A DNA stretch of 64,000 bases from Bacteroidales bacterium. Its GTDB lineage: Bacteria > Bacteroidota > Bacteroidia > Bacteroidales > F082. Made by a program: the position numbers and the translations under genes. Numbering within the stretch: the first letter of the stretch is position 1; every line of letters starts with the position of its first letter. The stretch lies in assembly GCA_017538795.1 (NCBI GenBank), contig JAFYIE010000079.1:1-64000 (forward strand). Direction: 5' to 3'. The notes beneath the pieces are model-generated. The model did not search any database. It saw nothing but the letters and a program-made list of their open reading frames with translations, and was not told the origin of the DNA. This document shows, one piece after another, positions 1-64,000 of the stretch.

Positions 1-122
1 CCGTCTTCCCAAACGATAGTGTCCTTTGTATTGATGGTGGAACGTGACATGAATGCTTGGTCGTTTGACATGTCTTTAAACACGACCAGTCTGTAATTCT
101 TTGGATGTATGTCTTTTTTCAT
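1..122 (-). CDS. rpmE: 50S ribosomal protein L31 type B, 3'-truncated by window edge
   Basis: The reverse strand from position 122 encodes 40 residues beginning [18 protein letters not shown] and continuing through [16 protein letters not shown], which is the amino-terminal half of the zinc-independent (type B) bacterial L31 of the large ribosomal subunit. No CxxC zinc ligands are present in the visible part, as expected for type B. The reading frame is open to the window edge, so the carboxyl end lies outside. A TAnnTTTG promoter element lies 30 nt upstream at 152-159. The gene is divergent from serC. The call is by recognition of the sequence. Confidence 0.93.
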
Positions 123-151
123 TGCTGTATAATTTTCTTTCAATCGGGCTG

Positions 152-159
152 CAAAAATA
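152..159 (-). promoter_or_regulatory. -7 promoter element for L31 gene
   Basis: Reads TATTTTTG on the minus strand and matches the Bacteroidetes -7 consensus TAnnTTTG. No clear TTTG -33 box is seen at the usual distance. Confidence 0.6.
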
Positions 160-223
160 CAACATTTTTTAATACGAAAAATATTTTTTTGAAAAAATTT
201 TAAAAAATTTATTTTCATCGATA

Positions 224-257
224 TTTGTGCACCATATTAATTTTATTACTACCTTTG
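224..257 (+). promoter_or_regulatory. Promoter of the ser operon
   Basis: TTTG at 224-227, a 22-nt spacer and TACCTTTG at 250-257 match the Bacteroidetes -33/-7 pair. The serC start codon follows about 60 nt downstream. The same 22-nt spacing recurs before rpsO. Confidence 0.75.
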
Positions 258-318
258 CACCGCAGAAAAAGCTTTAAAATTAATAAGGAATATTATTAAC
301 AACTTAAAATATAACGTA

Positions 319-1416
319 ATGAAACACAATTTCAATGCGGGACCATGCGTCCTTCCAAAAGAAGCCGTTGAATCAACAATCAACGCAATTCGCAATTTTG
401 ACAACACAGGTATCGGTTTGATGGAAATTTCACACCGTACTCCAGGTTGGGAGCGTATCATGGAAGAAACACGTCAGTTGTGGCGCGATATCCTCAATAT
501 TCCAGCAGAATATGAGGTTCTCTTCCTCGGTGGTGGCGCAAGCACACAGTTCTTCACAGTGCCAGCTAACCTTCTGAAGACAAAGGCTGCTTACCTCCAG
601 ACAGGTGTTTGGGCAAAGAAAGCTGCTAAAGAAGCTAAATTGTTCGGTAAAGTCGACATCGTCGCTTCATCAGAAGACAAAAACTACACATACATTCCAA
701 AGGGTTACACCATCCCAACAGATGCTGACTACTTCCACATCACAACAAACAACACTATCTACGGTACAGAAATCCGCACCGATATGGATTGCCCAGTGAC
801 ACTCGTTGCTGATATGTCATCAGATATCATGAGCCGTCCAGTCGACGTGAAGAAATACGGTTTGATCTACGGTGGCGCTCAGAAGAACGTCGGTCCTGCT
901 GGCGTGACATTCGTCATCGTCCGTAAAGACCTCCTTGGCAACATCGGCGACCGCGCTTATATGAACCCACTTCCAACAATGGTTGACTACAGAACACACG
1001 CTGCAGAAGAAGCCAAGAACGTCTCTATGTTCAACACTCCTCCTGTACTTCCTATCTTCGTTATGCACGAGACATTGACATGGTTGAAGAACACCATCGG
1101 CGGTGTCGAGGCAATGAACAAGCTCGCAGTCAAGAAGTCAAACCTCCTCTACGAAGAAATCGACCGCAACTCAATGTTCGTCGGTACAGCAGAGAAAGAC
1201 TCACGTTCAATCATGAACCACTGCTGGGTTATGGCTCCAGGTCGTGAAGACCTCCAGGACGCTTTCATGGCATTCGCAAAAGAACGCGGCATGGTCGGTA
1301 TCAAGGGTCACCGTTCAGTCGGCGGCTTCCGCGCTTCATTATACAACGCCTGCCCAATCGAGTCAGTTGAAGCTCTCGTACAGTGCATGCAAGACTTTGA
1401 AAAAGCGAATAAATAA
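319..1416 (+). CDS. serC: Phosphoserine aminotransferase
   Basis: SerC is a PLP-dependent class V aminotransferase that converts 3-phosphohydroxypyruvate and glutamate to O-phosphoserine, the second step of serine synthesis; it also serves vitamin B6 synthesis. The protein starts [13 protein letters not shown], the typical SerC amino-terminal GPC/GPA motif. The Schiff-base lysine is K189 in [11 protein letters not shown]. The carboxyl region carries the [15 protein letters not shown] motif of the family. At 365 residues it is full length. It is the first gene of an operon with serA and a DUF1015 gene, downstream of a clear TAnnTTTG promoter. Confidence 0.97.
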
Positions 1417-1468
1417 GACTTTAGACGTTAGACTTTAGACCTTAGTCATTAGATTAGGGTTTAAAGTC
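1417..1468 (+). repeat. Tandem heptamer array after serC
   Basis: Begins on the base after the serC stop. It consists of about seven degenerate 7-nt units with a TTAG core (ACTTTAG, ACGTTAG, ACTTTAG, ACCTTAG, TCATTAG). Related arrays occur at many other gene ends in the window. Confidence 0.8.
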
Positions 1469-1495
1469 TTTCAAAATTTGATAAATACAAAAATC

Positions 1496-2413
1496 ATGAA
1501 GGTATTAGTTGCAACAGAAAAGCCATTCTCAGCAGCAGCTGTCAATGGAATCCAGAAAATAGTTGAAGAAGCTGGTTACAACTTCGCAAAACTCGAGAAA
1601 TATACTGATGTTCAGCAATTCTACGATGCAGTCGCTGACGCTGACGCTCTCATCGTGCGTTCAGACAAGGTGACTAAGGAAGTCATCGACCACGCCAAGA
1701 ACCTCAAGATCGTGGTTCGCGCCGGCGCAGGTTTCGACAACCTCGACCTCGCAGCTTGCACAGCAAGAGGTATCGTGGCAATGAACACACCAGGTCAGAA
1801 CTCAAACGCAGTCGCTGAGTTGGCAATCGGTATGATGATTTACATGGCCCGTAACACATTCAAACCTGGCACAGGTTGCGAATTGAAGGGCAAGAGAGTC
1901 GGTATCCAGGCTTACGGTAACGTCGGTCGCCTCGTGGCTGAGAAAGCAAAGGCATTCGGCATGGAAGTCTGGGCATTCGACCCATTCGTACCAACAGAGA
2001 AGATGGAAGCTGAAGGCGTTCACGTCCCTGCAACACTCGAGGAACTCTACGCACACTGCGACTACATCTCATTGCACATCCCGGCAAACGACCAGACAAA
2101 GAACAGCATCAACTACGCTCTTCTTTCGAAGATGCCAAAGGGTGGCTGCTTAGTCAACACAGCTCGCAAAGAAGTCATCAACGAGGCTGACATGGAGAAG
2201 ATGCTCGCTGAACGTACAGATTTCAAGTATGTGACAGACATCGCTCCAGCAAACGCAGAGGCATTGGCACAGTTCGCTCCACGTTTCTTCGCAACACCTA
2301 AGAAACAGGGTGCTGAGACAGCTGAGGCTAACATGAACGCAGGTCTTGCAGCAGCTCGCCAGATCGTGGGCTTCTTCAAAGACGGTTGCACCAAGTTCCA
2401 AGTGAACAAGTAG
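1496..2413 (+). CDS. serA: D-3-phosphoglycerate dehydrogenase, short Bacteroidales form
   Basis: Oxidises 3-phosphoglycerate to 3-phosphohydroxypyruvate with NAD, the first step of serine synthesis. The 305-residue protein has the D-2-hydroxyacid dehydrogenase fold: the substrate-binding VRAGAGFDNLD, the nucleotide motif AYGNVG and the conserved TARKEVINEADM. There is no ACT regulatory domain. The usual catalytic His segment TPHxGA reads TPKKQGAETAEAN, so lysine replaces histidine; I recall the same change in other Bacteroidales SerA proteins. I chose ATG at 1496 (MKVLVATEKPF) over an in-frame TTG at 1478 that precedes the conserved start. Confidence 0.93.
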   Translation: MKVLVATEKPFSAAAVNGIQKIVEEAGYNFAKLEKYTDVQQFYDAVADADALIVRSDKVTKEVIDHAKNLKIVVRAGAGFDNLDLAACTARGIVAMNTPGQNSNAVAELAIGMMIYMARNTFKPGTGCELKGKRVGIQAYGNVGRLVAEKAKAFGMEVWAFDPFVPTEKMEAEGVHVPATLEELYAHCDYISLHIPANDQTKNSINYALLSKMPKGGCLVNTARKEVINEADMEKMLAERTDFKYVTDIAPANAEALAQFAPRFFATPKKQGAETAEANMNAGLAAARQIVGFFKDGCTKFQVNK

Positions 2414-2438
2414 TTAGCAGTTAGAAGTTAGCAGTTAT
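2414..2438 (+). repeat. Tandem heptamer array after serA
   Basis: Three 7-nt units (GTTAGCA, GTTAGAA, GTTAGCA) follow directly on the serA TAG stop codon. Confidence 0.75.
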
Positions 2439-2458
2439 TAATTAAAAAAGTAAAGAAA

Positions 2459-3727
2459 ATGTCAGTTATAAGACCTTTCAAAGGATATCGTCCACCGGTT
2501 GATATCGTTGAGAAATTAGCTTCAAGACCATACGACGTTTTGAACACAGAGGAAGCACGCGAGGAATGCGCAGGCAACCCATATAGCCTTCTCCACGTGA
2601 CCAAAGCTGAAATCGACCTTCCAGCTGGCCACAAAGACAGCGACCTTGAGACCTACATCAAAGTTGTCGAGAACTTCAACATGTTCAAAGACTACGGATG
2701 GCTCGTCCAGGACAACGAAGAGAAACTGTACATCTACGCTCAGAGCATGAACCCGAAAGATGCCAACGCACACTGGCAGTATGGTATCGTGGCATGCGCA
2801 TGGAGCGAGGACTACATCAACAAAGTGATCAAGAAGCACGAGTTGACACGTAAGGACAAGGAAGAGGACCGTATGAAACACGTCCGCATCACCAACGCCA
2901 ACGTGGAACCAGTGTTCTTCGCATACCCGGCTGTGAACGAGATTGACGCCATCGTCAACAACATCGTCCGCCACGAGAAGCCAATCTACGACTTCATCGC
3001 TAAGGAAGACGGCTTCGGTCACCGTTTCTGGGTCATCGACGACAAGGCTACCATCGCCAAGTTAGTTGAGTTGTTCGACAAGAAAGTCCCTGCAATGTAC
3101 ATCGCCGACGGTCACCACCGCAGCGCTGCAGCAGCATTGGTCGGACAGGAAAAGAAAGAGCACAACCCACACCACACAGGCAAAGAGGAATACAACTTCT
3201 TCATGACAGTTATCTTCCCTGACAACCAGCTGAACGTCATCGACTACAACCGCGTTGTTAAGGATTTGAACGGCTTGAGCAAAGACGAGTTCATCAAAGC
3301 TCTCGGCAAGACATACGAAGTCACCGACATGGGAACAGAGATTTACAAGCCAGCTAAGCTTCATGAGCACAGCATGTACCTCGACGGTCACTGGTACAAG
3401 ATGTCAGCAAAACCTGGCACTTACAACGACAGCGACCCAATCGGCGTTCTCGATGTTACTATCTTGAGCAACAACGTATTGGACAACATCCTCGGCATCA
3501 AGGATCTCCGCACCGACAAGCGCATCGACTTCGTTGGCGGTATCCGCGGTCTCGGCGAGTTGAAACGTCGTGTTGACAACGGTGAGATGAAGGTTGCATT
3601 CGCAATGTATCCTGTTTCAATGAAGCAGATCATCGACATCGCTGACACCGGCAACATCATGCCACCTAAGACCACATGGTTTGAGCCGAAACTCAGATCA
3701 GGATTGGTAATTCACACATTGGAATAA
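2459..3727 (+). CDS. DUF1015 family protein
   Basis: A 422-residue cytoplasmic protein of the DUF1015 family, recognised from its start MSVIRPFKGYRP, the SRPYDVLNTEEAR segment and the central ADGHHRSAAAA motif. Its biochemical role is not established. It lies 45 nt after serA, in the same direction and without an intervening terminator, so it is probably in the serine operon. This serC-serA-DUF1015 order is a recurrent neighbourhood in Bacteroidetes and Firmicutes, suggesting a role linked to serine or phosphoglycerate metabolism; that is inference. A strong terminator follows. Confidence 0.88.
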   Translation: MSVIRPFKGYRPPVDIVEKLASRPYDVLNTEEAREECAGNPYSLLHVTKAEIDLPAGHKDSDLETYIKVVENFNMFKDYGWLVQDNEEKLYIYAQSMNPKDANAHWQYGIVACAWSEDYINKVIKKHELTRKDKEEDRMKHVRITNANVEPVFFAYPAVNEIDAIVNNIVRHEKPIYDFIAKEDGFGHRFWVIDDKATIAKLVELFDKKVPAMYIADGHHRSAAAALVGQEKKEHNPHHTGKEEYNFFMTVIFPDNQLNVIDYNRVVKDLNGLSKDEFIKALGKTYEVTDMGTEIYKPAKLHEHSMYLDGHWYKMSAKPGTYNDSDPIGVLDVTILSNNVLDNILGIKDLRTDKRIDFVGGIRGLGELKRRVDNGEMKVAFAMYPVSMKQIIDIADTGNIMPPKTTWFEPKLRSGLVIHTLE

Positions 3728-3745
3728 AGACCTTAGACTTTAGTT
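3728..3745 (+). repeat. Short heptamer array after DUF1015 gene
   Basis: Two to three TTAG-core units (GACCTTA, GACTTTA, GTTA) between the DUF1015 stop codon and the terminator. Confidence 0.6.
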
Positions 3746-3777
3746 AAAAAGAATCCCGCCAATTGGCGGGATTCTTT
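3746..3777. terminator. Bidirectional terminator between DUF1015 and DUF1016 genes
   Basis: The stem AAAAAGAATCCCGCC / GGCGGGATTCTTT with an AATT loop has A and T tracts on both sides, so it can serve both convergent genes. The stop codon of the minus-strand gene overlaps its right edge. Confidence 0.88.
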
Positions 3778-4864
3778 ATTTTAAACCATTTTCAATTTCC
3801 TCAGTTGTCGGTAGTTTATTCTGTAATTCTTTTGGTAGCTGTTTATATGCGACATCATATTCGGAGATTCCAATTGGAGCATTAATCCGAGATAAAGCAT
3901 ATCGTGCAAACACATTGTTTTTCTCTCTACAAATCAATAATCCTATTGATGGATTATCCTGAGTTGTGTTCAATAAATCATCAACCATAGCTGTATATCC
4001 GGCTAATTGCCCAATATCCTGAAAATCAAATTCTGTAGTTTTCACTTCTATCACACAATATCTATGTAATGGGATTATGTAAAACAGCAAGTCAATGTAT
4101 TTGTCTTTACCTCCTGCTGACAAACGGTATTCTTGTCCGACGAATGAAAAACCTTTGCCAAGTTCAAGTAGGAACTGAGATAGTTTATTTATAAGTTCTT
4201 TTTTAAGCTCTTTTTCAGAATATTTTTCTTTCAGTTGAGTAAAATTAAAACAATATGGGTCTTTTAGAAGTTGTTGAGCAAGGTCACTTTCAACTGCTGG
4301 TAATGTTGTTTTAAAGTTTGTTTGTGCTACGCCTTGTCTTTCATATAAATCAGAATTCAGGAAATTAATTAACACACCTCTCCCCCATTGGTTTTCCCAA
4401 GTTTTACGCACAAAGAACATAGCCTTCTGACTATTACTTTTAACTTTATCAATAATCTTCTGATGATGTGTCCATGGTATGCAGAACAACATTTCAAAAT
4501 CGTCGGCAAGTTGCCGACGATTTACGTCATCAAAATTTTCGGCAGGTTGCCGAAGAAATGAAAACAATGGTGAGTATAAACAATAAAAGCTTTTTGTATA
4601 CCATAAGCTAGTAGGTGCAAATCCTTTTTTATTATTAAGTGCCAAAATCAAATCTCTGCTAAGATTCTCATAAAAATGCGAACCGTATCTGTTCTCAAAC
4701 TGCCTTTCTTCAATGTCTTTTCCCATTGACCAATAGAATTTCAGCATTTCGCTATTAACTTTTATTGCAGCTTTTATTTGGCTTCTCTGATAGCGTTGCT
4801 TTAGTTCATCAATCCAATGAACATAATCGGAATCGGTAATAGAATTTTTGTCATCCATAAACAA
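3776..4864 (-). CDS. DUF1016 (YhcG-type) PDDEXK nuclease family protein
   Basis: A 362-residue protein with the DUF1016 two-domain layout. An amino-terminal helical region (about residues 10-150) contains the YWSMGKDIEERQ-like segment. A carboxyl-terminal PDDEXK nuclease-like domain (about 215-345) has KDKYIDLLFYIIPLHRYCVIEVKTTEF, where D and the ExK pair are the expected metal-site residues. Family members are found near restriction and mobile loci and are thought to act on DNA; the precise role is not established. It is monocistronic with its own promoter and a shared terminator. A second in-frame ATG lies two codons in. No restriction partner is adjacent. Confidence 0.88.
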   Translation of the reverse strand: MFMDDKNSITDSDYVHWIDELKQRYQRSQIKAAIKVNSEMLKFYWSMGKDIEERQFENRYGSHFYENLSRDLILALNNKKGFAPTSLWYTKSFYCLYSPLFSFLRQPAENFDDVNRRQLADDFEMLFCIPWTHHQKIIDKVKSNSQKAMFFVRKTWENQWGRGVLINFLNSDLYERQGVAQTNFKTTLPAVESDLAQQLLKDPYCFNFTQLKEKYSEKELKKELINKLSQFLLELGKGFSFVGQEYRLSAGGKDKYIDLLFYIIPLHRYCVIEVKTTEFDFQDIGQLAGYTAMVDDLLNTTQDNPSIGLLICREKNNVFARYALSRINAPIGISEYDVAYKQLPKELQNKLPTTEEIENGLK

Positions 4865-4919
4865 AAAAAATTAAGTTAAACAAACAAAGTTTCTTTTTAT
4901 CAGATCGTGTCTGATTCTG

Positions 4920-4927
4920 CAAAGATA
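4920..4927 (-). promoter_or_regulatory. -7 promoter element for the DUF1016 gene
   Basis: TATCTTTG on the minus strand, about 55 nt upstream of the start codon, matches TAnnTTTG. Confidence 0.65.
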
Positions 4928-5012
4928 CATATAAAAATAAACACCTCCTGCATTTTTAACACTTTTTAACATAACTTGCAGAAAAACGAAAGAAATGTTA
5001 AAACTTTTTAAC

Positions 5013-5041
5013 AAAAAAGCCCTTCAGCGGCGCTGAAGGGC
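5013..5041 (-). terminator. Terminator after lipoprotein pair
   Basis: Perfect 10-bp stem GCCCTTCAGC / GCTGAAGGGC with a 3-nt loop followed on the minus strand by a T tract. It lies about 45 nt beyond the stop codon of the lipoprotein gene ending at 5087. The rest of the gap to 4865 holds only the DUF1016 promoter. Confidence 0.88.
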
Positions 5042-5086
5042 AATGAAACTGGACTAAAATAGGACAAATCCCGAAATCTGACACTA

Positions 5087-6037
5087 TTATTCGTCTTCCT
5101 TAACCAAATTGAATTTCGTTGAAATCTCTTTCTGATCAACAACCTGTTGGAGGCTGAAACGTTTGGTCTGTTCCAAATAACCGGCTTTCTCACATGTCAC
5201 TTCAATTTGGACATTTCCTAAATTGTTGGTTTTCAAGCCTTTTATATCAAGAGTCTCTGTCGATTCATAAGGCGTAGTACCTAAATAGTTGCGGTTTGTA
5301 TTCTTGACATCAGGCGTTGATGAAACAACTCTCCAGTAAACATCAGCACCTTTAGGCTGCGATGTGACGAACCATCTGATAACGTTCTTTTCAAGCCCTG
5401 TGGTGCCGTCACCTGTAACCTGTTTGTTAGGGTTATCTTTGTTAAGGAAGAATGCTATCAGATCCCAATCGACATCTGCTAAAGCATTGGCATAAGCATT
5501 GTTTAACGCAACCGATGCAAGTTCCCAATCATTACTGACACCAGCTCTGGTAGCTCTGCCAGAAACAGGAGCATTTGGATAAACGAGAATTCTGTTATTG
5601 TCATAAACCTCAATGTTCATTTTAACCGTTCCCGACCAGCCAACACCTGACAGATAACTTACATTATAATCGGTTATAGTTACCTGCATCATGTAATCGG
5701 TGCGGATATCAGCATCGAAGTTAAAGCCAAGAGTTCTCATGTAATGTCTCATGCTTTCATCCACGAAAGAACGAACATCAGGTTCAACATTAACCTTAGG
5801 TGTATATGTCGTACTCCCATCGTATTTTCTAAGGATATTGTCATTAGGACGATTATCCGCGACATTCAAACGGATACCGTAGTCCAAAAACATGAAACGA
5901 TTCTTCTGTGCCTCCTTTACAAGCGCAAGGTTGACTACATTAGCCTTAGAATGGCTATTAACAGCCGGTTTTGTAGATCCACAAGACTGCAATATTATTG
6001 CAATCGACGCAACTAATAAAACTAATATTTTTCTCAT
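5087..6037 (-). CDS. Predicted lipoprotein of unknown function (316 aa)
   Basis: Starts MRKILVLLVASIAIILQSC, a type II signal peptide with lipobox LQSC, so it should be an envelope lipoprotein. Residues about 45-190 (LDYGIRLNVADNRPND, followed by a stretch about an 18-residue-spaced DESMRHYMRTLGF helix) have the general look of YajG-like lipoproteins, which carry a short DxR motif and a domain of alternating strands; this resemblance is by eye only. A carboxyl-terminal segment (about 215-316) looks like a beta domain similar to PEGA (GTTPYESTETLDIKGL). It is the second gene of a two-lipoprotein unit, 21 nt after its partner. Confidence 0.7.
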   Translation of the reverse strand: MRKILVLLVASIAIILQSCGSTKPAVNSHSKANVVNLALVKEAQKNRFMFLDYGIRLNVADNRPNDNILRKYDGSTTYTPKVNVEPDVRSFVDESMRHYMRTLGFNFDADIRTDYMMQVTITDYNVSYLSGVGWSGTVKMNIEVYDNNRILVYPNAPVSGRATRAGVSNDWELASVALNNAYANALADVDWDLIAFFLNKDNPNKQVTGDGTTGLEKNVIRWFVTSQPKGADVYWRVVSSTPDVKNTNRNYLGTTPYESTETLDIKGLKTNNLGNVQIEVTCEKAGYLEQTKRFSLQQVVDQKEISTKFNLVKEDE

Positions 6038-6058
6038 TTTTAATTACTTATAAGAATA

Positions 6059-6628
6059 TTATTTAGTTTTAATTTTAACAAGTTTTGCAGAAATTGTGGC
6101 AGTATATATAACTTTCTTACCTTTTTCACCAACTTTCATGGTGATAACTGGTTCAATAATACCGTCAGCCCCTTGTTCTTGTACAGAATTAATCAATCTG
6201 TATATAGCCAAGCCAGTTGCAAACCATGATGGGTCTGGTTTATAATACTCTCCTATATCACGTATATTATTTTGATCATGATACAAATAACCTACTTTGA
6301 CAATTCCGTCATATTTAATTTCATAACCACCAACAACTGATTCATTCGGTTTAAATATCAAAGTATATTCATTATTCGCTTCAGTGATTTTTATTTTTTT
6401 ACCAATGCCCAAACCTGCTTCCTCATATTCAACAGACGCTTCTGCAGTTTCTGTATTTATTATTTGATATTGATCTTTTGTTAAATTTAAATTTTTAAGG
6501 GCGATAGGATCATTAATACTGCTTACAGCTGTAGGAATAACTAATGATTTCTTGGCAAAGCAAGAAGTCATAACTAAGGCCACTATTACAAGCATAGATA
6601 AATTGAATAATCTTGTAAATCTTTTCAT
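6059..6628 (-). CDS. Predicted lipoprotein of unknown function (189 aa)
   Basis: Starts MKRFTRLFNLSMLVIVALVMTSC with lipobox MTSC, so it is a lipid-anchored envelope protein. The mature part has no domain I recognise; it shows a central beta-rich section (IKYDGIVKVGYLYHDQNN) and a conserved-looking EQGADGIIEPVI segment near the carboxyl end, reminiscent of envelope proteins that contain a GAD motif. It is the first gene of the lipoprotein pair, preceded by a small GTCCA/TGGAC hairpin at 6642-6658 in its leader. Function is unknown. Confidence 0.7.
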   Translation of the reverse strand: MKRFTRLFNLSMLVIVALVMTSCFAKKSLVIPTAVSSINDPIALKNLNLTKDQYQIINTETAEASVEYEEAGLGIGKKIKITEANNEYTLIFKPNESVVGGYEIKYDGIVKVGYLYHDQNNIRDIGEYYKPDPSWFATGLAIYRLINSVQEQGADGIIEPVITMKVGEKGKKVIYTATISAKLVKIKTK

Positions 6629-6712
6629 CTTTTAATTTTACGTCCACTCCTTATGGACACTCGTTAATAAATAATTAAAGGTTAAGGAGCACCAAAAAGA
6701 AGTGTCGCACAC

Positions 6713-6905
6713 AAAAAAAAGCGTGGTGCCCTTTCGCTTCATCTGAATTTCTGAGGATTCTGGACTACCTATCAAGTCAAATTAATCGAACAAAGCCCAC
6801 GCTAAGAAAGCGTGAGCGCTATCGGCTTTATTCTTGACTTGATATTCTTGAAAGTGTCCAGTTTTCAGAAATTCAAGATTTCGCTTCTAACGCTTTTTCC
6901 ATTAT
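6713..6905 (-). ncRNA. ssrS: Candidate 6S RNA (long rod-shaped regulatory RNA)
   Basis: Nearly the whole region folds into one rod. Paired segments (plus coordinates) are GAATTTCTGA 6745-6754 with 6865-6874, CTGGAC 6760-6765 with 6856-6861, ATCAAGTCAA 6771-6780 with 6834-6843, AAAGCC 6792-6797 with 6824-6829 and CACGCT 6798-6803 with 6809-6814. An asymmetric internal bubble separates the second and third helices (6766-6770 and 6844-6855). Read on the minus strand, the outer AGCG/CGCT closure is followed by eight T, a terminator. A TTTG-N19-CTTGTTTG promoter-like pair lies just upstream near 6925-6955. About 190 nt with a central bubble fits 6S RNA, which binds RNA polymerase. The bases outside it up to 7060 are promoter sequence for the next gene. 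Confidence 0.6.
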
Positions 6906-7036
6906 GTCTTTAAAGTGTGCGCAAACAAGTTGCGTTTTATATCATAGGCAAATAATTTTTGTTATTATTCAGTTATTTAACATTGCAAAATTACACAATT
7001 TTTAATACAAAAGCAAATCATCTTAAAAACTTTTTG

Positions 7037-7044
7037 TATTTTTG
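7037..7044 (+). promoter_or_regulatory. -7 promoter element for the ureohydrolase gene
   Basis: TATTTTTG, 17 nt before the ATG at 7061. It rules out the longer reading frame that begins at 6959. Confidence 0.7.
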
Positions 7045-7060
7045 TCAAAATTTAAATATT

Positions 7061-8086
7061 ATGGCGGAAAAATCTTTTGACCCCAATGCGGCGGCGGCTT
7101 TAGGCTCCGGAATTTACGGTTTGCCGTGCACGGCTGAAGAAGCAGAAATTATCATCATCCCGGTGGAATGGGAGTTGACAACGAGTTATAACCGTGGCAC
7201 TGTCGACGGTCCAAGCGCGGTGTTTGAAGGCTCGATGCAAGTTGATTTGTGTCATCACGACTACCCTGATTTGTGGCAGCATGGCATATGGATGGACGAG
7301 TTTCCAAAGGAATTAAGGAAGCTGCACGACAAACTGGCACCGGTCAGCGAAGAGATTATCGAGGCTATCGAAAGCGGTGATGCCGACGAGTTTCCGTGGA
7401 AATACGAGGCGAAATATAAAGCCATTGAAGACGGTTTCGATAAGATGTTCGCATGGCTTCGCGAGCGCATTGAATATTGGAGAAAACAAGGAAAGAAAGT
7501 CGGGCTTTTGGGTGGCGACCACAGCACTCCTCTGCCCTATCACCAATACCTTAATAATACAGGTGTGCAGTACGGCGTTCTGCACATCGACGCACACAGC
7601 GACCTGCGCGAGCGCTTCGAGGGATTTGAATATTCGCACGCCTCGATATTTTACAATGTTTTGAAACTTGAGAAAGTCGAGAAATTAGTGCAGGTGGCAA
7701 TCCGCGACTACTGTCATCAGGAGAAGCAGTTGGTACAAGACTCAAACGGCCGCGTGAAGGTGTTTTACGACCGCGACAACCGTCGTCGCATGTACGAAGG
7801 CGCCAACTGGAAGCAAATTTGCGATGAAATTGTGAAAGAATTACCTGAAAAGGTATATATTTCAGTCGATATCGACGGATTGGACCCGAAACTTTGTCCG
7901 AATACAGGCACTCCAGTCCCTGGCGGCATGGAATACGAGGAACTGATGTACTTGCTCAACAGAATCAAGGAATCAGGAAAAGAGATTATCGGCTTTGATT
8001 TGTGCGAGGTCTCGCCAGGTGAAGGCACTGAATGGGACGGAAACGTTGGAGCGAGGGTGCTGTATCACCTTTGCGGGATTATTTAA
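7061..8086 (+). CDS. Agmatinase/arginase-family ureohydrolase
   Basis: A 341-residue metal-dependent hydrolase of the arginase/agmatinase/formimidoylglutamase superfamily. The Mn-binding motifs are visible in order: GGDHS, HIDAHSD and SVDIDGLDP, followed by GTPVPGGMEYEEL. Members hydrolyse agmatine to putrescine and urea, or related guanidino or formimino compounds. The residues do not let me fix the substrate; agmatinase is the usual annotation in Bacteroidetes, and formimidoylglutamase is possible but the window already has FtcD for that step. The start at 7061 (MAEKSFDPNAAA) is set by the promoter at 7037-7044. It is monocistronic with a shared terminator. Confidence 0.9.
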   Translation: MAEKSFDPNAAAALGSGIYGLPCTAEEAEIIIIPVEWELTTSYNRGTVDGPSAVFEGSMQVDLCHHDYPDLWQHGIWMDEFPKELRKLHDKLAPVSEEIIEAIESGDADEFPWKYEAKYKAIEDGFDKMFAWLRERIEYWRKQGKKVGLLGGDHSTPLPYHQYLNNTGVQYGVLHIDAHSDLRERFEGFEYSHASIFYNVLKLEKVEKLVQVAIRDYCHQEKQLVQDSNGRVKVFYDRDNRRRMYEGANWKQICDEIVKELPEKVYISVDIDGLDPKLCPNTGTPVPGGMEYEELMYLLNRIKESGKEIIGFDLCEVSPGEGTEWDGNVGARVLYHLCGII

Positions 8087-8113
8087 TCAGTTGGTCAGTT
8101 AATCAGTTAGGAA
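8087..8113 (+). repeat. Short repeat array after ureohydrolase gene
   Basis: Three CAGTT-core units (TCAGTTG, GTCAGTTA, ATCAGTTAG) begin right after the TAA stop codon. They are a looser version of the heptamer arrays elsewhere. Confidence 0.55.
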
Positions 8114-8114
8114 T

Positions 8115-8145
8115 AAAAAAGGTTGGGCGATTGCCCAACCTTTTT
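8115..8145. terminator. Bidirectional terminator at 3' end of adhesin operon
   Basis: Perfect 8-bp stem GGTTGGGC / GCCCAACC with a GATT loop, flanked by A and T tracts. It serves both the ureohydrolase gene and the convergent three-gene adhesin operon. Confidence 0.9.
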
Positions 8146-8165
8146 CGTTAACAAAACCAATTTAA

Positions 8166-11100
8166 TTATTTTTTAATGAATCTCTTTGTCTGCATCAAAT
8201 CTTTTGATGTCAAACGGATGATATAAGTACCTGCTGAGAAGCTGTTAACATCTATCTCAACTGTTTCTGAGTTATCCGTACGGCTGTAGATCAAGCTTCC
8301 TGAAATATTGTAGATTTCAATTGAAGTGATCGCATCTTTACTTTCAACGATGAGTTTATCGATAGCCGGGTTAGGATAAATGTTGTATGTAATGCTGCCG
8401 TTCTCGATAACGCCGTCGAAGTCAAAGTGAGCCACAAGGTTACGGTCGGCTGTCACGACGAATGAGAATTCAGGTTCTTCTGATACAACCACACCGTTTT
8501 CTGTCCAGTTGACGAAGAAGCAGTCGGCACTTGGTGTTGCTTTCACTGTCACAGTCTCACCGTAGTTGTAAGTGCCTGCGCCTTCCACTGAGCCCATATC
8601 TGCAGGATCAGCTGTCAGGACGACTTCGAATGTCTGGATTGCGAAGTTAGCGATATATTCGCCGCCTTCTGTCACTGTGAAGGTGTAAGTAGCGTTAGTT
8701 GAAACTATTGCGTTACCCTTTGTCCAGTTGATGAATTCATAGCCTGTTGCAGGTGTTGCCACCAGTGTTGCAGTAGCACCGTGGATGTATGTGCCGTCGC
8801 CTGTCACTGTGCCGCCTTCTGTTGGGTTAGCAACCACTGTGATTTCGTAGCTATTGAGTTCGAAGTTAGCGATGTAAGCACCAGCTTCTGTCACTGTGAA
8901 GGTGTATGAAGCGTTGGTTGAAACGACTTCGTTACCCTTTGTCCAGTTGATGAATGTGTAGCCTGCGTTAGCTGTTGCTGTCAGGGTGGCTGACGCGCCG
9001 TGGTTGAATGTGCCAGCGCCTGTCACCGTGCCGCCTTCTGCTGGGTTAGCAGCCGCTGTGATTGCGTAGCTGTTGAGCTCGAAGTTGGCGACGAATGCTG
9101 CATCGGCTGTCACTGTAAAGCTGTATGCCGCATTGGTTGAAACGACAGCGCCTGTTGCATCGGTCCAGTTGACGAAGGTGTAGCCTGTTGCTGGTGTTGC
9201 TGTCAATGTTGCTGTCATGCCTGCTTCGTAGTTGCCTGCGCCTTCGATAGTACCGCCGTTAGTAGGGTTGGCTGTGGCAGTGATTTCGTAAGCTTGAAGC
9301 GCGAAGTGAGCGACGTATGCAGCGTTTTCATAAACCTGGAACAGATATGCAGGATTTGTTGAAACGATTTCGGTGTCGTTCTTCTTCCAGTTAATGAAGT
9401 AGTAACCCTCGTTTGGCACTGCGTTGAGGACGCATGTATGACCATAAGCGTATATATCGCCGCCAGTCACTGTACCGCCTTCTGCAGGTGTTGCAAATAC
9501 TGTAATCTGATAGTTGTTTGGAGTGAAGTTAGCGACATAGTTGCCGGCTTCTGTCACTGTGAAGGTGTATGAGGCGTTAGTTGAAACGACTTCGTTACCC
9601 TTCGTCCAGTTGGTGAAGGTGTAACCTGTTGCAGGTGTTGCTGTCAATGTTGCTGTTGAGCCATGGTTGTAGGTGCCAGCTCCTGTCACTGTGCCGCCGA
9701 ATGTCGGTTTGGCTGAAACGGTGATTTCATAGCTATTGAGCGAGAATGTTGCAGTGTATGCACCTGCTTCTGTCACTGTGAAGCTGTATGATGCGTCGGT
9801 TGAAACCACTGTGCTACCTTTCTTCCAGTTAACGAAGGTGTAGCCTGTTGCTGGTGTTGCTGTCAATGTACAGGTTGAGAAATGATTGTATGAACCTGCG
9901 CCTGTCACTGTACCACCTGCTGCCGGGTTGGCTGTAGCTGTGATGTTATAGCTCTTCAGCTGGAAGTTAGCTGTGTATGCGCCTGCCTCTGTCACTGTGA
10001 AGGTGTAGCTGGCATTTGTTGAGACCACCACATTGTTCTTTGTCCAGTTGACAAAGGTGTAGCCTGTTGCTGGTGTTGCTGTCAAAGTGCAGCTTGCGAA
10101 ATGGTTGTATGTGCCAGCGCCTGTCACCGTACCGCCTGCTGTTGGGTTGGCTGTAGTTGTGATAGCGTAGCTGTTCAGGCTGAATGTTGCTGTGTAAGAA
10201 GCAGCTTCTGTCACTGTGAATGTGTAAGAAGCGTTAGTTGAAACCACTGTGTTACCCTTCTTCCAGTTGACGAAGGTATAGCCTATGTTAGGTGTAGCCA
10301 CCAATGTGCAGCTTGCGCCGTGGTTGTAGGTGTTGGCGCCTGTCACTGTACCGCCTGCTGTTGGAGTGGCTGTGGCTGTGATATTGTAGCTCTTCAGCTG
10401 GAAGTTGGCTGTGTAATCGCCTGCTTCTGTCACTGTGAAGCTGTATGATGCGTTTGTTGAAACGATCTGACCACCCTTTGTCCAGTTGACGAAGTCATAG
10501 CCTGTGGCAGCTGTTGCGACCAATGTCGCTGTGGCACCATGGTTATAGGTGTTAGCACCTGTCACTGTACCGCCTGCTGTTGGGTTGGCTGTTGTGGTGA
10601 TAGCGTAGCTGTTCAATGTGAAGTGTGCCACATATGAGCCAGCAGCGTTAGCTGTGAAGCTGTACGAAGCATTGGTTGACACCACCTGACCGCCATTGGT
10701 CCAGTTCTGGAAGGTGTATCCTGTAGTGGCTATTGCAACCAATGTAACTGTTGCGCCGTGTTCGTAGTTACCTGCGCCGGTGATTGTACCGCCAACTGTC
10801 GGGTCGGCTGATGCCGAGATGGCATAGACGTTCTTAGCAAAGTTGGCGACGTATGCGCCTGCTTCTGTCACCGTGAGGTCGTATGTGGCTGTTGTGGCGA
10901 CAGGCTGACCGTTCTTTGTCCAGTTGGTGAAGTTATAACCTGTGGCAGGTGTAGCAACCAGATGTGCTGTTGCACCCCAGTTGTATGTGCCGCCGCCTGT
11001 TACTGTTCCGCCTGCTGTCGGGTTAGCCGACACTGTGACATTGTAATTGTTCAAAGCGAAGTTAGCGACCAGGTTGACTGCTTCTGTCACTGTGAAACTG

Positions 11101-12800
11101 TAAGTAGAGTTGGTTGACATCACTTCAGTGCCTTTGGTCCAGTTCACGAAATGATATCCTGATGCTGTTGCAGCTGTTGCTGTCAAAGTTGCTGTTGCGC
11201 CGTGGTTGTAAGTGCCAGCGCCAGTGATACTGCCGCCGTTTGTCGGGCTGGCTGTTGCAGCTACCGCATAGCTGTTCAAAGTGAAGTTGGCAACGTATGT
11301 GCCGGCGTCTGTCACTGTGAAGGTGTAAGAAGCATTTGTTGAAACAACCTGACCGTTCTTTGTCCAGTTGTTGAAGGTGTAACCTGTGTTGGTTGTGGCT
11401 GTAAGAGTGCAGCTTGCGCCATGGTTAAATGTTCCAGCGCCTGTCACTGTACCGCCTGCTGCCGGGTTGGCTGAGGCTGTGATAGCGTAGCTGTTCAATG
11501 TGAAGTTAGCGACATATTCGCCAGCGCCTTCCACTGTGAATGTGTAAGAAGCGTTGGTTGAAACGACATTGCCGCCTTTTGTCCAATTCTGGAAGGTGTA
11601 GCCTGTGGCTTGTGTAGCGACCAATGTTGCTGTAGCACCGTGATTATAGGTGCCAGCGCCTGTCATTGTACCGCCTGTCTCAGGCGATGCCACTGTTGTG
11701 ATGTTGTATGTGTTCAAAGTGAAAGTAGCTGTGTAATCGCCAGCCTCTGTCACTGTGAAGCTGTATGAGGCGTCGGTTGAAACCACTGTGTTGCCTTTCT
11801 TCCAGTTGGTGAAGGTGTAGCCTGTTGTTGGTGTAGCTACCAATGTAGCTGTCTCGCCATGGTTGTAGGTGCCTGCTCCAGACACTGCACCGCCTACTGC
11901 CGGATTGGCAGTAGCGGTGATAGCGTAGCTGTTAAGTTGGAAATTAGCGACATATTCGCCGGCGCCTTCAACTGTGAAGCTGTAAGAAGCGTCGGTTGAA
12001 ACGATAACGCCGCCTTTTGTCCAGTTCTGGAAGGTGTAGCCTGTGGCTTGTGTAGCGACCAGTGTCGCTGTAGCGCCATGGTTGTAGGTGCCTGCGCCAG
12101 TCACTGTACCGCCTTGTGTAGGATTGGCTGCTGTTGTGATATCGTAGCTGTTAAGCTGGAAGTTTGCCGTGTAATCGCCTGCCTCTGTCACTGTAAAGCT
12201 GTAAGAAGCGTCGGTTGAGACGACTTCAGTGCCCCTTGTCCAGTTCTGGAAGGTATAGCCTGTTGTCGGAGTAGCTTCCAAGGTACAGGTTGAGCCATGG
12301 TTGTAAGTGCCTGCTCCTGTCACCACGCCACCTTCTGTTGGGTTAGCTGTGGCTGTAATATCATAAGGATAGAAGAAATGGATAGCGTAAGGGTTTTTAA
12401 GAGTTCCAAAGTTAGCATCGCTCTGGAAGGTGAAGCCGCTTATGCAAACGACAGCCATCTCTTCGCCTGTTTGATGGTTATAAACCTTGAAATTCATTGA
12501 TTCTCCTGATGTAGCGTTGCTATAAACCTGCATCCAGTAAACATATCCCTGATAACTTGAAGTATTGTTATAGTCCGGGAGATAGCTACCTCTACATTCA
12601 TCACCGTAGAAGACGCCTATTTCAAGATATTGTGCATCTGGATTGGTTCTCATTGAGACGCCATTCAAAAACATCTCTCCTGTTATGGTCATATTGTACT
12701 GCATGTGACTGTTGTAAGTCCAATGAGTACCCTGACTGGCATTAGCAATCATTGAAAATGCCATCAACACGATTAAAAATAACTTTTTCATTGTATTCAT
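8166..12800 (-). CDS. Giant InlB-type repeat surface protein with T9SS sorting domain
   Basis: A 1544-residue secreted protein. Residues 1-21 form a signal peptide (MKKLFLIVLMAFSMIANA after a three-residue leader). About residues 22-145 form a module with the motif YGDECRGSYLPD, also present in the two upstream proteins. Residues about 147-1460 are 18 tandem copies of a roughly 73-residue divergent InlB B-repeat (ITATANPTxGGTVTGAGTYNHG ... GYTFxNWTKxxxVVSTNASYxFTV ... YxANF). The last 80 residues carry IYPNPAIDKLIV and end in a type A T9SS sorting domain, so it should cross the outer membrane and be surface anchored or released. It is the last gene of a three-gene operon, 26 nt after its neighbour. 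Its role is probably adhesion; that is inference. Confidence 0.92.
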   Translation of the reverse strand: MNTMKKLFLIVLMAFSMIANASQGTHWTYNSHMQYNMTITGEMFLNGVSMRTNPDAQYLEIGVFYGDECRGSYLPDYNNTSSYQGYVYWMQVYSNATSGESMNFKVYNHQTGEEMAVVCISGFTFQSDANFGTLKNPYAIHFFYPYDITATANPTEGGVVTGAGTYNHGSTCTLEATPTTGYTFQNWTRGTEVVSTDASYSFTVTEAGDYTANFQLNSYDITTAANPTQGGTVTGAGTYNHGATATLVATQATGYTFQNWTKGGVIVSTDASYSFTVEGAGEYVANFQLNSYAITATANPAVGGAVSGAGTYNHGETATLVATPTTGYTFTNWKKGNTVVSTDASYSFTVTEAGDYTATFTLNTYNITTVASPETGGTMTGAGTYNHGATATLVATQATGYTFQNWTKGGNVVSTNASYTFTVEGAGEYVANFTLNSYAITASANPAAGGTVTGAGTFNHGASCTLTATTNTGYTFNNWTKNGQVVSTNASYTFTVTDAGTYVANFTLNSYAVAATASPTNGGSITGAGTYNHGATATLTATAATASGYHFVNWTKGTEVMSTNSTYSFTVTEAVNLVANFALNNYNVTVSANPTAGGTVTGGGTYNWGATAHLVATPATGYNFTNWTKNGQPVATTATYDLTVTEAGAYVANFAKNVYAISASADPTVGGTITGAGNYEHGATVTLVAIATTGYTFQNWTNGGQVVSTNASYSFTANAAGSYVAHFTLNSYAITTTANPTAGGTVTGANTYNHGATATLVATAATGYDFVNWTKGGQIVSTNASYSFTVTEAGDYTANFQLKSYNITATATPTAGGTVTGANTYNHGASCTLVATPNIGYTFVNWKKGNTVVSTNASYTFTVTEAASYTATFSLNSYAITTTANPTAGGTVTGAGTYNHFASCTLTATPATGYTFVNWTKNNVVVSTNASYTFTVTEAGAYTANFQLKSYNITATANPAAGGTVTGAGSYNHFSTCTLTATPATGYTFVNWKKGSTVVSTDASYSFTVTEAGAYTATFSLNSYEITVSAKPTFGGTVTGAGTYNHGSTATLTATPATGYTFTNWTKGNEVVSTNASYTFTVTEAGNYVANFTPNNYQITVFATPAEGGTVTGGDIYAYGHTCVLNAVPNEGYYFINWKKNDTEIVSTNPAYLFQVYENAAYVAHFALQAYEITATANPTNGGTIEGAGNYEAGMTATLTATPATGYTFVNWTDATGAVVSTNAAYSFTVTADAAFVANFELNSYAITAAANPAEGGTVTGAGTFNHGASATLTATANAGYTFINWTKGNEVVSTNASYTFTVTEAGAYIANFELNSYEITVVANPTEGGTVTGDGTYIHGATATLVATPATGYEFINWTKGNAIVSTNATYTFTVTEGGEYIANFAIQTFEVVLTADPADMGSVEGAGTYNYGETVTVKATPSADCFFVNWTENGVVVSEEPEFSFVVTADRNLVAHFDFDGVIENGSITYNIYPNPAIDKLIVESKDAITSIEIYNISGSLIYSRTDNSETVEIDVNSFSAGTYIIRLTSKDLMQTKRFIKK
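8415..12366 (-). repeat. Eighteen tandem ~219-bp coding repeats
   Basis: The coding repeats of the 1544-residue protein are similar at DNA level, with shared blocks such as the CACTGTGAAGGTGTA and CCTGTCACTGT segments recurring every 216-222 bp. Copies 9, 11 and 12 are closest to each other; the first and the last three differ more. Confidence 0.85.
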
Positions 12801-12826
12801 TTTTTTAATTTAACTTCAAACCGAAT

Positions 12827-15800
12827 TTACTTAACAATCAGTTTATGACATTTAATAATCTTGCCGTCAGTGATGATTCTCACTGTGTAAACGCCAGTTT
12901 CTTCTGGAACCTGGATGTTTGCTGGCATCTGTGTTTTTTCAACTGATACCACCTGGCCGAGTGTGTTGAGGATCTCAACCTGAGCCATCATGTTATCTGA
13001 CACCTCAAGTCTCACGACTCCACCCTTTGAGGCAGGATTTGGATATATCGCGATGTCGTTGCTGAGTTCGCCGATACCTGTTGTACCTCTGAATCCGATA
13101 ACGAATGGTTCGCTCATGTTGCCAACCATAGCGTCGCCTGCGAAGGTGAGACTTGCGTTGCTATCGAATGTCTCCATACCTGTAGTAGCGTCGTAGAGAC
13201 CGAAGCTAAGTTCTGTCGCTTCTTTACCTGCCACTGTCAGGAAGGCGTAGTAACGATTATTTACACCTGCGTTGACGAGTTTCACGCTGCCGCGGCACTC
13301 ACCGTTGGCGAAGGCTGCGAGTTCGTAGTCACCGTCTGTGAGTTCTGTATCGTTGAGCTCAACAACTGCCACAACTGTCATGTTGTAAGGATATGCATGG
13401 TAGTTGGCCATCCAGTGCTCTGATGTTACGTTTTCCATCATCTCGCCTCTTACCACCGCCGGATATGTGAATGTCACATCTTCTTCGTTGTTCGACTTGT
13501 ACATCAGGCCTGCGCCTGGTGTGAGTGTGTTGAGTGAGCCACTCCATTCAGCGTATTCGGCATCGTATGTTGCGAAGCCTTCCTGAGCCTTCACCATGTC
13601 GCCGTCGGTAGGTTCGAAGCCTGCGAATGCCTCTTCAATGCTCATCGGCTGTGTTGAGATGAAGCCGAGGTATGTCCAACCGTTGTAGAGTGTGATCTCG
13701 TGGTTGGCAGGATCAGCGAAGTAGTTCTCCATATCAAATGTAACGTCGGCTGTCAAGTTAACCTTGAACATCTCTTCGTTGTTGAGAGCTGTGAGGTTGC
13801 CGCTCCACTCGTCGTATTCCTCATCGTAGGTCACGAAGCCGTTCGACTGTGAGACGATGCTCACGCCGTTGGTGCCGAGACCAGCCTCAAGGGTTGCGAG
13901 ACCCTCGAAGTTTTCTTGCTCGAGATATGTCGACCACCAGTTCCAGCCTTCAGCAAGGTCAACAGTCTGGAGGATTGTATTTCTGAAGTTGAACACATAT
14001 GGTTCAGCTGCTGTGCCAAGCACTGCGTCGGCTGCAAACACCTCTGTTGTGGCGCATCTCAAGGTGAGCTCTTCGCCATCAGCGTGGTTGTAGAGACGGA
14101 ATGTGAGTTCTTCGCCATCCTCGTTGCCGTACACTGTCATAAACAAGCGGTAAGCCTGAATCTGCTCGTAGAAGTCGAGACGTGCGCCGCCGCGGCACTC
14201 CTCGCCTACGAATGCGCCGACTTCAAGTTCGAGGTCGTTCTGTGTCTCACCCTCAATCTGGATGATTCCGATGAACGACATTGTGTTCTCGAATGCGAGA
14301 GGATTCTCAACATTGTAGTGGCTACCAGGTGTTCTGAAGTATGCCTCATAGTGACCATCAGTTTTTACTGTGAAGTAATAGTCATCTGCTCTTGAGACCA
14401 AGGTGTCGATGTTCATCCAGAACATGAATTCCTTACCTCCAACAGGCTGTGCATAAACATTTGCTTGTTCTCCGTACAGATAGGCTCTCTCTGGTGCATG
14501 ATACCAACTATTATTTTCCATCCACCAAACATTTGCTGAACCATATCCTTCCGGAGTCGCCGATGCTGAAATCGTGATAGGCACTATGTAATTCAAAGTG
14601 CAAGAAATACTTGCCGGGTTCATAATGACAAACTGACCACTTACTGTGCTGTAGTCGTCGCCGAAGCTGACTGATGCGTCGTAGGTACCTTTGTAGAATG
14701 TCTCCCACATGTAGTGACCTGTCTCATCGAGTGTCACCTCATAGACCTTTGAAGGATCGTTGACATTGGTGAAGACCACTTCAACACCTTCTGGGCTTGC
14801 GCCGTTGTTAAGTGTAACTGTGATTTCTACACCATTTTCAATCTCCATATCAACATCGAGAGGATTCGACCAGACGATTTCCGACATATTGTCACCACTG
14901 ATTGGAGCGCCGTCAGTCTCGTATGTAAACGTTGTCTTTGGAATGAAGTTTTGTTGCGTTGCCGGAATATTTGCAGGATTTGAAGAATTATTTTTACCAA
15001 TACTTGCTCCATTCGCAGTCTTACCATAGTAATTTATGCCATTCCATTGTCCTGTAGTAATATTTTCAGAACCGACAAGCAGATTACCACCATTATATTC
15101 GAAAGGCGTGTCTAAAGTAATCACCGCCGTTCCATCTGTATTATATGTGACATATCCTGTGTAAACCACAGTGCAATTATCAACAGATTCGTATGCTGAA
15201 ATAGTGGTGTAATCAACTTCTTTCATATAGTATTTCACCTGAACATTTGTTGTCCATGGCAAAGGATGTTGGAAATTATTACTACCACCATTAGTCTCAT
15301 CGAAATAATACGTAAGTTCGGTAATTGTACCGCCTGCCATCACACTTATTTCCTCAGCAGGGATGACATGCTGTGAACGGGTATATTCATCATAATACAA
15401 AGCATATGCCGGCACATTATAATTAGTGTTTGCATCTTCTTCATAAATAGTATGCGTCTCGACATCGCGGTTGCCGCGGTCTGTTGGTGCGTTTCCTGCA
15501 TACACTGCGGCGACACCGTATTTGTATGAGCCGACTTCAAGGTTTGCCCATGTTTCATCGGTGTATGTCAACTCAGTTACGCCTTCTGCAACGAGTTCTG
15601 TATTGTCAGTTGTGTAAGGACCGTCGTTGTAGGCGCTTGTACGATACACGTTGAAGCCCTGGAGTGAGCGGTCAGTGTTCTGATACTGCCATGTGATGAC
15701 AGCGTCTGAATCTTCTTCAACAGCCACAACATCTGACACAGGATAGTATTCCTCAGTGAGCCAGAACTCAACACCGTTCCAGTTATTGTATGTAATTGTC

Positions 15801-18800
15801 AAATCGTGTGAAACCGGCTGGTATCCTTCCTTAGTCGCTGTAAGCGTATATTCACCGACCTTAACCTCATTTGTGAAGTAACCTGTTTCATCGCTTGTAA
15901 ATTCATACATTACAGGATTATCGAACTCGTCGGCACCATCCATAACAATTGTAGCGCCTTCGATAGCCACAATACCATCTTGTTCAAATATATAGCCCCA
16001 AACATAGCCATTTCCTGAAACATACACTGTCTGACGATCAGAGAACTCTGAATCACCATATTTGTAAACTGTTCTTACTGCGAAGTCATAGCCATCCATG
16101 TTGTAATACAACAAATCATCGACTGCGACTTGGTATTCTGTAGTGGTTATCACATCACCGATCTGGTTATACCAGCCCCAGTAGCCCCAGTCTCCATAGT
16201 CGTAATATTTGCCATAGAACAACTTGTATCCGAGGGCGTCTTCAGGTGCATCCCATGTGAATGTCAATGTGTCTGAGTTGCCATAGAATGCCTGGGTATT
16301 GTCAACCAGGAAGTTCTCCGCTCCTTCGCGAATTGTTTGGAAGTAATAGATACTGCCGTATGTTGTGCCTGCAGCATTACGTCCGTTAAGCTGGATATAG
16401 TATTTCTTGTTGTACTCAACGTTTTGCAGCTGTACTGTCTCAACCGGTGCTGTCCAGTTGATGAGTGTATCTGTCGGAGGGTTGGTGACACCGATGAGGA
16501 TCTGCATCTCTTCAGTAAACCATCCGAGGTTGTATGTCACTTCCGCATCGAGAGGCACATTTTGATAATATGCCGGATAATTGATATATGACTGATAAGG
16601 AGCATCAACCATAGAGGTATGCATGCTCACTTCCATGAAGTCGGTATCGTCGGTTGAGACAGCCACATAGTATGTACCTGCAGGGAGGTAAGCGTTTTCG
16701 ATAACATTTGATGGCATGCGGAAACCTGTCACTTTAACGTCATCAACAATAGCGCCATGGCCGAAATGGTCGTCCATCACGAAACCAAGCTGGAACTCAG
16801 AGCCCATATAGTAATTATAATAGTCAAGGTTAATAACAACCTCTGTCATCGTCTCATGAGCTTCTGTTGTGTACATCAAATATTGCCAGTCGCCTTCATC
16901 ATTACGGAAATAAACTCCGAAGTAGTCAATATCGTTGTCCCACTGTTTGTTCATGTAGTTCAATGTAATGCGCACGTTGGTTTCGTTGCTCAAGTCAATT
17001 TTTGGAGTAACAAGGTATGTGTAGCCTTGCCAGCTCTGACCGGCATTAATGTTGTGCTCGCATTTCATGTAGTGGTTCTCGGTATCGAGTACCCACTCGT
17101 TCATACCCCACTCTGCGTATTGGCTCCAGCCTTCCGGCATCTCATCGCCGTCGAAACTTTCGTTAAGGAAGTCGTTGTTGTCGCGGTTGCCGCGGATGTC
17201 GGTGTAGGTTGGTCCGTTGTATGTGTATGTGTTGTAGTTCGACGGTCCACCCACTTCATCGAAGTCTTCCTGATAGATGTATGCCGAAGCGTTGTTGGCT
17301 GTTGTTGCCACTGTAAGTTTTCTTTCTTCCGGCAGGACGACTTTATAAATAGCGTCAATGCCATTATTTACCGGAAGGTTGTAGCTGGCATGGAGGCCAT
17401 CAACAGGCATCTGGTTCTCGTAAGTGTCGTTTTCAAACTCAACCTCGATAGCTGTCTCCCATACATCGCCTGTAATTGGAGTGTAGCCTTCGGCTGTCAA
17501 TGTGACTTCGAGAGGCTCGCTTCCGTCAACAGTAACGGTTATTGTCGCCTCGACTGCGCCTTCTGCTGTACCGACAGCTTTCACCGGGAAGTTAAGCGAC
17601 TTGTTGTATTTCAATGTGTAAGGAAATTCGATGCCTTCCAAGTCAATCTCAAAGTATGGGTTATCGACCTCAATGCCTGTGATTGTAGCGGATTTGCCAG
17701 CGTTGGCGAGATTCACATTATATGTGTAGTCGTTCTCGCTCCACACGCCATTAGCGCGAATGCCAAAGTCGATTGAAGCAGGAGCTATAGTAAGATCCGG
17801 CTCTTCAGGAACGATAATTCCGTATTCGATTTTTGTCTTAGGGAAGAAATAGGCAGTATAGTTATTTGAACCGTCAGTGTATTTTCCGTGCACAGCCATG
17901 TAATCATTGACACCATAGAAAAATACATCATTCCATGTTCCTATTTCATTGTTGTCGATACCAATCAGCAAATTGCCACCATTATATTGATAAGGTTTGG
18001 TGAAGTTGATTTTCACCTCGCCATTAGCATCAAATGACATATAGCCTGTGCTTACGACAGTGGCATCTCCTTTATCGACAAAATAGTCCATGTAATCGTA
18101 AGGATATTCCGCCAGATACACATCAACAGTCACATCAGTTGTCCATGGATATGTAGGGTTTCCGATAATATTACTATTAGAACTTACTAAGGTATCATTA
18201 TAGTAATATGTGAGGCTTGAAATTCCAGCGCCTTGAATATCTGTCAGATAACTTTCAGGGATGACGTACTGTGATCTTGACAACATGTCAAAATAATAGA
18301 CGAATGCCGGGACACCGCCTCTTTGTTGATCTTCTTCGTCAAAGATTGTAATGTCGTCGTTCTCCACTAAAAGAGCGTTGAAGTTTGCCACGTAAGCGGC
18401 GTTGTCTTCAACCACGACATTGAAGCTAAGGTCGGTTGAGACCTCTTCTCCTCCCTTTGTCCAGTTAACGAACTCGTAACCGAAATTAGGTGTCACTGAA
18501 AGTGTCACATTCGTTCCGTATTCGTATGTGCCTGTTCCTGTAATCACGCCAGCTCCTGTCAGGTTTGTTGAAGCTGAGATAGCGTACTCGTTGATTGAGA
18601 AGTTGGCGATATAGAAACCGGTGCCTTCCACTGTGAACTCGTATGTAAGTTCGGTTGAGACCTCTTCGTCATAATCGTTTGTCCAATTCACGAAGTGATA
18701 TTCGCTTTCAGGATTCAATGTAGCCGTGAGTGTGCAGGTCTCGCCATAATCGTATGTGCCAGATCCTTCAACAGTACCAGCTGCATTAGGGTTAGCGTAA

Positions 18801-19630
18801 ACGTAGATGTCAAACTGGTCAATCTGGAAGTTCGCATTGATAACAGTGTCTTGCGTCACATTGAAATTGAGTGTCGACCATGTGCCGAGCACCACTTCAT
18901 CTTCACCGTCCATTGTGGTCCAGTTGACGAATGTGTAGTGATCGTTGGCCGAAGCCTGAAGTGTGCAAGGACGACCGACGAGGAACTCACCAGCGCCTGT
19001 CACTGTACCACCCTCTTCAGGGTTTGCCACAGCTGTCACTGTGTAAGCCTCAGTCTCTTCATGATATGTGAAGGTTGTCTTTGGCAAGAAGTTGGCTGAA
19101 TAAACAGTTGAGCTGGTTGTTCTGTAAATAGAAGCGCCTCTCTTGTCAACTCCATAAAAAGCTGCACTTTCATAGCTTGAGTAGGTTGAATAAACACGGA
19201 AACCGATGAGAAGATGACCTCCATCATAGTCGTATGGTTTATCGAAAATAACCTCCATCTCATCCTGTGTGTTGTCAAGAACACCAGTGTAAACAACATC
19301 ATATTCATCGTAGCTCTGCATCGATGTTATTGTCTCACTGCTATATGGTTTCATATAAACCTTATACACAGCACTACTTGCATTGGTTGCAGGGCTTGAC
19401 AGATAGAATGTCAATCCATCGATGGTCTTGCCGGCCATTGCGCTAATATCATAGTCCGGAATAACAAACTGGCTCTGTTGATACGTATTGTATGAATAAT
19501 AGCTATAAATTGGTATAGCATAGTTTGTTATCGTTCCGTCATTCACTGTAAGTGTTTGCGGAGTATTCTGAGCTTTTGCCGATAACACCGTCATAAGCAA
19601 AAGCATAAATAATAATTTAATCTTACTCAT
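12827..19630 (-). CDS. Giant modular T9SS surface adhesin (about 2267 aa)
   Basis: I start at the ATG encoding MSKIKLLFMLLLMTVLSAKA, a clean signal peptide; an in-frame ATG nine codons earlier exists. Positions counted from that upstream ATG: a 160-residue module ending in PKTTFTY at about 35-195, repeated at about 435-610 and 1400-1570; three InlB-type repeats (205-425); an Ig-like region (620-720); a cleaved-adhesin (gingipain/HagA-type) domain (FDGDEMPEGW ... VDDVKV, 830-980); fibronectin-like regions; a carboxypeptidase-regulatory-like domain (1215-1290); an ECRG module (near 1820 and 2120); a GWNWWS module (1905-2080); and a T9SS sorting domain (IYPNPAS, 2195-2276). It is the second gene of the operon, 11 nt after the first. 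Probably a surface adhesin. Confidence 0.92.
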   Translation of the reverse strand: MSKIKLLFMLLLMTVLSAKAQNTPQTLTVNDGTITNYAIPIYSYYSYNTYQQSQFVIPDYDISAMAGKTIDGLTFYLSSPATNASSAVYKVYMKPYSSETITSMQSYDEYDVVYTGVLDNTQDEMEVIFDKPYDYDGGHLLIGFRVYSTYSSYESAAFYGVDKRGASIYRTTSSTVYSANFLPKTTFTYHEETEAYTVTAVANPEEGGTVTGAGEFLVGRPCTLQASANDHYTFVNWTTMDGEDEVVLGTWSTLNFNVTQDTVINANFQIDQFDIYVYANPNAAGTVEGSGTYDYGETCTLTATLNPESEYHFVNWTNDYDEEVSTELTYEFTVEGTGFYIANFSINEYAISASTNLTGAGVITGTGTYEYGTNVTLSVTPNFGYEFVNWTKGGEEVSTDLSFNVVVEDNAAYVANFNALLVENDDITIFDEEDQQRGGVPAFVYYFDMLSRSQYVIPESYLTDIQGAGISSLTYYYNDTLVSSNSNIIGNPTYPWTTDVTVDVYLAEYPYDYMDYFVDKGDATVVSTGYMSFDANGEVKINFTKPYQYNGGNLLIGIDNNEIGTWNDVFFYGVNDYMAVHGKYTDGSNNYTAYFFPKTKIEYGIIVPEEPDLTIAPASIDFGIRANGVWSENDYTYNVNLANAGKSATITGIEVDNPYFEIDLEGIEFPYTLKYNKSLNFPVKAVGTAEGAVEATITVTVDGSEPLEVTLTAEGYTPITGDVWETAIEVEFENDTYENQMPVDGLHASYNLPVNNGIDAIYKVVLPEERKLTVATTANNASAYIYQEDFDEVGGPSNYNTYTYNGPTYTDIRGNRDNNDFLNESFDGDEMPEGWSQYAEWGMNEWVLDTENHYMKCEHNINAGQSWQGYTYLVTPKIDLSNETNVRITLNYMNKQWDNDIDYFGVYFRNDEGDWQYLMYTTEAHETMTEVVINLDYYNYYMGSEFQLGFVMDDHFGHGAIVDDVKVTGFRMPSNVIENAYLPAGTYYVAVSTDDTDFMEVSMHTSMVDAPYQSYINYPAYYQNVPLDAEVTYNLGWFTEEMQILIGVTNPPTDTLINWTAPVETVQLQNVEYNKKYYIQLNGRNAAGTTYGSIYYFQTIREGAENFLVDNTQAFYGNSDTLTFTWDAPEDALGYKLFYGKYYDYGDWGYWGWYNQIGDVITTTEYQVAVDDLLYYNMDGYDFAVRTVYKYGDSEFSDRQTVYVSGNGYVWGYIFEQDGIVAIEGATIVMDGADEFDNPVMYEFTSDETGYFTNEVKVGEYTLTATKEGYQPVSHDLTITYNNWNGVEFWLTEEYYPVSDVVAVEEDSDAVITWQYQNTDRSLQGFNVYRTSAYNDGPYTTDNTELVAEGVTELTYTDETWANLEVGSYKYGVAAVYAGNAPTDRGNRDVETHTIYEEDANTNYNVPAYALYYDEYTRSQHVIPAEEISVMAGGTITELTYYFDETNGGSNNFQHPLPWTTNVQVKYYMKEVDYTTISAYESVDNCTVVYTGYVTYNTDGTAVITLDTPFEYNGGNLLVGSENITTGQWNGINYYGKTANGASIGKNNSSNPANIPATQQNFIPKTTFTYETDGAPISGDNMSEIVWSNPLDVDMEIENGVEITVTLNNGASPEGVEVVFTNVNDPSKVYEVTLDETGHYMWETFYKGTYDASVSFGDDYSTVSGQFVIMNPASISCTLNYIVPITISASATPEGYGSANVWWMENNSWYHAPERAYLYGEQANVYAQPVGGKEFMFWMNIDTLVSRADDYYFTVKTDGHYEAYFRTPGSHYNVENPLAFENTMSFIGIIQIEGETQNDLELEVGAFVGEECRGGARLDFYEQIQAYRLFMTVYGNEDGEELTFRLYNHADGEELTLRCATTEVFAADAVLGTAAEPYVFNFRNTILQTVDLAEGWNWWSTYLEQENFEGLATLEAGLGTNGVSIVSQSNGFVTYDEEYDEWSGNLTALNNEEMFKVNLTADVTFDMENYFADPANHEITLYNGWTYLGFISTQPMSIEEAFAGFEPTDGDMVKAQEGFATYDAEYAEWSGSLNTLTPGAGLMYKSNNEEDVTFTYPAVVRGEMMENVTSEHWMANYHAYPYNMTVVAVVELNDTELTDGDYELAAFANGECRGSVKLVNAGVNNRYYAFLTVAGKEATELSFGLYDATTGMETFDSNASLTFAGDAMVGNMSEPFVIGFRGTTGIGELSNDIAIYPNPASKGGVVRLEVSDNMMAQVEILNTLGQVVSVEKTQMPANIQVPEETGVYTVRIITDGKIIKCHKLIVK

Positions 19631-19668
19631 TGTCTTATATTTTTTAATTATTTTCAAAAAACAAACAC

Positions 19669-22600
19669 TTATTCAACAACCACTTTGCGTAAATGAGTGT
19701 TATTGTTGTCTGTCATGATTCTGAGCATATATACACCTGGCATGCTTGGAGCCTGGATGCTTGCCTCTGAACCTGAAATAGTCTCAACAGAAACAACCTC
19801 GCCGATTGTGTTGACAACTTCGACTTGCACTGATTCTGTTTCTTCTGCCAAAACGATGCGGATTTCACCGTCTTTAGCAACCGGGTTAGGATAAATTCTC
19901 ATGCTGCCGCTGTGCTCGCCGACACCTGTTGTGCCTCTGAAGCTCACCACGAATGGGTTGTCGATGTCGCCAACCATTGCGTTGTTGCTGAAGCTGAGAG
20001 TTTCGTTGCTGTCGTAAATCTCTTCTTCTGTAGTAGCGTTGTACAATGCGAAGCTGAGCTCAGCCGCGTTGTCGCCTGCCACTGTGAGGAATGCCATGTA
20101 ACGGCCCATCACAGGGATGAGTTTCACGCTGCCGCGGCACTCGCCGTTGGCAAATGCTGCAAGCTCGTAGTCGCCTTCAACTTCCATGTCGTTGAGCTCA
20201 ACAACTGCCACAACTGTCATGTTGTTCTGGTATGCGTTGTAGTTTGCCATCCAGTGGTCTGAACCGACGTTAGCCTTAAGTTCACCCTTGTCAGCAACAC
20301 CGTAAACGAATGTCACATCGTTCTCGTTGTTCGACTTGTACATGTAACCCATGCCTGGTTCAAACACGTTGAGTGAACCTACCCAGCCGCCTTCAGCGTC
20401 GTATGTAGCGAAGCCGTACTGCGACTTGATCATATCGCCTGCTGTAGCTTCAAGACCGACAAATGCGTTGTTCAAGTTCATGGCGTTATTTGTCGGGAAG
20501 CCAATCCATGTCCAGCCGTTGCTGAGTGTGATCGGATGATCGTTAAGTGCAGCGACTGTTCCGAACATAGCTACATTGGCATCGCCCGCCATCTTGATCT
20601 TGTACATCGACTCATTGTTGAGAGCTGTGAGTGAACCGCTCCATTCGCCACTCTCCTCGTCGTATGTAACGAAGCCATTCTGCGACTTGATCATCTCGCC
20701 GTTTTCACCGAGACCTGCCTCAAGGATGCCAAGACCTGCGTAATTGGCTTGCTCAATGAACGGTGACCACCAGTTCCAGCCTTCAGCCAATGCTGCTGTC
20801 TGCTCATCAATAGCTGCTGTCTCAACACAACTCATAGTGTTGCCAGTATAAACGACACGTACTCCATATTCATGACCGTCAAAAACGCCATTGTCGACAT
20901 ATGATGCCTCATCAACGAAGTCGTAAATCTCACCGTCACGATAAACTACAGCGCCTTCTGGAGTAATTGTCTCATTATAATAGACGCGAATCATCATATT
21001 ATAATTTGAATTGGACGTAAACAAATTCCAATTCACACCGTCAAATGAATAATAGTTATTACCATTATTTGTACTTTGGCACACTGTAGCTTGCCAGTTC
21101 GAACCCGAAATCTTTTTATAAACAACCCAAAGATTTTGTGTGTTGTCTATTTCAAGTGGCTCATCAAACACATAATTAGCGAACTGATATGCATTGGGCA
21201 TAGTTTGCTCATCTGAAGTATGAATCAGATTTTCAGGAGCATTTTCACCACCATTATAGATATATATTTGAACAATATTTGTAGTATAGTTATAATAGTA
21301 GTTGAATTCTGCTACCTTTGTAATATAATTGCTGTTTATCGTACCTGCAGGGAATTTAACTGCCCAATATGCATAATTATATGCGGTAGAATAAGAACCA
21401 TTATCATAAGCCACTTCTTCTTCAAACTCGATTTCTTCCGGATACTCCCAACTCATGGTGTTGCCTTCAGATGTTGAAGTTAAGCTCAAATCGCTTACAC
21501 CTTCAAAGTTGCTGCATGGCCTATATTTGAATGTTGTATTCTCAGAACTTGACCATCCTGTTGTGTAAATAGAATACAGGAGACAAGTGTACTTCCTGCC
21601 CTCAATCAAGCCCAACTCTTCAACTGGCAACTGAATGAAATCATTTGTTGTATAAAAATAACCATAGGCAACATTCTCAGTATTGTCAATGATTTGCAGA
21701 GCGTATTCTTGGAATGCACGGTCATCATTTACTGGAACCCATGTTGCAAATCCTGTAGGTGAAACATTGAAAACATAATCATTATACAAAGTTTCATTCA
21801 TTTCGCATTCAATTTCGACAGGTTCTGTAATATTTGTGTACATCACATAGTCATCATAATCTTCTCTTGTAATTGTCATTTTATAATAACCTTTACGGAA
21901 GTTAGTGTATTCAACGTATCCGTAGTATGTTGTGATGTCGTTTACTTCGTCATATTCTTCAACAATCATGTCTTCGGTGAGTGTCACATCAGCGATAGGA
22001 TAATGCTCCTGTTCGAATTCGTTCTGGTTGATGAAATTAATAGTTGCTCCAACCGGGCTTACATCAGGATTATTGAGCCATACTTTGATATTCACGCCTT
22101 CAGCTACAAACATATCCTTGCCGATTGGGTCCGACCAAACGATGTCCGATTCATTTCCTTCGTGGATGCTTGGGCTGCGGAGCTCAACATCATCAACATC
22201 AAGATAGAAACCGTTGCTGTTGTAGTTATAGTGACGGATCGCGACATAACCTTCCTCTCCTGCATAATCGCCAAGGTTTACTGTAAATTGAGCCCAGTCG
22301 CCCTGCGCTTTGCTCGGATGTGCCGTCATCGTCCAACCGTTCACGTAATAGAAATAACCCACATAATCATTTGATGATGTTGAAACATAAACTGCAAAAT
22401 ACTCTGTAGGATAGTTGGCATCCTGTGCGCAAGCCCAGAATGAGAATTCCGAAGCGTCTGTGAATTTCACCTTTGGAGTGATAAGCCATGCGTCATGATT
22501 TACTGGTGAACCGTTACTATAGCTCTTTGAAATCATCATGTCTTTTGAACCGTTGTGGCCTTTGTAGTAGCCGAGGCCTGCCTCGCTTCCGAGCATCCAG

Positions 22601-25155
22601 TTGTATCCATAACTGTATGGGTCCATCTTTGTCCATCCCTCCGGGAAACCTTCGTCGAAGCCTTCCGAGAGTGTGGTTGGCACTGTCTCGCCTTCGCGGT
22701 TACCTTCGTAAACCACGCTCACACCATATTTATATAATCCTGATTCAGCGTCAGCCCATGTCTCATCAAGAACCGATGTCTCTGTTGGTGTCGCGACGAC
22801 ATCGGTGTTATCTAATGTGTAAGGACCGTTGTTGCTGTTAAGTGTACGATACACACGGTAGTTCTGAACCTCACGTGCATGTGGTGTCCAGCTTACCAAC
22901 ACGTTGTCGCCATCCTCAACTGCAGTTACAGCCTCAACCGGGAAGTATGTCTCGGTCAAAACGAAGTTTTGATCAATAAAGCTCCAGTTGTAACCTACCC
23001 ATCCTATAAATATATTTTGAGGCTGATATTCCTCAACATCTATTGAAACATTGATACCATAACCGCACTTGAATGTGCCTTCATATTTACCGTCTTCGTC
23101 GGTCGTGAATGTGTAATCAACTTCATTATCAAACTCATCATAACCGACCAATGTAACGTTTATATTATTAATAGGTGTAGTGCCGTCCTGTTCGAACACA
23201 TAACCTTCGATGGTGGCATAGCCTGAAACACGCACTACTATTTCTTCAGCCGCCGATTCGCCTGCCTCATAAACCGTAGTCACACCGAATGTGTAGCCGC
23301 CCATGTTGTAAGCCAGACCCGTAACACTCATCGTGTTGGTTGTAATAAGCTCTTCGTTTTGCTTGACGCCGTCCTTGTAGAAGTTGTATCCGAGGAACGT
23401 GCCGCGTACTGCATCCCATGTAAACACTGCTGTGTCGCCTACAAAAATTTCTTCACTTTCAACAGCGAAATTTTCGACAGGATCGATAAACGTTGTGAAA
23501 GGATAAACGTTACTTGCCGTTGTTCCAGTATTGTTTCTTGTCTTAACCTGTGCGAAATACACTGTATTGTGGAGCAAGCCCTCAAGTGTCACATCGGTAT
23601 AATCGAATGTCAGGTCGTCTGTCCAGTCAACAAGAACTGTTTGTGGTGGATATTGTGTTCCAACCAGCACCTGCATTTCCTTACTGTAATTTCCGAGATA
23701 GATTTTCATCTGGTCTCCATTGTCAACGCCCGACTTGCCTTGCCATGAGTTATAATTCATATCATAAATAAAAGACATATTAGGCGCAGGGACAGATTCA
23801 ATCCTGAGATGAATGACTCTGCCAGCATTGTCATTGTTTTTGGCTACAATGTAATATGTTCCAGGCGTCACCAACCAAGACATATTACCCCAACGATAAT
23901 ACAAACAGTTAGTAATCTGTGGAGCATCAAGACCACCCATATCTTCATTATACAAAGCGGTCAATCGTTGCCAGTCGTTACCTTCATCATTAAAATACAA
24001 AACACTTTCCGATTCAACAGTAAACTTGACAACCACATCATTCATTGCTGAATAATACATGCTTTCCGGAATGTCATAATTGTTGTGATATGGGCAAGGC
24101 TCACCAGTGTAATCAGTGCCGAGATACCAATCATAGGTGTAATTATTATTGATTGGCAATGTACCAAGATCATATGGATTTTCCCAAACATCGCCTTCAA
24201 CAGGTTCGTAGACTGTCGCCGTAACATCAACAGTTGTTGTATAGCTACCAAACTCATCTTCATATGCCACGGTTATCACACCTGCTATATCACCAACAGT
24301 TGCTGTTGTTCCTGTTGAAACTTCAACTTGAGTTGTTTCATAAGCATCCAGCGTGAATGGAACTTCCTTGTTGATAGCAAAGAAATCGTTGTCGCATGTA
24401 ATGCTTGTAACCGTACCTTCACTACCTGTGTTTTGCAATGTGAAAGTCTTCTGTCTTGCCCAAGCTCCATTAGGACACTCACCCATTTCAACCTCATCGG
24501 TTAAAGCAGCGATATTGGCCGGAATGTCCATGTTAAGTTTCATGTAATTCTTGTATGCAAAACTACCACCAGTGCCACCATGACCATCTCCAGTTGGATT
24601 TGTCACGTCAAAATTGTAATCGTCTCTATACTGTCTTATTGCACGATACTGACCGTTTGGATCAGGATAAGTGTACATCTTCATTGCCATGCTGCTGGAA
24701 TTGCAATAATATGTTGAATTATCAGTAATACAAATCAACAAATTATCGGTGCCATTATACATAAACGGAGTATCCAATGTCAATGTAACATTTCCGGCAT
24801 TGAAATAAACATTTCCGGTAAACACAAGATCATTCGTCGGATCCATTATCACATAATCGGTCGTAGTGGTGAAATAGTTTTTTGTGGTATGTGCCATATA
24901 GACCTTAACTGATCTGTAACGGCTGTCACCATTGTATGATACCGAGTAAGTGATTGAATTAATCTGACCGGGAGTACCAATTTCAGCAGGAGTGTAAATC
25001 TGTTGTGAAATTGTTTTCATGTAATAAGTGTAAGTCGGGATAGTGTTGTATGCAGTCCCTGCATAACCGACTACCACATCTTGACTTGCTTTCATCGTAC
25101 CCGCAAAGGCAAACAAAAGCACCAACAGAGAAAGCAATTTCCCTGTCTTAAGCAT
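19669..25155 (-). CDS. Giant modular T9SS surface adhesin (about 1828 aa), operon leader
   Basis: I place the start at 25155, giving MLKTGKLLSLLVLLFAFAGTMKA, a signal peptide; an in-frame ATG at 25209 would add 18 polar residues ahead of it. Positions counted from 25209: the 160-residue module at 45-215, an Ig-like or choice-of-anchor region (235-360), fibronectin-like regions, a carboxypeptidase-regulatory-like domain (665-735), a cleaved-adhesin domain (FDEGFPEGWTK ... DVDDVEL, 850-1010), a further beta sandwich, a GWNWWS module (1480-1640), an ECRG module (near 1695) and a T9SS sorting domain (MRIYPNPVAKDGEIRI, 1765-1846). It is the promoter-proximal gene, directly downstream of a two-component system. 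Confidence 0.9.
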   Translation of the reverse strand: MLKTGKLLSLLVLLFAFAGTMKASQDVVVGYAGTAYNTIPTYTYYMKTISQQIYTPAEIGTPGQINSITYSVSYNGDSRYRSVKVYMAHTTKNYFTTTTDYVIMDPTNDLVFTGNVYFNAGNVTLTLDTPFMYNGTDNLLICITDNSTYYCNSSSMAMKMYTYPDPNGQYRAIRQYRDDYNFDVTNPTGDGHGGTGGSFAYKNYMKLNMDIPANIAALTDEVEMGECPNGAWARQKTFTLQNTGSEGTVTSITCDNDFFAINKEVPFTLDAYETTQVEVSTGTTATVGDIAGVITVAYEDEFGSYTTTVDVTATVYEPVEGDVWENPYDLGTLPINNNYTYDWYLGTDYTGEPCPYHNNYDIPESMYYSAMNDVVVKFTVESESVLYFNDEGNDWQRLTALYNEDMGGLDAPQITNCLYYRWGNMSWLVTPGTYYIVAKNNDNAGRVIHLRIESVPAPNMSFIYDMNYNSWQGKSGVDNGDQMKIYLGNYSKEMQVLVGTQYPPQTVLVDWTDDLTFDYTDVTLEGLLHNTVYFAQVKTRNNTGTTASNVYPFTTFIDPVENFAVESEEIFVGDTAVFTWDAVRGTFLGYNFYKDGVKQNEELITTNTMSVTGLAYNMGGYTFGVTTVYEAGESAAEEIVVRVSGYATIEGYVFEQDGTTPINNINVTLVGYDEFDNEVDYTFTTDEDGKYEGTFKCGYGINVSIDVEEYQPQNIFIGWVGYNWSFIDQNFVLTETYFPVEAVTAVEDGDNVLVSWTPHAREVQNYRVYRTLNSNNGPYTLDNTDVVATPTETSVLDETWADAESGLYKYGVSVVYEGNREGETVPTTLSEGFDEGFPEGWTKMDPYSYGYNWMLGSEAGLGYYKGHNGSKDMMISKSYSNGSPVNHDAWLITPKVKFTDASEFSFWACAQDANYPTEYFAVYVSTSSNDYVGYFYYVNGWTMTAHPSKAQGDWAQFTVNLGDYAGEEGYVAIRHYNYNSNGFYLDVDDVELRSPSIHEGNESDIVWSDPIGKDMFVAEGVNIKVWLNNPDVSPVGATINFINQNEFEQEHYPIADVTLTEDMIVEEYDEVNDITTYYGYVEYTNFRKGYYKMTITREDYDDYVMYTNITEPVEIECEMNETLYNDYVFNVSPTGFATWVPVNDDRAFQEYALQIIDNTENVAYGYFYTTNDFIQLPVEELGLIEGRKYTCLLYSIYTTGWSSSENTTFKYRPCSNFEGVSDLSLTSTSEGNTMSWEYPEEIEFEEEVAYDNGSYSTAYNYAYWAVKFPAGTINSNYITKVAEFNYYYNYTTNIVQIYIYNGGENAPENLIHTSDEQTMPNAYQFANYVFDEPLEIDNTQNLWVVYKKISGSNWQATVCQSTNNGNNYYSFDGVNWNLFTSNSNYNMMIRVYYNETITPEGAVVYRDGEIYDFVDEASYVDNGVFDGHEYGVRVVYTGNTMSCVETAAIDEQTAALAEGWNWWSPFIEQANYAGLGILEAGLGENGEMIKSQNGFVTYDEESGEWSGSLTALNNESMYKIKMAGDANVAMFGTVAALNDHPITLSNGWTWIGFPTNNAMNLNNAFVGLEATAGDMIKSQYGFATYDAEGGWVGSLNVFEPGMGYMYKSNNENDVTFVYGVADKGELKANVGSDHWMANYNAYQNNMTVVAVVELNDMEVEGDYELAAFANGECRGSVKLIPVMGRYMAFLTVAGDNAAELSFALYNATTEEEIYDSNETLSFSNNAMVGDIDNPFVVSFRGTTGVGEHSGSMRIYPNPVAKDGEIRIVLAEETESVQVEVVNTIGEVVSVETISGSEASIQAPSMPGVYMLRIMTDNNNTHLRKVVVE

Positions 25156-25185
25156 TAGCCCCCTTAGGGTATAATGCCCTCTTTG

Positions 25186-25303
25186 TTTTTGTAAAGTACA
25201 GTAAATCATAATAAATAATTATTAAGTTAATAAATGTATGAATTTTATAATGAATCACTTTGAATGATATCTTCCTGTCATTCAATATTCTACTTTACAA
25301 AAA
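25186..25303. repeat. 13-bp perfect inverted repeat bounding the adhesin operon leader
   Basis: TTTTTGTAAAGTA at 25186-25198 and its exact complement TACTTTACAAAAA at 25291-25303 enclose 92 bp. The right copy overlaps the TTTTTG of the -7 box and the left copy lies near the alternative start codon. Confidence 0.6.
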
Positions 25304-25305
25304 TA
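25298..25305 (-). promoter_or_regulatory. -7 promoter element of the adhesin operon
   Basis: TATTTTTG on the minus strand, a perfect TAnnTTTG. There is no TTTG -33 box; the palindrome at 25328-25343 occupies its position. Confidence 0.75.
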
Positions 25306-25327
25306 TAGGAAATTTTCTGGACAATTG

Positions 25328-25343
25328 TAAGTAATATTACTTA
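25328..25343. promoter_or_regulatory. Candidate operator: perfect 16-bp palindrome
   Basis: TAAGTAATATTACTTA, two TAAGTAA half-sites in inverted orientation with a 2-nt centre. Its near edge is 22 nt from the -7 box. The same half-sites, spacer length and distance occur upstream of the histidine kinase gene at 27933-27948. Probably the binding site of the NarL-type regulator encoded alongside. Confidence 0.7.
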
Positions 25344-25367
25344 ACAGCCCGAAAAAATTATCAACAT

Positions 25368-25988
25368 TTATTTAACCAATCCGGCATCGTAGGCATATTT
25401 TACCAAATCCGCCGTGGTATTGATGTCGAGTTTTTCAAAAATATGGCTTTTGTGCACTTCCACAGTGCGGCGGCTTATGCCAAGACGGTCGGCAATCTGT
25501 TGGGCCGACATGCCGTTGGCGCATAGTTGGATAATTTCTATTTCGCGTCTCGAAAGGTCTGATTTTACGCTTATGCGGTATTGTTTGCCCTCGTCGTAAT
25601 TATTTATGCCAAACAGGGCGTTGAGCTTGGCTTTCATGGCTTCAGGATCCTCGTTCTTATCCCAAAAATCATCCACAAGGCCTTGAGTTCGCCTTACCAC
25701 TTCAGGGTTTTTGCTATCGCCTGAAAGCAGAACAATTTTGGCTTTGGGACTTAAAGTTTGCGCATAATGTATCACATCAACACCGTCTCCGTCGGGCAGG
25801 AAGTAGTCGAGTAAGATAATGTCCACCTCGTCACCGTGTTGCTCCAGAAACTGCTTGGTCGACCTCACGTCTTCAGTCTCCCCGACAATAACGCCGCTCA
25901 AGCTCGAATAGTTGAGCGACAATCGAAGACCCATGCGATAAATCGGATGGTCTTCAACCAAAAGTATTCTTATTGGCTGTCGTCCCAT
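25368..25988 (-). CDS. NarL/LuxR-family response regulator
   Basis: A 206-residue transcription factor. The amino-terminal receiver domain (1-125) has the acidic pair in LLVEDHP (12-13), the phospho-acceptor D61 in ILLDYFLPDGDG, the Ser/Thr switch in LLSGDS and the conserved Lys in DFWDKNEDPE. The carboxyl-terminal LuxR-type helix-turn-helix (about 140-200) includes LSRREIEIIQLCANGMS and ISRRTVEVHKSHIFEKL. It lies 4 nt after the histidine kinase gene and ends 25 nt before the candidate operator of the adhesin operon, so it is the obvious regulator for both. NarL-type proteins commonly bind inverted 7-mers as dimers, which fits the palindrome. Confidence 0.93.
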   Translation of the reverse strand: MGRQPIRILLVEDHPIYRMGLRLSLNYSSLSGVIVGETEDVRSTKQFLEQHGDEVDIILLDYFLPDGDGVDVIHYAQTLSPKAKIVLLSGDSKNPEVVRRTQGLVDDFWDKNEDPEAMKAKLNALFGINNYDEGKQYRISVKSDLSRREIEIIQLCANGMSAQQIADRLGISRRTVEVHKSHIFEKLDINTTADLVKYAYDAGLVK

Positions 25989-25992
25989 AATT

Positions 25993-27804
25993 TCACACTT
26001 TCTTTACACTCATAGTTACTGTAGTTCCTTTGCCCTCTTCGCTTTCTATCACTATAATTCCGCCATTGCGCTCCATCATTTGCTGGCTCACGAAAAGGCC
26101 GATGCCAGTGCCCAACTCGCCACCTGTTCCTTCAGTCGACGAGGTCATCCTATTCATCAACTTGCCTAACTTTTCCTTGCCGATGCCTTGACCATGGTCT
26201 ATCACTTTAAGCAGATAACGTTCACCATCGTCTTCGGCTTCCAACCTTATTTCACCACTGGCAAATGAATATTTCACAGCGTTAGAGAGAATGTTTTGCA
26301 ACACCATCTCAACAATTTGCGGGTCGTCGTTGCCAATCCAATCTTTCGGAACGGCATTCGCAACTTTCAGCTGCTTCTGCCCTATTTCAAAGGCTTGACT
26401 GCGTATCACCTTGTCGGCCGTCTCGCTTAAGTTGAACCGTTCGGTTTGGCTTTCGGTTTTGCCAATCATTCCCTTAACCCAACTTATAACGTTGATTATC
26501 TTTGCCTTGAGTTCCTTTGTCGACGATTTCAGTGTAACCAGATACTTTTTCAGATATTCAACCGGCACCTCGTCGATATGCTCACATATGAGGTCGAGAC
26601 TTTTCTCCTGCGCCTGTACCGGCGTCTTAACGTCGTGCGATACAACACTAAACAACTGGTCTTTAGTTTTGTTAAGGCGGGTCAGCATCTCATTACGCTT
26701 CTTACGTTGGATGGCATTTCGTGCCAGTAAAACAACCAGAATCAGCAACAACACCACCACTAACAGCGACAAAGAGAGTTGCCTGCGGCTTTGTCGGGTT
26801 TTTTCCTCCTGCAGCTGCAATTGATGCTCTTTCTCGGCCATCTGATACTTCACCTGATAGTCGCGAATCAAAGTCTGCATATCTTCATTGTAGATAGAGT
26901 CCCTCATCTTAACGTTTTCCTCAAGATATCCGATAGCGCGTTCCGGATGCGAGGCTCTTGTGGCAAGATATGCTCCTTGCTGGCTATCCAGATAAAACTG
27001 TTTGAACTGATTTTCTTTTGCGATGCGTATTGCCATAAGATAGTACATCTCAGCGGAATCGTAATTGCCACTTTCGTAAGCATACTGGCCATAAAGCATA
27101 ATAACGCATGTCTCGTAATAGAGTTCTTTTTCACGACGCGCTATTTCGAGTGCGGCCTCGAGCTCAGCATCCGACTCGTTTTGCCGTCCCGCCTCATGAT
27201 AGGCCTTCGACAAGGCTATACGCCTATTGATGATTTTTTCATTATTGTCACCATATTGTTGCGACAACGCCAAGGCTTTCTCAGCAAAGCTGATAGCCTC
27301 GTCAGGGTCATGTTGCATCAGCCGCACTCCCGAAAGATTCTGGTAATATGTCGCGAGGTCAAGATTAGCCTTCGCATCATCGCCAGGATCTCCCAACATT
27401 TCGATACATTTCCAGTACAACTCCTCCGACTGGTCATATTCCTCCATATCATAATAAATCGCGGCGATGTTATTCATGATATATCGTTTGTTGACTGCCG
27501 CCATATCGCCCCCGATTTCATCCATAATCTCGGTGCAGATATTGTAGTTGCGTATGGCATCGTCATATTGCCCTATGCGCATGTAGGCTCCCGCGATGGT
27601 GTTGTAACATCCTGCCACGTTGTATTTGTCACCTGCTTGTTCATAAAGCTCCAGTGCCTGCTCGGTGTAGTCAATCACCTCAACAAACCTGCTTTCGTCG
27701 AAACACTGCAATATCTTAGTCCTAAGGCTGTCAACCTCATGCGCCTTCACACCAAGTGAAAGACAAAAAATAACTATTGCAACGACTATCTTTTTATACA
27801 ACAT
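25993..27804 (-). CDS. TPR-sensor histidine kinase
   Basis: A 603-residue membrane sensor kinase. A signal peptide (1-21, ending GVKA) is followed by a periplasmic tetratricopeptide region (about 25-330, with repeats such as AGCYNTIAGAYMRIGQYDDAI), one transmembrane helix (about 345-364, LSLLVVVLLLILVVLLA), a HisKA dimerisation domain with the phospho-acceptor His in FSVVSHDVKTPVQ (about 388) and a HATPase domain (480-603) with the N box QNILSNAVKYS and G boxes DHGQGIGKEKL and GTGIGLFVSQQM. It probably autophosphorylates and signals to the regulator 4 nt downstream. The start codon lies 4 nt after an eight-G tract. The signal sensed is unknown. Confidence 0.93.
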   Translation of the reverse strand: MLYKKIVVAIVIFCLSLGVKAHEVDSLRTKILQCFDESRFVEVIDYTEQALELYEQAGDKYNVAGCYNTIAGAYMRIGQYDDAIRNYNICTEIMDEIGGDMAAVNKRYIMNNIAAIYYDMEEYDQSEELYWKCIEMLGDPGDDAKANLDLATYYQNLSGVRLMQHDPDEAISFAEKALALSQQYGDNNEKIINRRIALSKAYHEAGRQNESDAELEAALEIARREKELYYETCVIMLYGQYAYESGNYDSAEMYYLMAIRIAKENQFKQFYLDSQQGAYLATRASHPERAIGYLEENVKMRDSIYNEDMQTLIRDYQVKYQMAEKEHQLQLQEEKTRQSRRQLSLSLLVVVLLLILVVLLARNAIQRKKRNEMLTRLNKTKDQLFSVVSHDVKTPVQAQEKSLDLICEHIDEVPVEYLKKYLVTLKSSTKELKAKIINVISWVKGMIGKTESQTERFNLSETADKVIRSQAFEIGQKQLKVANAVPKDWIGNDDPQIVEMVLQNILSNAVKYSFASGEIRLEAEDDGERYLLKVIDHGQGIGKEKLGKLMNRMTSSTEGTGGELGTGIGLFVSQQMMERNGGIIVIESEEGKGTTVTMSVKKV

Positions 27805-27808
27805 TTTA

Positions 27809-27816
27809 CCCCCCCC
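27809..27816 (-). repeat. G8 homopolymer tract at the histidine kinase start
   Basis: Eight consecutive G on the minus strand, ending 4 nt before the kinase ATG and starting inside an upstream ATG. It is a typical slipped-strand mutation site. With eight G the upstream ATG opens a short out-of-frame reading frame, with nine it is in frame with the kinase and with seven it stops just before the kinase start. Confidence 0.75.
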
Positions 27817-27902
27817 ATAATATAACTAACTGATAGTCAATTGATTGCAATTTATTTATTATAAATTTGCAGCTTCTCATATATAATTATATAATAGTCA
27901 CG

Positions 27903-27910
27903 CAAATTTA
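27903..27910 (-). promoter_or_regulatory. -7 promoter element of the two-component operon
   Basis: TAAATTTG on the minus strand, a perfect TAnnTTTG, about 100 nt upstream of the kinase start. As at the adhesin operon, the palindrome takes the place of the -33 box. Confidence 0.72.
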
Positions 27911-27932
27911 ATAATATTTATAAAAGCAATTA

Positions 27933-27948
27933 TAAGTAAAATTACTTA
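27933..27948. promoter_or_regulatory. Candidate operator: second copy of the palindrome
   Basis: TAAGTAA-AA-TTACTTA, with the same half-sites as 25328-25343 and the same 22-nt distance to the -7 box. This suggests autoregulation of the two-component pair. Confidence 0.68.
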
Positions 27949-27954
27949 TTAAAT

Positions 27955-27983
27955 AAAAAAAAAGAAGGCACCGCCTTCTTTTT
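27955..27983. terminator. Terminator after yebC
   Basis: Stem GAAGGC / GCCTTC with an ACC loop extended by A and T tracts on both sides, so it can work in either direction. It isolates yebC from the two-component operon. Confidence 0.8.
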
Positions 27984-28013
27984 AACTTCTAACTTCTAAC
28001 TTCAAACTTCTAA
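27984..28013 (-). repeat. Tandem heptamer array after yebC
   Basis: Four units of CTTCTAA/CTTCAAA on the plus strand (TTAGAAG on the coding strand). The yebC TAG stop codon is part of the first unit. Confidence 0.78.
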
Positions 28014-28724
28014 CTATTCCATGTTTGTATAAACGGCTTGCACGTCCTCGTCGTCTTCAACTTTGTCGAGGAAGTTCATAATGCTTTCAATCTGTTCGTC
28101 GTTGAAAGCAACAGGATTGTTGGCGAAGCGCTGGAGGTTAGCTTTGATGATGTTGACCTTCATGCCTTCCAATGCCTCGTGCATTGTGCCGTATGATGTC
28201 CAGTCGCTGTATGCGAATGTGCCGTCTTCTGTCTCCTCGATTTCTTCGAGACCAGCGTCGATGAGTTCGAGTTCGAGGTCGTCCTTGCTCATTCCGGCAG
28301 GAATTTCAATTTGGAACACAGCCTTGCGTGTGAACATATATTCAAGCTGACCTGTCTTGAGAAGTTCGCCGCCAGCCTTGTTGAAATATGAACGGACGTT
28401 GGCTACGGTACGCGTAGTGTTGTCTGTTGCACACTCAACAACGCAAAGTACGCCGTGAGGACCCTTGCCTTCGTACACGATTTCAACCATATCAGCCGTG
28501 CTCTTATCGGTAGCACGTTTGATAGCTGCATCGATGTTATCTTTTGGCATGTTTTCCGCCTTGGCGTTCAAGATAGCCTGACGGAGTTTAGGATTCATAT
28601 CTGGATCCGGACCGCCTTCTTTTGCTGCGATTGTGATAATTTTTCCAAGTTTCGGGAACACTCTTGACATGTGACCCCATCTTTTCATCTTAGCCGCCTT
28701 GCGGTATTCAAATGCTCTTCCCAT
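28014..28724 (-). CDS. yebC: YebC/PmpR family protein
   Basis: A 236-residue cytoplasmic protein of the YebC/PmpR/TACO1 family, recognised from MGRAFEYRKAAKMKRW, the EGGPDPDMNPKLRQAI segment, the NMPKDNIDAAIKRA helix and the YEGKGPHGVLCVVE core. Family members have been described as DNA-binding regulators and, more recently, as factors that help translate difficult sequences such as proline runs; which applies here cannot be told. It is full length and monocistronic, with a TAnnTTTG promoter at 28750-28757 and a terminator. Confidence 0.95.
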   Translation of the reverse strand: MGRAFEYRKAAKMKRWGHMSRVFPKLGKIITIAAKEGGPDPDMNPKLRQAILNAKAENMPKDNIDAAIKRATDKSTADMVEIVYEGKGPHGVLCVVECATDNTTRTVANVRSYFNKAGGELLKTGQLEYMFTRKAVFQIEIPAGMSKDDLELELIDAGLEEIEETEDGTFAYSDWTSYGTMHEALEGMKVNIIKANLQRFANNPVAFNDEQIESIMNFLDKVEDDEDVQAVYTNME

Positions 28725-28749
28725 AGTAACAATTTTTATTTTTCGGGCG

Positions 28750-28757
28750 CAAAAATA
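28750..28757 (-). promoter_or_regulatory. -7 promoter element for yebC
   Basis: TATTTTTG on the minus strand, about 25 nt before the start codon. Confidence 0.65.
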
Positions 28758-28801
28758 ATAAAAAAATTTAAATCCTTACTAAATTTTTAAATTTTTAGTT
28801 G

Positions 28802-28853
28802 TTAGTCCTTAGTCTTTAGACTTTAGCAACTAAAGACTAAGGACTAAAGACTA
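28802..28853. repeat. Heptamer arrays in head-to-head orientation forming an 18-bp hairpin
   Basis: TTAGTCCTTAGTCTTTAG (28802-28819) pairs perfectly with CTAAAGACTAAGGACTAA (28830-28847) across a 10-nt loop. Each arm is a run of 7-mers. The TAG stop of the next gene (28851-28853) is the following unit. The hairpin may act as a processing or termination structure. Confidence 0.8.
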
Positions 28854-30125
28854 AGTCTTCTGTTTCTTCTTTTTCGCTGCTGGAAACAACACATTATTTA
28901 AAATAAGCCTGTATCCAGGGGAGTTTGGATGCATGTCGAGTTCAGTCGGCGGATCGCCTACAAGGTGCTGGTAATCTTCAGGGTCGTGACCGCCGAGGAA
29001 TGTCCAGAACCCGTTGCCGTAGTCACCGTGGATGTAACGGTCTTCCTCCAATGCGGCGTTGTCGCCAAGAACAACCACCGTAGGCTTCACGTAACTCTTG
29101 TCGAAAGCAGTGGTCTGTCCCATGAAAGCCTTTATCAGTTTCTCATGGTCTTGAGTGAGCATGGTTGGGACAGGATCCCACTTCGCCGAGAAATCAAATA
29201 AAAGGAAATAGTCGTTGCCCTCTTTTACCGACTTCGGCCTGCGCAAAGTCACGTCGATGTTCGAGACTTCGTATTCCTGCGGATTTGTCGACACTGTAAA
29301 ATCTGTGAAAGCGAAGCAGTTATCGTAGTTCAGTTGCTGTGGGTCGCCGGGACGGATCGCGTCGCCGTCAAACATCACGTCACAGATATCCAGACCTTCA
29401 GCCGCAAGTGCGATATCGAAGCTGTCGGGCGCGGAGCACATCGCAAAGAGGTAACCGCCGCCTGCCACGAAGTCGCGAATCTTCTTCGCCACCGCAAGTT
29501 TCAGCTGCGAAACTTTTGTAAAACCATGCTTGCGCGCCGTCTCCTCCTGTTTTTTCACGTCTTCCTGATACCACGGATAATTCCTGTATCTCGCCCAAAA
29601 CTTGCCATATTGCCCCGTGAAATCCTCGTGATGCATGTGGAGCCAGTCGTAAGTGGGCAAAACGCCGTCCAAAACCTCGTCGTCATATATTATATCATAA
29701 GGTATCTCGGCGTAAGTCAGCACCAAAGTAACTGCATCATCCCAAGGAAGGATATTTTTCGGGGCGTAGACCGCCAGCCGAGGCACTTTCTGCAGTTTCA
29801 TCTCGTCCATATTGACAGAAGGATCGGCTATTTCAGCCAAAATGCTCTGCGCCTGGACGTCGGCTATGACCTGATACGACACGTTTCTGAGCTTGCACTC
29901 ACGCTCAAACATATCGTGATAAGGCATCAGATAGCTTCCTCCTTTATAATTAAGGAGCCAACTGATCTCCACCTCGCGTTCGAGCACCCAATAAGCCACG
30001 CCGTACGCCTTCAGGTGGTTAGTCTGGGTCTCGTCCATCGGAATCAGGATGTAGGCGGCGAAGATTCGAGGCATCGCCAACATCATGATTATCAAAAGGA
30101 TAATATATTTCTTAAACTTTTTCAT
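28851..30125 (-). CDS. Conserved secreted Bacteroidetes protein (often labelled asparagine synthetase B)
   Basis: A 424-residue protein with an amino-terminal signal segment (MKKFKKYIILLIIMMLAMPRIFAA) and a start of the mature part, YILIPMDETQTNHLKAYG, that I recognise from a conserved Bacteroidetes family frequently deposited as asparagine synthetase B. I see neither the N-terminal nucleophile glutaminase Cys nor the ATP-binding SGGxDS loop of that enzyme, so the label looks wrong. The FVAGGGYLFAMCSAPDSFD segment resembles a glutamine-amidotransferase-like (ThuA/GATase1) fold with a potential Cys nucleophile. Function is unknown. It is divergent from gcvT, with its own promoter. Confidence 0.75.
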   Translation of the reverse strand: MKKFKKYIILLIIMMLAMPRIFAAYILIPMDETQTNHLKAYGVAYWVLEREVEISWLLNYKGGSYLMPYHDMFERECKLRNVSYQVIADVQAQSILAEIADPSVNMDEMKLQKVPRLAVYAPKNILPWDDAVTLVLTYAEIPYDIIYDDEVLDGVLPTYDWLHMHHEDFTGQYGKFWARYRNYPWYQEDVKKQEETARKHGFTKVSQLKLAVAKKIRDFVAGGGYLFAMCSAPDSFDIALAAEGLDICDVMFDGDAIRPGDPQQLNYDNCFAFTDFTVSTNPQEYEVSNIDVTLRRPKSVKEGNDYFLLFDFSAKWDPVPTMLTQDHEKLIKAFMGQTTAFDKSYVKPTVVVLGDNAALEEDRYIHGDYGNGFWTFLGGHDPEDYQHLVGDPPTELDMHPNSPGYRLILNNVLFPAAKKKKQKT

Positions 30126-30143
30126 CTTTATTGAAATTTAATG

Positions 30144-30151
30144 CAAAGATA
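30144..30151 (-). promoter_or_regulatory. -7 promoter element for the conserved secreted protein gene
   Basis: TATCTTTG on the minus strand, about 20 nt before the start codon. It is divergent from the gcvT promoter 15 nt away. Confidence 0.65.
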
Positions 30152-30165
30152 TCAAAAAAATTTCA

Positions 30166-30173
30166 TAATTTTG
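30166..30173 (+). promoter_or_regulatory. -7 promoter element for gcvT
   Basis: TAATTTTG followed by CAG, 43 nt before the ATG at 30216. It shows that the open frame upstream of 30216 is not translated. Confidence 0.7.
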
Positions 30174-30215
30174 CAGTTTGAAATATTGAAAATTTTATTT
30201 TTATACGTAAATATT

Positions 30216-31334
30216 ATGGAAAACACAACATTAAAAAAGACTGCATTGAACGCAATGCACTATGAAATGGGCGCCAAGATGGTTCCATTTGCAGGTTTCG
30301 ACATGCCGGTTCAGTTTGAAGGCGTGAACGTTGAACACGAGACAGTCCGCAAGGGCGTTGGTGTTTTCGACGTCTCTCACATGGGCGAGTTCCGCGCAAA
30401 AGGTCCTAAGGCTTTCGCATTGGTACAGCGCTGCACATCAAACGACGTGGCAGCATTGGTTGACGGCAAGGTCCAATATACATGCCTCCCGAACGGCAAA
30501 GGCGGCATCGTCGATGATATGCTCGTTTACCGCGTGTCAGCTGACGAATATTTCATGGTTCCTAATGCAGCCAATATCGATAAAGACTGGGCTTGGATGT
30601 CGAAAGTCGCTGAAGAGATGGGCATGAAGCTCGGCGTCGACTTCATCAACGAGAGCAACCAGTGGTCACAGCTCGCAGTGCAGGGCCCTCTCGCACTCAA
30701 GGCTATGCAGAAGCTCACAAAGGCATCTGTCGAAGATATGGAATACTACACCTTCAAAATCATCGAGTTTGCTGGCGTAAAAGACATCATCTTCTCAACA
30801 ACAGGTTACACCGGCGCTGGCGGATGCGAGATCTACATCCCGAATGCAGAAGCAGTGAACGTTTACAAACAGGTTCTCGAAGCTGGTAAAGAGTTCGGTA
30901 TCAAACCTATCGGTCTCGGCGCTCGCGACACTCTCCGTCTCGAGATGGGATTCTGCCTCTATGGCAACGATATCTGCGACACAACCTCACCTATCGAGGC
31001 TGGTCTCGGCTGGATCACCAAGTTCGTTGACGGCAACGACTTCATCGACCGTGCTTACAACGAGAAACAAAAAGCTGAAGGCGTCACACGCAAACTCGTC
31101 GCTTTCGAGATCACTGGCAAAGGCATCGCACGTCATGAATATGAGATCTGCGACGCTGAAGGCAACCACATCGGCGAAGTGACATCAGGCACAATGGCTC
31201 CATCAGTGAAGAAAGCTATCGGTATGGGCTATGTGAAGAAAGACTTCTCAAAGGTCGGTACAGAAATCTTCATCAAGGTGAGAGACAAGCTCATCAGCGC
31301 AGTCGTGGTGAAATTACCTTTCTACAAAGGTTAA
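30216..31334 (+). CDS. gcvT: Glycine cleavage system aminomethyltransferase (T protein)
   Basis: GcvT transfers the methylene carbon from the aminomethyl-lipoyl H protein to tetrahydrofolate, releasing ammonia. The 372-residue protein starts MENTTLKKTALNAMHYEMGAK and carries family motifs: MVPFAGFDMPVQFEG, GVFDVSHMGEF with the catalytic-site Asp nearby, TGYTGAGGCEIYIP and GLGARDTLRLEMG. I use the ATG at 30216 because the promoter sits at 30166-30173. The other gcv genes are not in this window, so the system is dispersed. A strong terminator follows. It fits with serine synthesis and FtcD as part of one-carbon metabolism. Confidence 0.96.
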   Translation: MENTTLKKTALNAMHYEMGAKMVPFAGFDMPVQFEGVNVEHETVRKGVGVFDVSHMGEFRAKGPKAFALVQRCTSNDVAALVDGKVQYTCLPNGKGGIVDDMLVYRVSADEYFMVPNAANIDKDWAWMSKVAEEMGMKLGVDFINESNQWSQLAVQGPLALKAMQKLTKASVEDMEYYTFKIIEFAGVKDIIFSTTGYTGAGGCEIYIPNAEAVNVYKQVLEAGKEFGIKPIGLGARDTLRLEMGFCLYGNDICDTTSPIEAGLGWITKFVDGNDFIDRAYNEKQKAEGVTRKLVAFEITGKGIARHEYEICDAEGNHIGEVTSGTMAPSVKKAIGMGYVKKDFSKVGTEIFIKVRDKLISAVVVKLPFYKG

Positions 31335-31364
31335 AAAAAAGCGGCGCGATGCGCCGCTTTTTTT
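31333..31364. terminator. Bidirectional terminator between gcvT and DUF5723 gene
   Basis: Perfect 7-bp GC stem GCGGCGC / GCGCCGC with a GAT loop, flanked by eight A and seven T. Confidence 0.92.
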
Positions 31365-32877
31365 ATTGCTTCTTCTGTTGTTGTTCGAACTCTTCTTTCT
31401 CCTTATCAATCTTCTCCGTATCAACCTTCATATCCTCAATGTATTCTTTCTCTTCCTTCACCTTCTCAACCTTCTTTGTGCCATGATATTTGCCTATTGT
31501 AAAGACAACACCGAGTCGTGCACCTGCCGACTGATATGATGTGGCAAACTCTTCAGTATATGACGCGGTCTTGAACATAGCTAAAATGTTGTCAGACACA
31601 ACATAGAAGTTGAATGCTCCAAAATGAAGTCCCAGACCTGTGCCAAGCGCGTTGCCGGTGTAGTTCGACATAGTATAACTCAATGCCAGGTTCAAGTGGT
31701 TGAGGAACAGTCCACTATAAGCGAGAGTGAACGCCGGCTTGACTTTTCCTTTAAACGCATAGAACTGCGCTATACCGGTGAAACGCAACATCGGGTTGAA
31801 CTGATAGTAACCCTGCGCCATGATTCTCGTCTTAAGATATGTCTTATAGTCGGAGCCGTCAACCAAAGAGTCGTTACCCCAAACCTCATCAACAATCTGA
31901 TCAAGCATGCCCTTGTAATCGAGTTTAAGGGTGTAAATATCATTGATATCGGTATAGACAGCATCATTCAAGGTAACGGCGGTTTTCTCGACATGTTTTA
32001 CCTTTGCGTTTTTCCATTTGATATAACCCAAGTCATAAACACCTGCCGCGACACCCCAATGCTCATTATGGACGTACGAAGCACCGAAGTCGATGCCGAG
32101 ACCGAGGTTACTGCTGGCGTTGATCGTTCCGTTGCTCACTGAGTCGAACATCTTCGAGATGTCACCGATACGATAAAGTTCTGATTTAAAAATCGACGAT
32201 ACCTTAACATCAAGATTAACATCAGCGCTCATCGCATAAGTGTTTTCATCCGTAAAAATCTTCGTTCTCTGATTGTCGGCAGTGACGCTAGCGATACCGC
32301 TCAAGAGTTTCGGACGGATACCGACGGTAAGTTTCTCATTAACATCATACTGGAAGCCGATTCCGTATTCAGCGAAAGCGTTGACATCCAACTGAACATT
32401 GAAATCGCAAGGATTATCCTGACCCAGATAATGACCGTTACCGAGCACGAAGAATCCGAGGAAATCTTTTGAATACACAAAGTCTGAACCGATTCTCGCT
32501 CTCCAGTCGAAGCTAAAGAACATTTTCTTGTATCTGACTCCGATATTCAAGATGTCCATTGAGAAGTTGAAATTGAAGACGTTGTCCTGATCGTCAAGAC
32601 TGTTTATAAACTTAGCGGCGTCGATAACATCTTCTCCCGCGGCGTTGGTTGTATAAATATTTGAATATTTAATACTTGAATTATAAACCGAAACACCTAT
32701 GTTAGATATTCCGAAACCAATAACTCCGTTATACGGAACTCTGATGCCAGGGTTATAGTAGTTGACATATGGCAACTGCGGCAACAAGGTGAAAATCACG
32801 CCGTCGTTTTGTGCCTTGGCTACAAATGATGAGCAAACTAATGCTATAACAACCAAAAACTTATATAACTTTTTCAT
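31363..32877 (-). CDS. DUF5723 outer-membrane beta-barrel protein
   Basis: A 504-residue protein with a signal peptide (MKKLYKFLVVIALVCSSFVAKA) and a start of the mature part, LPQLPYVNYYNPGIRVPYNG, characteristic of DUF5723 outer-membrane proteins of Bacteroidetes. The body is rich in alternating-residue strands with glycine- and aromatic-ended hairpins (YKKMFFSFDWRARIG, NLALSYTMSNYTG), as in a transmembrane barrel. The last 40 residues form a highly charged Lys/Glu helix (KVEKVKEEKEYIEDM) with a Gln-rich tail, unusual for a barrel terminus and likely periplasmic. It follows a lipoprotein gene by 16 nt, so the two probably work together; the function is unknown. Confidence 0.82.
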   Translation of the reverse strand: MKKLYKFLVVIALVCSSFVAKAQNDGVIFTLLPQLPYVNYYNPGIRVPYNGVIGFGISNIGVSVYNSSIKYSNIYTTNAAGEDVIDAAKFINSLDDQDNVFNFNFSMDILNIGVRYKKMFFSFDWRARIGSDFVYSKDFLGFFVLGNGHYLGQDNPCDFNVQLDVNAFAEYGIGFQYDVNEKLTVGIRPKLLSGIASVTADNQRTKIFTDENTYAMSADVNLDVKVSSIFKSELYRIGDISKMFDSVSNGTINASSNLGLGIDFGASYVHNEHWGVAAGVYDLGYIKWKNAKVKHVEKTAVTLNDAVYTDINDIYTLKLDYKGMLDQIVDEVWGNDSLVDGSDYKTYLKTRIMAQGYYQFNPMLRFTGIAQFYAFKGKVKPAFTLAYSGLFLNHLNLALSYTMSNYTGNALGTGLGLHFGAFNFYVVSDNILAMFKTASYTEEFATSYQSAGARLGVVFTIGKYHGTKKVEKVKEEKEYIEDMKVDTEKIDKEKEEFEQQQKKQ

Positions 32878-32892
32878 AAAACGCCCTCCTTA

Positions 32893-34479
32893 TTATAATA
32901 CATCATCCACATCAATTTCACTAGTATGTGTCAAGATTCTGACTCCGACATTGATATAATCTTCCATCTTTAAAGTCTGCATGCCATCAGTGCTTACCGT
33001 AAAATGAAGAACTATCTGGTCTGCCGAGAGAACTTCCTCAAGTGTGACCAAATCCGTTGAGGTACTGTCATCTGTAACAGAGCATTCCAAAGTTGACTTT
33101 TGTCCGGAAGGTATTGTATTGTTCGGTGTCACACCTGTCTTAAACAGATATCCATGGAATGACGGATCGGCTGTGTTAAGCAACTCGGCCTCTATCGTCA
33201 CGTTAAGAGGCAACTGGTTATCGAAGTCGATGAAGAAATCGATCTGATCCAAATAATTCTGGATATCGTTGCCATTTTCGCCGGAAGCCGAGAACGCTAT
33301 CGTGTCTCTATAATCCAAATCGGTGATATTGAAACTCAGAGGCAGATCAACGCCCACAGCCAAGTCAATTCTTGAAGTGTCTGAAATTGAGATTATACCT
33401 GTTGAATTCAATGTAAGGTCACCGCCGAAATTGAGCTCGGTATACTGACCCAAGGCGTTTATCTCGCTTGTAAAGCCTGTAATAGGTTCGTCGTAGAACT
33501 GTCCGCTTGTCGGCTGCAATTCAATATTAACATCGCTTCCACCAAGAAGATTCACTGTTTCGGCAGTGATGCTGCTGTAGAAGTTCAGCAAATTGACATC
33601 GCATTGAGCGTTACAGCCGAAGGTGTTCAAATACGCGAAATCAATGTCTGGAGTAGGCAGCCACACAGAGCCCGAGAGTCCGCTCACACCGAAGTCGATA
33701 GGTGTTTTATCAGAAAACGTGACAGGTTGCATGTTGGTTGTTCCGGTCAAAGTCTTAAAATTGAGATTTGTGATGCCACCACTGATTATGCACTGGTAGT
33801 CACCACCTGTAAGACCGCCCTGCGGATCATATTCAATATAAATCTTTCCGATGAATGGAATGTTCTGGTTCATATCAGGAAGAATCACGCTGTTTGCCAA
33901 ATCGACTTCCTTTGAGTTTTCGCCGCCGTTAGGATTGAATTCAAGCTTAAGCATCTCCCCCGACGCCAAGGTTATGGAAGTTGATTGAAGCTCCACCTTC
34001 TTAACGATAGAGAGCTGAGGCTCGATTGTCAGATTCAGCGACAAGACACCAGAGCGAAGTTCAACACTGGTAATGGAATACTCTTCGTATGTCAAAGGCA
34101 CATCCATGTTATAATCGATGACGTATTCAACAGTCGGGCCAGGCACCGGCGGGAATGACGGCACCGAAAACTCCGCGGATTGGTCGATGTCCACATCCGG
34201 GACATTATCCATGAAATCGCTTGCGTTGACAACGCCGAGGATTGTGTCTTTATAAAAAGCCGAAAGATTGCCGTCGTCATCGACACGCAGCCAAGTTGTT
34301 GTAGTAGAATCCAGCTGGTTGAACAGCTCGCCGATAAAAATAGTGTCTCTATACAGCGAGATCGCGAACTGATTATCCACCATAATCTTCTTTACATCCT
34401 TCTGCTTGCAAGCCATTGCACTAATCAACACAAGGAAAAGAAGTGCAATCGGGATTAGTTTTGTAAATTTAATTCTCAT
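32893..34479 (-). CDS. Large predicted lipoprotein (528 aa), partner of the DUF5723 barrel
   Basis: A signal sequence with lipobox ISAMAC (residues 19-24) is followed by a beta-rich protein without recognised catalytic residues. The central region has repeated sandwich-like strands and a CNAQC segment with two Cys. The downstream barrel gene begins 16 nt after its stop, indicating one operon. The lineage has several barrel-lipoprotein pairs; whether this one is transport-related cannot be told. Full-length promoter evidence: TAATTTTG at 34526-34533 on the minus strand. Confidence 0.78.
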   Translation of the reverse strand: MRIKFTKLIPIALLFLVLISAMACKQKDVKKIMVDNQFAISLYRDTIFIGELFNQLDSTTTTWLRVDDDGNLSAFYKDTILGVVNASDFMDNVPDVDIDQSAEFSVPSFPPVPGPTVEYVIDYNMDVPLTYEEYSITSVELRSGVLSLNLTIEPQLSIVKKVELQSTSITLASGEMLKLEFNPNGGENSKEVDLANSVILPDMNQNIPFIGKIYIEYDPQGGLTGGDYQCIISGGITNLNFKTLTGTTNMQPVTFSDKTPIDFGVSGLSGSVWLPTPDIDFAYLNTFGCNAQCDVNLLNFYSSITAETVNLLGGSDVNIELQPTSGQFYDEPITGFTSEINALGQYTELNFGGDLTLNSTGIISISDTSRIDLAVGVDLPLSFNITDLDYRDTIAFSASGENGNDIQNYLDQIDFFIDFDNQLPLNVTIEAELLNTADPSFHGYLFKTGVTPNNTIPSGQKSTLECSVTDDSTSTDLVTLEEVLSADQIVLHFTVSTDGMQTLKMEDYINVGVRILTHTSEIDVDDVL

Positions 34480-34525
34480 AAGCGTTAAATTTTTAAATAA
34501 TACTCCTTATTAATAAAAACCGCCC

Positions 34526-34533
34526 CAAAATTA
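34526..34533 (-). promoter_or_regulatory. -7 promoter element for the lipoprotein/DUF5723 operon
   Basis: TAATTTTG on the minus strand, 46 nt upstream of the lipoprotein start codon. Confidence 0.62.
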
Positions 34534-34589
34534 ACAATAATTTAGACACGGACAGGTGTTTTTTTTATTTTTTATTTTTTTTGAAAATT

Positions 34590-34623
34590 TTTGTTTCACG
34601 TAAATAAAAATGTTGTAATTTTG
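34590..34623 (+). promoter_or_regulatory. Promoter of rpsO
   Basis: TTTG at 34590-34593, a 22-nt spacer and TAATTTTG at 34616-34623 followed by CAG. This is a full -33/-7 pair with the same spacing as the ser operon promoter. Confidence 0.75.
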
Positions 34624-34656
34624 CAGTCCGAAAAAAATTAGAGAAAAAGAATAGAT

Positions 34657-34926
34657 ATGTATTTAACTGCAGAAAAGAAAGAAGAGATCTTCACAAAGTA
34701 CGGTAAAAACGCACAGGATACCGGCTCAGCAGAAGGACAAATTGCATTGTTCACATTCAGAATCAAGAATTTGACAGAACACATGAAGGGTGCTAAGAAA
34801 GACTTGGCAACAATGCGTTCATTGGTTGGTCTCGTAGGTAAGAGAAGAAAACTCCTCGCCTACCTGAAGAAGAAAGATATCGAGAGATATCGTGCTATCA
34901 TCAAAGAATTAGGTATCAGAAAATAA
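34657..34926 (+). CDS. rpsO: 30S ribosomal protein S15
   Basis: An 89-residue S15, which binds 16S rRNA at the central domain early in small-subunit assembly. The characteristic segments are DTGSAEGQIALFTFRIKNLTEHM and RSLVGLVGKRRKLLAYLKKKD. It has its own promoter and a terminator, and is followed by pnp, the order seen in many bacteria, where S15 and polynucleotide phosphorylase are often co-regulated. Confidence 0.98.
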   Translation: MYLTAEKKEEIFTKYGKNAQDTGSAEGQIALFTFRIKNLTEHMKGAKKDLATMRSLVGLVGKRRKLLAYLKKKDIERYRAIIKELGIRK

Positions 34927-34951
34927 AAGCATTGTCAATCAATGCCCTTGC

Positions 34952-34982
34952 AAAAAAAGGCAATCTTGCGTTGCCTTTTTTT
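34952..34982 (+). terminator. Terminator after rpsO
   Basis: Stem AAAAAAAGGCAA / TTGCCTTTTTTT with a 7-nt loop. Read-through to pnp remains possible because no separate TAnnTTTG box was seen before pnp. Confidence 0.8.
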
Positions 34983-35040
34983 GCATTGTTGTATGCCTAA
35001 TCAAAAGCGGTTTTTTTATTAATTATTAAAAGATTTTATT

Positions 35041-37260
35041 ATGGGTCCAGAAGGTATTAAACAGACCATACAAACTGGTAAGGACATCATTACCATCGAG
35101 ACAGGACGTCTGGCCAAGCAAGCCGACGGTGCAGCGGTAGTGACATGCGGTAAGACAGTGTTGCTCGCGACAGTGGTTGCGGCAAAAGAAGCGAAAGACG
35201 ATGTCGATTTCCTGCCTCTTTCAGTAGATTATAAAGAAAAATACGCCGCCACAGGCAAATTCCCTGGCGGTTTCTTCAAACGTGAAGGCAAGCCATCAGA
35301 CTATGAGATTCTGATCTCTCGTCTCGTCGACCGTGCCATCCGTCCATTATTCCCAGATGATTTCCATGCAGAAATCCAGGTACAGATTACATTGCTCTCA
35401 GGTGAGCAGAACGTTTTACCGGATGCATACGCAGCATTGGCGGCATCAGCAGCTATCGCTGTGTCAGACATCCCGTTCCACGGTCCTATCTCAGAAGTCC
35501 GCGTTGCAATGATCAACGGCGAATACGTCATCAACCCGCGTGCCGACGAACTCGAGAACGCCGACCTCGAACTTATGGTGGGTGCCACAATGAAAGACAT
35601 CTGCATGGTGGAAGGCGAATCAAAAGAAATATCAGAAGCACAGATGATCGGTGCTTTGAAGGCCGCTCACGAGGCCATCAAAGGTCAAGTGCAGGCACAG
35701 CTCGACCTCGCTTCAAGAGTCGAGAAAGCAAATCCTAAACGCGAGTACTGCCATGAAGTCAACGACGAAGATTTGCGCGCTGACATGATGGAATGTTGCT
35801 ACAAGCCATGCTACGACTTCGCTCTCACAGGCAACGCCAACAAACACGAGCGCGAGGACGCATTCCAGGCAATCCTTGACAATTATCTCACAAAATACAC
35901 CGAAGAGGAACTCGAAGAGAAGACCTCTATGGCAAAACGTTACTTCCACGACATCGAGCGTAAGGCAGTGCGCGACGCTATCCTCATCGAGCGCAAACGT
36001 CTCGACGGTCGTAAACTCGACCAAATCCGTCCTATCTGGACAGAAGTTGACGTGCTTCCTTCATGCCACGGCTCAGCCATCTTCACACGTGGTGAGACAC
36101 AGGCATTGGTGACAGTAACACTAGGCACCAAGCTCGACGAGCAGACCATCGACGGCGCTGTCGTTGAAGGCACAAGCAACTTCATGCTGCACTACAACTT
36201 CCCAAGCTTCGCAACAGGCGAATGCAAGGCCAGCCGTGGTGTCAGCCGTCGCGAGATCGGTCACGGCAACCTCGCTGAGAGAGCTCTCAAGAATATGATT
36301 CCTGGCGGTGAAGAGAATCCTTACACCATCCGCGTGGTGTCAGACATCCTCGAGTCAAACGGCTCATCGTCAATGGCTTCGGTGTGCGGTGGCACATTGG
36401 CATTGATGGACGCAGGTGTCAAGATGAGAAAACCTGTCGCAGGTATCGCAATGGGTCTTATCACCGACAACGACAAATACGCTGTCTTGTCAGATATCCT
36501 TGGCGATGAGGACCACCTCGGCGACATGGACTTCAAGGTCACAGGTACTGTTGACGGCATCACAGCATGCCAGATGGATATCAAGGTTGATGGTTTGTCA
36601 TATGAAGTTTTGAGCGAGGCTCTCGAACAGGCAAAGGCTGGTAGAATGCACATCCTCGGCGAGATGGCAAAGACCATCACCGAGCCACGTGCCGACTACA
36701 AAGAGTCAGTGCCGCGTATCGAGAAGCTCATCATTCCTAAGGACTTCATCGGCGCTGTCATCGGTCCTGGCGGAAAGGTCGTTCAAGAGATTCAGAAGAG
36801 CACCAACACCGTCATCGTCATCACTGAAGACGAGAAATGCGGCATGGTCGAGATTGCTTCCACCAACAAGGAAGACCTCGAGGCAGCTAAGGCCAAGGTT
36901 CGTGCTATCGTTGCAGTTCCTGAGGTTGGCGAAGTTTACGACGGCACAGTGAAGTCAATCATGCCGTTCGGTGCCTTCGTCGAGATTCTTCCAGGCAAAG
37001 ACGGTTTGCTCCACATCTCTGAGATCGATTACAAACGTCTCGAGACCATGGATGGCGTCCTGAAGGAAGGCGACAAGATTCAGGTGAAGCTCATCGACAT
37101 CGACCCTAAGACCGGCAAGCTCCGTCTCTCAAGAAAGGCTTTGTTACCGAAACCGGAAGGTTACGTTGAGAAGCCTGAGAGACCACGTGGCGAACACAAG
37201 GGCGGTGAGCACAAAGGTGGCAGAGGTGACCATAAAGGTCCGAGACACGAGAAGAAGTAA
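35041..37260 (+). CDS. pnp: Polyribonucleotide nucleotidyltransferase (PNPase)
   Basis: A 739-residue phosphorolytic 3'-to-5' exoribonuclease of RNA turnover. It has two RNase PH domains (about 10-225 and 325-545), a KH domain (about 560-620, [21 protein letters not shown]-like) and an S1 domain (about 625-705, [21 protein letters not shown]). The carboxyl tail is rich in Lys, Gly and His ([18 protein letters not shown]), a low-complexity extension typical of Bacteroidetes PNPases. The next gene, rpoD, begins 18 nt after the stop codon. Confidence 0.98.
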
Positions 37261-37277
37261 ATCTTAATAAAATAAAT

Positions 37278-38141
37278 ATGAGGCAGTTAAAGATTACCAA
37301 ACAAGTTACCAACAGGGAAACAGCTTCTTTGGATAAGTATCTCCAGGAGATTGGTAAAGTTGAATTGATAACGGCTGACGAGGAAGTCGAGCTTGCGCAG
37401 AGAATCAGACAAGGCGACATGGCCGCTTTGGAGAAACTCACAAAAGCTAATTTGAGATTCGTAGTCTCCGTGTCGAAACAGTACCAAAATCAGGGATTAA
37501 GCCTCCCCGACCTCATCAATGAGGGCAACCTCGGTCTTATCAAGGCGGCACGCCGTTTTGACGAGACAAGAGGTTTCAAGTTCATCTCTTACGCTGTGTG
37601 GTGGATCCGTCAGTCCATACTCCAGGCTCTTGCAGAACAATCACGTATCGTCCGACTTCCATTGAACAAGATCGGCTCGATCAACAAAATCAACAAGACA
37701 TACGCAAAGCTGGAGCAGGAATTTGAGCGCGAACCGAACGCCGAAGAGATAGCTGAAGTCCTCGACCTCACCGAAGCCGAAGTCAAGGAATCGATGAAAA
37801 ACGCAGGTCGTCACGTGTCAATGGACGCACCACTCGTGCAGGATGAAGACAACAACATGTACGACGTCTTGAAGAGTGACGAAGTGGTGACACCTGAGAC
37901 ACAATTGCTTTACGAGTCACTTCGTAAGGAAATCGACCGCGCCATCTCGACTTTGACACAACGCGAGGCCGACGTCGTCCGTCTTTATTTCGGACTCAAC
38001 GGCGGTCACCCGATGACTTTGGAGGAAATTGGCGAGAAGTTTGACCTCACGCGCGAGCGTGTACGTCAGATCAAGGAGAAGGCCATCCGCCGCTTGAAGC
38101 ACACAAGCAGAAGCAAGATTCTCAAGAGTTATCTTGGTTGA
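37278..38141 (+). CDS. rpoD: Primary RNA polymerase sigma factor, short Bacteroidetes type
   Basis: A 287-residue sigma-70 family protein. It lacks the large 1.1 and non-conserved regions but keeps region 1.2 ([18 protein letters not shown]), region 2 ([38 protein letters not shown]), region 3 and region 4 ([20 protein letters not shown]). Its length and motifs match the housekeeping sigma of Bacteroidetes, which recognises TTTG/TAnnTTTG promoters such as those throughout this window. It lies 18 nt after pnp in the same operon. Confidence 0.97.
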
Positions 38142-38166
38142 TCTTATTATTTGATTATTAAGGACT

Positions 38167-38201
38167 TAACAGGGCTGGCGACGGTCCTGTTATTTTTTTT
38201 G
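38167..38201 (+). terminator. Terminator after rpoD
   Basis: Stem AACAGG / CCTGTT with a GC-rich loop, followed by eight T. Confidence 0.78.
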
Positions 38202-38231
38202 TAAAACAATCTTATAAAGCAAAAAAAATCA

Positions 38232-38239
38232 TATCTTTG
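38232..38239 (+). promoter_or_regulatory. -7 promoter element for pyrG
   Basis: TATCTTTG followed by CAG, 25 nt before the ATG at 38264. It excludes the longer frame from 38237. Confidence 0.7.
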
Positions 38240-38263
38240 CAGTCCATAAAGCACATTAGTTTT

Positions 38264-39859
38264 ATGGAAACAAAATATATCTTCATCACTGGTGGCGTTG
38301 CCTCATCGTTGGGCAAAGGCATCATTTCAGCCTCGTTGGGAAAGCTGCTGCAGGCAAGAGGCTACAAAATCACAATCCAGAAATTCGACCCTTATATCAA
38401 TATCGACCCAGGCACGCTGAATCCTTATGAACACGGCGAATGCTACGTGACAGCCGACGGCATGGAGACCGACCTCGACTTGGGACATTACGAACGTTTT
38501 ACAGGCATCGAGACCACGCGCGACAACAGCGTGACGACAGGTCGTATCTATCTTAGCGTCATCGAACGCGAACGCCGTGGCGACTATCTCGGCAAGACGA
38601 TTCAGGTGGTGCCGCATATCACCGACGAAATTAAACGCCGCATACTGCTCAACGCCACAAAACAGCATTTCGACTTCGTCATCACAGAAATCGGAGGCAC
38701 CATCGGCGACATCGAGGGACAACCTTTCCTTGAGGCAATACGTCAGCTGCGTTGGGAACTCGGCTCACAGCGGGCACTGAACGTGCATCTCACCTACGTG
38801 CCATATCTGGCAGCTGCAGGCGAACTGAAGACCAAGCCTACACAGACAAGCGTCAAGCAGCTGCAGGGGCTCGGCATCCAGCCAGAAGTGCTGGTTCTGC
38901 GCACCGAGCATGAGCTCAGCGACGACATCAAGGCAAAAGTGGCGCATTTCTGCAACGTCGAGATACAGGCCGTGATTCAAAGCCAGGATCTGCCAAGCAT
39001 ATACGAGGTTCCTGTTAATATGCAGCGACAGGGACTCGACGCCATTATCCTGAAAAAAATGGGTATTGAACCCGGAGAAGCACCGGAACTCGGCGCTTGG
39101 CGTAACTTCCTGGAACTCAGGAAAAAAGCCACCGAAGTGATTCATATCGGTCTCGTGGGCAAATACGACCTTCAAGATGCCTACAAGAGCATACTCGAAA
39201 GCCTCGCCCATGCCGGCACCTATAATAATAGAAAAGTCAAGACTCATTTCATCAACAGCGAGCATATCACACGCGAAAACGTGAGCGAGAAACTCGATGG
39301 ACTACAGGGCATAGTAATATGCCCAGGCTTTGGCACACGAGGCATCGAAGGCAAGATCATCGCCGCCGAGTACACCCGTTGCCACGACATCCCGACATTC
39401 GGCATCTGCCTCGGAATGCAGATGATGGTAATCGAATTTGCCCGTAACGTGTTGGGCTACAACGATGCCAACAGCCGCGAGATGGATCCGGAGACTCCAC
39501 ACAACGTGATAGATATCATGGAGGAACAGAAAAGCATCACCCAGATGGGCGGCACCATGCGACTGGGAGCTTACGACTGCGAGTTACGACAAGGCAGCCG
39601 CACTTGGGAGGCTTACGGCGAGCAGACGCTTATCAAAGAGAGACACCGTCACCGCTACGAGTTCAACAACACATATCTTGATGAATACGAGAAAGCAGGC
39701 ATGAAATGCGTGGGCATCAACCCTGCCGCCAACCTCGTGGAAATTGTCGAAATACCCGACAAACGCTGGTACATCGGCACACAGTTCCATCCCGAATATT
39801 CGTCAACAGTACTGCATCCGCATCCGTTGTTTATGAGTTTTATTAAAGCTTGTATGTAG
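38264..39859 (+). CDS. pyrG: CTP synthase
   Basis: Converts UTP to CTP using ATP and glutamine. The 531-residue protein has the synthetase domain (1-265, TKYIFITGGVASSLGKGI with the P-loop-like motif, and KFDPYINIDPGT) and a class I glutamine amidotransferase domain (about 290-531) with the catalytic Cys in FGICLGMQMM and His/Glu in FHPEYSST. I start at ATG 38264 (METKYIFITGG). The protein is full length. It stands between rpoD and rpe with its own promoter. Confidence 0.97.
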   Translation: METKYIFITGGVASSLGKGIISASLGKLLQARGYKITIQKFDPYINIDPGTLNPYEHGECYVTADGMETDLDLGHYERFTGIETTRDNSVTTGRIYLSVIERERRGDYLGKTIQVVPHITDEIKRRILLNATKQHFDFVITEIGGTIGDIEGQPFLEAIRQLRWELGSQRALNVHLTYVPYLAAAGELKTKPTQTSVKQLQGLGIQPEVLVLRTEHELSDDIKAKVAHFCNVEIQAVIQSQDLPSIYEVPVNMQRQGLDAIILKKMGIEPGEAPELGAWRNFLELRKKATEVIHIGLVGKYDLQDAYKSILESLAHAGTYNNRKVKTHFINSEHITRENVSEKLDGLQGIVICPGFGTRGIEGKIIAAEYTRCHDIPTFGICLGMQMMVIEFARNVLGYNDANSREMDPETPHNVIDIMEEQKSITQMGGTMRLGAYDCELRQGSRTWEAYGEQTLIKERHRHRYEFNNTYLDEYEKAGMKCVGINPAANLVEIVEIPDKRWYIGTQFHPEYSSTVLHPHPLFMSFIKACM

Positions 39860-39875
39860 GTATTAAAACTTTTAT

Positions 39876-39883
39876 TATCTTTG
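39876..39883 (+). promoter_or_regulatory. -7 promoter element for rpe-pepD
   Basis: TATCTTTG followed by CA, 25 nt before the rpe start codon. Confidence 0.68.
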
Positions 39884-39908
39884 CAAAACAAAATTAAACA
39901 TTTTCACA

Positions 39909-40556
39909 ATGCAAAAACTTATCGCTCCATCGTTGCTTTCAGCTGATTTCCTTCATCTTTCAAGGGATATTGACATGGTGAATAAAAGTCAGGCCGATTG
40001 GTTCCATTGCGACATCATGGACGGGGTGTTCGTGCCAAATATCTCTTACGGCATCCCGCTGGTGCAAGCCATTAAGAAAGAAGCACTTAAGCCTCTCGAC
40101 GTGCATCTCATGATTGTCGAACCCGACCGCTATTTCGAGAAGTTCCGCGACGCGGGAGCCGACATCATCACATTCCATTACGAGGCAAGCACCCACATCC
40201 ATCGCAGCGTGCAGATGCTGAAATCGCTTGGCGTGAAAGCTGGCGTGGTACTGAATCCGCACACATCGGTGACGCTCCTCGAGGATATTCTTGGCGATTT
40301 AGACCTTGTATTATTAATGTCAGTGAATCCTGGCTTTGGTGGACAGAAATTCATCGAACGCACTTATGCAAAGATTGAAAAGCTGCGTCAAATGATTGAA
40401 AATCAAGGATTAAAGACCTTAATTGAAGTCGATGGTGGCGTGAATGTCGAGAACGCACCTAAACTGTTCAATGCAGGAGCTGATGTATTGGTGGCAGGAA
40501 ACGCTGTCTTCAAATCGGAAGACCCAATAAAGACAATAGAATTATTAAAACATTAA
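39909..40556 (+). CDS. rpe: Ribulose-phosphate 3-epimerase
   Basis: Interconverts ribulose 5-phosphate and xylulose 5-phosphate in the pentose phosphate pathway. The 215-residue TIM barrel shows the family order: IAPSLLSADFLHL, HCDIMDGVFVPN (metal ligands), LDVHLMIVEP, VLLMSVNPGFGGQKF and the phosphate-binding IEVDGGVN and LVAGNAVF. The pepD gene starts 4 nt after its stop codon, so the two are co-transcribed, a pairing with no evident metabolic link. Confidence 0.97.
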   Translation: MQKLIAPSLLSADFLHLSRDIDMVNKSQADWFHCDIMDGVFVPNISYGIPLVQAIKKEALKPLDVHLMIVEPDRYFEKFRDAGADIITFHYEASTHIHRSVQMLKSLGVKAGVVLNPHTSVTLLEDILGDLDLVLLMSVNPGFGGQKFIERTYAKIEKLRQMIENQGLKTLIEVDGGVNVENAPKLFNAGADVLVAGNAVFKSEDPIKTIELLKH

Positions 40557-40560
40557 TATC

Positions 40561-42024
40561 ATGAACGAAGTAGTATTAAAACTTAAACCGGAAAACGTCT
40601 GGAAGGAATTCCAAGGCATCATGGGCGTGCCACGTCCGTCGAAGAGAGAAGAAAAAATGGTCGCTTACCTCGAGAAATGGGCAAAAGACCATAAAGTGGA
40701 ATACAAAAAAGAACCTTGCGGCAACATCATCATGAGCGTGCCGGCAACAAAGGGCATGGAGAACCGCCAGACCGTGATTTTGCAAGCTCACATGGACATG
40801 GTGTGCGAGAAGAACGGCGACAAAGTCCACGATTTCGACAAAGATCCTATCGAGGCTGTGTTGAAAGGCGAATGGCTGCATGCTAACGGCACCACACTGG
40901 GCGCTGACGACGGCATTGGAGTGGCTGCGGCATTGGCAGTGATTACTGATAAAAACGTAAAACACGGTCCACTCGAGTGCATCTTCACCGTCGACGAAGA
41001 GACGGGTCTCACCGGCGCCGAGAAACTCGACCCGAAAGACTTCACTGGCCGTATCCTCCTCAACCTCGACTCAGAAGACGAAGGCGAAATCTTCATCGGA
41101 TGTGCAGGCGGCATGGACACCATCGTCAAGATTTTCTACAAACTCGAGAACGCTCCTGAAGGCTATATCCCTTACGACATCAAGGTCAGCGGACTGAAAG
41201 GCGGTCACTCTGGCGACGACATCAACAAGAACCTCGCCAACGCTAACAAGCTGTTAACCAGAATCTTATGGCAGGCAACTAACGACTACGACCTCCGTAT
41301 TTATGACATCCAAGGCGGTAATCTGAGAAACGCCATCGCTCGCGAGGCAACAGCAGTCGTATTCATCCCGAAAGACTGTGCAAAGAAATTCGAGGCAATG
41401 GTAAAGAAGTTTGAAAAGAGCTTCAAGAACGAATATCAAGTCGCCGACCCGGGCATCACAGTGAAAGCAAAGAAATCAGAGACTACAGCCGACGTCGTCA
41501 TCGACGAGATGACACAGTTCGACCTTCTGAACGGCCTCCTCACCTGCCCTCACGGCGTCATCGAGTGGTCACAGACCATCCCGAACTTCGTGGAGACATC
41601 AACAAACCTCGCTTCTGTGAAGAAAAAAGAAGGTTATTTCTTCATCCAGACTTCACAGCGCAGCTCTATCGAGTCGGCTAAGGAATACGCGGCAGCAATG
41701 GTCGAGGCTTGCTTCAACCTCGCCAACGCTGAAGTGAAACACACCGACGGCTACCCGGGCTGGACACCTAACCCTAACTCGGCAATCTGCGCCATCGCTG
41801 AGAAAGTCTATAAGAAACGCTTCGGCAAAGACCCGAAAGTGAAAGCTATCCACGCAGGTTTGGAATGCGGACTCATCGGCGACAAGATTGCTGGCATGGA
41901 CATGATTTCATTCGGTCCTACCCTCCGCGGCGTGCACTCACCTGACGAGAGAATTGAGATTAAGACAGTCCAGATGTTCTGGGATCTGCTGTGCGATATC
42001 TTGTTAGAAGCACCTAAAAAATAG
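40561..42024 (+). CDS. pepD: Aminoacyl-histidine dipeptidase (M20 family)
   Basis: A 487-residue zinc dipeptidase of the PepD/M20 type, which cleaves Xaa-His dipeptides and other small peptides in the cytoplasm. The motifs ILQAHMDMVCEK (first zinc ligand His and Asp), LGADDGIGVA (bridging Asp), FTVDEETGLTGA (catalytic Glu pair) and the insert HSGDDINKNLANA are present. It follows rpe by 4 nt. The stop codon is followed directly by a heptamer array and a terminator. Confidence 0.95.
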   Translation: MNEVVLKLKPENVWKEFQGIMGVPRPSKREEKMVAYLEKWAKDHKVEYKKEPCGNIIMSVPATKGMENRQTVILQAHMDMVCEKNGDKVHDFDKDPIEAVLKGEWLHANGTTLGADDGIGVAAALAVITDKNVKHGPLECIFTVDEETGLTGAEKLDPKDFTGRILLNLDSEDEGEIFIGCAGGMDTIVKIFYKLENAPEGYIPYDIKVSGLKGGHSGDDINKNLANANKLLTRILWQATNDYDLRIYDIQGGNLRNAIAREATAVVFIPKDCAKKFEAMVKKFEKSFKNEYQVADPGITVKAKKSETTADVVIDEMTQFDLLNGLLTCPHGVIEWSQTIPNFVETSTNLASVKKKEGYFFIQTSQRSSIESAKEYAAAMVEACFNLANAEVKHTDGYPGWTPNPNSAICAIAEKVYKKRFGKDPKVKAIHAGLECGLIGDKIAGMDMISFGPTLRGVHSPDERIEIKTVQMFWDLLCDILLEAPKK

Positions 42025-42092
42025 GTTATTGGTTATCGGTTATTGGTTATTGAGTAATAGCTAATGGCTAACGACTAATAGCTAATGGCTAA
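42025..42092 (+). repeat. Heptamer arrays after pepD
   Basis: Four GGTTATT-type units follow the TAG stop codon, then about six units of inverted sense (AATAGCTAATGGCTAA). These are 7-nt units throughout, between the stop codon and the terminator. Confidence 0.78.
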
Positions 42093-42123
42093 AAAAGTGG
42101 CGAGCAATCGTCACTTTTTTTTT
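42090..42123 (+). terminator. Terminator after pepD
   Basis: Stem AGTGGCGA / TCGTCACT (one G-T pair) with a GCAA loop and nine T. Confidence 0.85.
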
Positions 42124-42126
42124 ATT

Positions 42127-42161
42127 TTTGGCATGATTTTTGTAATAATTTTGTATATTTG
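42127..42161 (+). promoter_or_regulatory. Promoter of the small T9SS protein operon
   Basis: TTTG at 42127-42130, a 23-nt spacer and TATATTTG at 42154-42161 followed by CAG. Confidence 0.68.
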
Positions 42162-42194
42162 CAGACTTTTTAGAATTTTAAAATTAAATTAACC

Positions 42195-42662
42195 ATGAAA
42201 AGATTTTTGATCATAGTGCTGCTTTCAGTGGGATTTTTCTGCACGTCATTTGCACAGAATGAGGTCATATTCTCCATTGTTAAGACTGACGGAAGCACGG
42301 TAAATTACGAGATGAACAAAGACGCGAGGATTTATTATTCCGACACGCAACTCATGTTTTACAACGGAAGCGAGACTGTATCCATCAACTTCTCAGAAAT
42401 CAGAAAGGCATTTTTCACCGCTCCGCAAGACGTGAACGAGGTTGAAAATCAACAGCTTTCGATTTATCCGAATCCTGCAAAAGATGTTTTGAGAATAAAT
42501 AACTTATCTGACAATCAAGAAGTTAGCATTTATTCAATAAATGGAGCGATTATCAAAAAAGTCGTCGTTTCGGGCGATTCAGAAATCAACATCAGCGATT
42601 TGCGTTCAGGGATGTATATCGTCAGCGCAGGCAACATGTTTTCCAAATTTATAAAAATGTAA
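42195..42662 (+). CDS. Small T9SS-sorted protein (155 aa)
   Basis: Residues 1-20 are a signal peptide (LLSVGFFCTSFAQ). Residues about 22-75 form a short beta module with NEVIFSIVKTDGSTVNYEM ... VSINFSEIRKAFF. Residues 85-155 are a type A T9SS sorting domain with LSIYPNPAKDVLRI. The short module is shared in outline with the amino-terminus of the next protein. With nothing else between, the protein is little more than that module on a sorting domain, so it may be an anchor or partner for the downstream 762-residue protein, which lacks a sorting domain; that is inference. The gap to the next gene is 4 nt. Confidence 0.8.
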   Translation: MKRFLIIVLLSVGFFCTSFAQNEVIFSIVKTDGSTVNYEMNKDARIYYSDTQLMFYNGSETVSINFSEIRKAFFTAPQDVNEVENQQLSIYPNPAKDVLRINNLSDNQEVSIYSINGAIIKKVVVSGDSEINISDLRSGMYIVSAGNMFSKFIKM

Positions 42663-42666
42663 TGCC

Positions 42667-44955
42667 ATGAAGAGATTATTTTTAGTTATATCATTGATAT
42701 TCATTGGATTATCTGTCAAGGCACAGGACGGAGAATATCACGTGCGCATTCATGGCCAGGAAAACAAAGGCGTTGTTTTAGACGCACCCGCCACATCTGT
42801 CGACAGCATGTACGTCAACAGCAACAACAAGCTTAAAGTGCGCACTACCAACAACTTATACTCCTTCAGCTTCGACGAAATCGACAGCTTAACATTCCCT
42901 TGGGTTCCGACAAGCACCGGCGACATCGTTTACATTAATTATAACGGCACCAGCGTCGAAATCGACAACCCATATTCGTCATCCGGCGTCAATATCACAG
43001 CCAGCGAGGCAAAAGTTACTATCAATTCAACGAGCTCAGCTAACATAACTTATTGTCTTTCAGGCACTGCCAATCCTGGACGTTTTGAGATTGAGAGCGT
43101 GACAACACCAACAATCAAGTTGAACGGCGTCAACCTCACCAACCCTACTGGCAAAGCGATGGATTTGACTTGCGAAGCAGGAATCATCATGCAACTTGCC
43201 AATGGAACACAGAATTCTCTTGCCGACGGCACCACAAGCGACAAGAAAGCCGCTTTGATGAGCAACAACGACCTTCTCGTTCAAGGCGAAGGCACTCTTA
43301 CTGTTACAGGCTTGGTTCAGCATGCCATGAAAGTGAAAGGACAGTTCAACATGAACTCAGGCAACCTCATCATCGCAAGCTCTGTCGCCGATGGCATTCA
43401 TACTGAAGGGCTTCTCGTTCAAGGCGGCAGCATCACCGTTGAGTCGTGCGGCGACGACGGCATAACCAGCGAACTCGACGGATATATCAACGGCGGAAAC
43501 ATCACCATCACAAGCGGCAGCACCGACATCAACGCCATCTCTGCCGACAGTACTCTTGTCATCAACGGCGGAAATATCAACATCACTGTCACTGGAGTCG
43601 ATTCTAAGTGCATCAAAGCAGATAAGGAACTGACTATCAACGGTGGAACGTTTGTTCTCAACCATTCAGGAAACACCTCTAAAGGTATAAAATCAGATGC
43701 CGACATCACCATCACTGATGGCGACATCACCATCACATCGAGCGGTGCCACAGTGATTGCCAACAACGATCCATCATATTGCACCGCAATTAAAGGCGAA
43801 ACAAATATCTACATCTCCGGAGGTACCTTCAACATCAACCTACCATCCTCAAACAACGGAGGCAAAGGCATCACGTGCAATGGCGATATGATTATCAGCG
43901 GCAACAACACCATCAATATCGAGACTCATGGCGACGGCAGCACTTATACAGCAACTTCAGGCACTGACACCTATTCAAGCTCATGTCTCCGCGCCGAAGG
44001 CAACATGCAGATTCTGAGCGGCGACATCACCCTCACAAGCACAGGAAAAGCTGGTAAAGGCATCAAAGTCGGCTCGAAGAATGGCAATACATATACGGGC
44101 ACTTACACTCAAGGTAACACTGATGGTACAGGTCCTACCCTCACTATCACCACATCTGGAGCTCAAGTCGGTTCAAGCGGCGGCTGGCCTGGTCCTGGCG
44201 GCGGCAGCTCATCGTCAAGAGCATCGGCAAAAGCCATCAAATCGGGCGGCGTGGCAACAGTTTACGGAGGCACAACAGACGTACACACCTCAACAAGCGG
44301 TGCCGAAGGTCTGGAATCTAAGACACAAATCAACATTGAAGGCGGTCAGCATTACTTCAAATGCTACGATGACTGCATCAACTCGTCGGGTAAGATATTC
44401 TTCAACGGCGGTGTTACAGTGTGCTTCAGCAACGGCAATGATGCCGTCGACTCTAATGCGGGACAGGCCGGCGCCATCACCATCGGCAACGGCGTAGCTT
44501 TCGCCTACACCACCAAAGGCAGCCCAGAAGAAGGCTTTGACTGCGACAACAACAACTACATTAGGATTACTGGCACTGGCATCGGTCTCAGCGCAGGCGG
44601 CTCGCAAGGCGGCGGTGGCTGGCCTGGTGGAGGCGGCGGTAGCGGTGGTACTATCACCGACCCTGCACAAGGCTATAAATTCTACACCAGCAGTTATACT
44701 TTCCAAGCAGGTAAATACTACACCCTGTCGAATGCCAGCGGCACAGGTGGCACCAATATGGTGACATTCAGCTTCGAAGCCAACTGCACGAGTAACCTCG
44801 CCCTCATCACAGCGACTGGAATGGTAAGCGGTCAAACATATTATGTAAAGTACGGTAATGATGCTCCAACCAACCCGACGACAGCATTCCACGGACTCTA
44901 CCTCGGTGGAACATCGTCAGCATCGACGCAAGCGTTTAGCTTCCAGGCACAATAA
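42667..44955 (+). CDS. Secreted beta-helix protein of the Cthe_2159 carbohydrate-binding type
   Basis: A 762-residue protein with signal peptide (MKRLFLVISLIFIGLSVKA), a short amino-terminal module (about 22-80, YSFSFDEIDSLTF) and a long right-handed beta-helix (about 95-640) with repeats such as GGNITITSGSTDINAISAD and INGGTFVLNHSGNTSKGI. This resembles the DUF4353/Cthe_2159 family that binds acidic and cellulosic plant polysaccharides. Two Gly/Pro/Trp-rich linkers (GGWPGPGGGSSSS and GGGGWPGGGGGSGG) interrupt it. No T9SS sorting domain is seen at the carboxyl end (ending SFQAQ). It lies 4 nt after the small T9SS protein gene. Likely a polysaccharide-binding surface or secreted protein. Confidence 0.82.
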   Translation: MKRLFLVISLIFIGLSVKAQDGEYHVRIHGQENKGVVLDAPATSVDSMYVNSNNKLKVRTTNNLYSFSFDEIDSLTFPWVPTSTGDIVYINYNGTSVEIDNPYSSSGVNITASEAKVTINSTSSANITYCLSGTANPGRFEIESVTTPTIKLNGVNLTNPTGKAMDLTCEAGIIMQLANGTQNSLADGTTSDKKAALMSNNDLLVQGEGTLTVTGLVQHAMKVKGQFNMNSGNLIIASSVADGIHTEGLLVQGGSITVESCGDDGITSELDGYINGGNITITSGSTDINAISADSTLVINGGNINITVTGVDSKCIKADKELTINGGTFVLNHSGNTSKGIKSDADITITDGDITITSSGATVIANNDPSYCTAIKGETNIYISGGTFNINLPSSNNGGKGITCNGDMIISGNNTINIETHGDGSTYTATSGTDTYSSSCLRAEGNMQILSGDITLTSTGKAGKGIKVGSKNGNTYTGTYTQGNTDGTGPTLTITTSGAQVGSSGGWPGPGGGSSSSRASAKAIKSGGVATVYGGTTDVHTSTSGAEGLESKTQINIEGGQHYFKCYDDCINSSGKIFFNGGVTVCFSNGNDAVDSNAGQAGAITIGNGVAFAYTTKGSPEEGFDCDNNNYIRITGTGIGLSAGGSQGGGGWPGGGGGSGGTITDPAQGYKFYTSSYTFQAGKYYTLSNASGTGGTNMVTFSFEANCTSNLALITATGMVSGQTYYVKYGNDAPTNPTTAFHGLYLGGTSSASTQAFSFQAQ

Positions 44956-45013
44956 TAGTGGAGAGTTTAAAGTGTAGAGTTTAGAGTAGTTTAAAGTTGA
45001 AAGTAAAAAGTTA
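44956..45013 (+). repeat. Degenerate repeat array after beta-helix gene
   Basis: Irregular units of GTTTAAA/GTTTAGA type (GAGTTTAAAGTGTAGAGTTTAGAGTAG) follow the stop codon. They are more decayed than the other arrays. Confidence 0.55.
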
Positions 45014-45044
45014 ATGGAGAAATCTCATAAAGAGGTTTCTCCAT
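45014..45044. terminator. Terminator between beta-helix and glycosyltransferase genes
   Basis: Stem ATGGAGAAATCTC / GAGGTTTCTCCAT with a 5-nt loop between convergent genes; a T-rich stretch follows on the plus strand. Confidence 0.72.
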
Positions 45045-45065
45045 TTCATTTTTATTAAAACTAGA

Positions 45066-46562
45066 TTATTTTCTTCTGAAGAAATAAATGTCATCCTCAA
45101 CGCCGAAACTGCGATAATCTTTCATATACCGCGTATCATAGTGAAAAACAAAACGTTCCTCGTAATTATCACGAAGATATGGCATATCATCAGGAAATAC
45201 AATTCCATGACTTATCATAACCCATAACGGTTTTATTTCTTGTAACGATTTCGCGTTTTCACGCATATCTTTCAACCAAAACGTAAGATACGGAAACAGT
45301 ACTTGATTGCTTTGTATACGATTATTCGAATATAACAGCCCTGCACCTATCGCCATCACAGTATTGTAATTGTAAATAGAATCTCTTTCTGTCTCAGGAA
45401 TATTTTCAAGCTTTTCTGAAAAATCCGAATAAGCTTTCCCAAATTTGTCATTGTCTGTTGCCTCAATCAATAAAAATCCCATAGGACGCATTAGAAATGC
45501 AACAACACATACTGATAACACTGCTATCAGCGCCCTTTTCAATCTTTTCATATGAATATTCAAACCGGCAAGACATAGAACATAAACCGGCATCATCACC
45601 ATTTGATAATGTTCACTGCTTTTGGTTCCAAAAGTAATAAAAAACAGCAAATAGGCGATTATTATTGGAATATTTAATCTATTGCCTCTCAATGATATAA
45701 CATGAATAACAATGAAAGTCGCCAAAATCAAATAATAAAATATAATGACAGCAACATGTATCTTCAACACAACTCCTAAATAATCGAAACCAGACAAAAA
45801 CGTCCCGTAAACCATCCAGTAAACGCCTTCTGCACCAGCTTTGAGGTAAAAATAAAGGAAACAAGGAATTGTAATTGTTAAAATGCCGCCCAAAATAGCT
45901 AACGCTTTGATTATAAACTCTTTCCATTGCTTTTTCAAGAGATAGCCAATGAAAAGGCAAAGCATAAATCCGCAGAAAGGCACAGCGTTGTTGATTCTCA
46001 AGAAAGCGATAACACCAAAGCACAAGCCAATAAAAAATAAATCTTTAGTAGCCAATGGCTTATCATAGTTATACGACTTCAAAAACTTGTACAGCGGATA
46101 GCAGATGAACGGCAAGCTCCACTCTTCCGACAAATCGCCGCCTTCGTAGAAGCATAAAAGCAACACAAATCCGGCCAACAATATATAAAACCGACTTGCG
46201 CCTTCTTTATACAAAGATATTATCTTATCTAATAAAATTGCAGTGATTGTCAACGAGATAGCTTGAAAAATGAGGATTACAAAATCACCACCGAGCCATA
46301 GACAGAGGGCGTGCAGGAAATACAGCAAACATCCTTTGTTGTCAAAATAGTCGAGATAGATGGTTTTGCCCTTCAGAATTGCCATTCCCATCTGTTTGAA
46401 GATGGCAGCGTCATAGCCCACATAAGCATAAAGTGGCGATGTCGCACGAGAGAAAAGCAATACGAAAACGAAAGAAATCAAGGCAAGAAACCAATAATAC
46501 CACTTCGCACCAATCAAATCGATGGCATTTTGCTTTATTGATATCTGGAATCGTTTAAACAT
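45066..46562 (-). CDS. Multi-pass membrane glycosyltransferase, PMT/ArnT-like (498 aa)
   Basis: A polytopic membrane protein with about ten hydrophobic helices (for example 25-43 and 335-360). The first loop contains YVGYDAAIFKQMGMAI and KGKTIYLDYFDNKG, the acidic-residue-containing loop typical of GT-C enzymes such as glycosyltransferase family 39, which move sugar or sugar-phosphate from a polyprenyl carrier to an acceptor. The carboxyl end has a soluble stretch without transmembrane segments. Substrate is unknown; O-glycosylation of secreted proteins or surface glycan assembly would both fit. It has no adjacent glycan cluster. The start is 75 nt after rimO's end, separated by heptamer arrays. 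Confidence 0.75.
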   Translation of the reverse strand: MFKRFQISIKQNAIDLIGAKWYYWFLALISFVFVLLFSRATSPLYAYVGYDAAIFKQMGMAILKGKTIYLDYFDNKGCLLYFLHALCLWLGGDFVILIFQAISLTITAILLDKIISLYKEGASRFYILLAGFVLLLCFYEGGDLSEEWSLPFICYPLYKFLKSYNYDKPLATKDLFFIGLCFGVIAFLRINNAVPFCGFMLCLFIGYLLKKQWKEFIIKALAILGGILTITIPCFLYFYLKAGAEGVYWMVYGTFLSGFDYLGVVLKIHVAVIIFYYLILATFIVIHVISLRGNRLNIPIIIAYLLFFITFGTKSSEHYQMVMMPVYVLCLAGLNIHMKRLKRALIAVLSVCVVAFLMRPMGFLLIEATDNDKFGKAYSDFSEKLENIPETERDSIYNYNTVMAIGAGLLYSNNRIQSNQVLFPYLTFWLKDMRENAKSLQEIKPLWVMISHGIVFPDDMPYLRDNYEERFVFHYDTRYMKDYRSFGVEDDIYFFRRK

Positions 46563-46575
46563 ACTAATAAATCCA

Positions 46576-46650
46576 AGCCATTAGGTATTAGCCACTAGCC
46601 ATTAGGTAGAACAATTCTAATGGCTAATGGCTAACGGCTAATGGCTAATA
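46576..46650. repeat. Heptamer arrays at the rimO 3' end, head-to-head
   Basis: Two opposed runs of 7-mers, GCCATTAG-type (46576-46610) and TAATGGC-type (46618-46650), separated by about 8 nt and partly complementary. The rimO carboxyl residues ISH and its TAG stop codon are encoded inside the second run. Confidence 0.82.
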
Positions 46651-47936
46651 ACCTCTCCGTAGCAATCGAAATAATCAGCCTGAATAATATTCACATTGAC
46701 AAAACTGCCAATCTCCAACTTATTATCTTTCATTGAGATAAGCACCTCATCATCGACTTCAGGAGAGTCGTATTGGGTACGACCGACATAGTAGCCGCCT
46801 TCGGTGCGGTCGATGAGCACTTTTTCGATTCTGCCGAGACGTTTTTGATTGATTTCCAATGAGATATCCTGCTGCACATCCATGAATTTATCAACGCGCG
46901 CCTTCTTCACCTCTTCCGGAACATCGTCTTCGAGTTCAAAGGCCGGAGTCCCCTCCTCAGCCGAGTAAGCGAACACGCCGGCGCGCTCAAAACGCATCTC
47001 TTTGATGAAATCAATCAACTCATTGAACTGCTCCTCTGTCTCGCCAGGAAAACCAACGATAAACGTACTTCTAAAAGCTATATCCGGAACGTACGAGCGC
47101 ACTTTCTTCACGAATTCAACGGTCTGTTCATGTGTCACACCACGACGCATCGCCTTCAAAATCGGTGTGCTGATGTGCTGCAAAGGCAAATCGATATAAT
47201 GACAAATCTTCTTGTTGTCGCGCATCAATTCAAGCAACTCTACAGGGAATCCAAGCGGATAGCCGTAATGCAAGCGAATCCACTCGATGCCGTCGATTTC
47301 AGTGAGTTTCTGAACCAACTCAACGATATGTGACTTTCCGTCGATGTCGTAGCCGTAAAATGTAAGGTCTTGTGCAATGAGTATCAACTCTTTAACGCCT
47401 TTCTTCGCAAGGTTTTCCGCCTCTTCGATGAGGTTTTCCATCGGCACAGACTTATGCTCGCCGCGAATCAGCGGGATTGCACAGAAAGCGCAATGACGGT
47501 CGCAGCCTTCCGAAATTTTCAGATATGCGTAATGCGATGGCGTCGAAAGCACTCGCTCACAGCAATAATCAGCATGAAAATCTGATTTCAAGATGTCGGC
47601 AGCGACATGTTGCACCGGCTCCACTCCAAAGAAAGCGTCAACTTCATGAATCTCTTTGCGCAACTCTTTTTTGTAACGCTCCGAGAGACAACCCATCACA
47701 TATAACTTCTTGATTTTGTTGGCTTTACGCAGTTCAGCATATTCCAAAATAGTGTCAATCGACTCTTCTTTTGCGTCGCCGATGAAGCCGCAGGTATTTA
47801 TAATCACTACGTCAGATTTCTCCTCCGAATCGTGGACGATTTTATATGTGTTGTTCAGCAAAGCCGCCAGATGCTCCGAATCGACTTTGTTCTTCGAGCA
47901 ACCAAGGGTTACAATATTTAAAACGGGTTTTCTCAT
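46638..47936 (-). CDS. rimO: Ribosomal protein S12 methylthiotransferase
   Basis: RimO is a radical-SAM enzyme that adds a methylthio group to an Asp of ribosomal protein S12. The 432-residue protein has the UPF0004 domain (1-100, LGCSKNKVDSE), the radical-SAM cluster motif CDRHCAFCAIP (about 140-150) and a TRAM domain at the end (LIDRTEGGYYVGRTQYDSPE). It overlaps ftsY by 4 nt and is the last gene of the rpmG-DUF4295-ftsY-rimO unit. The last three residues before the stop lie in a heptamer array, so the terminus may be a recent addition. Confidence 0.96.
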   Translation of the reverse strand: MRKPVLNIVTLGCSKNKVDSEHLAALLNNTYKIVHDSEEKSDVVIINTCGFIGDAKEESIDTILEYAELRKANKIKKLYVMGCLSERYKKELRKEIHEVDAFFGVEPVQHVAADILKSDFHADYCCERVLSTPSHYAYLKISEGCDRHCAFCAIPLIRGEHKSVPMENLIEEAENLAKKGVKELILIAQDLTFYGYDIDGKSHIVELVQKLTEIDGIEWIRLHYGYPLGFPVELLELMRDNKKICHYIDLPLQHISTPILKAMRRGVTHEQTVEFVKKVRSYVPDIAFRSTFIVGFPGETEEQFNELIDFIKEMRFERAGVFAYSAEEGTPAFELEDDVPEEVKKARVDKFMDVQQDISLEINQKRLGRIEKVLIDRTEGGYYVGRTQYDSPEVDDEVLISMKDNKLEIGSFVNVNIIQADYFDCYGEVISH

Positions 47937-48889
47937 TTGAATAATGAATCAACAAATTCATTTCTGTCAAAAATCTGCAGATTTTCCATCTTCTCTCCCA
48001 CTCCGATGTATTTCACCGGAATCTTAAACTGATCGGAGATGCCGATGACCACGCCGCCCTTGGCTGTGCCATCCAATTTGGTGAGTGCCAACGCATTAAC
48101 TTCAGTCGCAGCGATAAACTGACGAGCCTGTTCGATGGCATTCTGTCCTGTTGAAGCATCCAAAACCAGCAACACCTCATGCGGTGCATCAGGAATGACC
48201 TTCTGGCATACTTTCTTTATCTTCGAAAGCTCGTTCATCAAGCCGATTTTGTTGTGCAGACGGCCAGCTGTATCAATCAAAACCACGTCGGCGCCTTGTG
48301 CCACAGCCGATTTCACTGTATCAAAAGCGACAGATGCAGGGTCAGCGCCCATGCCTTGAGAGACAATCGGCACACCCACCTTGTCAGCCCAAATCTTGAG
48401 CTGGTCGACAGCAGCTGCACGGAATGTGTCGGAAGCGCCGAGCATCACCTTCTTGCCCGCCATCTTGAAGTTGTATGCTAGCTTTCCGATAGTAGTAGTC
48501 TTACCCACTCCGTTCACGCCCACGACCATGATGACGTAAGGTTTTTTATCTTCCGGAAGATCGAAAGTGCTGCCGTCGCCTGAGTTATTCTCCTGAAGCA
48601 ACGATGCTATCTCCTCCTTCAATATCATATTCAACTCACTGGTTCCCAGATATTTATCGCGTGCCACACGTTTCTGAATGCGGTCGATAATCTTCAAAGT
48701 GGTATCGACGCCAACGTCAGATGTCACCAGAATCTCCTCAAGGTTATCCAAGACCTCGTCATCGACCGCCGATTTTCCGATAATCGCCTTCGAAATGCGG
48801 TCGAACACGCTGGTTCTAGTCTTCTCCAGACCTTTATTCAGATCTTCTTTAGCCTCTTTATCTCTCTTAAAAAATGAAAATAAGCCCAT
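47933..48889 (-). CDS. ftsY: Signal recognition particle receptor FtsY
   Basis: The 318-residue SRP receptor GTPase that brings ribosome-nascent chain complexes to the membrane. It has a short acidic/basic amino end, an N domain (25-100), and a G domain with [45 protein letters not shown] and GVGEKMENL. The Bacteroidetes form lacks the long acidic A domain of E. coli FtsY. It overlaps rimO by 4 nt and follows DUF4295. Confidence 0.97.
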
Positions 48890-48965
48890 TTCCTATGTTT
48901 TTAAACCTCAAAAAGCTCTCCCGCCGAAACGGGAAAGCTATTCTAAATCAATTCAAAAAACTATA

Positions 48966-49118
48966 TTAGTTCTTTGCGATGAATTCTTGTGCCTGGTCAA
49001 TCGGGACGATGGTCTCTTCAAAATAGTAAGCACCAGTTTTCTCTGATTTCTTCATTTTGATGACCTTCGTGAATTCCTTACCAGCTGTGTGCAATGATGC
49101 AACTACCTTCTTTGCCAT
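48966..49118 (-). CDS. DUF4295 small protein (50 aa)
   Basis: A 50-codon frame starting MAKKVVASLHTAGKEFTK and ending FIAKN, too short for many gene finders. It is the DUF4295 family, conserved between rpmG and ftsY in Bacteroidetes. Its basic, ribosomal-protein-like composition and location suggest a ribosome-associated role; I recall that a small Bacteroidetes-specific large-subunit protein was found in a Flavobacterium ribosome structure and this may be it, but I could not verify the match. It lies 10 nt after rpmG. Confidence 0.9.
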   Translation of the reverse strand: MAKKVVASLHTAGKEFTKVIKMKKSEKTGAYYFEETIVPIDQAQEFIAKN

Positions 49119-49128
49119 ATCCTAAATC

Positions 49129-49317
49129 TTATTTAATTTCTTTGTGAAGAGTCATTTTCTTGAGGATTGGGTTGTATTTCATGAGTTCCAATCTCTCTGG
49201 GGTGTTCTTCTTGTTCTTCGTTGTAACGTAACGAGAAGTTCCCGGGATGCCTGTTGCCTTTTGCTCTGTGCACTCCAAAATCACTTGTACGCGTGCGTCT
49301 TTAACTTTCTTTGACAT
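49129..49317 (-). CDS. rpmG: 50S ribosomal protein L33
   Basis: A 62-residue L33, recognised from [20 protein letters not shown], the [22 protein letters not shown] core and the carboxyl end LHKEIK. It has one Cys rather than the paired zinc-binding cysteines, so it is a zinc-independent form. It leads the rpmG-DUF4295-ftsY-rimO operon from a TAnnTTTG promoter at 49346-49353; rpmB (L28), which often precedes it in related genomes, is not here. Confidence 0.97.
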
Positions 49318-49345
49318 ATCTATTTCCTTTCAAATTTTCGGACTG

Positions 49346-49353
49346 CAAAAATA
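49346..49353 (-). promoter_or_regulatory. -7 promoter element for the rpmG operon
   Basis: TATTTTTG followed by CAG on the minus strand, 29 nt upstream of the rpmG start codon. Confidence 0.7.
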
Positions 49354-49430
49354 CATATTTTTTTGATATCCGACAACATTTTCAGTCAAAAAATTTTAAA
49401 ACTTTAACAACTTGATTATCAATAGTTTAA

Positions 49431-51131
49431 TTATTCCTTATTGATAATTTTATTGACAACCTCGAGAATTTCAGCCTCTTTCTTGATGGCAGCAGCCTCA
49501 ATCTTTGCGCCATCGGCAACAATTTTATCGGCAAATGCTCTGTCTTTCAATCCAGCGGCGTTGATTTTAACGTTGAGATATGCGCCCATCACAGCACTTC
49601 TGCAGCACAAAGCACCTACTCCGGCATCTGACACTGATGCAGGATTGCCTGTCTTTGCCATCGCTTCTACGATTTCGAATGCCTCAAATGCCACGTTCAT
49701 AGTCTTGAAAGGCACCTTTGTAGCATACTGCGATGCGAGCTCTAGAGCCTCCATACGAGCAGCCTTGTCGGCATCGGTCTTCTTTGGCATCTGCAATGCG
49801 GCCATGATCTTGTTGAAAGCATTGGTATCTTCATCAACTAAATCAAGAAGCTGATCTTTCAAAACCTGACCTTTTTCAGCAACCTTTGAAAACTCTTCCC
49901 AGCGGTCATCCCAACCTGGTTTGTGTGATGAAAGGTTTGCCACCATCGTTGCCAATGCTGCGCCGAGAGCACCCATGTAAGCTGAGATTGAGCCGCCACC
50001 TGGAGCCGGACTCTCGCTGGCTGTCTCGTTAGCAAAGCCTGTGCATGTCATATCGACGAGCTTCTTCTGTGTCATGTCTTCGATAAGGAATTCGATGACT
50101 TTTTCCTTCGGGTTGAATGGTTTCAGATCATCAAGACCCATCGACTTGATAGCAATCTTCATGATTTCATCCTCGCTCACACCCAATGAACGCTGCTGTT
50201 TTGCAAGATAATACTTACCAGCGTCAATCAACACCTTCTTAGGAATCAAACCGACGATTTCGCAGCCTGTCACGCGCACGCCACGAGCTGCAGCCTTAGC
50301 GCAGACCTCGTCGAAGCATACGTGAACCGGTGAGACGTTGATGTTTGTGATGTTCATTGAAACCTGGGCAATGCCGTATTCCTCGATGAACCAGCCGATA
50401 GCCTTGGTGCTCTTCAGAGTGCCAGGAATCATGATGGTGTTGCCGTTTTCATCTTTGATTGGCTTGTCGGTTACCTTCGGTCCCACTCTCTTCGGACGAC
50501 CTTTCTCGCGAACGTCGAAAGCGATGGCGTTGGCGCGGCGTGTCGAAGTGGTGTTGAGGTTATAGTTGATTGCGATAAGGAAGTCGCGGGCTCCGACCTG
50601 TGTAGCGCCAGTCTGTGCCACGTGCTCGTTCCATTCGTTCGGACCGAAATCAGGTTTCCATTCTTCTGTTCCGAGACGGCTCGACAATGACTCATATTCG
50701 CCTGTGCGGCAATATGCCAAATTCTTACGTTTGGGCTGGAAGGCGGCCTCTTCGTAGCAATATATAGGGATATTGAGCTCTTCGCCGAAGCGTTTTGCGA
50801 GGTTACGGGCATAGACAACCACCTCGTCCATTGTGATGTTTGAAATCGGGATGAGAGGGCAAACGTCTGTAGCACCCTGACGTGGGTGGTCGCCGTGATG
50901 GTTGCGCATGTCGATAAGCTCGGCAGCCTTCTTCACCACGCGGAATGCGGCTTCGCACACATTTTCCGGCTCGCCCACAAAGGTAATGACGGTACGGTTT
51001 GTCGTCGCACCCGGGTCAACGTCCAACAATTTCACGCCTTCAACCTTCTCGATCTCGGCAGTCACCTGATTGATGATGTTCACATCGCGACCTTCGCTGA
51101 TATTCGGAACACATTCGATTAATTGTTTCAT
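49431..51131 (-). CDS. ftcD: Bifunctional glutamate formimidoyltransferase / formimidoyltetrahydrofolate cyclodeaminase
   Basis: A 566-residue fusion as in animal FTCD. The formimidoyltransferase half (1-330, ECVPNISEGRDVNII, HHGDHPRQGATDVCPLIP, KSTKAIGWFIEEYGIAQ) moves the formimino group from N-formimino-glutamate to tetrahydrofolate. The cyclodeaminase half (about 360-566, ASESPAPGGGSISAYMGAL) releases ammonia to give 5,10-methenyl-tetrahydrofolate. It catalyses the last steps of histidine degradation and feeds one-carbon pools. It follows hutI by 4 nt; a weak AT-rich hairpin spans its stop codon (49415-49448). Confidence 0.96.
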   Translation of the reverse strand: MKQLIECVPNISEGRDVNIINQVTAEIEKVEGVKLLDVDPGATTNRTVITFVGEPENVCEAAFRVVKKAAELIDMRNHHGDHPRQGATDVCPLIPISNITMDEVVVYARNLAKRFGEELNIPIYCYEEAAFQPKRKNLAYCRTGEYESLSSRLGTEEWKPDFGPNEWNEHVAQTGATQVGARDFLIAINYNLNTTSTRRANAIAFDVREKGRPKRVGPKVTDKPIKDENGNTIMIPGTLKSTKAIGWFIEEYGIAQVSMNITNINVSPVHVCFDEVCAKAAARGVRVTGCEIVGLIPKKVLIDAGKYYLAKQQRSLGVSEDEIMKIAIKSMGLDDLKPFNPKEKVIEFLIEDMTQKKLVDMTCTGFANETASESPAPGGGSISAYMGALGAALATMVANLSSHKPGWDDRWEEFSKVAEKGQVLKDQLLDLVDEDTNAFNKIMAALQMPKKTDADKAARMEALELASQYATKVPFKTMNVAFEAFEIVEAMAKTGNPASVSDAGVGALCCRSAVMGAYLNVKINAAGLKDRAFADKIVADGAKIEAAAIKKEAEILEVVNKIINKE

Positions 51132-51135
51132 ATTT

Positions 51136-52380
51136 TTATTTTATTAATTTTCCTTTTAAAATCATTGTCTGAACCTTGTTCGCCCCATAATAATACGGCA
51201 TAAACTCCAGCTGGGTCATCGGCTTGGTGATAATCACATTAGCAATCTTGCCCTTGGTGATGGAGCCGAGTTCGTGAGCCACATCCATGGCATACGCGGT
51301 GTTCAAAGTTGTAGCATTCAATGCCTCTTCCGGTGTCATGCGATAGCGGATGCAGGCGCATGAAAGCACAAACTGCATATTGCCTGATGGCGATGTACCA
51401 GGGTTGAAGTCAGATGCCATAGCGACTGGCAATCCAGCGTTAATCATATCGCGGACTGGCGAAAGTGGCAAGTTCAGGAAGAAAGCACAGCCAGGAAGCA
51501 CCGTCGGCATGGTGTCGGAGCCTTTCAAAGCCTCGATTTCCTCTTTTCCCATCTGCTCGAGATGGTCAACAGAGATGGCGCCGTATTTCACACCCACCTG
51601 CACGCCGCCTGACACAGCCATCTCGTTGGCGTGGATCTTCGGACGCATGCCGTATTTGATACCAGCCATGAGTATTCTTTCAGTGTCTTCAACAGTAAAG
51701 AAGCCTTTGTCGCAGAAAACGTCAATGAAATCTGCCAAATCCTCAGCTGCGACAAGCGGAATCATCTCGTTGATGACGAGATCGACATAGTCTTCCTGAT
51801 GTCCACGGTACTCCATCGGGATGCCGTGAGCGCCAAGGAAATTCGACTTTATCGTCATCGGAGAGTTCTCCTTCATACGACGTATCACGCGCAAAAGCTT
51901 CAACTCACTCTCGGTGGTAAGACCATAGCCGCTCTTGATTTCGACGGCGCCGGTTCCCATATGCATAATCTCATCGAGACGCTGCATAGCTGACTCATAA
52001 AGCTCGTCTTCGCTAGCAGCTGCTGTAGCTTTCGCCGAGTTGAGGATTCCTCCTCCCCTTTTTGCAATCTCCTCGTAGCTCAAGCCACGGATTTTGTCGC
52101 AAAACTCCATCTCGCGCGAGTTGGCATACACCAAATGGGTGTGCGAGTCGCAGAACGCAGGCAAGACCAGTCCACCTTTGGCATCGACGATTTTCTTCTC
52201 CGTTGCCAGATATTCCTGGTATTTCGGAGATTTCATCTCGCCATAGTCGGCAATCTTGCTACCTTTTATATATAGGTATGCATTCTTGATGCGCTTAACA
52301 TCTGACATCGCGGAGCCGGCCTTCCACAGACTGCCGTCCTCCACGATGCCGCAGAGTTCTTTAATGTTTGTAATTAACAT
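51136..52380 (-). CDS. hutI: Imidazolonepropionase
   Basis: A 414-residue metal-dependent amidohydrolase that opens 4-imidazolone-5-propionate to N-formimino-glutamate, the third step of histidine degradation. The HxH metal motif is FCDSHTHLVYA, with KSGYGLTTESELKLL, the HANEMA ligand segment, AISVDHLEQMG and DFNPGTSPSGNM. It overlaps the deoxyhypusine synthase-like gene by one base and precedes ftcD by 4 nt, forming a histidine-degradation unit. Histidase (hutH) and urocanase (hutU) are not in the window. Confidence 0.96.
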   Translation of the reverse strand: MLITNIKELCGIVEDGSLWKAGSAMSDVKRIKNAYLYIKGSKIADYGEMKSPKYQEYLATEKKIVDAKGGLVLPAFCDSHTHLVYANSREMEFCDKIRGLSYEEIAKRGGGILNSAKATAAASEDELYESAMQRLDEIMHMGTGAVEIKSGYGLTTESELKLLRVIRRMKENSPMTIKSNFLGAHGIPMEYRGHQEDYVDLVINEMIPLVAAEDLADFIDVFCDKGFFTVEDTERILMAGIKYGMRPKIHANEMAVSGGVQVGVKYGAISVDHLEQMGKEEIEALKGSDTMPTVLPGCAFFLNLPLSPVRDMINAGLPVAMASDFNPGTSPSGNMQFVLSCACIRYRMTPEEALNATTLNTAYAMDVAHELGSITKGKIANVIITKPMTQLEFMPYYYGANKVQTMILKGKLIK

Positions 52381-53432
52381 TATTTATTTTTATAAATGCT
52401 TTGCCAGTTTTTATATTCACGTTTCTTCCAAGGACCGTTATGATATACATAAGATGCAATCATCGGGATGACAGTTGTACCTTCGGCGTAGACCATCTGC
52501 TGGAGCTTCTCGCTGACCTTGCCCCATGAACCTGCCTCGAGCAATGTTGATGATGAGCAAGCACCATCGCGGACGTCAGCAACGGTGATCTGGATAGCGT
52601 ATTTGTGCATTGGCACCTCGTGACCAAGAATTTCAGCGCAGACGACGGTGTCCTGAGCGAAGTTCTTAGGAGTACCGCCACCGACCATGAACAAGCCTGT
52701 CTGTGGAGCAGCCATCTTGATTTCTGTCAGTTCGAGGAAGTCGGCCACTGAGTCGATGCTCACGTATGGTTTGCCAGCGTGCTTGCGCTCCCACTGGTGC
52801 AGACCGATACCGAAACCTGCTGAAGAATCTGAGAATGCCGGGCAGAACATCGGGACGCCGCACTCGTAGCATGTCTGGATGAGGCTGTCTTTCTTCACGC
52901 CGTGGCCTTCATGCAGCCATTTACCGAGGTTCCACAGGAACTCGCGTGATGAATACGGACGTGGCTCGAGGATGTTGGCGAGCTCGTATGTTGCGTGGTC
53001 GCACACCTGAAGCTGTTCCTCATCGATGTATGTATCATAGATACGGTCGATGTAAAGCTCACGAAGCTTGGTATCAGGCACCACGTTCTCTTTTTCACCG
53101 ATATAATGTTTGAAACCGAGAGCCTCGAAGAGGTCCATGTCGATGACTGAAGCGCCTGTTGAAACGACGACGTCAATCATTTTGTTGCGGACCATGTCAA
53201 CATAAACCTGCATACAGCCTGCTGCTGATGTTGAACCAGCCAATGTGAGGATGTTGGTACACTGTTTTTCTTTAACCATCATCATCAAAATGTCGGCGGC
53301 GCGAGCGGTATCACGTGATGTGAACGACATTTCACGCATTGCGTCGATGATTTCTGTTGAGTCGTACTTCTTGATGTCGATGTGCTTCACGACATTCTTC
53401 AATAAGTCTTTCTTTTCAAGTTTTCTTGCCAT
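52380..53432 (-). CDS. Deoxyhypusine synthase-like protein
   Basis: A 350-residue member of the deoxyhypusine synthase family. Eukaryotic and archaeal members transfer an aminobutyl group from spermidine to a lysine of eIF5A; bacteria lack that target, and bacterial homologues are proposed to make homospermidine or other polyamines. Recognisable segments are TLAGSTSAAGCMQVYVDM (NAD region), CGVPMFCPAFSDSSAGFG and EAGSWGKVSEKLQ, in which the Lys corresponds to the active-site lysine of the family. It is the first gene of the hutI-ftcD operon with its own promoter, an unusual pairing. Substrate is uncertain. Confidence 0.88.
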   Translation of the reverse strand: MARKLEKKDLLKNVVKHIDIKKYDSTEIIDAMREMSFTSRDTARAADILMMMVKEKQCTNILTLAGSTSAAGCMQVYVDMVRNKMIDVVVSTGASVIDMDLFEALGFKHYIGEKENVVPDTKLRELYIDRIYDTYIDEEQLQVCDHATYELANILEPRPYSSREFLWNLGKWLHEGHGVKKDSLIQTCYECGVPMFCPAFSDSSAGFGIGLHQWERKHAGKPYVSIDSVADFLELTEIKMAAPQTGLFMVGGGTPKNFAQDTVVCAEILGHEVPMHKYAIQITVADVRDGACSSSTLLEAGSWGKVSEKLQQMVYAEGTTVIPMIASYVYHNGPWKKREYKNWQSIYKNK

Positions 53433-53470
53433 TTTATTTAGATTTAATTGTCATGTTTCCTTTTAACTTG

Positions 53471-53478
53471 CAAAAATA
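53471..53478 (-). promoter_or_regulatory. -7 promoter element of the deoxyhypusine synthase-like/hut operon
   Basis: TATTTTTG followed by CA on the minus strand, 39 nt upstream of the start codon. Confidence 0.68.
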
Positions 53479-53513
53479 CAAAATTTATTAGATAATGTAA
53501 AAAAAAATAAAAA

Positions 53514-53545
53514 AACTAAAGTCTAAGGTCTAACGTCTAAAGTCT
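53514..53545. repeat. Heptamer array in a divergent intergenic region
   Basis: Four 7-nt units of GTCTAAG/GTCTAAC/GTCTAAA type. Unlike the others it lies between two promoters of divergent genes rather than at a gene end. Confidence 0.75.
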
Positions 53546-53550
53546 TTTCT

Positions 53551-53558
53551 TATCTTTG
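53551..53558 (+). promoter_or_regulatory. -7 promoter element for the thioredoxin gene
   Basis: TATCTTTG, 18 nt before the ATG. Confidence 0.68.
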
Positions 53559-53575
53559 CGAAAAATTAATTTATC

Positions 53576-54061
53576 ATGAAAAAATTATTGGTTTTATCAA
53601 TCGTATTATCAGCCCTATTCTTTTCTTGTGGCAATTCCGACAAAAATAAAGAAGCAAAAAAACAAGACATAACTGTTTCTGAATCAACAAGTAACGAGAA
53701 GACTTTTATAAAAGAGATGTCTTATAAAGACTTTGTCAAAAACGTTTGGGATTTCGAGACAAGCGCTAACGAATTCGTGTTTAATGGCAGCAAGCCTTGC
53801 GTGATCGACTTCTACGCAACATGGTGCGGTCCTTGCAAGATGATTGCCCCAATCATGGAAAAACTGGCGAAGGAATACGACGGCAAAGTCGATTTCTACA
53901 AAGTTGACTGCGACCAAGAGATGAAACTCGCTACTATATTGCAAGTCAGGAACATACCTATGGTTTTTTTCATGAAAGAAGGCGCTCAGCCAGAGAAATC
54001 TGTCGGTGCAAAAGACGAAGCTTATTTCCGTTCCCAGATTAACAAATTGTTAGGTGAATAA
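53576..54061 (+). CDS. Thioredoxin-fold lipoprotein
   Basis: A 161-residue protein with lipobox FFSC (residues 15-18), a charged linker and a thioredoxin domain (about 60-160) with the active-site ATWCGPCKMIAPIMEKL and the cis-Pro segment RNIPMVFFMK. It should face the periplasm as a lipid-anchored thiol-disulfide oxidoreductase; substrates are unknown. Its stop codon lies inside the start region of the next gene, which overlaps it by 8 nt. Confidence 0.92.
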   Translation: MKKLLVLSIVLSALFFSCGNSDKNKEAKKQDITVSESTSNEKTFIKEMSYKDFVKNVWDFETSANEFVFNGSKPCVIDFYATWCGPCKMIAPIMEKLAKEYDGKVDFYKVDCDQEMKLATILQVRNIPMVFFMKEGAQPEKSVGAKDEAYFRSQINKLLGE

Positions 54062-54674
54062 CATTTTCCCGACATCTTATCTTTCTGATATTCAGTATAT
54101 TGCGCTGTTTTTAAAAAACGAAGCGCCTAAGATAGAATTGTTTGAGTCATATCAGAAACAATCGTGCCGCACCCGCTGTAATGTAATGACTGCCAACGGA
54201 TTACAGACTTTAACAGTACCTATTGTCAAAACCAACGGCAACCATACATTGACTAAAGACATCGCGATAAGCTATAAAGAGCCTTGGCAGCAGATTCATC
54301 AGCGCTGTTTGGAGGCTGCATACCGCAAAACGCCTTATTTCGAGTACTATTTTCCTTACCTTGAGAAAGCTTTTACAACACGATTCGACAGACTCATCGA
54401 TCTGAATGAGTTTTGCTTAAAATTCATCCTTAAAGTATTGAAAACCAATAATGAAATCGTTTATACCAAGGATTTTGAAACAATCCAAGATGCAAACGAT
54501 TATCGTGTTTCTTTATCGAAATGGTCGCCTGAAACAACCAATTTCCCTAAATATTATCAAGTTTTCAGCGATCGCCAGCCGTTTATCTCCAATTTATCCG
54601 TCATCGACTTGATTTTCAACGAAGGACCAAACTCTGTTAGCTATTTATCTAGTCTTCTAACTGCTAACTTCTAA
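54054..54674 (+). CDS. WbqC family protein
   Basis: A 206-residue protein of the WbqC-like family, recognised from the start NNIFPTSYLSDIQYIALFLKN and the QKQSCRTRCNVMTANGLQTLTVPI and PWQQIHQRCLEAAYRKTPYF segments. Relatives sit in O-antigen clusters, but the reaction is not known. It starts at GTG 54054 and overlaps the thioredoxin gene by 8 nt, so the two are translationally coupled. The last residues, LLTANF, and the stop codon are encoded by a heptamer array shared with the convergent gene, which may have extended the protein. Confidence 0.85.
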   Translation: MNNIFPTSYLSDIQYIALFLKNEAPKIELFESYQKQSCRTRCNVMTANGLQTLTVPIVKTNGNHTLTKDIAISYKEPWQQIHQRCLEAAYRKTPYFEYYFPYLEKAFTTRFDRLIDLNEFCLKFILKVLKTNNEIVYTKDFETIQDANDYRVSLSKWSPETTNFPKYYQVFSDRQPFISNLSVIDLIFNEGPNSVSYLSSLLTANF

Positions 54675-54680
54675 CTAAAC
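54651..54680. repeat. Heptamer array spanning the WbqC 3' end
   Basis: Four CTTCTAA/CTGCTAA units (TTAGAAG/TTAGCAG on the minus strand). The plus-strand WbqC frame ends inside it, and the minus-strand HD gene stops on its other edge at 54680-54682. Confidence 0.82.
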
Positions 54681-56743
54681 TAATCCGGATAAGCGATTCT
54701 CACATGATAGATGCTCATCAGCTTTTTTTTCAGCACTTTCTTTGTGATGGAGATATCGTGGAATGTGATATTAGTGTTGTCAAATTGATGCGCCTTCATC
54801 TGACCGTCGATGATATTGTCGACAAGCTTACAAATCGATTCCTCTGTCTTGTCGTTCATGCTTCGTGAAGCGGCTTCAACGGCGTCACACATCATCAACA
54901 CGGCAGTCTCCTTCGAGAACGGCACCGGACCATGATAGCAGAAATCGCGTTCGTCAACGCCATCCGGGTTTTCGCGCAGCTCCATCTGATAGAAATATTC
55001 CGTACGGCGGGTGCCATGGTGAGTCCTGACGAAGTCGATAATCTGTTCCGGGATGCGATATTCCCTACAAATCTCAATACCATCAATAACGTGGCCGATA
55101 ATAATCTGAGCGCTCTCGGAATAAGACACATCGTCGTGAGGATTATACTTACCATTTTGATTCTCAATGAAATAGAACGGATTTTTTGTCTTTCCGATAT
55201 CGTGATACATAGCGCCTGTGCGGACGAGAAGCGAGTTACCACCTATATTATATATAACCTCCTCGCAAAGGTCGGCGACTTGCATCACATGCTGGAACGT
55301 GCCCGGTGCCTCCGACGCCAGCTTACGAAGAAGCGGACTGTTGGTGTTGCTCAACTCAAGCAGCGAGAGGTCGGTGACGAAGCCAAAGATTCGCTCAAAA
55401 AGGAACGCAAGCGGCAATGTCAGCATCGTGAAGAAGGCATTTCCAGCGCAAATCAAAAGATATCTCCAATCGAAAGAGTCAAAATCGCCCTCATAAATCA
55501 ACATCATTCCAAAATAAACGGCCACATATGTGACGAAAACCGCCAAAGAAGTGCCAAAATAGCTCGCGCGGCTCGAACGTTTTGTCATGGTGATTACAGC
55601 TACAAACGAAACGAGCAACTGCACAAAGAAAAACTGGAATGGATTTGGCACCGCTAAACTAATGATTATCAACGTCATAACCTGCACTATAATGGAAATT
55701 CTGGCATCGAAGAATGTCATCAAAAGCATAGCCATAATCGCTACAGGCATCAGAAAAATGAAGCTTGGGGCATATTTTAACAACAAAAAAGACGGTACAA
55801 TGATAACCAGCATCAGCAGTAAAATCAAGTTGATATAGCGGAGCTGTTCATAAATATCCGGGCGCAACATCTTGATTGTCAGATATAAAGCAATAAACAC
55901 CATCGCCACAAGCAAGAATTGACCGTAAAGCATATAATTTCTGCTGAAGAAATTATTCGCGTAAATATCGGCGTATTCACGCTGTAACGAACTGATAATC
56001 TGATACTTCTCTTCTGTCACGATATCGCCTTCCATGATAATCAGCTCGTCTTTCTGAACCATGCCGAAAGTCAGCATGATATTGTCAACAGCCATCTTTT
56101 CAGCCTGCTTCGTCATGCTTTCAGAATAAATCACATTCTGACGCAGCGAACTATGTAACAAATTGCTAATCAGCTGTCTGGTGTTATAATCAGAGATGTT
56201 TGAAAGTTGCCTGTGAATATATTCCGAGGCGGTTGTCATCGTATTCAGATCGCCGTAGGCGCACTTTGTCTGAACCTTGTTTCTGACAACAACAACCGTC
56301 TCTTCCTCTTTGAGATTAGTCGTTCTGTCGTTTTTTGCCACAATGCCGTTATTCTCAATATGGTCGTAAACGCTCAGGATAAGATTTTCATAAAAATCTT
56401 TGTCGCCAATTGTATCATTCCATTGATTATCAAAGTCTTTCAGCAGTTTTTCACGTCCGTTTTCAGTGCCAAGCGCATCGAACACAAAAATAGGCTCGAT
56501 GTTTTTCAGTGCCTCTTCCTTTTCTTTTCTAACAACCTCATCAGACTTATAAATCGGGAAATTGAAAGGTGCGTACAAAGACGGATGCTGCCAAGGGAGC
56601 ATTTTCTGGTACTCATATTTGAACTTGACATTTCGGGGCATCATCAAAACGACGATTGTGAGCGTCAAAACGAACCCCAACACCTTCATTATGTTATAAT
56701 AAGAATGGCGAATCTTTTCTGCTATATTTTTTACCTTACTCAT
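54680..56743 (-). CDS. 7TM-HD domain protein, probable cyclic di-AMP phosphodiesterase (PgpH-like)
   Basis: A 687-residue membrane protein. Order: an amino-terminal transmembrane helix (about 15-35), an extracytoplasmic 7TMR-HDED domain (about 40-270), a seven-helix membrane block (about 275-455) and a cytoplasmic HD domain (about 465-650) with the metal motif MYHDIGKTKNPFYF, the earlier His pair in TFQHVMQVADL and the HTHHGTRR-like segment near 590. Related PgpH proteins hydrolyse cyclic di-AMP. I start at 56743 (MSKVKNIAEKI), since the frame from 56785 would add 14 residues without promoter support. Convergent with WbqC. Confidence 0.87.
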   Translation of the reverse strand: MSKVKNIAEKIRHSYYNIMKVLGFVLTLTIVVLMMPRNVKFKYEYQKMLPWQHPSLYAPFNFPIYKSDEVVRKEKEEALKNIEPIFVFDALGTENGREKLLKDFDNQWNDTIGDKDFYENLILSVYDHIENNGIVAKNDRTTNLKEEETVVVVRNKVQTKCAYGDLNTMTTASEYIHRQLSNISDYNTRQLISNLLHSSLRQNVIYSESMTKQAEKMAVDNIMLTFGMVQKDELIIMEGDIVTEEKYQIISSLQREYADIYANNFFSRNYMLYGQFLLVAMVFIALYLTIKMLRPDIYEQLRYINLILLLMLVIIVPSFLLLKYAPSFIFLMPVAIMAMLLMTFFDARISIIVQVMTLIIISLAVPNPFQFFFVQLLVSFVAVITMTKRSSRASYFGTSLAVFVTYVAVYFGMMLIYEGDFDSFDWRYLLICAGNAFFTMLTLPLAFLFERIFGFVTDLSLLELSNTNSPLLRKLASEAPGTFQHVMQVADLCEEVIYNIGGNSLLVRTGAMYHDIGKTKNPFYFIENQNGKYNPHDDVSYSESAQIIIGHVIDGIEICREYRIPEQIIDFVRTHHGTRRTEYFYQMELRENPDGVDERDFCYHGPVPFSKETAVLMMCDAVEAASRSMNDKTEESICKLVDNIIDGQMKAHQFDNTNITFHDISITKKVLKKKLMSIYHVRIAYPD

Positions 56744-56821
56744 AATCAATAAGTTATAATTAGAACAAGATTTTTCTGCAAACAAAATAAATTAACTTGT
56801 AAAAATACAAAATTTTTCTTG

Positions 56822-56829
56822 TAACTTTG
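56822..56829 (+). promoter_or_regulatory. -7 promoter element for the C40 peptidase gene
   Basis: TAACTTTG followed by CA, 18 nt before the ATG. The 100-nt divergent region also holds the HD gene start; no clear TAnnTTTG box was found for that side. Confidence 0.66.
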
Positions 56830-56846
56830 CAAAAAAAGTTACAAAT

Positions 56847-57545
56847 ATGTTTGGAATTTGCACTTTATCGGCAATCCCTGTAAGAAAAGAGCCTCGTCAC
56901 GAGAGCGAATTGGTAACCGAATTGCTGTTCAACGACCTTTACGAAGTTTTGGAACAAAATGGCGACTGGCTTTACATCAAGATGGAATACGACGACTATG
57001 AAGGTTGGATCAGAAGCTTGCAACACTTTGATATTCAAGAAGATGCATACAAAGCATTGGCTTCGAGCGACTGCTACGTCGTCAACAATCCAATTGAGTT
57101 GTACGACTCAAAGATTTTGACTTTCGGAACAACAATATATTCAAAAGACAAGTGCTGCATTGAGGCTAACAGCTTCATAAACAATGCGTTAAAACTTCTT
57201 GATGTGCCATATCGTTGGGGAGGCAGAACTGTTTTCGGCATCGACTGCTCTGCTTTTGTGCAGCTTTGCGCAAAGACAATCGGGATCATGCTGCCGCGCG
57301 ATGCATCACAGCAGGTGGAATGCGGCGAAGATGTGTATTTCCTGACAGAAGCGAAGCCTGGAGACCTAGCTTTCTTTGAGAATGAAGAGCATCACATTGT
57401 GCATGTCGGCATCATTTTGGAAGGCGAAAAAATCATCCACGCCTCCGGAAAGGTCAGGATTGACTCTCTTGACCAGACAGGAATATTTAATAAAGAGTTA
57501 GGAAGACATACACATTTCTTGGGGACTATAAAGAGAATCATATGA
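56847..57545 (+). CDS. NlpC/P60 (C40) peptidase with SH3 domain
   Basis: A 232-residue probable cell-wall endopeptidase that cleaves the gamma-D-Glu-diamino acid bond in murein peptides. An amino-terminal bacterial SH3-like region (1-65, SAIPVRKEPRHESELVTEL, GWIRSLQ) precedes a second SH3-like part and the C40 domain (about 110-232) with the catalytic Cys in GIDCSAFVQLC, LPRDASQQV and the His in HHIVHVGIIL. No signal peptide is visible, so it probably acts in the cytoplasm on recycled peptides, as YkfC does. The 3' end overlaps the next gene by 4 nt (ATGA). Confidence 0.92.
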   Translation: MFGICTLSAIPVRKEPRHESELVTELLFNDLYEVLEQNGDWLYIKMEYDDYEGWIRSLQHFDIQEDAYKALASSDCYVVNNPIELYDSKILTFGTTIYSKDKCCIEANSFINNALKLLDVPYRWGGRTVFGIDCSAFVQLCAKTIGIMLPRDASQQVECGEDVYFLTEAKPGDLAFFENEEHHIVHVGIILEGEKIIHASGKVRIDSLDQTGIFNKELGRHTHFLGTIKRII

Positions 57546-59101
57546 AAAAACTGTTCTTTTTGCTAGTTTTTGCAGCATTTTTCGTCGTTGTGAGCTTTGC
57601 ACAGGAGTTCACCTATAACAACTTGGATTTCACTATCAATGATGATGGAGTCACTGTAACTTTGCTTGGACATGCTGACGGCTATGCAGCAAGTGGCGAG
57701 CTTAACATACCGGCAGTTGCATATTGGTATGGCAACAGTTATACCGTGACTAAAGTTGACAACTATGCATTTTATAGATGTCAAGACCTAACAAGCCTGA
57801 TTATGCCAAATTCATTAGTAGAAATTGGCGAATGTGCCTTTGGCTATTGCGGTATTACAGGAACTGTAACAATACCTGCGTCTGTAGAACACGTTGGTAC
57901 CAACCCATTTTACGGTTGTTCCTCTATTGATAGTTTAGTAGTTGAGTCGGGTAATTTGAATTATGACTCACGAGATTACTGCAATTCCATTATTTATTCA
58001 GCTGATAATGAATTGGTTTCCGGTTGCAAAAATTCAACAATTCCCAACACAGTTACGGCAATAGGAGAAGACGCTTTTAGTTTTTGTAACAGTTTGACCA
58101 ATGTGTTTATTCCAAGTTCTATTAATCATTTTTTCGAAAATCCATTTGCTGGCTGTGAAAATTTAGCTGTAATAACTGTTGATGAAGACAACTCGACATT
58201 TGATTCAAGAAATAATTGCAACGCCATTATCAATACAAGCACAAATAAGCTTGTTGCTGGCTGCAAAAACACCATTATTCCAGAAGGTGTAGTTTCTATT
58301 GGTAAACGTGCATTCTCATATTGTTCAAACATGACTGGCGAGCTTGTTATACCAAACTCAGTAACTACAATCGATAATTTTGCTTTTGAGCATTGTGATA
58401 GTCTGACAGGGACACTGATCATACCAAATTCTGTAGTTTATATTGGCCAGCTTGCCTTTACATTTTGCATTGGTTTTGACAGTTTGATTCTTGGAGAGTC
58501 TGTAACAAGAATAGATGGCATGGCGTTCTCGGGATGCTCAGGATTTCACGGTTCGTTGGTTATTCCCGACTCTGTTGAATCTATTGGTGTCGGAGCCTTT
58601 CTAGGATGTAATGGGTTGGGCGATTCTCTTATAATTGGAGCCAATGTCGCAACGATAGAAGATGCAGCTTTTAATGCCTGTTCTGGAATACTTAATATGG
58701 TATCATTAGCCACGACACCTCCGGCAATAGGGAACTTCCTGTTTGGCGAAGCTTTTTCGTGTAATTCTCTAACAGTTCCTTGCGGATGTATCGATGTGTA
58801 CGACAACTCACCGTGGGGACCTAATTTCGCAACAATAAATGAGGATTGTGAGACCGTTCCAGATAATGCTGATGTAAAAGTTTCAGTGTATCCCAATCCA
58901 ACAAAAGGTTCTGTAAAAATAGAAGAAAAAGACATCCAAAAAATCAGTATTTACAACATAATTGGAGAACTATTATTTGAGAGCGAATTAAGTGAGGATG
59001 TTTTTGAGTATGATTTCGGAGAGATGGATTGCGGAGTGTATTTTATAAGCGTTAAGACTAATGAAACTGTTGTAACTCAGAGGGTTATTGTAAAACATTG
59101 A
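57542..59101 (+). CDS. BspA-like leucine-rich repeat protein with T9SS sorting domain
   Basis: A 519-residue secreted protein. The signal peptide is residues 1-20 (LVFAAFFVVVSFA). Residues about 60-430 contain BspA/LRR_5-type repeats (IPNTVTAIGEDAFSFCNSLT, IPEGVVSIGKRAFSYC, LVIPDSVESIGVGAFLGC) of about 23 residues, with extra cysteines at repeat tips. The end carries VSVYPNPTKGSVKIEEKD, a type A T9SS sorting domain. Such proteins are surface or extracellular adhesins. It overlaps the peptidase gene by 4 nt, an unexpected coupling. After the stop codon come palindromic repeats. Confidence 0.92.
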   Translation: MKKLFFLLVFAAFFVVVSFAQEFTYNNLDFTINDDGVTVTLLGHADGYAASGELNIPAVAYWYGNSYTVTKVDNYAFYRCQDLTSLIMPNSLVEIGECAFGYCGITGTVTIPASVEHVGTNPFYGCSSIDSLVVESGNLNYDSRDYCNSIIYSADNELVSGCKNSTIPNTVTAIGEDAFSFCNSLTNVFIPSSINHFFENPFAGCENLAVITVDEDNSTFDSRNNCNAIINTSTNKLVAGCKNTIIPEGVVSIGKRAFSYCSNMTGELVIPNSVTTIDNFAFEHCDSLTGTLIIPNSVVYIGQLAFTFCIGFDSLILGESVTRIDGMAFSGCSGFHGSLVIPDSVESIGVGAFLGCNGLGDSLIIGANVATIEDAAFNACSGILNMVSLATTPPAIGNFLFGEAFSCNSLTVPCGCIDVYDNSPWGPNFATINEDCETVPDNADVKVSVYPNPTKGSVKIEEKDIQKISIYNIIGELLFESELSEDVFEYDFGEMDCGVYFISVKTNETVVTQRVIVKH

Positions 59102-59132
59102 GATTCCTCGCCGCAAAGCGGCTCGGAATGAC
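59102..59132 (+). repeat. REP-like palindrome, copy 1
   Basis: GATTCCTCGCCGCAAAGCGG continuing to GCTCGGAATGAC, with imperfect inverted arms. It follows the stop codon of the LRR gene by one base. Copies 2 (59229-59254, opposite orientation) and 3 (59954-59984) share the ends GATTCCTC and CGGAATGAC. Confidence 0.75.
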
Positions 59133-59154
59133 AAATAAACAACAAGAAAAACAA

Positions 59155-59210
59155 TGTGGCGCGGCATGCTAGAACTTACTAATCAGTAAGAAACTACAAG
59201 CCGCGCCACA
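59155..59210. repeat. Nested palindrome with perfect 11-bp stem
   Basis: TGTGGCGCGGC at 59155-59165 pairs with GCCGCGCCACA at 59200-59210, and CTTACT/AGTAAG (59175-59190) forms a second hairpin inside the 34-nt loop. It has no reading frame. It could be a terminator for the LRR gene, but its long loop looks more like a REP-type or transposon-derived unit. Confidence 0.7.
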
Positions 59211-59228
59211 ATGATAAAAAAATAATAT

Positions 59229-59254
59229 GTCATTCCGAACGAAGTGAGGAATCC
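59229..59254 (-). repeat. REP-like palindrome, copy 2
   Basis: GTCATTCCGAACGAAGTGAG then GAATCC, in opposite orientation to copies 1 and 3. It overlaps the 3' end of the DNA methyltransferase gene and encodes its final residues SLRSE. Confidence 0.75.
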
Positions 59255-60966
59255 CATTGTTTCAATGCAAACACTTTAAATATTTCATTATCAATAAGTC
59301 GCACCGCTTCCTTGTTTCCATTCAGCACCTCATCAACCAATTCGGTAATCTTTTTATCAGTTTCAGGTGTAATTTCTGGAAATGGCAGCTCCATAAGGTT
59401 TCCTTTCAGGATTTTTATCTCACCGAAGAGCGATTTGTAAAGGAATTTAAACAGTTCGCTGTTGAGGAAGGCAAGCACCGTTTTTATTGACATTCCTGGA
59501 ATCTTTGGAATTAAAACATTTGCGCTGTTGAGAAAGAGATTTTTTGAATTATCGTAAGCAAATACAAGATTTTTCGAAATGAATTTGTAAACTAATTTTT
59601 CATCGGCACGATATATTTCATCTTTTGCAACCTGTTGAAAATCAGAGCGTTCGTACTTAATAAATTTGCGAGGCTGTTTCAAAGTATAGGACTCTATTTC
59701 TTTACCTGTGTAAATCGGCTCCATTCCCCTGCCCTGACGGTTTTTCACCTTATTTTTGTTGTCACCGGTGATGACGCCCAAAGCCCAAATGCTATCTTTC
59801 AATGTATACTTGCCTTTAGCAAGAATTTTTTGAATTATTTCAAGATCTGAATCGGATAACAGATTGAAATTCAGGTTTTTAGTGAGACAAAACGCGTCTT
59901 TTAAAACGGTACGTGACAAGCCATTTTCGTTAACTGTTACGTAATGTTTAGCAGATTCCTCGCCACTGCGGGGCTCGGAATGACAACATTGGATGTCAAT
60001 ATACTTCGTCTGCACTCCCGAAAATGTTCCTGGATATCTAGTAATTGACTGAATATCAGTATTTTCAAGCAGAAACTTTCTAAAATTGCGATGACATTTT
60101 ACGTTCAAGATTGATTCAGGCAATAAAAATTTTATAATCCCTTCATTATCAAGCTGATTAAAGGCTTTTTCAAAGAAGAATGAGAAGCTTTCCTTAGTCG
60201 AAATCGGGCTTCCTGAAGAATCAAAAATTACAGCACCCCATGGAGGGTTGCTGATGATGTAATTTGCCTTAAGGCCATTAATGGCGTTAACGGCATTAAT
60301 GGTGTTAAGGTAATCGCAGCAATAAATTTGCGGTTCAAACTCTTCATTAGGAAACTTCAGCAAAAGGTTTATCTTCGCTATCATCACAGCGATGGGATCG
60401 TTGTCACAGGCAAAAATTTGCGATGGTTTCGCGCCTTCTAGTGCCAAAATGAATGCTCCGGAGCCGCAACATGGGTCGAAAAAGGTCTGACCTTTTGAAA
60501 AATCAAGCGATTTCGTCATATTGCGAGCCACTGAAAATGGCGTGTAGTATGAACCTTTGCAGTTTTTCTCGCCTTCAAGCAAAGAACTCTGGTAAATAGC
60601 TCCTAAAACATCGAACTCATCAGATGGAAGCGGCATTTCCTCGACGGATGGGATAAGCGGTATTGCCAAATACTCATTAAGAACATTTTTTACATGCGAC
60701 CTGTCATATATCTGCGCTTTTTTTAAAAGATTCACACCAACCGATAAAAGAACAGCATCAACAGGATAATCCTCACCTTTAAAAAAATCCACAAATCGTT
60801 GAATCCCAACAGTATTTTCTTTGTTTGAGAAGTATTCAATCGGTACAATAGTTTTTTTTGATAGCTGCTTGTTGGCACGCGACATCAGCCTGCCATTATG
60901 ATTAGAATGAAGTCTTTCCCAATTACGACGAGTTGCGTCAGAATAAACAATGCTATCGGTAATCAT
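59230..60966 (-). CDS. N6-adenine DNA methyltransferase
   Basis: A 578-residue class I methyltransferase of the N6-adenine, type II/TaqI-like kind. It shows the sequence YYTPF before motif I, motif I FDPCCGSGAFILAL (about 165-178) for S-adenosylmethionine binding and the catalytic motif IV NPPWGAV (about 240). The carboxyl half (about 400-570) should be the target-recognition domain. A REP-like palindrome encodes an insert near residue 330 (CHSEPRSGEES), and another forms the last residues. A 9-nt tandem repeat at 60269-60310 encodes NTINAVNAING. No endonuclease gene is next to it, so it may be an orphan or a single-chain restriction-modification enzyme. It overlaps the lipoprotein gene by 4 nt. 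Confidence 0.85.
   Translation of the reverse strand: MITDSIVYSDATRRNWERLHSNHNGRLMSRANKQLSKKTIVPIEYFSNKENTVGIQRFVDFFKGEDYPVDAVLLSVGVNLLKKAQIYDRSHVKNVLNEYLAIPLIPSVEEMPLPSDEFDVLGAIYQSSLLEGEKNCKGSYYTPFSVARNMTKSLDFSKGQTFFDPCCGSGAFILALEGAKPSQIFACDNDPIAVMIAKINLLLKFPNEEFEPQIYCCDYLNTINAVNAINGLKANYIISNPPWGAVIFDSSGSPISTKESFSFFFEKAFNQLDNEGIIKFLLPESILNVKCHRNFRKFLLENTDIQSITRYPGTFSGVQTKYIDIQCCHSEPRSGEESAKHYVTVNENGLSRTVLKDAFCLTKNLNFNLLSDSDLEIIQKILAKGKYTLKDSIWALGVITGDNKNKVKNRQGRGMEPIYTGKEIESYTLKQPRKFIKYERSDFQQVAKDEIYRADEKLVYKFISKNLVFAYDNSKNLFLNSANVLIPKIPGMSIKTVLAFLNSELFKFLYKSLFGEIKILKGNLMELPFPEITPETDKKITELVDEVLNGNKEAVRLIDNEIFKVFALKQWDSSLRSE
59954..59984 (-). repeat. REP-like palindrome, copy 3, inside the methyltransferase gene
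   Basis: The plus strand reads GATTCCTCGCCACTGCGGGG then CTCGGAATGAC. On the coding strand it gives CHSEPRSGEES in frame between two otherwise normal segments of the protein. Confidence 0.75.
60269..60310 (-). repeat. 9-nt tandem coding repeat in the methyltransferase gene
   Basis: Four degenerate units of ATTAATGGC/GTTAACGGC type encode alternating INA/VNA/ING tripeptides between motif I and motif IV. Confidence 0.55.
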
Positions 60967-61862
60967 TTACTTAAATATGATAATTTTGTATATGCATTTT
61001 CATACCAATCAGCATTATCAATTTCAAAATTATACTGTGTTGTTTTATTTTTTATCTCTGTTATCTTAAACTTGATTTTGCCACCCTTCTTTAAAATATT
61101 ATGCATCTTTCTTGCATCTTTATAATCATCATACGACCAGCCAAATCTCAATCGATCACCATTATTGAATGCACTTAAATTATATTTATTACCATCTTTG
61201 TCTTGAACTAACACGTTATATTCAACATAGTAACTCTTTTTAACAGGATTACTACGATCATACTCAAACAATTTAATAGCCACGCTTTCATTATTTGCAA
61301 TTATAAATTGAACACGAAGTCTAGAGCCTTCTGTAGCCGAGTTTGAAAAACTACCATAAATAGGATTCTTTGTGGTTATATAAGGCTCTTTTGTCGGCTC
61401 ACCGAACTCATCAACAAAATAATCTATATCCCATATACCCAAATTGTTAAGATTTGCAAGTTTAATACTATCTTGTCTATGTATCTCCTGGTCTCTTTTA
61501 ATTCTATCAATCTCAATGTTTATTGTTTTTAATTTGTTGGTGTAATAATCTCTCTTAGTTGTTTCTGGATGTTTTTCAAACAACAAATATATATCATCTT
61601 TAGCTTTTTGATATTTTTTACTACTCAAATCGCTCTCGATAATACCAATCATTCGAGCTTCGCCGTTTTTTAATTCATCTATGTCTTCGTTAAGATTAGC
61701 GATAACAAGTTTTAACGAATCATTAGCTTTTTTCTCATTATTTAACACAATCTGTAATGAATCCAACTTTGAATATGCTTCAATGGCTGCATCATTATTA
61801 CAAGAATTCATAACTAATAATCCAAACAGGACAGCAGTAAATTTTATTAGTAAATTTTTCAT
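60963..61862 (-). CDS. Predicted lipoprotein with coiled coil (299 aa)
   Basis: The signal ends at lipobox VMNSC (residues 17-21). Residues about 30-75 form a predicted coiled coil (LDSLQIVLNNEKKANDSL and following). Residues 80-150 are charged and helical. The carboxyl half (about 160-299) is beta-rich, ending KITEIKNKTTQYNFEIDN. No known domain. It lies directly upstream of the DNA methyltransferase gene and overlaps it by 4 nt (ATGA), yet an envelope lipoprotein and a DNA methylase have no clear common role. The gene is AT-richer than its neighbours, as far as can be judged by eye. Function unknown. Confidence 0.72.
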   Translation of the reverse strand: MKNLLIKFTAVLFGLLVMNSCNNDAAIEAYSKLDSLQIVLNNEKKANDSLKLVIANLNEDIDELKNGEARMIGIIESDLSSKKYQKAKDDIYLLFEKHPETTKRDYYTNKLKTINIEIDRIKRDQEIHRQDSIKLANLNNLGIWDIDYFVDEFGEPTKEPYITTKNPIYGSFSNSATEGSRLRVQFIIANNESVAIKLFEYDRSNPVKKSYYVEYNVLVQDKDGNKYNLSAFNNGDRLRFGWSYDDYKDARKMHNILKKGGKIKFKITEIKNKTTQYNFEIDNADWYENAYTKLSYLSK

Positions 61863-61909
61863 ATCATCTAATTTATTTTCATTAATCCAATTAATTATAT
61901 CTGGTTTTG

Positions 61910-61917
61910 CAAAAATA
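61910..61917 (-). promoter_or_regulatory. -7 promoter element for the lipoprotein/methyltransferase operon
   Basis: TATTTTTG followed by CA on the minus strand, 48 nt before the lipoprotein start codon. Confidence 0.62.
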
Positions 61918-61961
61918 ACATTTTTTTAAAATAAAATGTCAAATTATCAAAAAGTTTTTTC

Positions 61962-61969
61962 TAAATTTG
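61962..61969 (+). promoter_or_regulatory. -7 promoter element for pruA
   Basis: TAAATTTG followed by CA, 45 nt before the ATG. Confidence 0.65.
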
Positions 61970-62013
61970 CAATTCAAAATGTTGAAAATTACTAACCATT
62001 AAATAATTAACTC

Positions 62014-63642
62014 ATGAATAACGCATTATTTCAATTTGCACATCCTGCTAACGAGCCTGTGAAAGAATACAGACCAGGCAGCCCTGAGCGCCTCGCTTTG
62101 GAGAAAGAACTCAAGAAACAATCGAAGGAAGTTGTGGAAATCCCAATCATCATCGGTGGTAAGGAAATCCGCACCGGCGACATGGGCGAAGTGGTGATGC
62201 CACACAACCACAAGCATGTGATTGCAAAATATCATAAAGTAGGCGAAAAAGAGGTCAACATGGCTATCGAAGCCGCTCTGAAAGCCAAGAAAGACTGGGA
62301 AAACACACCATGGGTGGAGAGAGCTTCAATCATGGCACGTATCGGTCAGATGCTGGCAACAAAATACCGTGCACGCATCAACGCAGCATGTATGCTCGGC
62401 CAGTCAAAGAACTGCTTCCAGGCTGAAATCGACTCGGCTTGCGAGACCATCGACTTCTACCGTTTCAACAACTACTATGCTGGCAACCTCTACTCAGAGC
62501 AGCCTTCATCAACACCAGATCAGCTCAACCGCGTGGAATACCGTCCACTCGAAGGCTTCATCATGGCTGTGACACCGTTCAACTTCACTTCTATCGCTTC
62601 GAACTTGAACATGACACCAGCTTTGATGGGTAACACCACAATCTGGAAACCATCAACAACAGCATTGCTTTCTAACTATCATATCATGCAGATCGCAATG
62701 GAAGCTGGTCTTCCGGCTGGCGTCGTTAACTTCCTGCCAGGCAAGGGTTCTTTGATTGGCGGCGTTGCTTTGAACAACCCGAACCTCGCCGGTATCCACT
62801 TCACCGGTTCAACAGCCACATTCCAAGGCTTATGGAAAGGCGTAGGCGTCAATATAGCCAATTACAAGTCATATCCACGTCTCGTCGGTGAGACAGGAGG
62901 CAAAGACTTCATCTTCGCTCACAGCTCAGCAAATCCACGCGAGGTGGCATGCGCCATCGTCCGCGGCGCCTTCGAATATCAAGGCCAGAAGTGCTCGGCA
63001 GCATCACGCGCATACATCCCGAAGTCGATGTGGAAAGAGGTGAAACAGATTGTCGGCGACATGCTCAGCACCATCAAGATGGGCGACGTCACAGACTTCA
63101 CCAACTACGTCAACGCTGTGATTGATGAGGCTTCGTTCGACAACTGCAAGGGCTATATCGACAGAGCAAAAGCCAGCAAGGACGCGGAAATCGTGTTCGG
63201 TGGCAACTGCGACAAGAGCGTCGGTTACTTCGTCGAGCCAACCGTCATCCTCGCCAAGGTTCCGAACTACGAGTCAATGGCTCAGGAAATCTTCGGACCA
63301 ATCATCACAATCTACGTCTACGACGACAAGAAATATGAGGAAACACTGGAACTCTGCGACACAACATCACCTTACGCATTGACAGGAGCCATCTTCGTCA
63401 ACGACCTCAAGGCACGTCAGCTCGCAGATCAGAAGCTCAAATATTCAGCAGGTAACTTCTACATCAACGACAAGCCAACTGGCGCCGTTGTGGGATGCCA
63501 GCCATTCGGCGGCTCACGCGCATCAGGTACCAACGACAAGGCTGGTGGTTTGTGGAACCTCATCCGCTGGACGAACCCTCGCGCAATTAAGGAAACATTT
63601 GTGCCGGCAACGGAATACGGATATCCTTTCTTAGCTAAGTAG
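62014..63642 (+). CDS. pruA: L-glutamate gamma-semialdehyde dehydrogenase (1-pyrroline-5-carboxylate dehydrogenase)
   Basis: Oxidises L-glutamate gamma-semialdehyde to glutamate with NAD, the second step of proline catabolism and also part of arginine or ornithine use. The 542-residue aldehyde dehydrogenase has VTPFNFTSIASNL and NTTIWKPS (NAD site), FTGSTATFQGL, the general-base Glu in LVGETGGKDF and the catalytic Cys in YQGQKCSAASRAY. It is the stand-alone PutA-less type. Monocistronic with a terminator. Proline dehydrogenase is not in the window. Confidence 0.96.
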   Translation: MNNALFQFAHPANEPVKEYRPGSPERLALEKELKKQSKEVVEIPIIIGGKEIRTGDMGEVVMPHNHKHVIAKYHKVGEKEVNMAIEAALKAKKDWENTPWVERASIMARIGQMLATKYRARINAACMLGQSKNCFQAEIDSACETIDFYRFNNYYAGNLYSEQPSSTPDQLNRVEYRPLEGFIMAVTPFNFTSIASNLNMTPALMGNTTIWKPSTTALLSNYHIMQIAMEAGLPAGVVNFLPGKGSLIGGVALNNPNLAGIHFTGSTATFQGLWKGVGVNIANYKSYPRLVGETGGKDFIFAHSSANPREVACAIVRGAFEYQGQKCSAASRAYIPKSMWKEVKQIVGDMLSTIKMGDVTDFTNYVNAVIDEASFDNCKGYIDRAKASKDAEIVFGGNCDKSVGYFVEPTVILAKVPNYESMAQEIFGPIITIYVYDDKKYEETLELCDTTSPYALTGAIFVNDLKARQLADQKLKYSAGNFYINDKPTGAVVGCQPFGGSRASGTNDKAGGLWNLIRWTNPRAIKETFVPATEYGYPFLAK

Positions 63643-63669
63643 CTTCTTTATAAGGAATTGCATAAAAAC

Positions 63670-63702
63670 AAAGGCTGTCGAAGATTTTCGATGGCCTTTT
63701 TT
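63670..63702 (+). terminator. Terminator after pruA
   Basis: Stem AAAGGC / GCCTTT with an inner CGAA / TTCG pairing, followed by six T. Confidence 0.82.
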
Positions 63703-63703
63703 A

Positions 63704-63764
63704 GTTAGAAGTTAGAAGTTATCAACTCGCAGTTAAACTACTAACTGCTAACTACTAACTGCTA
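63704..63764. repeat. Heptamer arrays between pruA and methyltransferase gene, head-to-head
   Basis: GTTAGAA units in plus sense (63704-63720), then CTAACTG/CTAACTA units of opposite sense (63738-63764) whose last unit supplies the TAG stop of the minus-strand gene. Confidence 0.8.
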
Positions 63765-64000
63765 ACTTTTAATTACACGATAAATTAGTTCCTCTCCTGG
63801 TCTTGCTAATCGCATTCGCTGACGTTGTTCTTCAGTCAAATCGTAATAAATGCGGTCAGCGTCGACGGTAAAGCCAGCATTTTCAAGCACTTGAGCATAG
63901 TCGCGACCGAACTGTCGAACGTGGTCATATTGTCCGAAACAGCGTTTTCTTTCTTCAGGATCAGTTATTGAAGGGTCTTCCCAAGTGTCGACGTTAGGAT
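63762..64000 (-). CDS. SAM-dependent methyltransferase, carboxyl-terminal fragment
   Basis: The minus-strand frame is open to the window edge and gives 78 residues ending YRVIKS. It contains DPEERKRCFGQYDHVRQFG and a following AGFTVDADRIYYDLTEEQ, which resemble the end of class I SAM-dependent methyltransferases, with RVYGxxD-like spacing. The amino-terminal motif I lies outside, so the substrate cannot be told. Its TAG stop codon is supplied by the heptamer array. Confidence 0.65.
   Translation of the reverse strand, partial: PNVDTWEDPSITDPEERKRCFGQYDHVRQFGRDYAQVLENAGFTVDADRIYYDLTEEQRQRMRLARPGEELIYRVIKS

Follow-up and report, generated by a model that had tools for sequence, protein, structure and literature searches.

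A two-component response regulator of the NarL/FixJ type and its partner kinase very likely form an autoregulated switch for a neighbouring operon of giant putative adhesins, in which the regulator would activate both its own operon and the adhesin genes from a palindromic operator centred near -42.5. The locus lies in a 64,000-nt stretch of a Bacteroidales contig (hereafter the window), from a bacterium that is probably a gut inhabitant of a ruminant host. A dedicated, autoregulated adhesin switch had been suggested in the initial annotation of the window, and it is supported by the scarcity of the palindrome in the genome and its retention in relatives; binding and activation are what we infer from them.

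All parts of the locus read on the minus strand. Operator 1 (27933..27948), a 7-2-7 palindrome that is TAAGTAAAATTACTTA as given at those positions and TAAGTAATTTTACTTA in minus-strand letters, stands 5' of the kinase-regulator operon, with the -7 box of the kinase promoter, TAAATTTG (27903..27910), 22 nt past it. The genes for the sensor kinase (603 aa, 25993..27804) and the response regulator (206 aa, 25368..25988, recognition helix SRRTVEVHKSHIFEKL) are followed by operator 2, the 7-2-7 palindrome TAAGTAATATTACTTA (25328..25343), which lies 5' of the adhesin operon and 22 nt before the adhesin promoter's -7 box, TATTTTTG (25298..25305). Adhesin gene 1 (19669..25209, 1846 aa as listed, its true start likely being near 25155, ahead of the signal peptide) encodes a choice-of-anchor J domain and a T9SS sorting tail. 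After a gap of 11 nt comes gene 2 (12827..19657, 2276 aa), with InlB-B-type repeats, a carboxypeptidase-regulatory-like domain and a T9SS tail, and 26 nt further on gene 3 (8166..12800, 1544 aa), with 18 InlB-B-type repeat stretches and a T9SS tail. The C-terminal Por_Secre_tail sorting domain exceeds the Pfam cut-off in all three, which we treat as putative adhesins. Upstream of the kinase promoter, and 3' of a gene assigned to the YebC family by profile search, the terminator scan found a terminator-like hairpin with a T run (27959..27983; RNA fold -12.4 kcal/mol), which would insulate that promoter.

Reading of the sequence placed both palindromes where the initial annotation had them (25328-25343 and 27933-27948), each followed on the minus strand by exactly 22 nt and then a perfect TAnnTTTG. 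They had been described as identical, which is valid for the 7-bp arms only, as the central 2 bp differ; the spacers had been called unrelated, which is partly right, with AATTG at positions 2-6 common to both. The opening ten bases of the spacer lean towards YARYYRTTTC when 25 ortholog-group sites are compared, a set for which a -7 box of 5/6 or better at 22 nt was demanded (at a cost of none of the 22 exact palindromes in ortholog genomes). The -33 region would fall in this spacer start, whose sequence is not the TTTG expected there, so both promoters look activator-dependent. It had also been claimed that the palindrome takes the place of the -33 box. In the available part of its source, the Flavobacterium sigma-A box is put at -12 to -5 (PMC9723704); on that placement the palindrome would span about -50 to -35 and so abut the -33 region instead of replacing it, and the claim is only partly right. 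The distance from palindrome centre to box start was 30 nt at 22 of 22 exact sites, and with the same box position, as far as that source goes (PMC9723704), the operator centre would fall at about -42.5, matching class II activators. A site at -42.5 could also repress.

The source genome assembly comprises 2,477,713 bp in 122 contigs and is 93.5% complete. No third exact copy had been noticed in the window, and a genome scan found none there or in the whole assembly: TAAGTAA-NN-TTACTTA has exactly two copies in 2.48 Mb, both 22 nt before TAnnTTTG. At two or fewer mismatches there were eight places, compared with 22 for a reversed control pattern, so it is the exact copies alone that are notable. 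We rejected a broader regulon in the source genome, since a search for the composite site with up to three mismatches gave no more than the two exact sites and a pair with three mismatches.

To follow the palindrome beyond this genome, we compared 99 genomes of the genus. It was found exactly in 10/10 genomes with a regulator ortholog (one of them a contig-edge fragment) and in 1/89 without, with a Fisher p of 7e-13, or 3e-11 with full-length regulators only, values that are nominal because related genomes are not independent. Copies are thus not scattered; scattering would have counted against the initial reading. In the one genome with a copy but no ortholog (G103), a -7 box is missing at 22 nt. 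Among ortholog genomes, the 22 exact copies are all accompanied at 22 nt by a box that agrees at 5 or more of its 6 bases, and for 20 copies at 6/6. Nor is the palindrome lost in relatives: it lies 5' of the kinase gene in 9/9 genomes with a full-length ortholog (seven exact, two with one mismatch), and in 8/9 an exact copy separates the regulator gene from the large gene that follows. It directly follows the regulator in the window and in nine related contigs, seven with a full-length regulator and two (G010, L174) with a fragment. In G112, ~28 nt separate the regulator from the next gene, an arrangement that looks co-transcribed, and the exact palindrome instead fronts another giant gene. 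Regulator and kinase are 69-95% identical across the relatives (the G002 kinase gene, broken in its assembly, was omitted), while most of the adjacent adhesins differ strongly. Regulator, kinase and operator are conserved as a cassette behind whose operator the adhesin has largely been exchanged. Tag and spacing are kept as the surface proteins change, which gives the locus the look of a switch dedicated to interchangeable adhesins.

A spacing scan that assumed no operator sequence was run on 57 of 80 regulator loci; those left out (L179, L180, L183 and L185-L204) are partial, distant or non-Bacteroidales. Within 250 nt downstream, 18 of the 57 loci reached a score of 12 or more out of 13 for spacing 22; the 47 other spacings averaged 0.55 such loci, with five the most at any of them. 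Eight of the 18 belong to the ortholog group, mostly in the same genomes as the genus count, and the two analyses are not independent, since loci L125-L132 match genomes G130, G119, G002, G132, G112, G021, G007 and G031. After regulators of at least 80% identity were collapsed, spacing 22 was still found at 7/30 loci and other spacings at two at most, with a mean of 0.03 in 60 shuffles. Small excesses at d=10, 15 and 20 (4, 5 and 4 loci at a score of at least 12) shrank to 2, 2 and 1 in the collapsed set, which also had 2 at d=43. At 34 of the 57 loci, spacing 22 gave no site with a score of at least 11.

The 22-nt spacing is shared by palindromes of other sequence beside some related regulators of the genus, and the palindrome differs by recognition helix: TAAGTAA with VHKSH, TCCGTAT with THKER, TAGGAAA or TGGGTAA with NHKD, and AGGAG-N4-CTCCT with NMKS. 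Sites were found at 8/9 loci of the VHKSH/AHKSH helix group, 5/5 for THKER, 4/10 for NHKD, 4/11 for NMKS (plus three weaker ones) and 2/4 for SHKNK, where the gene behind the site encodes a ClpB-like ATPase, not an adhesin. The THKER -7 box, GATTTTTG, is a 5/6 match, and its palindrome adjoins the regulator in 5/5 genomes where that helix was seen while being found unlinked in two others of the 99. Two other families have similar sites. One CAMUYT genome holds paralogous regulators (L131, L164, L165) with three different palindromes alongside. In the paralog groups, an operator upstream of the kinase was not detected in the 57-locus scan, so autoregulation seems limited to the ortholog group. 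We rejected the idea that the rule holds for every Bacteroidales TPR kinase: 20 loci of FimS-like kinases sampled over the order, searched with 1.5-kb flanks, gave no peak at spacing 22 and a sole match (G338), and the design is therefore not general to TPR kinase-regulator pairs.

Pfam and NCBIfam domain calls confirmed that a NarL-type regulator is encoded between the two sites and placed a TPR kinase there as well. Response_reg (2.7e-15) and GerE (5.4e-19) both exceed their Pfam cut-offs, which puts the regulator in the NarL/FixJ class, and its closest solved structures by sequence are VraR and then NarL. D61, which from the family pattern we take to be the phospho-acceptor Asp, is invariant in 18 aligned regulators (the window's, eight orthologs and nine paralogs). 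The kinase matches Pfam TPR_12 and HATPase_c; its sequence reads as an N-terminal hydrophobic stretch, TPR repeats, a second hydrophobic stretch near residue 345 and the H-box SHDVKTP, then the HATPase. Its best NCBIfam model is FimS (NF053520), where it reaches 231.6 of the 600 bits required. A FimS equivalog score above 600 bits was seen in 0/393 genomes of the order, the source genome included, while FimS-like kinases are widespread, with 119/393 at E 1e-60. On these scores, the window kinase is best classed as a FimS homologue and not a FimS equivalog.

The mechanism we infer, from signal and phosphorylation to binding and the sign of regulation, would run as follows. An extracytoplasmic cue would be sensed by the kinase's periplasmic TPR domain, and the kinase would pass phosphate to the NarL-type regulator, a dimer of which could then bind the 7-2-7 palindrome (TAAGTAANNTTACTTA), centred at about -42.5 beside the -33 region, and recruit or activate housekeeping-sigma polymerase at the TAnnTTTG promoter in a class II-like manner. 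Acting on its own operon, the regulator would create positive feedback; acting on the neighbouring one, it would switch on the giant adhesins predicted to be exported by the T9SS.

The palindrome may be the regulator's site and yet serve repression or a dual role, with unphosphorylated regulator blocking the -33 region until phosphorylation relieves it. The site does abut that region, and autoregulatory sites are often negative. However, the promoters look activator-dependent, with YARYYRTTTC in place of the -33 TTTG, and FimR, of the closest studied system, is an activator in what is accessible of PMC1974823; we consider this reading unlikely, though with some small chance of being right. That the palindrome belongs to an unlinked regulator, of which the kinase-regulator pair is merely one target, would fit the related TAGGTAA palindromes that front lipoprotein genes too (DUF6935 in the one scanned). 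This is improbable, given that from genome to genome the exact site goes with the adjacent regulator and that paralogous regulators have different palindromes alongside, three in the one CAMUYT genome.

Recombination is a still weaker candidate. Both copies flank the kinase-regulator pair, as would sites bounding an invertible or exchangeable segment, and gut Bacteroidales commonly have invertible promoters according to the part of PMC12632263 at hand. Gene order and orientation relative to both promoters are nevertheless constant in the orthologs with both copies, and single copies (G112 C27, G119 C81, G002 C10, G031 C22 and C39) keep the 22-nt box spacing, making this very improbable. We give almost no credence to RNA hairpins, terminators or chance. 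The palindromes fold at -8.3 and -4.8 kcal/mol (z ~-2.9), but the stems are AT-rich with no T run, a separate terminator-like hairpin is present at 27959-27983, and the palindrome would be absent from the transcript, being upstream of its start, if the promoter uses the -7 box. RNA folding and the terminator scan led us to reject a hairpin role, as did the co-occurrence and spacing counts for chance.

Activation by the adjacent regulator is thus the reading we carry forward, in which the switch is held constant and its surface-protein cargo largely replaced. A broader proposal, which we would back about evenly for and against, is that ruminant-gut Bacteroidales carry multiplying cassettes for adhesin expression, each joining a TPR kinase and a NarL-type regulator to a private palindrome 22 nt before a -7 box. 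In the duplicated regulators, helix and operator would have changed together to give several insulated switches within one genome while the adhesin is freely replaced. Paralogous regulators with differing palindromes are a series for how NarL-type helices read DNA, and if the proposal is true, a residue-to-base code for recognition by NarL-type regulators could be derived from this natural series. With an operator whose strict spacing makes it legible in sequence, the adhesins under a TPR kinase-regulator pair could also be predicted in uncultured gut bacteria.

Among the titles and abstract openings of the open-licence literature, we found no Bacteroidales pair of a TPR kinase and a LuxR-type regulator with a defined operator. 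PorX/PorY-SigP and HaeS/HaeR of Porphyromonas gingivalis are, like the window's pair, Bacteroidales two-component systems with T9SS or surface functions, and the portions of their literature available gave no TPR sensor for an adjacent adhesin operon and no shared operator. The closest known system is FimS/FimR of P. gingivalis, whose FimR is LuxR-type; it shares with the window a TPR sensor kinase, a regulator and surface-adhesin (fimbriae) loci. Its targets are fimbrillins, whereas those in the window are T9SS/BspA-like adhesins. As far as the sources extend, mfa1 is a direct target that FimR binds and activates, FimR reportedly also binds at the promoter of the fimA cluster's first gene (PMC1974823), and FimS has a periplasmic TPR domain (PMC11053733). 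The comparison covered genes, domains and targets, as these sources, to the same extent, gave no operator motif for FimR; gene arrangement and domains fit a FimS/FimR-like switch, and the operators suggest adhesin control. NarL/NarP of Escherichia coli, for which the heptamer rule gives 7-2-7 operators, belongs to the same regulator family and shares the inverted-heptamer geometry with its 2-bp centre, but the window has its own heptamer (TAAGTAA) and a sigma factor and -7 box unlike those of E. coli, and the 22 exact sites found all share a single position. Class II activators are comparable in position. The E. coli CRP class II site is at -41.5, ~30 nt from its centre to the -10 element, and in the window too ~30 nt separate the operator centre from the start of the downstream -10/-7 element, here with a Bacteroidota sigma factor and box and a partly conserved spacer element.

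On the minus strand of the window, a YebC-family gene and a terminator-like hairpin (27959-27983) are followed by a first palindrome (27933-27948) with its promoter, the genes for a 603-aa TPR kinase and a 206-aa NarL-type regulator, a second palindrome (25328-25343) with its promoter, and three large genes, with gaps of 11 nt and 26 nt, each with a T9SS sorting domain at its end. The palindrome has the form TAAGTAA-NN-TTACTTA, and at both sites it is followed after 22 nt by a TAnnTTTG (-7) box on the strand that encodes all genes concerned. The positions of both palindromes and both boxes in the initial annotation were correct. In NCBIfam, the kinase matched FimS of Porphyromonas best, at 231.6 bits (runner-up 89.6), below the FimS equivalog cut-off of 600 bits. 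Named relatives of the genome are uncultured Bacteroidales or Bacteroidia, chiefly from rumen or other ruminant gut samples, from which we infer a ruminant-gut Bacteroidales as the source.

In the 2,477,713-bp genome (GCA_017538795.1), exact TAAGTAANNTTACTTA occurs at two places only, both in the window, which agrees with the annotation's claim of no third copy there. With up to two mismatches, 8 places were found versus 22 for the reversed control, so degenerate sites carry no signal. The window by itself is weak proof, and it is the cross-genome comparison that carries the case.

Of 99 genus genomes, 9, this one included, encode a full-length regulator ortholog at 72-83% identity to the window's regulator, and a tenth, G010, has it as a contig-edge fragment; the next-nearest regulators in the 99 reach at most 48%. 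The initial annotation had proposed scanning related genomes for the palindrome, and the scan found exact copies in 11 of the 99: all ten ortholog genomes plus G103. The association has a Fisher p of 7e-13, or 3e-11 counting full-length regulators only, values that are nominal because related genomes are not independent. The ten genomes hold 22 exact copies, all with at least 5/6 bases of the box exactly 22 nt on (6/6 at 20 of them), and the copy in G103 lacks one at 22 nt on either strand. A site precedes the kinase gene in all nine full-length-regulator genomes (seven exact; G021 and G112 with one mismatch), and an exact copy lies just 3' of the regulator in eight of the nine, as well as in G010 and in L174, a named contig. 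The exception is G112, where the gene after the regulator starts ~28 nt past it, as if the two were co-transcribed, and the exact copy fronts a gene of 2937+ aa elsewhere, not the regulator-adjacent gene. The orthologous kinase gene of G002 (L052 6178-8030, contig C16) is in pieces in the assembly with both operators intact; the break may be a sequencing error.

The spacing was also recovered by a scan assuming no operator, which accepted any 7-2-7 inverted repeat plus box at spacings of 8 to 55, up to 250 nt downstream of the regulator, and used 57 of 80 fetched regulator loci. At spacing 22, 18 of 57 loci scored at least 12 of 13, eight of them from the ortholog group, versus a mean of 0.55 and a maximum of 5 for the other 47 spacings. 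With regulators of at least 80% identity collapsed, spacing 22 was found at 7 of 30 loci and any other at no more than two (shuffle control mean 0.03, 60 shuffles). Ahead of the kinase gene, spacing 22 was recovered at 7 of 46 loci, every one in the ortholog group (mean 0.30, maximum 3 at other spacings). A spacing-22 site scoring at least 11 was absent at 34 of the 57 regulator loci. At two loci with NHKDN regulators (L145, L152), a near-palindrome, CAGGAAATTTCTCCTA, precedes TATTTTTG by 23 nt instead of 22.

Palindromes scoring at least 11 (23 loci) form groups that correspond to the recognition helix of the regulator, read only for fetched loci. TAAGTAA-NN-TTACTTA accompanies VHKSH helices (8 of 9 VHKSH/AHKSH loci); TCCGTAT-TA-ATACGGA, with box GATTTTTG, THKER (5 of 5); TAGGAAA- or TGGGTAA-type sites, NHKD (4 of 10); AGGAG-N4-CTCCT, NMKS (4 of 11, plus three weaker); and TAGGTAA..TTACTTA, SHKNK (2 of 4). 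One genome, CAMUYT, combines three of these systems, each with a palindrome of its own (L131, L164, L165). The THKER palindrome is found in 7 of 99 genus genomes; it adjoins the regulator in the five with an observed THKER helix and is unlinked in the other two. These sequences support helix-operator pairing; which residue reads which base is not proven by it, because helix and operator both follow ancestry. In the SHKNK group (L136 10698, L144 10681; domains scanned for L136), the gene behind the palindrome encodes a ClpB/ClpC-like ATPase, not an adhesin.

Apart from the kinase genes, 16 genes in the ortholog group carry a site. Extra sites away from the regulator locus number two in G031 and one each in G021, G002, G119 and G112; the window's own genome has none outside that locus. 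All six domain-scanned genes (own, G130, G132, one of G021, L174, G119 C81) have T9SS tails, BspA-type LRR, Cleaved_Adhesin, choice-of-anchor J or InlB-B repeats; in G130, a 91-aa frame separates the site from the scanned gene (984 aa). Most of the other ten were recorded simply as large reading frames that begin with a hydrophobic stretch. Pairwise identity is 69-92% among ortholog regulators and 69-95% among kinases (eight of each). For nine adjacent adhesins, a BLAST match was absent in 7 of 36 pairs, three of the nine ending at contig ends, so that some similarity was possibly missed. The G132 and G021 adhesins are clearly related (87% over 1873 aa), as are those of L174 and G010 (53-60% over ~1170 aa); other matching pairs have 28-61% identity across 54-729 aa. 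Judged by these alignments, the switch (regulator and kinase) is constant while the adhesin cargo changes. Adhesins at L060, L061, L132, L128 and L130 (G031, G132, G021) share their promoter and the start of their signal peptide (similar to MKRTLQHRKGVFALLLALSLGMGTAYA), which suggests duplication of promoter and signal peptide ahead of changing adhesin bodies.

At the level of the order, 393 genomes were scanned for exact matches to TANGTAANNTTACNTA-N22-TANNTTTG, which turned up in this genome and two others (reversed control zero). In G448, which belongs to another family, large secreted-looking proteins (3678+ and 3434+ aa) are encoded behind two such sites. A separate contig of G448 encodes a FimS-like kinase and NarL-type regulator with TAGGTAAAATTACCTA 30 nt after the regulator, where the box matches only 5 of 6 bases and lies at 23 nt. 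In G338, from a third family, a regulator adjoins a FimS-like kinase, with palindromes at 47 and 71 nt before the regulator's start; the 22-nt promoter there points to the divergent neighbouring gene, away from the regulator. This genome has five exact TACGTAA sites. Its three tandem TTCGTAA/TACGTAA pairs, 24 bp apart (L227 6149/6173 and 7551/7575; L228 9461/9485), each with one copy 22 nt before a TAnnTTTG box, resemble a double-operator form of this design. Across the order, 20 fetched FimS-like kinase loci had no excess at spacing 22, which counts against generality. Lipoprotein genes too (L105, L078 and L108, site near 1501 in each; the one scanned, in L105, is DUF6935) have TAGGTAA-type palindromes 22 nt ahead of their -7 box, and G338 has a lipoprotein of similar appearance behind a TACGTAA site (L122). 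These sites may form a second regulon that shares the geometry.

If the Bacteroidota sigma-A box spans -12 to -5, as placed in the available text of PMC9723704, the palindrome would be centred at about -42.5, a class II position. Over the -33 region lies the beginning of the spacer, by majority YARYYRTTTC rather than TTTG, so the kinase and adhesin promoters look weak without an activator. Given this position and these weak-looking promoters, we adopt activation as the probable mechanism, with a regulator dimer acting both at its own operon and at that of the adhesins; binding, a need for phosphorylation, the sign of regulation, the signal and the transcript start are all putative. The available text of PMC11053733 and PMC1974823 gave no operator motif for FimS/FimR. 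This Porphyromonas gingivalis pair is the closest precedent to the window's kinase and regulator: as described there, FimS is a TPR sensor (PMC11053733), and FimR binds and activates mfa1 directly (PMC1974823).
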